From Methylophilaceae bacterium (lineage in GTDB: Bacteria > Pseudomonadota > Gammaproteobacteria > Burkholderiales > Methylophilaceae), in the NCBI GenBank assembly GCA_009926525.1, contig RFOR01000004.1:1-16380 (forward strand): a stretch of 16,380 nt of DNA. Reading direction: 5' to 3'. The translations under genes and the position numbers were made by a program. The notes beneath the pieces were generated by a model. It saw only the letters and a list, made by a program, of their open reading frames with translations, did no database searches and had not been told where the DNA came from. Below, piece by piece: positions 1 to 16,380 of the stretch; the stretch's first letter is position 1, and each line of letters opens with the position of its first letter.

Positions 1-2
1 CT

Positions 3-2333
3 ACTCAACACAGTCTACGTTTTAACTTGCATTATGCAAGTTATGAGGTGAGTGCTCTAAAGCGTCTGGCCCAAAGACACGGGATGTATGAGCAAGAAGT
101 GTCCTGGCTAATTGCAACAGATCGGCTGGTTGACATGTTCAACATAGTTAGAAACTCTTTGATTATCGGTGAAGAGAGTTATTCGATTAAGAAGCTGGAG
201 CGTCATTACAAATTTATTCGTTCGTCAGATGTGACAAAGGCCACAGCGAGTATCGATGAGTATGACCGATGGAGGGAGTTAGACCAGTTGTCTAAGCACC
301 CAGGTATCGACCCGGTCGAGAGAGCCAAAGCCCAGAGTGAAGCAGCGCAGATCTATGCAGAACTCAGGCTCTATAACCTTGAAGACGTTTGGTCTACCAG
401 AGAGCTTTACCGTTGGCTAGAAGGAATGGAAGGAGCGTGCTCCAAATATGGATTGTCTGAACCAGGCGATTCAGATGAGGAGGATGGGGATCGCGCCCTA
501 ACCAATAAAGAGATCGAGCTAGCTGAACTTCACGCTCAAACTCAAGAACTATTCGACAAAGTTGAGGGTTGGGAATGGGGTAAAGACCTAGAAGCTGATT
601 ACAGAGCAACTGTTTGGCTAGCTCTCACACACTCAATACTTTTCTATAAACGCGAAGACGTCATGTTTTGGGCAGACATAGCCATCAAAGTTCTGATGGA
701 TGACGAGATGCTTTCTCGGGACAGAACTGCCGCTTCAATTACAGAAGTAACCGAAGTCTCGAGAGAAGTCAAGACTGGGCGAGACGGCACAGCAAAGCAA
801 ATTGTCACATACACCGCACAGCTCTCGGATGGTGACTTCTTCATCCCGAAAAAGCGTATGAGTATCATTACCCGTTACCGGTCAGAGGGTAAGAGACAAA
901 ATAGAGATTACGGTGAGGTTGTCGAATTCTTAGAAGGGTCTTTGACCTTTACTCGACGAGTCCGAAAAGGGTCAGACAGATTCATTCCTGATGCAATCAT
1001 TGACGTTACTTCTTTTTCAACTGTTGCAAAACAAAGAGAGCTAACAAATCTTGCCAATGGCATCGCTAAGGCTTGGGGTTCTCCGCTCAATCCTGCTCCG
1101 AATGATCCTGCGATTATGGATTTATTAATGCGTAGACCTCCCAAGCTAAAGTCTTTGAACTCTTTACCGACTCCTGATCCGGATAACTACCTACCTTCAG
1201 TGATAGCGGCTGTTGAGGATTTGGATAATTCTGTTCTAGCTATTCAAGGCCCTCCTGGTTCTGGAAAGACTTATCTTGCTTCACGCACTATTGCTCATCT
1301 AATTGCTGCCGGTAAAACAGTTGCAGTCACTGCTACTTCACATTCTGCAATCGATAATGTTCTACAAGCCTGTGTCGAAGCTGGAGTCCCCATTGAGTTA
1401 ATAATGAAAGCACAGAAAGACGCACCCCCTCAGGTGTGGGAAATCAAGGACACCTCTCCTGCCGCTACCTGGGTGCGGAAACAAGATGGTGCTTTCCTAA
1501 TAGCTGGAACTTCATACTTCTTCAGCAATGAAAGAGTCCGAGAGCGACAAGTAGATTACCTATTCGTAGATGAGGCGGCACAGTACTCACTTGTTGATTG
1601 CATGGCTGTTAGCGGCTTTGCTAAGAACATAGTCCTTATGGGGGATCCGCAACAGCTTGCTCAAGTAGTTACCGCCGTACACCCAGGTGGAGTTGAGAAC
1701 TCTGCTTTAGGTCACTACATGGGAGACCATTCGATTCTCCCTCCAAACATGGGTTACTTCATTGAAGTCACCAGAAGATTGCATCCAGAGGTCAACCACG
1801 CAGTAAGTTGGTTGGCTTACGAAGGGAAATTGAGATCTCACCCGTCAACTGTTACTAACAAGATTGATGGACATGAACAGGGATTGATTACTATTCCAGT
1901 CCCACACATTGGTAATTCCACTTCAAGTGAAGAGGAGGCGTTGACTGTTGTGAAGTTGGTTGAATCTCTTCACGCGAGAAAAGATCCTTCCAATGTTCTA
2001 GTCGTGGCAGCCTATAACGCGCAGGTAGATCTCATCAGGCAGAAACTGAACGACGCCGGGTTTGAAGATGTAATGGTGGGAACTGTCGACAAGTTCCAGG
2101 GACGAGAAGGCATGGCAGTCATCTACAGCTTTGCCGCATCATCCAGCATGGATGCTCCAAGAGGCTTGGAGTTCCTTTTAGACAGGAACAGGTTGAATGT
2201 TGCGATTAGCCGGGCTAAGGCCACTTGCTACCTAGTTTTCAGTGAAACCCTATTGCAAAGCCAATTTAGGACTGTTGCTGAAGTCAAAGCAATTAGCCGT
2301 CTAGCTGGGCTTCTGGAGATTGCCGCTAAATAG
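3..2333 (+). CDS. TM0106-type RecB-like nuclease / SF1 DNA helicase, 5'-truncated by window edge
   Basis: Predicted DNA-processing enzyme joining an RNase H-fold nuclease domain to a superfamily 1 DNA2/NAM7-like helicase. The frame is open to the left edge with no stop, so the first in-frame TTG (27) is not a convincing start and the N-terminal nuclease part is missing. The opening residues (HYASYEVSALKRL, then SYSIKKLE, then YNLEDVWST near residue 116 counted from the TTG) match the end of the nuclease domain in the TM0106 family as I know it. Helicase motifs follow in order: Walker A GPPGSGKT (nt 1248-1271), Walker B DEAA (1569-1580), GDPQQLAQV, then VGTVDKFQGRE and LNVAISRAK near the C-terminus. 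Motif order and spacing look intact, so it is probably functional. This domain combination is common in Actinobacteria, which is one reason the left half is assigned there. The 3' end overlaps the next gene tail-to-tail by 8 nt. The precise biological role is not known to me. Confidence 0.85.
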   Translation, partial: TQHSLRFNLHYASYEVSALKRLAQRHGMYEQEVSWLIATDRLVDMFNIVRNSLIIGEESYSIKKLERHYKFIRSSDVTKATASIDEYDRWRELDQLSKHPGIDPVERAKAQSEAAQIYAELRLYNLEDVWSTRELYRWLEGMEGACSKYGLSEPGDSDEEDGDRALTNKEIELAELHAQTQELFDKVEGWEWGKDLEADYRATVWLALTHSILFYKREDVMFWADIAIKVLMDDEMLSRDRTAASITEVTEVSREVKTGRDGTAKQIVTYTAQLSDGDFFIPKKRMSIITRYRSEGKRQNRDYGEVVEFLEGSLTFTRRVRKGSDRFIPDAIIDVTSFSTVAKQRELTNLANGIAKAWGSPLNPAPNDPAIMDLLMRRPPKLKSLNSLPTPDPDNYLPSVIAAVEDLDNSVLAIQGPPGSGKTYLASRTIAHLIAAGKTVAVTATSHSAIDNVLQACVEAGVPIELIMKAQKDAPPQVWEIKDTSPAATWVRKQDGAFLIAGTSYFFSNERVRERQVDYLFVDEAAQYSLVDCMAVSGFAKNIVLMGDPQQLAQVVTAVHPGGVENSALGHYMGDHSILPPNMGYFIEVTRRLHPEVNHAVSWLAYEGKLRSHPSTVTNKIDGHEQGLITIPVPHIGNSTSSEEEALTVVKLVESLHARKDPSNVLVVAAYNAQVDLIRQKLNDAGFEDVMVGTVDKFQGREGMAVIYSFAASSSMDAPRGLEFLLDRNRLNVAISRAKATCYLVFSETLLQSQFRTVAEVKAISRLAGLLEIAAK

Positions 2334-2586
2334 GTTCTTTCCCGCACTCAAACATATCTACCCGGTGCTTACAAGACTTATCAAACACAATCCAGCTACC
2401 TTTAGGCGCTGCTTTGGCAGCGCTGGCATGCTGGTCACACATGAACTCGAACTGGCCGCAAGGACAGATAAGTCTGTGAGTCGCTGTGCCTTCACAGTCT
2501 TTATAGTCACAGGTGACGCTGAAGCTGAGATGGTCTATAAGCCTTAGATCATCTTTTACTTTGGTTCCGCTACCCGATGCTGGCAT
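2326..2586 (-). CDS. small Cys/His-rich putative zinc-binding protein
   Basis: An 86-residue protein of unknown function. It has paired cysteines in a zinc-ribbon-like pattern: CDYKDC, then CPCG, then CDQH, and later CKH and FEC. Two CxxC/CxxH-type knuckles are plausible metal ligands. The ATG at 2584-2586 is preceded on its own strand by AGAAAGG about 6 nt upstream, a good ribosome binding site, which argues for a real gene and against the overlapping + strand frame (2320-2547). It is antisense to and converges with the helicase gene, sharing 8 nt at the stops. There is no signal peptide or membrane segment, so it is probably cytoplasmic. The family name is not recognised; a binding or regulatory role is only a guess. 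Confidence 0.7.
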   Translation of the reverse strand: MPASGSGTKVKDDLRLIDHLSFSVTCDYKDCEGTATHRLICPCGQFEFMCDQHASAAKAAPKGSWIVFDKSCKHRVDMFECGKEPI

Positions 2587-2842
2587 CTTGGCCTTTCTTC
2601 TTTGAATAGTCTAAAAGCCCGTTTCCCGATTCTCCCTGCAACGGCAGAATAGCAATGCTTTTGCCCAAGCCCTCGTTGGGGCCTTAGTTTCAGGGACGAG
2701 GTCCTTCTATTTATAGCCAAAAGACAAGGAAAACAGGGGATTAACTCAGATTATTCCCTATTGAGAACATCCATCTTTGCAGGTAAGTTTAGAGACGTTG
2801 TGCAAAACACCATGCGGGAACGCATCGACTGGGAGGTCACTC
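2587..2842. promoter_or_regulatory. divergent intergenic region upstream of the cassette
   Basis: This 256 bp gap separates divergently transcribed genes (2586 leftward, 2843 rightward), so promoters for both should lie here. I could not pick a convincing -35/-10 pair. Two small inverted repeats are visible: CCTCGT (2671-2676) with ACGAGG (2696-2701), and ATGCG-GGAA-CGCAT (2812-2825). The second is a 5-bp stem with a GNRA-type loop, ending 5 nt before the ribosome binding site of the next gene. No tRNA or small RNA could be confirmed. Confidence 0.35.
2831..2837 (+). promoter_or_regulatory. ribosome binding site that fixes the 2843 start
   Basis: GGGAGGT lies 5 nt before the ATG at 2843 and is the strongest Shine-Dalgarno-like site in the left half. 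It selects that ATG over the in-frame TTG at 2777, which has no such site. Confidence 0.75.
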
Positions 2843-3445
2843 ATGGCGGCAAAGGCTTCATTTAATAACCCAAGTGTTCCGAAGAAGCTCTATTACTGCG
2901 AGATCCTCAAGATCCGCAGAATGGGTCGACGCGATGCAAAGAAGATGCAGGGGCTGAAGGACTTTACTCGCACCCAAGCCATCAACGAATTTGAGTCATA
3001 CTCGCAGCGTGGTGAAATTGCACTAAACGACTGGCTGCTTAGAGTCTCTTCTCCTTACGTGACAGGTAACTCAAGAATTGAAGCAGAACTAGACCTATTG
3101 TTTGTGAAGATTGACAAGCAAAAGGCGAGCATGGGTAAGACCGGTCGCGAACAGAAGGCTGCCACTCTGCGCCTAGCTGCCCTCGAGCAAGAGATGTCTG
3201 ACCTAAGAAGCCAATACTCTTCAAACAAGGAAACCGGTCTTGCACTTATTAGACGTGCTGATGAAGTTAAGCCTCTCTGGGAAAACCTATACAGACTAAA
3301 GGGTTCTATTTACAACCAGTCCAGAGCTAGAAAGCTCAAGGCAGATGTTGAAGCAGCAGCAGCTGAGTTACCTGTATACAGAGTTCACCCTTCAGTCGAA
3401 CTAGACCAGTTTGACAAAGAGCTTCCAGAGAGAAAAACCAAATAA
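2843..3445 (+). CDS. coiled-coil protein of unknown function, first gene of the cassette
   Basis: A soluble, charged 200-residue protein that I do not recognise. The start is the ATG at 2843 because of the GGGAGGT site just upstream; a longer frame from a TTG at 2777 lacks support. The N-terminal ~70 residues are basic and compact. Residues ~80-175 are rich in Lys, Glu, Ala, Leu and Gln with heptad-like spacing and probably form a long coiled coil. There is no signal peptide or membrane span. The next gene begins 3 nt after its stop and that one overlaps a lipoprotein gene by 8 nt, so the three are almost certainly one transcript. The product may be a cytoplasmic partner of the membrane coiled-coil protein; that is inferred from arrangement only. 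Arginine is often AGA, as elsewhere in the left half. Confidence 0.75.
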   Translation: MAAKASFNNPSVPKKLYYCEILKIRRMGRRDAKKMQGLKDFTRTQAINEFESYSQRGEIALNDWLLRVSSPYVTGNSRIEAELDLLFVKIDKQKASMGKTGREQKAATLRLAALEQEMSDLRSQYSSNKETGLALIRRADEVKPLWENLYRLKGSIYNQSRARKLKADVEAAAAELPVYRVHPSVELDQFDKELPERKTK

Positions 3446-3448
3446 CCC

Positions 3449-4636
3449 ATGGCTGACCTATTCTGGCGCATTCGCGTCAAGAGGAGAGCTCGCAAGATTC
3501 TGCTAGCGCTTCCAGATTTACCTTCAGATATCGATGACAACGTTTTTATCGCTTTAGGTACACAAGCAGCTGAAGCTGACAAAAATTCAAAAGCCTACGA
3601 CGAATTCCTGTTCTCCGAAGAAGGCTATGAGCAGATGCCTTATGAGGACAGCGTCCAAGAAATACTGTCCTTGCAGCAGGCCAGAACTCCTGAGCGTAAG
3701 GGACGTGCAGAACTCCCTCTTCGAATGGTTATTGAATACATCGAAAAACTCATTGAAGTACACAAACGCCATGTTGTTGATGCTGAAGCAGAGCGCGACG
3801 CGATCAAGCAGCAAATTGTTGAGGAATCAGAGATTCTTACCGGTTCTAAAAAGGGTGAGCATGGCGGTTTTTGGGAAGGAGTCGCTCCTGACACCACTTC
3901 ACGATGGAAGCACATCACAGGCGTGCTTAGAGAATGGGCAACTTTAGTTCTCGTTGCTGCAGCTGATGCTTTGGTTGTCTTCCTCTCGCTAAGAACTATT
4001 ACTAGCAACCAGGATGAGGCTCTTATGCTTTCGGCTCCTGCAATTGGTGTTCAAATTCTTTTCCCACACTTAGTCGGTAAGGCTATTGCTGACGCTAGAA
4101 GCAAAAACTCTAGAAGCGTCAAAGACTGGATTATCGCTGGTGTAGTAATGGCCGCTTGGGGAGGCTACGTCTACGGTATGACAGTGCTTCGTTTCAACTT
4201 GATGATGGACTTCTACGTAACCCGATATAACAAACCGATGCCTGATGACATCCAGATTGCTGTCTTTATTTTCAGCTTGTTGATCCTTATCGGTCTTGGT
4301 CTTTGGATTTTGATTAGGTCGATGAATAGCAACCCTCACAAAAGCCGATACTCACGACTGCTATTTGTTTACTTCAACAAGCTACGCGCACTCAGAGTGG
4401 CAGAATCTCGTCTACAGAAGACTGAAGCTGATCTTGAAGCCAGCCTGAAACAGCTAGCTGCTATCAGTGAGCAGTGGGACAAACGCGCAGCCAGCTACCC
4501 TCAGGTGGGCGAATCAGCCAAGGCTGTCTACAGAAGAGCCTTGGTAAATCAACAGGGAACCCCTGTCTTCACAACTGAGTACTTGCCCGAAAGTAAATTC
4601 AAAATCAAGAGATCTAGAAAGCAGAGCAATGACTAG
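3449..4636 (+). CDS. integral membrane protein with flanking coiled coils, second gene of the cassette
   Basis: A 395-residue protein of unrecognised family. Residues 1-160 are hydrophilic, with a probable helical/coiled segment around 95-130. Four hydrophobic stretches follow at about 163-185, 192-215, 227-247 and 268-290. The C-terminal ~100 residues are again charged, with a likely coiled coil near 313-350 (heptad-like run around LQKTEADLEASLKQL). By the positive-inside rule the charged ends probably face the cytoplasm. The ATG follows the previous stop by 3 nt with only a weak upstream site (AGAGAG), so translational coupling is likely. The stop overlaps the start of the lipoprotein gene by 8 nt. 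The shape, a membrane core with coiled-coil arms beside an OmpA-type lipoprotein, suggests an envelope assembly, but no known family was identified. Confidence 0.75.
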   Translation: MADLFWRIRVKRRARKILLALPDLPSDIDDNVFIALGTQAAEADKNSKAYDEFLFSEEGYEQMPYEDSVQEILSLQQARTPERKGRAELPLRMVIEYIEKLIEVHKRHVVDAEAERDAIKQQIVEESEILTGSKKGEHGGFWEGVAPDTTSRWKHITGVLREWATLVLVAAADALVVFLSLRTITSNQDEALMLSAPAIGVQILFPHLVGKAIADARSKNSRSVKDWIIAGVVMAAWGGYVYGMTVLRFNLMMDFYVTRYNKPMPDDIQIAVFIFSLLILIGLGLWILIRSMNSNPHKSRYSRLLFVYFNKLRALRVAESRLQKTEADLEASLKQLAAISEQWDKRAASYPQVGESAKAVYRRALVNQQGTPVFTTEYLPESKFKIKRSRKQSND

Positions 4637-5817
4637 CAGAACCAGTCACAAATTTGCGGCGCTTGCACTAGTGCTTCCCCTTTTTCTAACTGCCTGCGGC
4701 GGTGGCAAAGTGATTTCAGCAGATGGTCTCATCGTGAAGAAAGATGACTCACACGTTTACTGCGCGCTATCAGTGCAGAAGTCTCCGGCTCTGATCCCAT
4801 CTCAGACTGTCGCCATCCTTGCTCCAACAGATACATTCGTTGACTTTGAAACAGTTATTACAGCTTCAGAAACCGAAGTTAAGGCAACTCTTGGTGGTTC
4901 ACTGCCTAAAGCCCAATTGAAGGAAGCTAAGGGTAGAGAGTTTTCTGTTGTGCTAGCCGATGGTAACCCTAGAATGCTGTCGAAACTTTCCGTTCAACCA
5001 ATGGGTGATGCCGAGTACGACATCACCAGTGCAATTGACAGCACCTTTGGAATATTTAGACTTGCAAACAATTGCGCAGCAGGTGGTTTCAAGCGTCCAA
5101 ATGATCAAGTTGAAACCAAGCCGGAAAGCAACATCCTTAAATCGCTTAGCATTGCTGCGGATCAACTGACAATCGCTTCTGGCCCCAAAAAAATCTTCAT
5201 TCTAGGAAACGGCATTCAGACTGCTGGTGCAATTGAGATGCAGACTTTAGGTTCATTCCCAAAGAGCAAAACAACAGCCACTCTTTTGGCTAAGCGCCTA
5301 AAGGCCTCTGGCGAAATCCCAGATCTTGGTGGTGCGGAAGTTTATTGGTACGGATTAGGCCAAGTAGACGGCGTTAATCAATCTCTCTCTGAGAAGTCGA
5401 GGACTTCTCTTGAAGCTTTCTGGAGAGAAGTAATTTCTCTGGGCCATGGCAAGCTGATGGAAGTTTGTGGCCAGTGTGGAGCAGGCAGCCCACATCCACA
5501 AGCTGTCAAGGTAGCTCCAGTTGTGATACCTGAGTGCAAAACCAGATTGTACGAATCAGATGGTGTGGAATTCAAGCCAGACTCCGCTACCTTTACAAGC
5601 ATGTCTGAAGCATTAGCTTCCGCTAAATCAATTAGTGCAGCATTCAAGAGCAAGGGTTGCGATGAGATCGCTGTTACTGGATATGCCGCTGCCGGTGTTG
5701 ATAAACCTACCTATGAAAAAAAGAAGAATTCTATTGACGCTATTAACAAGACCTTGACGAAGAACCGCGCTGCTGCTTTCGGTCGCTTGATTAGACAAGC
5801 AGGATTCTCAGGCCCAA
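4629..5817 (+). other. left half of the chimera: secreted lipoprotein with OmpA-like C-terminal domain, 3' end missing
   Basis: The first 23 residues form a lipoprotein signal: basic start, hydrophobic core, lipobox LTAC with Cys23 as the lipidated residue. Residues ~175-275 (from FILGNGIQTAG, through LGGAEVYWYGLGQVDG, to SLEAFWREV) resemble a domain I recall from actinobacterial OmpA-type proteins. Residues ~310-395 look like an OmpA-family peptidoglycan-binding domain: VEFKPDSATF, then IAVTGYAAAG, then LTKNRAAAFGRLI. The ATG overlaps the stop of the membrane-protein gene by 8 nt, indicating coupling. The sequence stops resembling this family at about residue 393-397, short of where the OmpA domain should end. 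It is probably anchored to the outer face of the membrane and contacts the cell wall. Confidence 0.7.
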
Positions 5818-6581
5818 TTGTTTCAGCGAATCTAAGCGAAGCCGAACGCTTGATTAAAATTGCTGTAGCGCAAGGTGCAAAACTGATTGTGCTTCCAGAA
5901 CACTTTGCGATTATGGGCATCAAGGACACCGATAAAGTAAAAGCGAGTGAAAAAGAAGGGACTGGCCCGATTCAGCAGTTTCTTTCTAGCGCCGCTAAGA
6001 AACGTGATGTTTGGATTGTGGCTGGTTCAGTACCGCTTCAATCTGATACTAAAGACAAAATTTATAATGCTTGCATGGTCTATGACAACAAAGGAAAGTT
6101 AGTCGCGCGCTACAACAAAATTCATCTGTTTGGCCTAAACCTAGGTAACGAAAAGTATCATGAAGAATCAACCATCGTTCCAGGTAATCAAGTTGTGACA
6201 GTGGATAGTCCATTTGGCAAAATTGGATTGTCTATTTGCTACGACTTGCGGTTCCCTGAGCTTTATCGCGCCATGGATAAAGTTGATTTAATTTTAGTGC
6301 CTGCAGCTTTTACAGAAACTACTGGGAAAGCCCATTGGGAAACCTTAGTACGCGCACGTGCTATTGAAAATCTATGCTATGTTTTAGCCCCAGCACAGGG
6401 TGGCTATCATGCTTCAGGTCGTGAAACGCACGGCGACAGTATGATCGTGGACCCCTGGGGCGTAGTGCTTGACCGCTTACCTCGTGGTTCTGGCGTGGTG
6501 ATCGCATCGATGAACTTAGACTATCAGAGCAGCTTACGTAAAAGCCTACCTGCTTTACAACATCGCACTGTTTTTAAATAA
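4629..6581 (+). CDS. chimeric frame: OmpA-like lipoprotein fused in frame to a nitrilase-family hydrolase lacking its N-terminus
   Basis: One uninterrupted 650-codon frame holds two unrelated proteins. Residues 1 to ~395 are a lipoprotein with an OmpA-like end; residues ~396-650 are a carbon-nitrogen hydrolase with Glu424, Lys497 and Cys537 but without the usual first strand and start. I know of no family with this domain pair, and the order makes little sense: a surface-anchored lipoprotein leading into a cytoplasmic enzyme. Arginine codons change at the boundary: 7 AGA, 1 AGG, 1 CGT, 3 CGC before; 12 CGN and no AGA/AGG after. The upstream neighbours look actinobacterial and the downstream ones betaproteobacterial. 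I therefore read it as a join between two genomes, probably by assembly, and describe the halves separately. If annotated automatically it would wrongly be called a single hydrolase or a single OmpA protein. Confidence 0.8.
   Translation: MTSRTSHKFAALALVLPLFLTACGGGKVISADGLIVKKDDSHVYCALSVQKSPALIPSQTVAILAPTDTFVDFETVITASETEVKATLGGSLPKAQLKEAKGREFSVVLADGNPRMLSKLSVQPMGDAEYDITSAIDSTFGIFRLANNCAAGGFKRPNDQVETKPESNILKSLSIAADQLTIASGPKKIFILGNGIQTAGAIEMQTLGSFPKSKTTATLLAKRLKASGEIPDLGGAEVYWYGLGQVDGVNQSLSEKSRTSLEAFWREVISLGHGKLMEVCGQCGAGSPHPQAVKVAPVVIPECKTRLYESDGVEFKPDSATFTSMSEALASAKSISAAFKSKGCDEIAVTGYAAAGVDKPTYEKKKNSIDAINKTLTKNRAAAFGRLIRQAGFSGPIVSANLSEAERLIKIAVAQGAKLIVLPEHFAIMGIKDTDKVKASEKEGTGPIQQFLSSAAKKRDVWIVAGSVPLQSDTKDKIYNACMVYDNKGKLVARYNKIHLFGLNLGNEKYHEESTIVPGNQVVTVDSPFGKIGLSICYDLRFPELYRAMDKVDLILVPAAFTETTGKAHWETLVRARAIENLCYVLAPAQGGYHASGRETHGDSMIVDPWGVVLDRLPRGSGVVIASMNLDYQSSLRKSLPALQHRTVFK
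5812..6581 (+). other. right half of the chimera: nitrilase-superfamily carbon-nitrogen hydrolase (Nit/omega-amidase-like), 5' end missing
   Basis: Members of this superfamily hydrolyse amides or nitriles by a Glu-Lys-Cys triad. All three are visible: Glu in LPEHF (residue 424 of the fused frame), Lys in YNKIHLF (497), Cys in SICYDLRFPEL (537). The spacing of 73 and 40 residues suits the Nit1/Nit2-like branch. Recognisable similarity starts at VSANLSEAERLI, which in full-length relatives comes roughly 15 residues after the start, so the methionine, first beta strand and ribosome binding site are absent. In many betaproteobacteria a hydrolase of this type sits directly before tldD, as here, which supports this half belonging with the right-hand genes. 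The natural substrate cannot be told from sequence; deaminated glutathione or an omega-amide is plausible for the branch. Confidence 0.82.
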
Positions 6582-6617
6582 ATCTTCACCTTAAGTTTTA
6601 TATTAAAGATTTTACTT

Positions 6618-6636
6618 AGCGGGGCAATGCCCCGCT
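6618..6636 (+). terminator. hairpin after the hydrolase gene, probable terminator
   Basis: A perfect 8-bp GC-rich inverted repeat, AGCGGGGC-AAT-GCCCCGCT, lies 37 nt past the hydrolase stop. The T tract after it is poor (TCTGCTAT), so termination may be partial and some read-through into tldD is possible. Confidence 0.6.
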
Positions 6637-6682
6637 TCTGCTATATTAAACGCATCAATAAGTAATACATGAAAGTATCTGC

Positions 6683-8158
6683 ATGAAACAAGACCATAAC
6701 ACACCAACGCAAACCAATCACTTCAGCACTGCCACTGAAACATTGCTAGACCCAACAAATCTAGACATCCCTGCTTTGCAGGGTGTGTTAAACAACATCA
6801 TGACGCATGAGATTGACTATGCGGATTTATACTTCCAATACAGTCGCTCGGAAAGCTGGGGCCTAGAAGAGGGCCAAGTAAAATCAGGCAACTTCAGCAT
6901 AGACCAAGGCGTCGGTGTTCGCGCAGTCAGTGGCGAAAAAACTGCTTTTGCTTACTCAGACGACATTAACTTACCCGCTCTTCAACAAGCAGCAAATGCG
7001 ACAAAAGCCATTGCTGACATGGGCAATGATAGCTTTGAGGCAAACAAGACTGGCATTGTTGAGCGCGTTGAAGCACCACAGCTTTATATTCCACAAGACC
7101 CGATTGCATCGCTTAGCGCAGAAGCCAAAGTGAAATTATTAGAACGCCTAGAAACCTTCGCTCGAAAAGTAGACCCGCGCATTTCGCAAGTTACGGCTTC
7201 TATCGCTGGCGAGTATGAAGTCATCATGGTGGCGCGACATGATGGGGTGATGGCTGCTGATGTTCGTCCTTTAGTTCGACTCTCTATTAACGTGATTGCC
7301 GAAGGTAATGGTCGCCGTGAACAAGGATCAGCAGGCGGTGGAGGTCGTTTTGATTATGCTTACTTTACTGACGCTGTCTTACAAGATTATGCGGAAAAAG
7401 CTGTACATCAAGCACTCGTCAATTTAGATGCGCGCCCTGCCCCAGCGGGCAATATGACGGTTGTATTGGGCGCAGGTTGGCCAGGCATTTTATTACACGA
7501 AGCCATTGGTCACGGCTTAGAAGGCGACTTTAACCGCAAAGGTAGTTCAGCTTTCTCAGGAAAAATTGGCCAACGCGTTGCTTCAAAGGGCGTGACGGTG
7601 GTGGATGATGGCACGATTAGCAACCGTCGTGGATCATTGAGCCTTGATGACGAAGGCAACCCAACACAGCGAACTGTGTTAATTGAAGATGGTATTTTGC
7701 GCGGCTATATTCAAGACAGCCTCAATAGCCGTTTAATGGGCATGCCACTAACTGGCAATGCGCGCCGCGAATCTTATGCGCATATTCCTATGCCGCGCAT
7801 GACCAATACCTACATGCTAAATGGAGATATGCCACCAGAGGAAATCATCAAGTCAGTTAAAAATGGTTTGTATGCGGCTAACTTCGGTGGCGGACAAGTG
7901 GACATCACAAGCGGAAAGTTCGTATTTAGCGCTGCTGAAGCTTATATGATTGAAGACGGCAAAATTACCTACCCTGTTAAAGGTGCCACCCTTATCGGCA
8001 ATGGGCCTGATGTTTTAACGCGCGTCTCAATGATAGGCAATGATATGGAATTGGACAGCGGTGTTGGCACTTGCGGCAAAGAAGGTCAAAGTGTTCCGGT
8101 CGGGGTGGGGCAACCAACCTTAAGAATTGATGGCCTAACTGTAGGCGGAACGGCTTAA
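6683..8158 (+). CDS. tldD: TldD metalloprotease subunit
   Basis: TldD pairs with TldE (PmbA) to form a zinc protease that degrades unfolded peptides; in E. coli the pair matures microcin B17 and affects the CcdA antitoxin. The 491-residue length fits the family (~480). The metal-binding signature [11 protein letters not shown] is at residues 272-282, with His272, Glu273 and His277 in the HExxxH pattern. The conserved Cys464 in GTCGKEGQ near the C-terminus would complete the zinc site. The N-terminal half contains the ADLYFQ and [18 protein letters not shown] segments typical of TldD. The chosen ATG at 6683 has only a weak upstream GAAAG; the first ~30 residues are poorly conserved, so the real start could be slightly downstream. 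TldE is not in the window, which is normal because the genes are usually unlinked. The hydrolase-tldD order is a common betaproteobacterial arrangement. Confidence 0.93.
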
Positions 8159-8214
8159 AAGATTGATGACTGTTTGGCAAAAAACTTAAACTGTGTTTTA
8201 CTTCGGTTTATGCA

Positions 8215-8243
8215 TTACTCGGTCATGTATTAATTGTTATACA
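8215..8243 (+). promoter_or_regulatory. weak candidate promoter for the H1-like gene
   Basis: In the AT-rich gap after tldD, TATACA (8238-8243) could serve as a -10 element, with TTACTC (8215-8220) 17 nt upstream as a poor -35. The downstream gene has its own good ribosome binding site, so some promoter in this gap is likely, but this particular pair is tentative. Confidence 0.25.
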
Positions 8244-8285
8244 AAATTAACTTAAGTATTTCTTTGAAAGCGAAGAGGATTAAAA

Positions 8286-8642
8286 ATGGCGACAAACGAG
8301 ACAACAACCCCAGCAGCTGCAAAACCTGCAGCAGCTAAAAAACCTGCAGCTGCTAAAAAGCCTGCAGTTAAGAAAGTAGCTACGACTAAAGTCGCCGCAA
8401 CTAAACCTGCAGCAGCCAAAAAGCCTGCTGCAGCAAAAACAACAGCTGCTAAACCAGCCACAGCAAAAAAACCAGCTGCGGCTAAGAAACCTGCCGTCAA
8501 AAAACCTGCTGCGCCTAAAGTAGCTGCTCCAAAATCTGTTGCTCCTAAAGCTGTCGCAGCAACGCCAGCTGTACCAAAAGCTGCGCCATCACTTGGCTTA
8601 TTTGGCTCAATTGGGGCATTCTTCAAAAAGTTACTCGGCTAA
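8286..8642 (+). CDS. Lys/Ala/Pro-rich histone H1-like protein
   Basis: A very basic 118-residue protein made mainly of KPAAAKKPA-type repeats (residues ~13-95), like the C-terminal tails of histone H1 and bacterial H1-like or AlgP-like proteins. Such tails bind DNA or other polyanions and may help organise the nucleoid. The last ~19 residues differ: a hydrophobic, probably amphipathic helix with LFGSIGAFFKKLL, which might touch membrane or a partner protein. AAGAGGA lies about 7 nt before the ATG at 8286. There is no globular DNA-binding domain. The antisense frame 8252-8626 is a by-product of the repeats. The neighbour at 8804 has a related Lys/Ala-rich tail. The function is inferred from composition. 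Confidence 0.8.
   Translation: MATNETTTPAAAKPAAAKKPAAAKKPAVKKVATTKVAATKPAAAKKPAAAKTTAAKPATAKKPAAAKKPAVKKPAAPKVAAPKSVAPKAVAATPAVPKAAPSLGLFGSIGAFFKKLLG
8322..8560 (+). repeat. degenerate in-gene repeats encoding KPAAAK-type units
   Basis: Repeats of Lys-Pro-Ala-Ala-Ala-Lys and Lys-Pro-Ala-Val-Lys-Lys units, with recurring nucleotide cores such as AAACCTGCAGC. Unit number is likely to vary between strains through slippage or recombination, and short reads may collapse the tract. Confidence 0.7.
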
Positions 8643-8702
8643 GCCACTAACTTTTCGTTAAAGCGCTAACAAAACGAAACCATCGTTTTGTTAGCGTGGC
8701 TT
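8641..8702 (+). terminator. large hairpin after the H1-like gene, possibly a three-way junction
   Basis: A perfect 14-bp stem, CGCTAACAAAACGA (8664-8677) with TCGTTTTGTTAGCG (8683-8696), closes on a 5-nt loop. Outside it AAGCCA (8641-8646) pairs with TGGCTT (8697-8702), and the intervening 17 nt on the left side can form a small TAAC/GTTA hairpin. The outer stem begins within the stop codon of the H1-like gene. There is no T run after it, so it may protect the 3' end of the mRNA or work as a weak terminator rather than a classical intrinsic one. Confidence 0.55.
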
Positions 8703-8729
8703 CAGACTATTAGCGCCGGACATAGCGTC

Positions 8730-8767
8730 GAGTGCACTTCACCCATACTTACCATGTATGGGCACTC
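8730..8767 (+). terminator. second hairpin followed by T-rich sequence
   Basis: GAGTGC (8730-8735) pairs with GCACTC (8762-8767), and inside it CCATAC (8743-8748) pairs with GTATGG (8756-8761) around a 7-nt loop, leaving a 7-nt one-sided bulge. It is followed by TTTAAAGTTTTATTG. It could terminate transcription of the H1-like gene or be part of the leader of the DUF2934-type gene. Confidence 0.5.
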
Positions 8768-8803
8768 TTTAAAGTTTTATTGTTTAACTTGAAAGGAAAG
8801 AAG

Positions 8804-9094
8804 ATGGCCATCAGCAAAACTGATAAACCAAGTACCGCGAAGAAATCAATACCAGAAAAAACAGTATCCAAGAGAGCTGCCGCTTCAAAAGCGCCCTCTG
8901 TCAAAAAAGTCGCCACAAAAAAACCTAGTACCAAAAAACCTGCTGCCAAAAAATCTGCGAAGCCCAGCCCTGAGGCGCTTTACAAGATGACAGAAGTTGC
9001 AGCCTATTACATCGCTCAAAACAATGGTTTTGCAGGCAATCCGAGCGATTATTGGATCACGGCTGAAGCGCAAATTAGCGCACTATACAAATAA
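8804..9094 (+). CDS. Lys/Ala-rich N-terminal tail plus DUF2934-type domain
   Basis: A 96-residue basic protein. Residues 1-60 are a Lys/Ala/Ser/Pro-rich tail with repeated KKPSTKKPAAKK-like units, similar in style to the H1-like neighbour. Residues ~64-94 (VAAYYIAQNNGFAGNPSDYW then TAEAQI) match the short DUF2934 signature: an AYY.A helix, a G..G turn, D.W and an AE..I helix. The function of DUF2934 is unknown. The ATG at 8804 is chosen because AAAGGAAAG sits just upstream; a longer frame from a GTG at 8732 would run through the hairpin at 8730-8767 and has no ribosome binding site. A DNA- or RNA-binding role is likely from the charge, but the domain gives no direct evidence. Confidence 0.8.
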   Translation: MAISKTDKPSTAKKSIPEKTVSKRAAASKAPSVKKVATKKPSTKKPAAKKSAKPSPEALYKMTEVAAYYIAQNNGFAGNPSDYWITAEAQISALYK

Positions 9095-9136
9095 GCTTTA
9101 CTCAAACCATCGCAAAACCAAATCTATCCCTTATTC

Positions 9137-9164
9137 ATAGCCTTAGCATCCATGCTAAGGCTAT
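9137..9164 (+). terminator. perfect 13-bp hairpin between the DUF2934-type gene and mfd
   Basis: ATAGCCTTAGCAT (9137-9149) and ATGCTAAGGCTAT (9152-9164) are exact inverse complements with only CC between them; in RNA the loop would open to about ATCCAT. No T run follows on either strand. The position fits a terminator or mRNA end-protecting structure for the DUF2934-type gene; an operator is an alternative. Confidence 0.55.
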
Positions 9165-9167
9165 AAT
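9162..9167 (+). promoter_or_regulatory. consensus TATAAT, candidate -10 element for mfd
   Basis: A perfect TATAAT 35 nt before the mfd ATG shares its first three bases with the end of the 13-bp hairpin. The -35 region at a normal distance (about 9139-9144, AGCCTT) is unlike consensus, so this may be a weak or activator-dependent promoter, or chance. Confidence 0.35.
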
Positions 9168-9202
9168 ACGGCTTCTTTACTTATTATTCGCGGCAAGACT
9201 TC

Positions 9203-12200
9203 ATGCAGTTTTCCTTAGCCATTCCGGCACAAGGCAGCACAAAAAAAATAGACAAGACATGCACTGGTTTAGATAGCGCGGTCCTTGCACAATTGGCGCT
9301 TGAGCTTAAGGCCAATAAAGGCAAAACCCCGCTTACTATCATCACTGCCAATGCCTTCGATGCGCAGCGTCTGCTTGAAGAAATGCCATGGTTTGCTCCT
9401 AACCTAGTCGCCAATCTATTGCCCGACTGGGAAACACTTCCTTACGACCACTTTTCACCGCATCCTGATTTAATTTCTGAACGACTATCCACGCTTTACC
9501 AAATTAGCCAAAACAATTGTGATGTGGTCATCGTGCCGGCAGGCACTGCACTGATTAAACTGCCGCCGATGGCTTACTTGGCGGCCAATAGCTTTATGCT
9601 TAAAAAAGGGCAAAAGCTAAATTTAGAAGCCTTAAGAAAACAATGTGCTGAAGCTGGCTACCATCATGTGAGCCAAGTGGTGAGTCCTGGTGAGTTTAGC
9701 GTGCGCGGTGGCTTAGTCGATTTATTCCCAATGGGGAGCAGCCTTCCCTTCCGTTTAGATTTATTCGACGATGAAATCGAGACCATCCGTACCTTTGATG
9801 TCGACACACAACGCAGTTTATATCCAGTCCCAGAAATTAGGTTGTTACCAGCCCGTGAGTTTCCGCTCGATGACCAAGGCATTGCGCAGTTTAGACAAAA
9901 CTTCCGTGAAAAATTTGAAGGCGATCCCTCAAGAAGCCGCATCTATAAAGATGTCAGCAAGGGTGTTGCGAGTGGTGGCATTGAATGGTACTTACCACTA
10001 TTCTTCGAAAAAACAGCAACCCTGCTTGATTACTTACCTGAACAAACCGTGCTCTGCATGCACGGCAATCTAGACAATGCCGCGCAGAGCTTTTGGTTTG
10101 AGGCACAGTCTCGTTATCGCCTACTAGCGCATGATGTTGAACGCCCTATTCTCGCGCCTGAAACCTTACTCATTAAAGCGGATGAGTTTTTCAGCCAAAC
10201 GCATCGTTACCCTCGTCTCACAATCAATAACGACGCAGCTCTTACTGGCCTTCCAGAGCTCGATATTGAACGCCGTGCAGAAAAGCCGCTCCATAAATTA
10301 GAGGCGTTTATCAAAGACTTTAAAGGCCGCATCTTGATTGCCGCCGAGAGCCTTGGACGCCGCGAAACGATACTTCAACTCTTAACAGACCAAGGCATCA
10401 AGCCTGATCTTTGTGAAAGCTGGGAAGACTTCAATACCAGTGCTGCCAAGCTAATGCTAGGGGTAACTACGCTGCATAGCGGCTTTCAATACAAAGACGT
10501 GGCGATTATCACAGAAGCCGAGTTATATGCTGCCACAGTGCGTCAGCAACGTCGCCGTGATAAAGAAAAAGCCCGAAGTACTGAAGGCATGCTTAAAGAT
10601 TTGTCCGAGCTACGCGAGAACGACCCTGTCGTCCACGAACAACATGGGGTTGGGCGTTACCGCGGCCTCATTAACTTAGACTTTGGCGAAGGTGAAACCG
10701 AGTTCTTGCTATTGGAATATGCGGGCGACGATAAGCTCTATGTGCCAGTCTCACAGCTATTCCTGATTTCACGTTACTCAGGTGGGCCACCAGAATCTGC
10801 ACCGCTTCACAGATTAGGCTCTGGCAACTGGGAAAAAGCCAAGAAAAAAGCACTCAAACAAATTCGCGATACTGCCGCAGAATTGCTGAATCTTTATGCA
10901 CAACGTGCATTACGTAAAGGCCATGCTTTTACCTTAAGCCTGCATGATTATGAAACTTTCGCCGAAGGATTCCCTTTTGAAGAAACGCCTGATCAGCTTT
11001 CTGCGATTGAAGCGGTTATTAGCGATATGCAATCAGGCAGACCAATGGACAGATTGGTGTGTGGCGATGTCGGCTTTGGTAAAACAGAAGTGGCCCTTCG
11101 TGCCGCTTTTGTGGCAGTAATGGGTGGTCGCCAAGTGGCAGTGCTCGTGCCAACGACGCTTCTTGCTGAACAGCATTTCCAAAACTTTAGCGACCGCTTT
11201 GCCGAATGGCCGATTAAGGTAGCTGAGATTTCTCGTTTCCGTACAGCAAAAGAGCAAGCCGAAGCCCTCAAAGGCTTGACTGACGGGAGTATCGATATCA
11301 TTATCGGCACACATCGTTTAATCTCAAAGGACGTGAAGTTTGATAATTTAGGCTTGGTCATTTTGGACGAAGAACACCGCTTTGGTGTTCGTCAAAAAGA
11401 GCAGCTGAAAGCCATGCGTGCAGAAGTCGATGTGCTAACTCTTACCGCCACGCCGATTCCTCGGACGCTTAGCATGGCGATGGAAGGCTTGCGTGAGTTC
11501 AGTGTGATTACTACGCCGCCGCAAAAACGCCTAGCGATTAAAACCTTTGCAACGGATTATTCAGAAGGCATTATTCGTGAAGCCGCGATGCGTGAGTTTA
11601 AACGTGGCGGCCAAGTTTATTTCTTACATAATGAAGTTGATACCATCCACTCTATGCGCGAAAAGCTAGAGCGTATCTTGCCGGAAGCACGTATCAGCAT
11701 TGCTCACGGACAATTACGTGAGCGCGAGCTAGAACATGTGATGCGTGACTTCTATCATCAGCGCTCAAACTTATTACTTTGTACTACCATTATTGAAACT
11801 GGTATTGATGTACCAACCGCCAACACGATTATTATGAACCGTGCGGACATGTTTGGCTTGGCACAACTGCATCAATTACGTGGACGTGTGGGTCGTTCCC
11901 ATCACCAAGCTTATGCATATTTACTCACCGAACCTAACCGTAAAATAACGCCACAAGCTCAAAAGCGTTTGGACGCGATTCAGCTCTTAGAAGATCTAGG
12001 TGCAGGCTTTCATCTTGCCATGCACGACTTGGAGATTCGCGGTGCAGGTGAATTGCTAGGCGACTCGCAAAGCGGCGAGATGCAAGAAATCGGCTTCCAC
12101 TTGTATTCAGAGATGCTATCTCATGCGGTGAAGCGTTTGAAAGAAGGCAAAGAACCAGATTTATCAGCACCATTGGGCGTCACCACAGAAATCAATCTTC

Positions 12201-12610
12201 ATACGCCAGCTTTGCTGACGAATGCTTATTGTCCTGACGTGCATGAACGCTTGGTCCTTTACAAGCGCCTCGCTAACTGCACGAATGACGACGAGCTAGA
12301 CACCATGCAAGAGGAGCTCATCGACCGGTTTGGCATGCTTCCCGAGCAGGGCGAAGCGTTGATGGCCTGCCATCGTTTGCGTGTTGCCGCCAAACCGCTT
12401 GGCATCATCAAAATTGATGCCAGTGATAGCGCGATTCAATTACAATTCTGCCAACAAGCAGATTTAGACCCAACCAAGCTAATTGCATTACTGCAACGTG
12501 ACCGTCGTTGCCGCATGAACGGCCCTGATAAATTGCGTATTACCGTGGCTTATGGTGATATCGTTCACCGTGCTGATTTCATTAAAAACATCATGAAAGA
12601 GTTTGTATAA
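9203..12610 (+). CDS. mfd: transcription-repair coupling factor Mfd
   Basis: Mfd is a DNA translocase that removes RNA polymerase stalled at lesions and recruits UvrA to start nucleotide excision repair. At 1135 residues it is full length (E. coli 1148). Residues ~1-340 form the UvrB-like module (LPDWETLPYD, then GEFSVRGGLVDLFP). The RNA polymerase-interacting domain starts near 474 (DPVVHEQHGVGRYRG). Helicase lobe 1 has Walker A GDVGFGKT at 621-628 and DEEH at 722-725, then LTATPIPRTL. Lobe 2 carries GRVGRS at 894-899 and the following translocation segment. The C-terminal regulatory domain is visible from about 985 (HTPALLTNAYCPDVHERL). No motif is missing. The ATG at 9203 has only a weak upstream site. 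The stop is directly followed by the ATG of the DedA-family gene, so the two are likely co-transcribed. Confidence 0.97.
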   Translation: MQFSLAIPAQGSTKKIDKTCTGLDSAVLAQLALELKANKGKTPLTIITANAFDAQRLLEEMPWFAPNLVANLLPDWETLPYDHFSPHPDLISERLSTLYQISQNNCDVVIVPAGTALIKLPPMAYLAANSFMLKKGQKLNLEALRKQCAEAGYHHVSQVVSPGEFSVRGGLVDLFPMGSSLPFRLDLFDDEIETIRTFDVDTQRSLYPVPEIRLLPAREFPLDDQGIAQFRQNFREKFEGDPSRSRIYKDVSKGVASGGIEWYLPLFFEKTATLLDYLPEQTVLCMHGNLDNAAQSFWFEAQSRYRLLAHDVERPILAPETLLIKADEFFSQTHRYPRLTINNDAALTGLPELDIERRAEKPLHKLEAFIKDFKGRILIAAESLGRRETILQLLTDQGIKPDLCESWEDFNTSAAKLMLGVTTLHSGFQYKDVAIITEAELYAATVRQQRRRDKEKARSTEGMLKDLSELRENDPVVHEQHGVGRYRGLINLDFGEGETEFLLLEYAGDDKLYVPVSQLFLISRYSGGPPESAPLHRLGSGNWEKAKKKALKQIRDTAAELLNLYAQRALRKGHAFTLSLHDYETFAEGFPFEETPDQLSAIEAVISDMQSGRPMDRLVCGDVGFGKTEVALRAAFVAVMGGRQVAVLVPTTLLAEQHFQNFSDRFAEWPIKVAEISRFRTAKEQAEALKGLTDGSIDIIIGTHRLISKDVKFDNLGLVILDEEHRFGVRQKEQLKAMRAEVDVLTLTATPIPRTLSMAMEGLREFSVITTPPQKRLAIKTFATDYSEGIIREAAMREFKRGGQVYFLHNEVDTIHSMREKLERILPEARISIAHGQLRERELEHVMRDFYHQRSNLLLCTTIIETGIDVPTANTIIMNRADMFGLAQLHQLRGRVGRSHHQAYAYLLTEPNRKITPQAQKRLDAIQLLEDLGAGFHLAMHDLEIRGAGELLGDSQSGEMQEIGFHLYSEMLSHAVKRLKEGKEPDLSAPLGVTTEINLHTPALLTNAYCPDVHERLVLYKRLANCTNDDELDTMQEELIDRFGMLPEQGEALMACHRLRVAAKPLGIIKIDASDSAIQLQFCQQADLDPTKLIALLQRDRRCRMNGPDKLRITVAYGDIVHRADFIKNIMKEFV

Positions 12611-13219
12611 ATGTTAGAACAAATCATTGCTGTCCTAGCCACTTGGATTATGAGCGTTATCTCTGCCTTAGGGTATAACGGCGTTGTCTTGCTGATGGCA
12701 ATTGAATCTGCCTGCATTCCTCTCCCTTCGGAGATTATCATGCCGTTCGCAGGATTTTTAGTATTCAAGGGTGAAATGACGCTTTTAGGCGTGGCGTTGG
12801 CTGGTGCGATTGGCTGTGTAGTAGGTTCCATCCCTGCATACTACTTAGGCATGTACGGTGGCAGACCGCTAGTAGAAAAATATGGGAAATGGGTACTCAT
12901 TTCTGCCAAGGATTTAAATTGGGCAGACCAAGCATTTGCCAAACACGGCGACTTGATTATTTTTGTAGGACGCTTATTGCCTGCCGTCCGCACCTTTATT
13001 GCATTCCCTGCAGGGGTAGCGCGTATGAATATAACCAAGTTTATTGCTTACACGTTTGTTGGCTCACTGATTTGGTGTTACTTATTAGCATTTGCAGGCT
13101 TCAAGATGGGGGAAAACTGGGAAAGTCTTAAAATATACTTTCATGAATTCCATTATCTAATTGCTGGCGCTGGCTTACTCTTTGTGATTTGGTACGTGAG
13201 AAGGCACTTTAAACACTAA
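12611..13219 (+). CDS. DedA-family membrane protein
   Basis: DedA proteins (SNARE-associated/VTT fold) are inner-membrane proteins needed for membrane homeostasis; some act as undecaprenyl-phosphate or phospholipid translocases, often proton-driven. The 202-residue length is typical. Signatures seen: ESACIPLPSE at 32-41 with acidic residues Glu32 and Glu41, GSIPAYYLG, and GRLLPAVRTFIAFPAG at 120-135 with Arg121 and Arg127 in the positions essential in E. coli YqjA/YghB. Several hydrophobic segments include re-entrant-type stretches around the proline-rich motifs and a final span near 180-197 before the basic tail RRHFKH. The start codon follows the mfd stop with no gap, and AAAGAG inside the mfd end may be its ribosome binding site. 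The substrate cannot be told from sequence. Confidence 0.92.
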   Translation: MLEQIIAVLATWIMSVISALGYNGVVLLMAIESACIPLPSEIIMPFAGFLVFKGEMTLLGVALAGAIGCVVGSIPAYYLGMYGGRPLVEKYGKWVLISAKDLNWADQAFAKHGDLIIFVGRLLPAVRTFIAFPAGVARMNITKFIAYTFVGSLIWCYLLAFAGFKMGENWESLKIYFHEFHYLIAGAGLLFVIWYVRRHFKH

Positions 13220-13223
13220 GCAG

Positions 13224-16200
13224 CTATAAAGTTACCAACTGACCAACACTCACAAAATAAACAGCTAGTTGGATACCTAAACCCTCATCCGAGAAAAGTG
13301 CAGCATAGCCCTCAAGCTGCTGACGATGTTGCTCAGCAGCTTGCTTCAAGTTAGTCTCATCAATATTCACCGCCAGCTTAGCCGTTTTGTAATCAACAAT
13401 CCAGCGTACGCCATCTTGAACAAAAGTACGGTCGATGATTTTTTTGCGAACCTGAGTCCTGTCATCCCCAAGACTTTCAATCTGTAGTTCGTTAGTCGCA
13501 CTTTCACGGCTTTGAAGCAGCCACTGCCCTTGCGAACTCTCTAAGGTTGTTTTGAGTAATGTCAACACAGCATCGGCACCTTGATTGGCCATGCTGATTG
13601 CATAACCACGACCGGTAAACCAGCGGTGCATCGCCAGCTTCAAAGGCTCAAGCCGAGTCAAAGACCAAGCATCCAATCCTTGATTAGCGATCAACTCCAA
13701 ATAACGATGTGTCAGCGTGCCGATATCGGCTTCTAAGACCAAAATGTCATCATCTTTGTCTTGATCAGATTGTTTGGAAGCTTGGTTTTGCGGCATCCCA
13801 TGCGCAACTTCAGCTTGCAAAATGGCAGGCACTGTTGGATTGGTTAAACGAACTAATTTAGGCACAAAATCCTGCAGGTTTGTGCTTAACTGACTGCCTA
13901 TTTGCTTAGGCAATTCATTTTGAATTTGCGCTAATTTTTCTTTGCTAAATTCATGTGCAACCACAGGCCACAAAATCTCTAAAAAGGTATTTTTCTTAGG
14001 ATGTAGTTCACCGTCTTTATTAGCGCTGACCGCACCTAATAAATGTAAACAGCGCTCAGCACGAGTTGCTGCCACATAAAGCACACGGGCATCCTCATAA
14101 TCAGCACGCTGTTTTTCTAGCGATTTTAAATAGTCATAAATGCTGACTTGCTCGGCTTTATTTTTGGATTTTGGAATGAATGGTGCGACCACTAAATCCA
14201 CATCCGCAACATCATCATCAAAGGACTCTCTAGGCACTTCTTCCCACATCAATAAAGGCTGCTCACCGCCACCTGTAGTCTTATCTAGTCCAGGCAAAAT
14301 CACCGTATCAAACTCCAAGCCTTTAGCTTTATGGATAGTCATAAATTGCAAGGCGTCAGGCGCTTTAGCATCGGGCGCCGCATAGAGTTTTTCAACTTCT
14401 ACCGCTAATTGCTCAGTAGAAAACTGCCCCGCCATTTCCATCTTATCAATGCGATCAAAAAAAGCCTGCACATCGCGCACATCGCCAGCATCCCACAAGC
14501 AAGCTGGGCCACCTAGCATAAGCCATACCCCATGCACCCAGCGGCTAGTTTCCATGCGACCTTGATGTTGCAAAGCTTCTTGCATCACCCCTCGCACGTG
14601 CATTAAACGCTGACGACCATCTTCACTCAATCTTTGCACATGGACTTCATCTTGCATCAAATCAAGCACGGTACGATATTGATCACGCCCCACAAGATAA
14701 TGCAAATCTTCCAAACTCAAGCCACACCATGGTGCGCGCAAAATGGCTAACCAATGCACACGGTCTGCGCGTTGATGCAGGGCGTTGGTGAGCGAAAGTA
14801 AATCCTGCACTACTTGGCGATTGGCGAGCTCTTCAATCTCAACTGCCTGAAAAGGGATGTCCGCGTGATTGCGGCGAATCTCCGCCACCAATGCATGCAA
14901 GTGACTACGCGCACGAACTAGTACAGCAATTTTTCGGGCTGGACTCTCAGCCCAAGTAGCTTTAATAATCTCAATGATTTTATTGGCTTCCAGCTGACGA
15001 ACGTCCGTTAGCGCCTTTTCATCCTCAGCGTCTTCCTCGGCATCGCTTTCTATAGCGCCATCTAGCATTGCGTGAACCTTAACGCCTGCCCCAGCTGACG
15101 GACGCGCTTTAGCGACAAATTTTCGATACTTAATCGCCCCTCTTGAAACGCTGTCTTCAGCTGGAAAAACTTGAGAAAACGCCTCGTTCACCCAATTAAC
15201 AACGTCCTCATGAGAGCGATTGTTTCGCCAAAGCTTGAGTGGTGTTAGCGACAAATCGCCAATCCCTTGCTTGAGCACGCGCAAGAACAAACCAACATTA
15301 GCTTTGCGAAAGCGATAGATAGACTGCATCGGGTCGCCCACTAAAAACAAAGTACGCGCATCGCCATCCATCCAGCCTGCAGTGAGCTTTTCTAATAGTT
15401 TGATTTGCGTTGGGCTGGTATCTTGAAACTCATCAACCAGAAGATGCTTAATGCGGTAATCGAGCTTAAGCGCCAAATCGCTAGGGGCATCATCACCTAG
15501 TGCAGATAAAGCATTTTGAGAGATTTGCACAAAATCGACTTCTTTATTGCGTTGAAACGCCATCCAAAGCTCAGCAGAAGCGATTTTAAGTAAATTCGCA
15601 AACACCGAAACAATCTCATGGCTTTGTGCATCATATTTGGGATTGGGTAAGCGACGGAGATTAGCCAAAGCCTGCTCAGACCCTTTAATTTGGCGAAGTT
15701 CTGCAATAAAAGCGTATAACTTTTCTTTCCAATCATTGCCTTCCGGTGTTGCAGGGAAGCCACTGTTTACATTCACAGCTAATCTAAATTCATTCTTACC
15801 AGTCAACAACAACTCCACTACAGCCCGCCACATATCTAAGGCTTCTGGTTTGAATGGGATAGGCGTTTCCCAATCACGCAACAAGGCAACGACTTTGTCG
15901 CATGTTAGATTAGATGCAGCATAGCGCGCAATCGGCATCAAACCCTCTTGCACGGATTTGTTCATTACTTCCGCGACGGCTTGCATATCGCCCATCACTA
16001 ATTGATACAAAGCAGTTTCAGCCAATGAAGCATCATTGTGGTTGACCACATTTTCTTGCCATTGGTCGCGCTTGGCGAGCATATCTGCCAACAATTCATT
16101 TAACTTGATGTGGTTGTTATCAAAATAACGAAGTGCTTTTTGAACAGTTAGACCAACATCTTTTTCATCAAGATTTGCCAGTGTCTTAGTCGCGGCTTCT

Positions 16201-16379
16201 TGATAATAAACGCTAGCATCATCACGCACCGCTGGTTGCGCCCCAAATCGGCTTAGCAAAGGCATTTGGCGCGCCAAATTACCGCTTAATGAGTCTATGG
16301 TATATATGCGCAAACGAGACGGCGTAGCGAGCAAATTCCAGCCTAGCGAATCCGATTTTGTTAGTGCTTTTTGCCCTAA
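13224..16379 (-). CDS. UvrD/RecB-type helicase-nuclease (AddA-like), N-terminus beyond the window
   Basis: A DNA double-strand break processing enzyme: SF1 helicase with a C-terminal RecB-family nuclease. The window holds 1051 residues. The frame is open to the right edge, with 15 codons before the first TTG (16334), and WNLLATPSRLRIYTIDSL reads straight through that TTG, so it is not the start. Walker A and the Q motif lie outside, perhaps 80-100 residues away. Visible motifs: TIDSL; DEFQDTSPTQ (Walker B DEFQDT at nt 15417-15434); GDPMQSIYRFRKAN; LWRNNRS; TIHKAKGLEFD; LYVAATRAERCLHLL. The nuclease has GTLTHRYLE, VDYKT (nt 13383-13397) and QLEGYAALF, so the Asp-x-Lys core is intact. Its AddB-like partner would be expected upstream, outside the window. 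It converges on the DedA-family gene with only 4 bp between stops and no visible terminator. Confidence 0.92.
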   Translation of the reverse strand, partial: LGQKALTKSDSLGWNLLATPSRLRIYTIDSLSGNLARQMPLLSRFGAQPAVRDDASVYYQEAATKTLANLDEKDVGLTVQKALRYFDNNHIKLNELLADMLAKRDQWQENVVNHNDASLAETALYQLVMGDMQAVAEVMNKSVQEGLMPIARYAASNLTCDKVVALLRDWETPIPFKPEALDMWRAVVELLLTGKNEFRLAVNVNSGFPATPEGNDWKEKLYAFIAELRQIKGSEQALANLRRLPNPKYDAQSHEIVSVFANLLKIASAELWMAFQRNKEVDFVQISQNALSALGDDAPSDLALKLDYRIKHLLVDEFQDTSPTQIKLLEKLTAGWMDGDARTLFLVGDPMQSIYRFRKANVGLFLRVLKQGIGDLSLTPLKLWRNNRSHEDVVNWVNEAFSQVFPAEDSVSRGAIKYRKFVAKARPSAGAGVKVHAMLDGAIESDAEEDAEDEKALTDVRQLEANKIIEIIKATWAESPARKIAVLVRARSHLHALVAEIRRNHADIPFQAVEIEELANRQVVQDLLSLTNALHQRADRVHWLAILRAPWCGLSLEDLHYLVGRDQYRTVLDLMQDEVHVQRLSEDGRQRLMHVRGVMQEALQHQGRMETSRWVHGVWLMLGGPACLWDAGDVRDVQAFFDRIDKMEMAGQFSTEQLAVEVEKLYAAPDAKAPDALQFMTIHKAKGLEFDTVILPGLDKTTGGGEQPLLMWEEVPRESFDDDVADVDLVVAPFIPKSKNKAEQVSIYDYLKSLEKQRADYEDARVLYVAATRAERCLHLLGAVSANKDGELHPKKNTFLEILWPVVAHEFSKEKLAQIQNELPKQIGSQLSTNLQDFVPKLVRLTNPTVPAILQAEVAHGMPQNQASKQSDQDKDDDILVLEADIGTLTHRYLELIANQGLDAWSLTRLEPLKLAMHRWFTGRGYAISMANQGADAVLTLLKTTLESSQGQWLLQSRESATNELQIESLGDDRTQVRKKIIDRTFVQDGVRWIVDYKTAKLAVNIDETNLKQAAEQHRQQLEGYAALFSDEGLGIQLAVYFVSVGQLVTL

Positions 16380-16380
16380 A

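Follow-up and report, generated by a model that had tools for sequence, protein, structure and literature searches.

An open reading frame joining a lipoprotein and a nitrilase-family hydrolase on a Methylophilaceae-type contig very probably results from a chimeric join of two genomes

Introduction

An open reading frame at 4629-6581 of a contig assigned to a Methylophilaceae bacterium begins as an OmpA-like lipoprotein and ends as a nitrilase-type hydrolase, which raises the question of whether it is a genuine fused gene or a place where two genomes have been joined by mistake. The stretch analysed here (the window) is the entire contig C126, 16,380 bases in length, from an assembly that comprises 202 contigs and 821,986 bases, with a completeness of 77% and an estimated contamination of 2.9%. 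Both contig ends cut genes, a helicase gene on the left and a UvrD-family gene on the right. A review of metagenome assembly traces chimeric contigs to places where shared k-mers or sequencing errors link assembly graphs (PMC7299287). The original prediction for this locus, made from the letters of the DNA, was a mis-join of two genomes inside one gene, and our results bear it out: the two arms of the contig have collinear relatives in different phyla, the switch between them falls within ~20 bases, and yhdP, the gene expected upstream of the hydrolase, lies on another contig, C181. We consider it very probable (about 0.96) that the contig is chimeric, an artefact of assembly or library preparation, and that the fused gene is not new.

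Results

The fused frame

The frame was confirmed to have 650 codons, an ATG start and no internal stop. It is composed of residues 1-399 of a lipoprotein type of 430 aa, followed by a hydrolase without its first 28 residues. In a Pfam search (E <= 0.001), the only match of the 650-aa frame was CN_hydrolase (PF00795), which starts at residue 399 (profile position 15); the first 398 residues gave no match. The domain is incomplete, as the match covers profile positions 15-255 of 256; because it begins at position 15, the hydrolase domain lacks its start. The change from lipoprotein to nitrilase-type hydrolase is placed from both sides, with CN_hydrolase starting from residue 399 and the match to the 430-aa lipoprotein P0001 ending at 399. 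P0001 differs from frame residues 1-399 at 14 positions and diverges afterwards. The original observation that neither domain is complete at the boundary also proved right: 31 C-terminal residues of the lipoprotein and 28 N-terminal residues of the hydrolase are missing. Since the window protein has no PF00691 (OmpA-like) match at E <= 0.001, and precomputed PF00691 is carried by just 2 of the 79 relatives listed (P0059 and P0079), the label OmpA-like is a loose one.

Table 1. Features of the 16,380-base window (positions in window coordinates)
Feature	Position	Strand	Remark
Left arm, actinobacterial (Micrococcales-type)	1..5807	+	gene order as in L031 (Micrococcales MAG contig)
Helicase gene, 3' part, cut by contig end	27-2333		65% protein identity to L031
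Small ORF	2326-2586	minus	81% protein identity to L031
222-aa ORF	2777-3445		94% protein identity to L031
395-aa membrane protein	3449-4636		98% protein identity to L031
Lipoprotein gene, 5' part, residues 1-399 of 430	4629..5825	+	C-terminal 31 residues missing
Join interval	5807..5826	.	<= ~20 bases, SGPIVS in same frame on both sides
Nitrilase-family (carbon-nitrogen hydrolase) gene, truncated	5808..6581	+	first 28 of 285 residues missing
Right arm, betaproteobacterial (Methylophilaceae-type)	5827..16380	+	gene order as in same-genus relatives
tldD	6683-8158		right arm
Lys/Ala-rich ORFs, two	8286-8642, 8732-9094		between tldD and mfd
mfd	9203-12610		right arm
dedA-like gene	12611-13219		right arm
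UvrD-family/addA-like gene, start cut by contig end	13224-16334	minus	

Two arms with relatives in different lineages

The left genes had been predicted to look actinobacterial, and they are collinear with L031, a contig of a Micrococcales MAG and the sole locus for the left arm found in the genome collection, with protein identities of 65-98% (Table 1); for the lipoprotein part the value is 90%. The helicase gene of L031 encodes 1196 aa, and the window copy lacks its start. The L031 lipoprotein (L031:10001-11293) has 430 aa, extends 31 residues past the join, and is followed by a 290-aa ORF which we take to encode a trypsin-like protease. Among the proteins listed for the whole frame, the best were P0001 and P0002, both of 430 aa and 96% identical over only the first 61%, and the source names among listed left-type proteins include Microbacteriaceae, Micrococcales, and Rhodoluna. 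No left relative closer than L031 was found among 58 relatives of G061, the genome of the left relative, where three places in two genomes matched with identities of 66, 66, and 36%. The genome G081, a relative of the left parent, contains two lipoprotein copies (G081:C14:18449-19702 and G081:C83:20-1273) with 66% identity to P0001; one of them lies at a contig edge, perhaps owing to a strain mixture. In the window, the genes for the 395-aa protein and the lipoprotein overlap by 8 bases (4629-4636) in different frames.

The right arm was expected to be betaproteobacterial because of its hydrolase-tldD order, and this order is found in all six same-genus Methylophilaceae-type relatives compared. 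The whole order of yhdP, hydrolase, tldD, mfd, dedA-like gene, and UvrD/addA-like gene is kept in these 6/6 relatives, with ~4 kb between mfd and dedA in G001. Nine same-genus relatives were searched and eight matched (G002 gave no match); the gene-order comparison took in six of the eight, leaving out G007 and G008. The window hydrolase is 96% identical to residues 29-285 of the protein P0080, and among the best 120 of 8000 matches the hydrolase part reaches up to 96% identity to proteins of 285 aa, with the name Methylophilaceae on two proteins. The UvrD-family gene encodes 1036 aa in the window vs 1149-1152 aa in two relatives. The frame was matched in 57 of 61 genomes (the window's own and 60 relatives), and none of the matches listed outside the window's own genome begins before residue 353, so the corresponding places in those relatives have no lipoprotein part. 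The first Lys/Ala-rich ORF gave a sub-threshold histone H1-like HC2 match (PF07382, 33.8 bits vs a cut-off of 40). The closest relatives of the two arms thus belong to different lineages, as in a chimeric contig.

The join

The main blastn block to L031 (2747-5824, 82% DNA identity) ends at the join, and the blastn matches to the same-genus loci start at 5807 or 5808 in six of eight, with later starts in G008 (5811) and G009 (5833); the G009 match moves to 5807 when shorter words are used. In 60-base bins with shorter words, the left relative matches with 73-83% identity in 5208-5807 and is gone after 5824, and six right relatives match with 68-92% from ~5807 to 6407. Such a sharp switch within a gene, at a short stretch that both sides could share, is a mark of a chimeric contig.

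The left protein reads GFSGPIVSVGG at this place and the right protein MASGPIVSANL, while the window reads GFSGPIVSAN. The six residues SGPIVS are common to P0001 and P0080 at the join and lie in the same frame. The original prediction had pointed to TCAGGCCCAAT (5808-5818) as a stretch that both parents could match; this match is indeed real, albeit shorter than the stretch that the parents could have in common, which extends at most over 5807-5826. This bound follows from the flanking codons of the relatives (Phe vs Ala before, Val vs Ala after), from which the flanking residues of the parents are taken. Within the 18 bases encoding SGPIVS, G006 has 17 of 18 as in the window, and L031, which is a relative and not the left parent itself, differs at 5 of 18. 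We infer that both actual parents carry identical bases at the join.

Differences from the relatives seem denser near the join. Four of the 14 differences from P0001 fall in residues 367-390, and 3 of the 10 differences from P0080 (counted from residue 394) fall in residues 413-425, both being small post hoc counts made by eye. At most, they may point to low coverage or a mixture of strains at this place.

Composition

The arginine codon counts given with the original prediction are exact, with AGA/AGG accounting for 8/12 in 4629-5807 vs 0/12 in 5808-6581. Three left genes have AGA/AGG shares of 24/48, 11/19, and 13/29, compared with 1/25 in tldD, 7/79 in mfd, and 5/61 in the addA-like gene of the right arm, where the dedA-like gene (3/6) is the exception. 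Despite these odd arginine codons, the dedA-like protein is 95% identical to its G006 counterpart, which occupies the same place.

A tetranucleotide comparison of the arms, proposed with the original prediction, separated them only in part. The distance is 319 between the left and right arms, 129 between the left arm and L031, and 107, 113, 115, and 144 between the right arm and four same-genus loci, but the two halves of the right arm are themselves 226 apart. The left arm has Markov-corrected correlations of 0.49 with L031 and 0.28-0.43 with the same-genus loci, compared with 0.32 with the right arm; these values part the arms less clearly than the distances do. GC content along the window has no step at the join. 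Composition by itself would not have settled the case.

The displaced neighbour

In all six relatives, yhdP lies directly before the hydrolase gene, and its alignment ends 151-206 bases ahead of the SGP codon. The window's genome has a single yhdP match, on contig C181 (12,093 bases), in an orientation that fits a following hydrolase gene, and C181 extends just 26 bases beyond the yhdP stop codon, ending where the hydrolase is expected. The hydrolase has a single match in the window's genome, on the contig analysed here, and was not found elsewhere in it. Both genes at the join thus have their true neighbours elsewhere, yhdP on C181 and the continuation of the lipoprotein in L031. Comparing different genes over different aligned lengths, C181 has mean DNA identities of 85 and 83% to G001 and G006 vs 83 and 82% for the right arm, and of 76 and 76% to G004 and G005 vs 82 and 82% for the right arm. 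To judge from these sequences, C181 and the right arm are compatible with one species, which the identities do not prove, and they may stem from different strains.

The left helicase gene had no place in the window's genome (G000) besides this contig. No WhiB gene was found in G000, whereas three were found in G061, and a probe for the downstream neighbour of the lipoprotein, which had no positive control, gave no match in G000. These two probes give no sign of general actinobacterial contamination, and general contamination of the bin by an actinobacterium is not claimed.

Search for independent fusions

A fused gene in an independent genome had been named as the finding that would count against a mis-join, and none appeared among the matches listed. 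The protein searches cover ~5.8 billion proteins and are strong, not exhaustive; the whole-frame search scored just the 8000 candidates with the most words in common. There was no fused relative among the 79 proteins listed for the whole frame, which have 370-446 aa each except for P0051 (815 aa). P0051 was considered as a nitrilase fusion and rejected, as by eye it contains the preceding actinobacterial gene and the lipoprotein instead; in this relative of the left parent, the gene prediction merges a membrane protein like that of 395 aa with the lipoprotein into one protein of 815 aa. For residues 340-460, none of the 13 proteins listed from 305 candidates is a fusion; all 13 belong to the lipoprotein family and cover 47-50% of the stretch. 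Intact separate versions of both genes are present in the protein database, and single-domain forms are numerous.

Discussion

Our results indicate that the frame combines the beginning of one gene and the end of another from a different phylum. Micrococcales-type DNA (1 to ~5807) would have been joined to Methylophilaceae-type DNA (~5826 to the end) at <= ~20 bases where the lipoprotein and nitrilase-family genes have six encoded residues in common. As the reading frame of these bases agrees between the two genes, such a join stays open and seems to be one protein of 650 aa. The first intact parent would be a lipoprotein of 430 aa of Micrococcales/Microbacteriaceae, as represented by P0001, P0005, and L031; the left part of the frame is 96% identical to P0001 and 90% to L031. 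Unlike the window frame, intact P0001 runs 31 residues beyond the join. The second would be a 285-aa hydrolase of Methylophilaceae-type bacteria, as represented by P0080 and in G006, with 96% identity over P0080 residues 29-285. In G006 the downstream genes are the same as those of the right arm, and, unlike in the window, the intact hydrolase begins 28 residues ahead of the shared motif and is preceded by yhdP.

A single open frame with an ATG start and no internal stop is also what a genuine two-domain gene would have, in which lipoprotein and hydrolase cooperate in one organism. We find this scarcely credible, as both parts are incomplete, they belong to different phyla and differ in codon use, and no second example was listed while single-domain versions are numerous. 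Natural transfer deserves slightly more attention, albeit still very improbable. An actinobacterial segment recombined into the hydrolase gene of a Methylophilaceae-type bacterium, through ~20 bases of chance similarity, would leave an in-frame fusion, and the absence of a stop codon, the same residues in both parents at the join (also expected for recombination at microhomology), and the two probes that gave no sign of general actinobacterial contamination would all agree with it. However, each gene lacks an end that its relatives keep, and the left flank retains the gene order of the Micrococcales contig. No mobile-element Pfam domain occurs in the four left ORFs before the frame, three of which match nothing, and none of 60 genomes related to the window's own carries the 395-aa left gene. 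Neither the lack of a fused protein among the matches listed nor the position of yhdP, on a contig that ends at the expected start of the hydrolase, is what such a transfer predicts. We infer that the join arose during assembly or library preparation rather than in a living cell.

The chimeric contig may have been made by an assembler error or from a physical chimeric molecule, and the shared stretch is short for the former. A smallest k-mer of 21 bases is a common assembler default. As the shared stretch of <= ~20 bases is below 21, an error through shared k-mers would require something more to coincide with it, be it an overlap-type step, a sequencing error, or a variant base. Alternatively, a chimeric molecule may have been formed physically, by whole-genome amplification or by PCR or ligation in library preparation, and sequenced faithfully. 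Up to ~20 shared bases, short for a k-mer graph error, are ample for template switching. On the other hand, a rare molecule would presumably have to outcompete intact ones in the assembly, and we regard this route, which is counted within the main reading, as possible, though less likely than not.

The contig resembles inter-genomic chimeric contigs, in which DNA of more than one species is present in one contig and joined at a shared stretch (PMC7299287). Unlike the cases described in that review, which involve k-mers shared by closely related species or links through sequencing errors, the present one involves different phyla, <= ~20 bases, and unrelated genes.

In summary, this chimeric contig requires that any linkage of genes across 5807-5826 be discarded, that no 650-aa fusion protein be annotated on it, and that the left genes not be assigned to the Methylophilaceae-type genome on the basis of this contig. 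The case is biologically ordinary, and its value is a caution only: a mis-join between two phyla can yield a stop-free in-frame fusion where both genes encode the same few residues.
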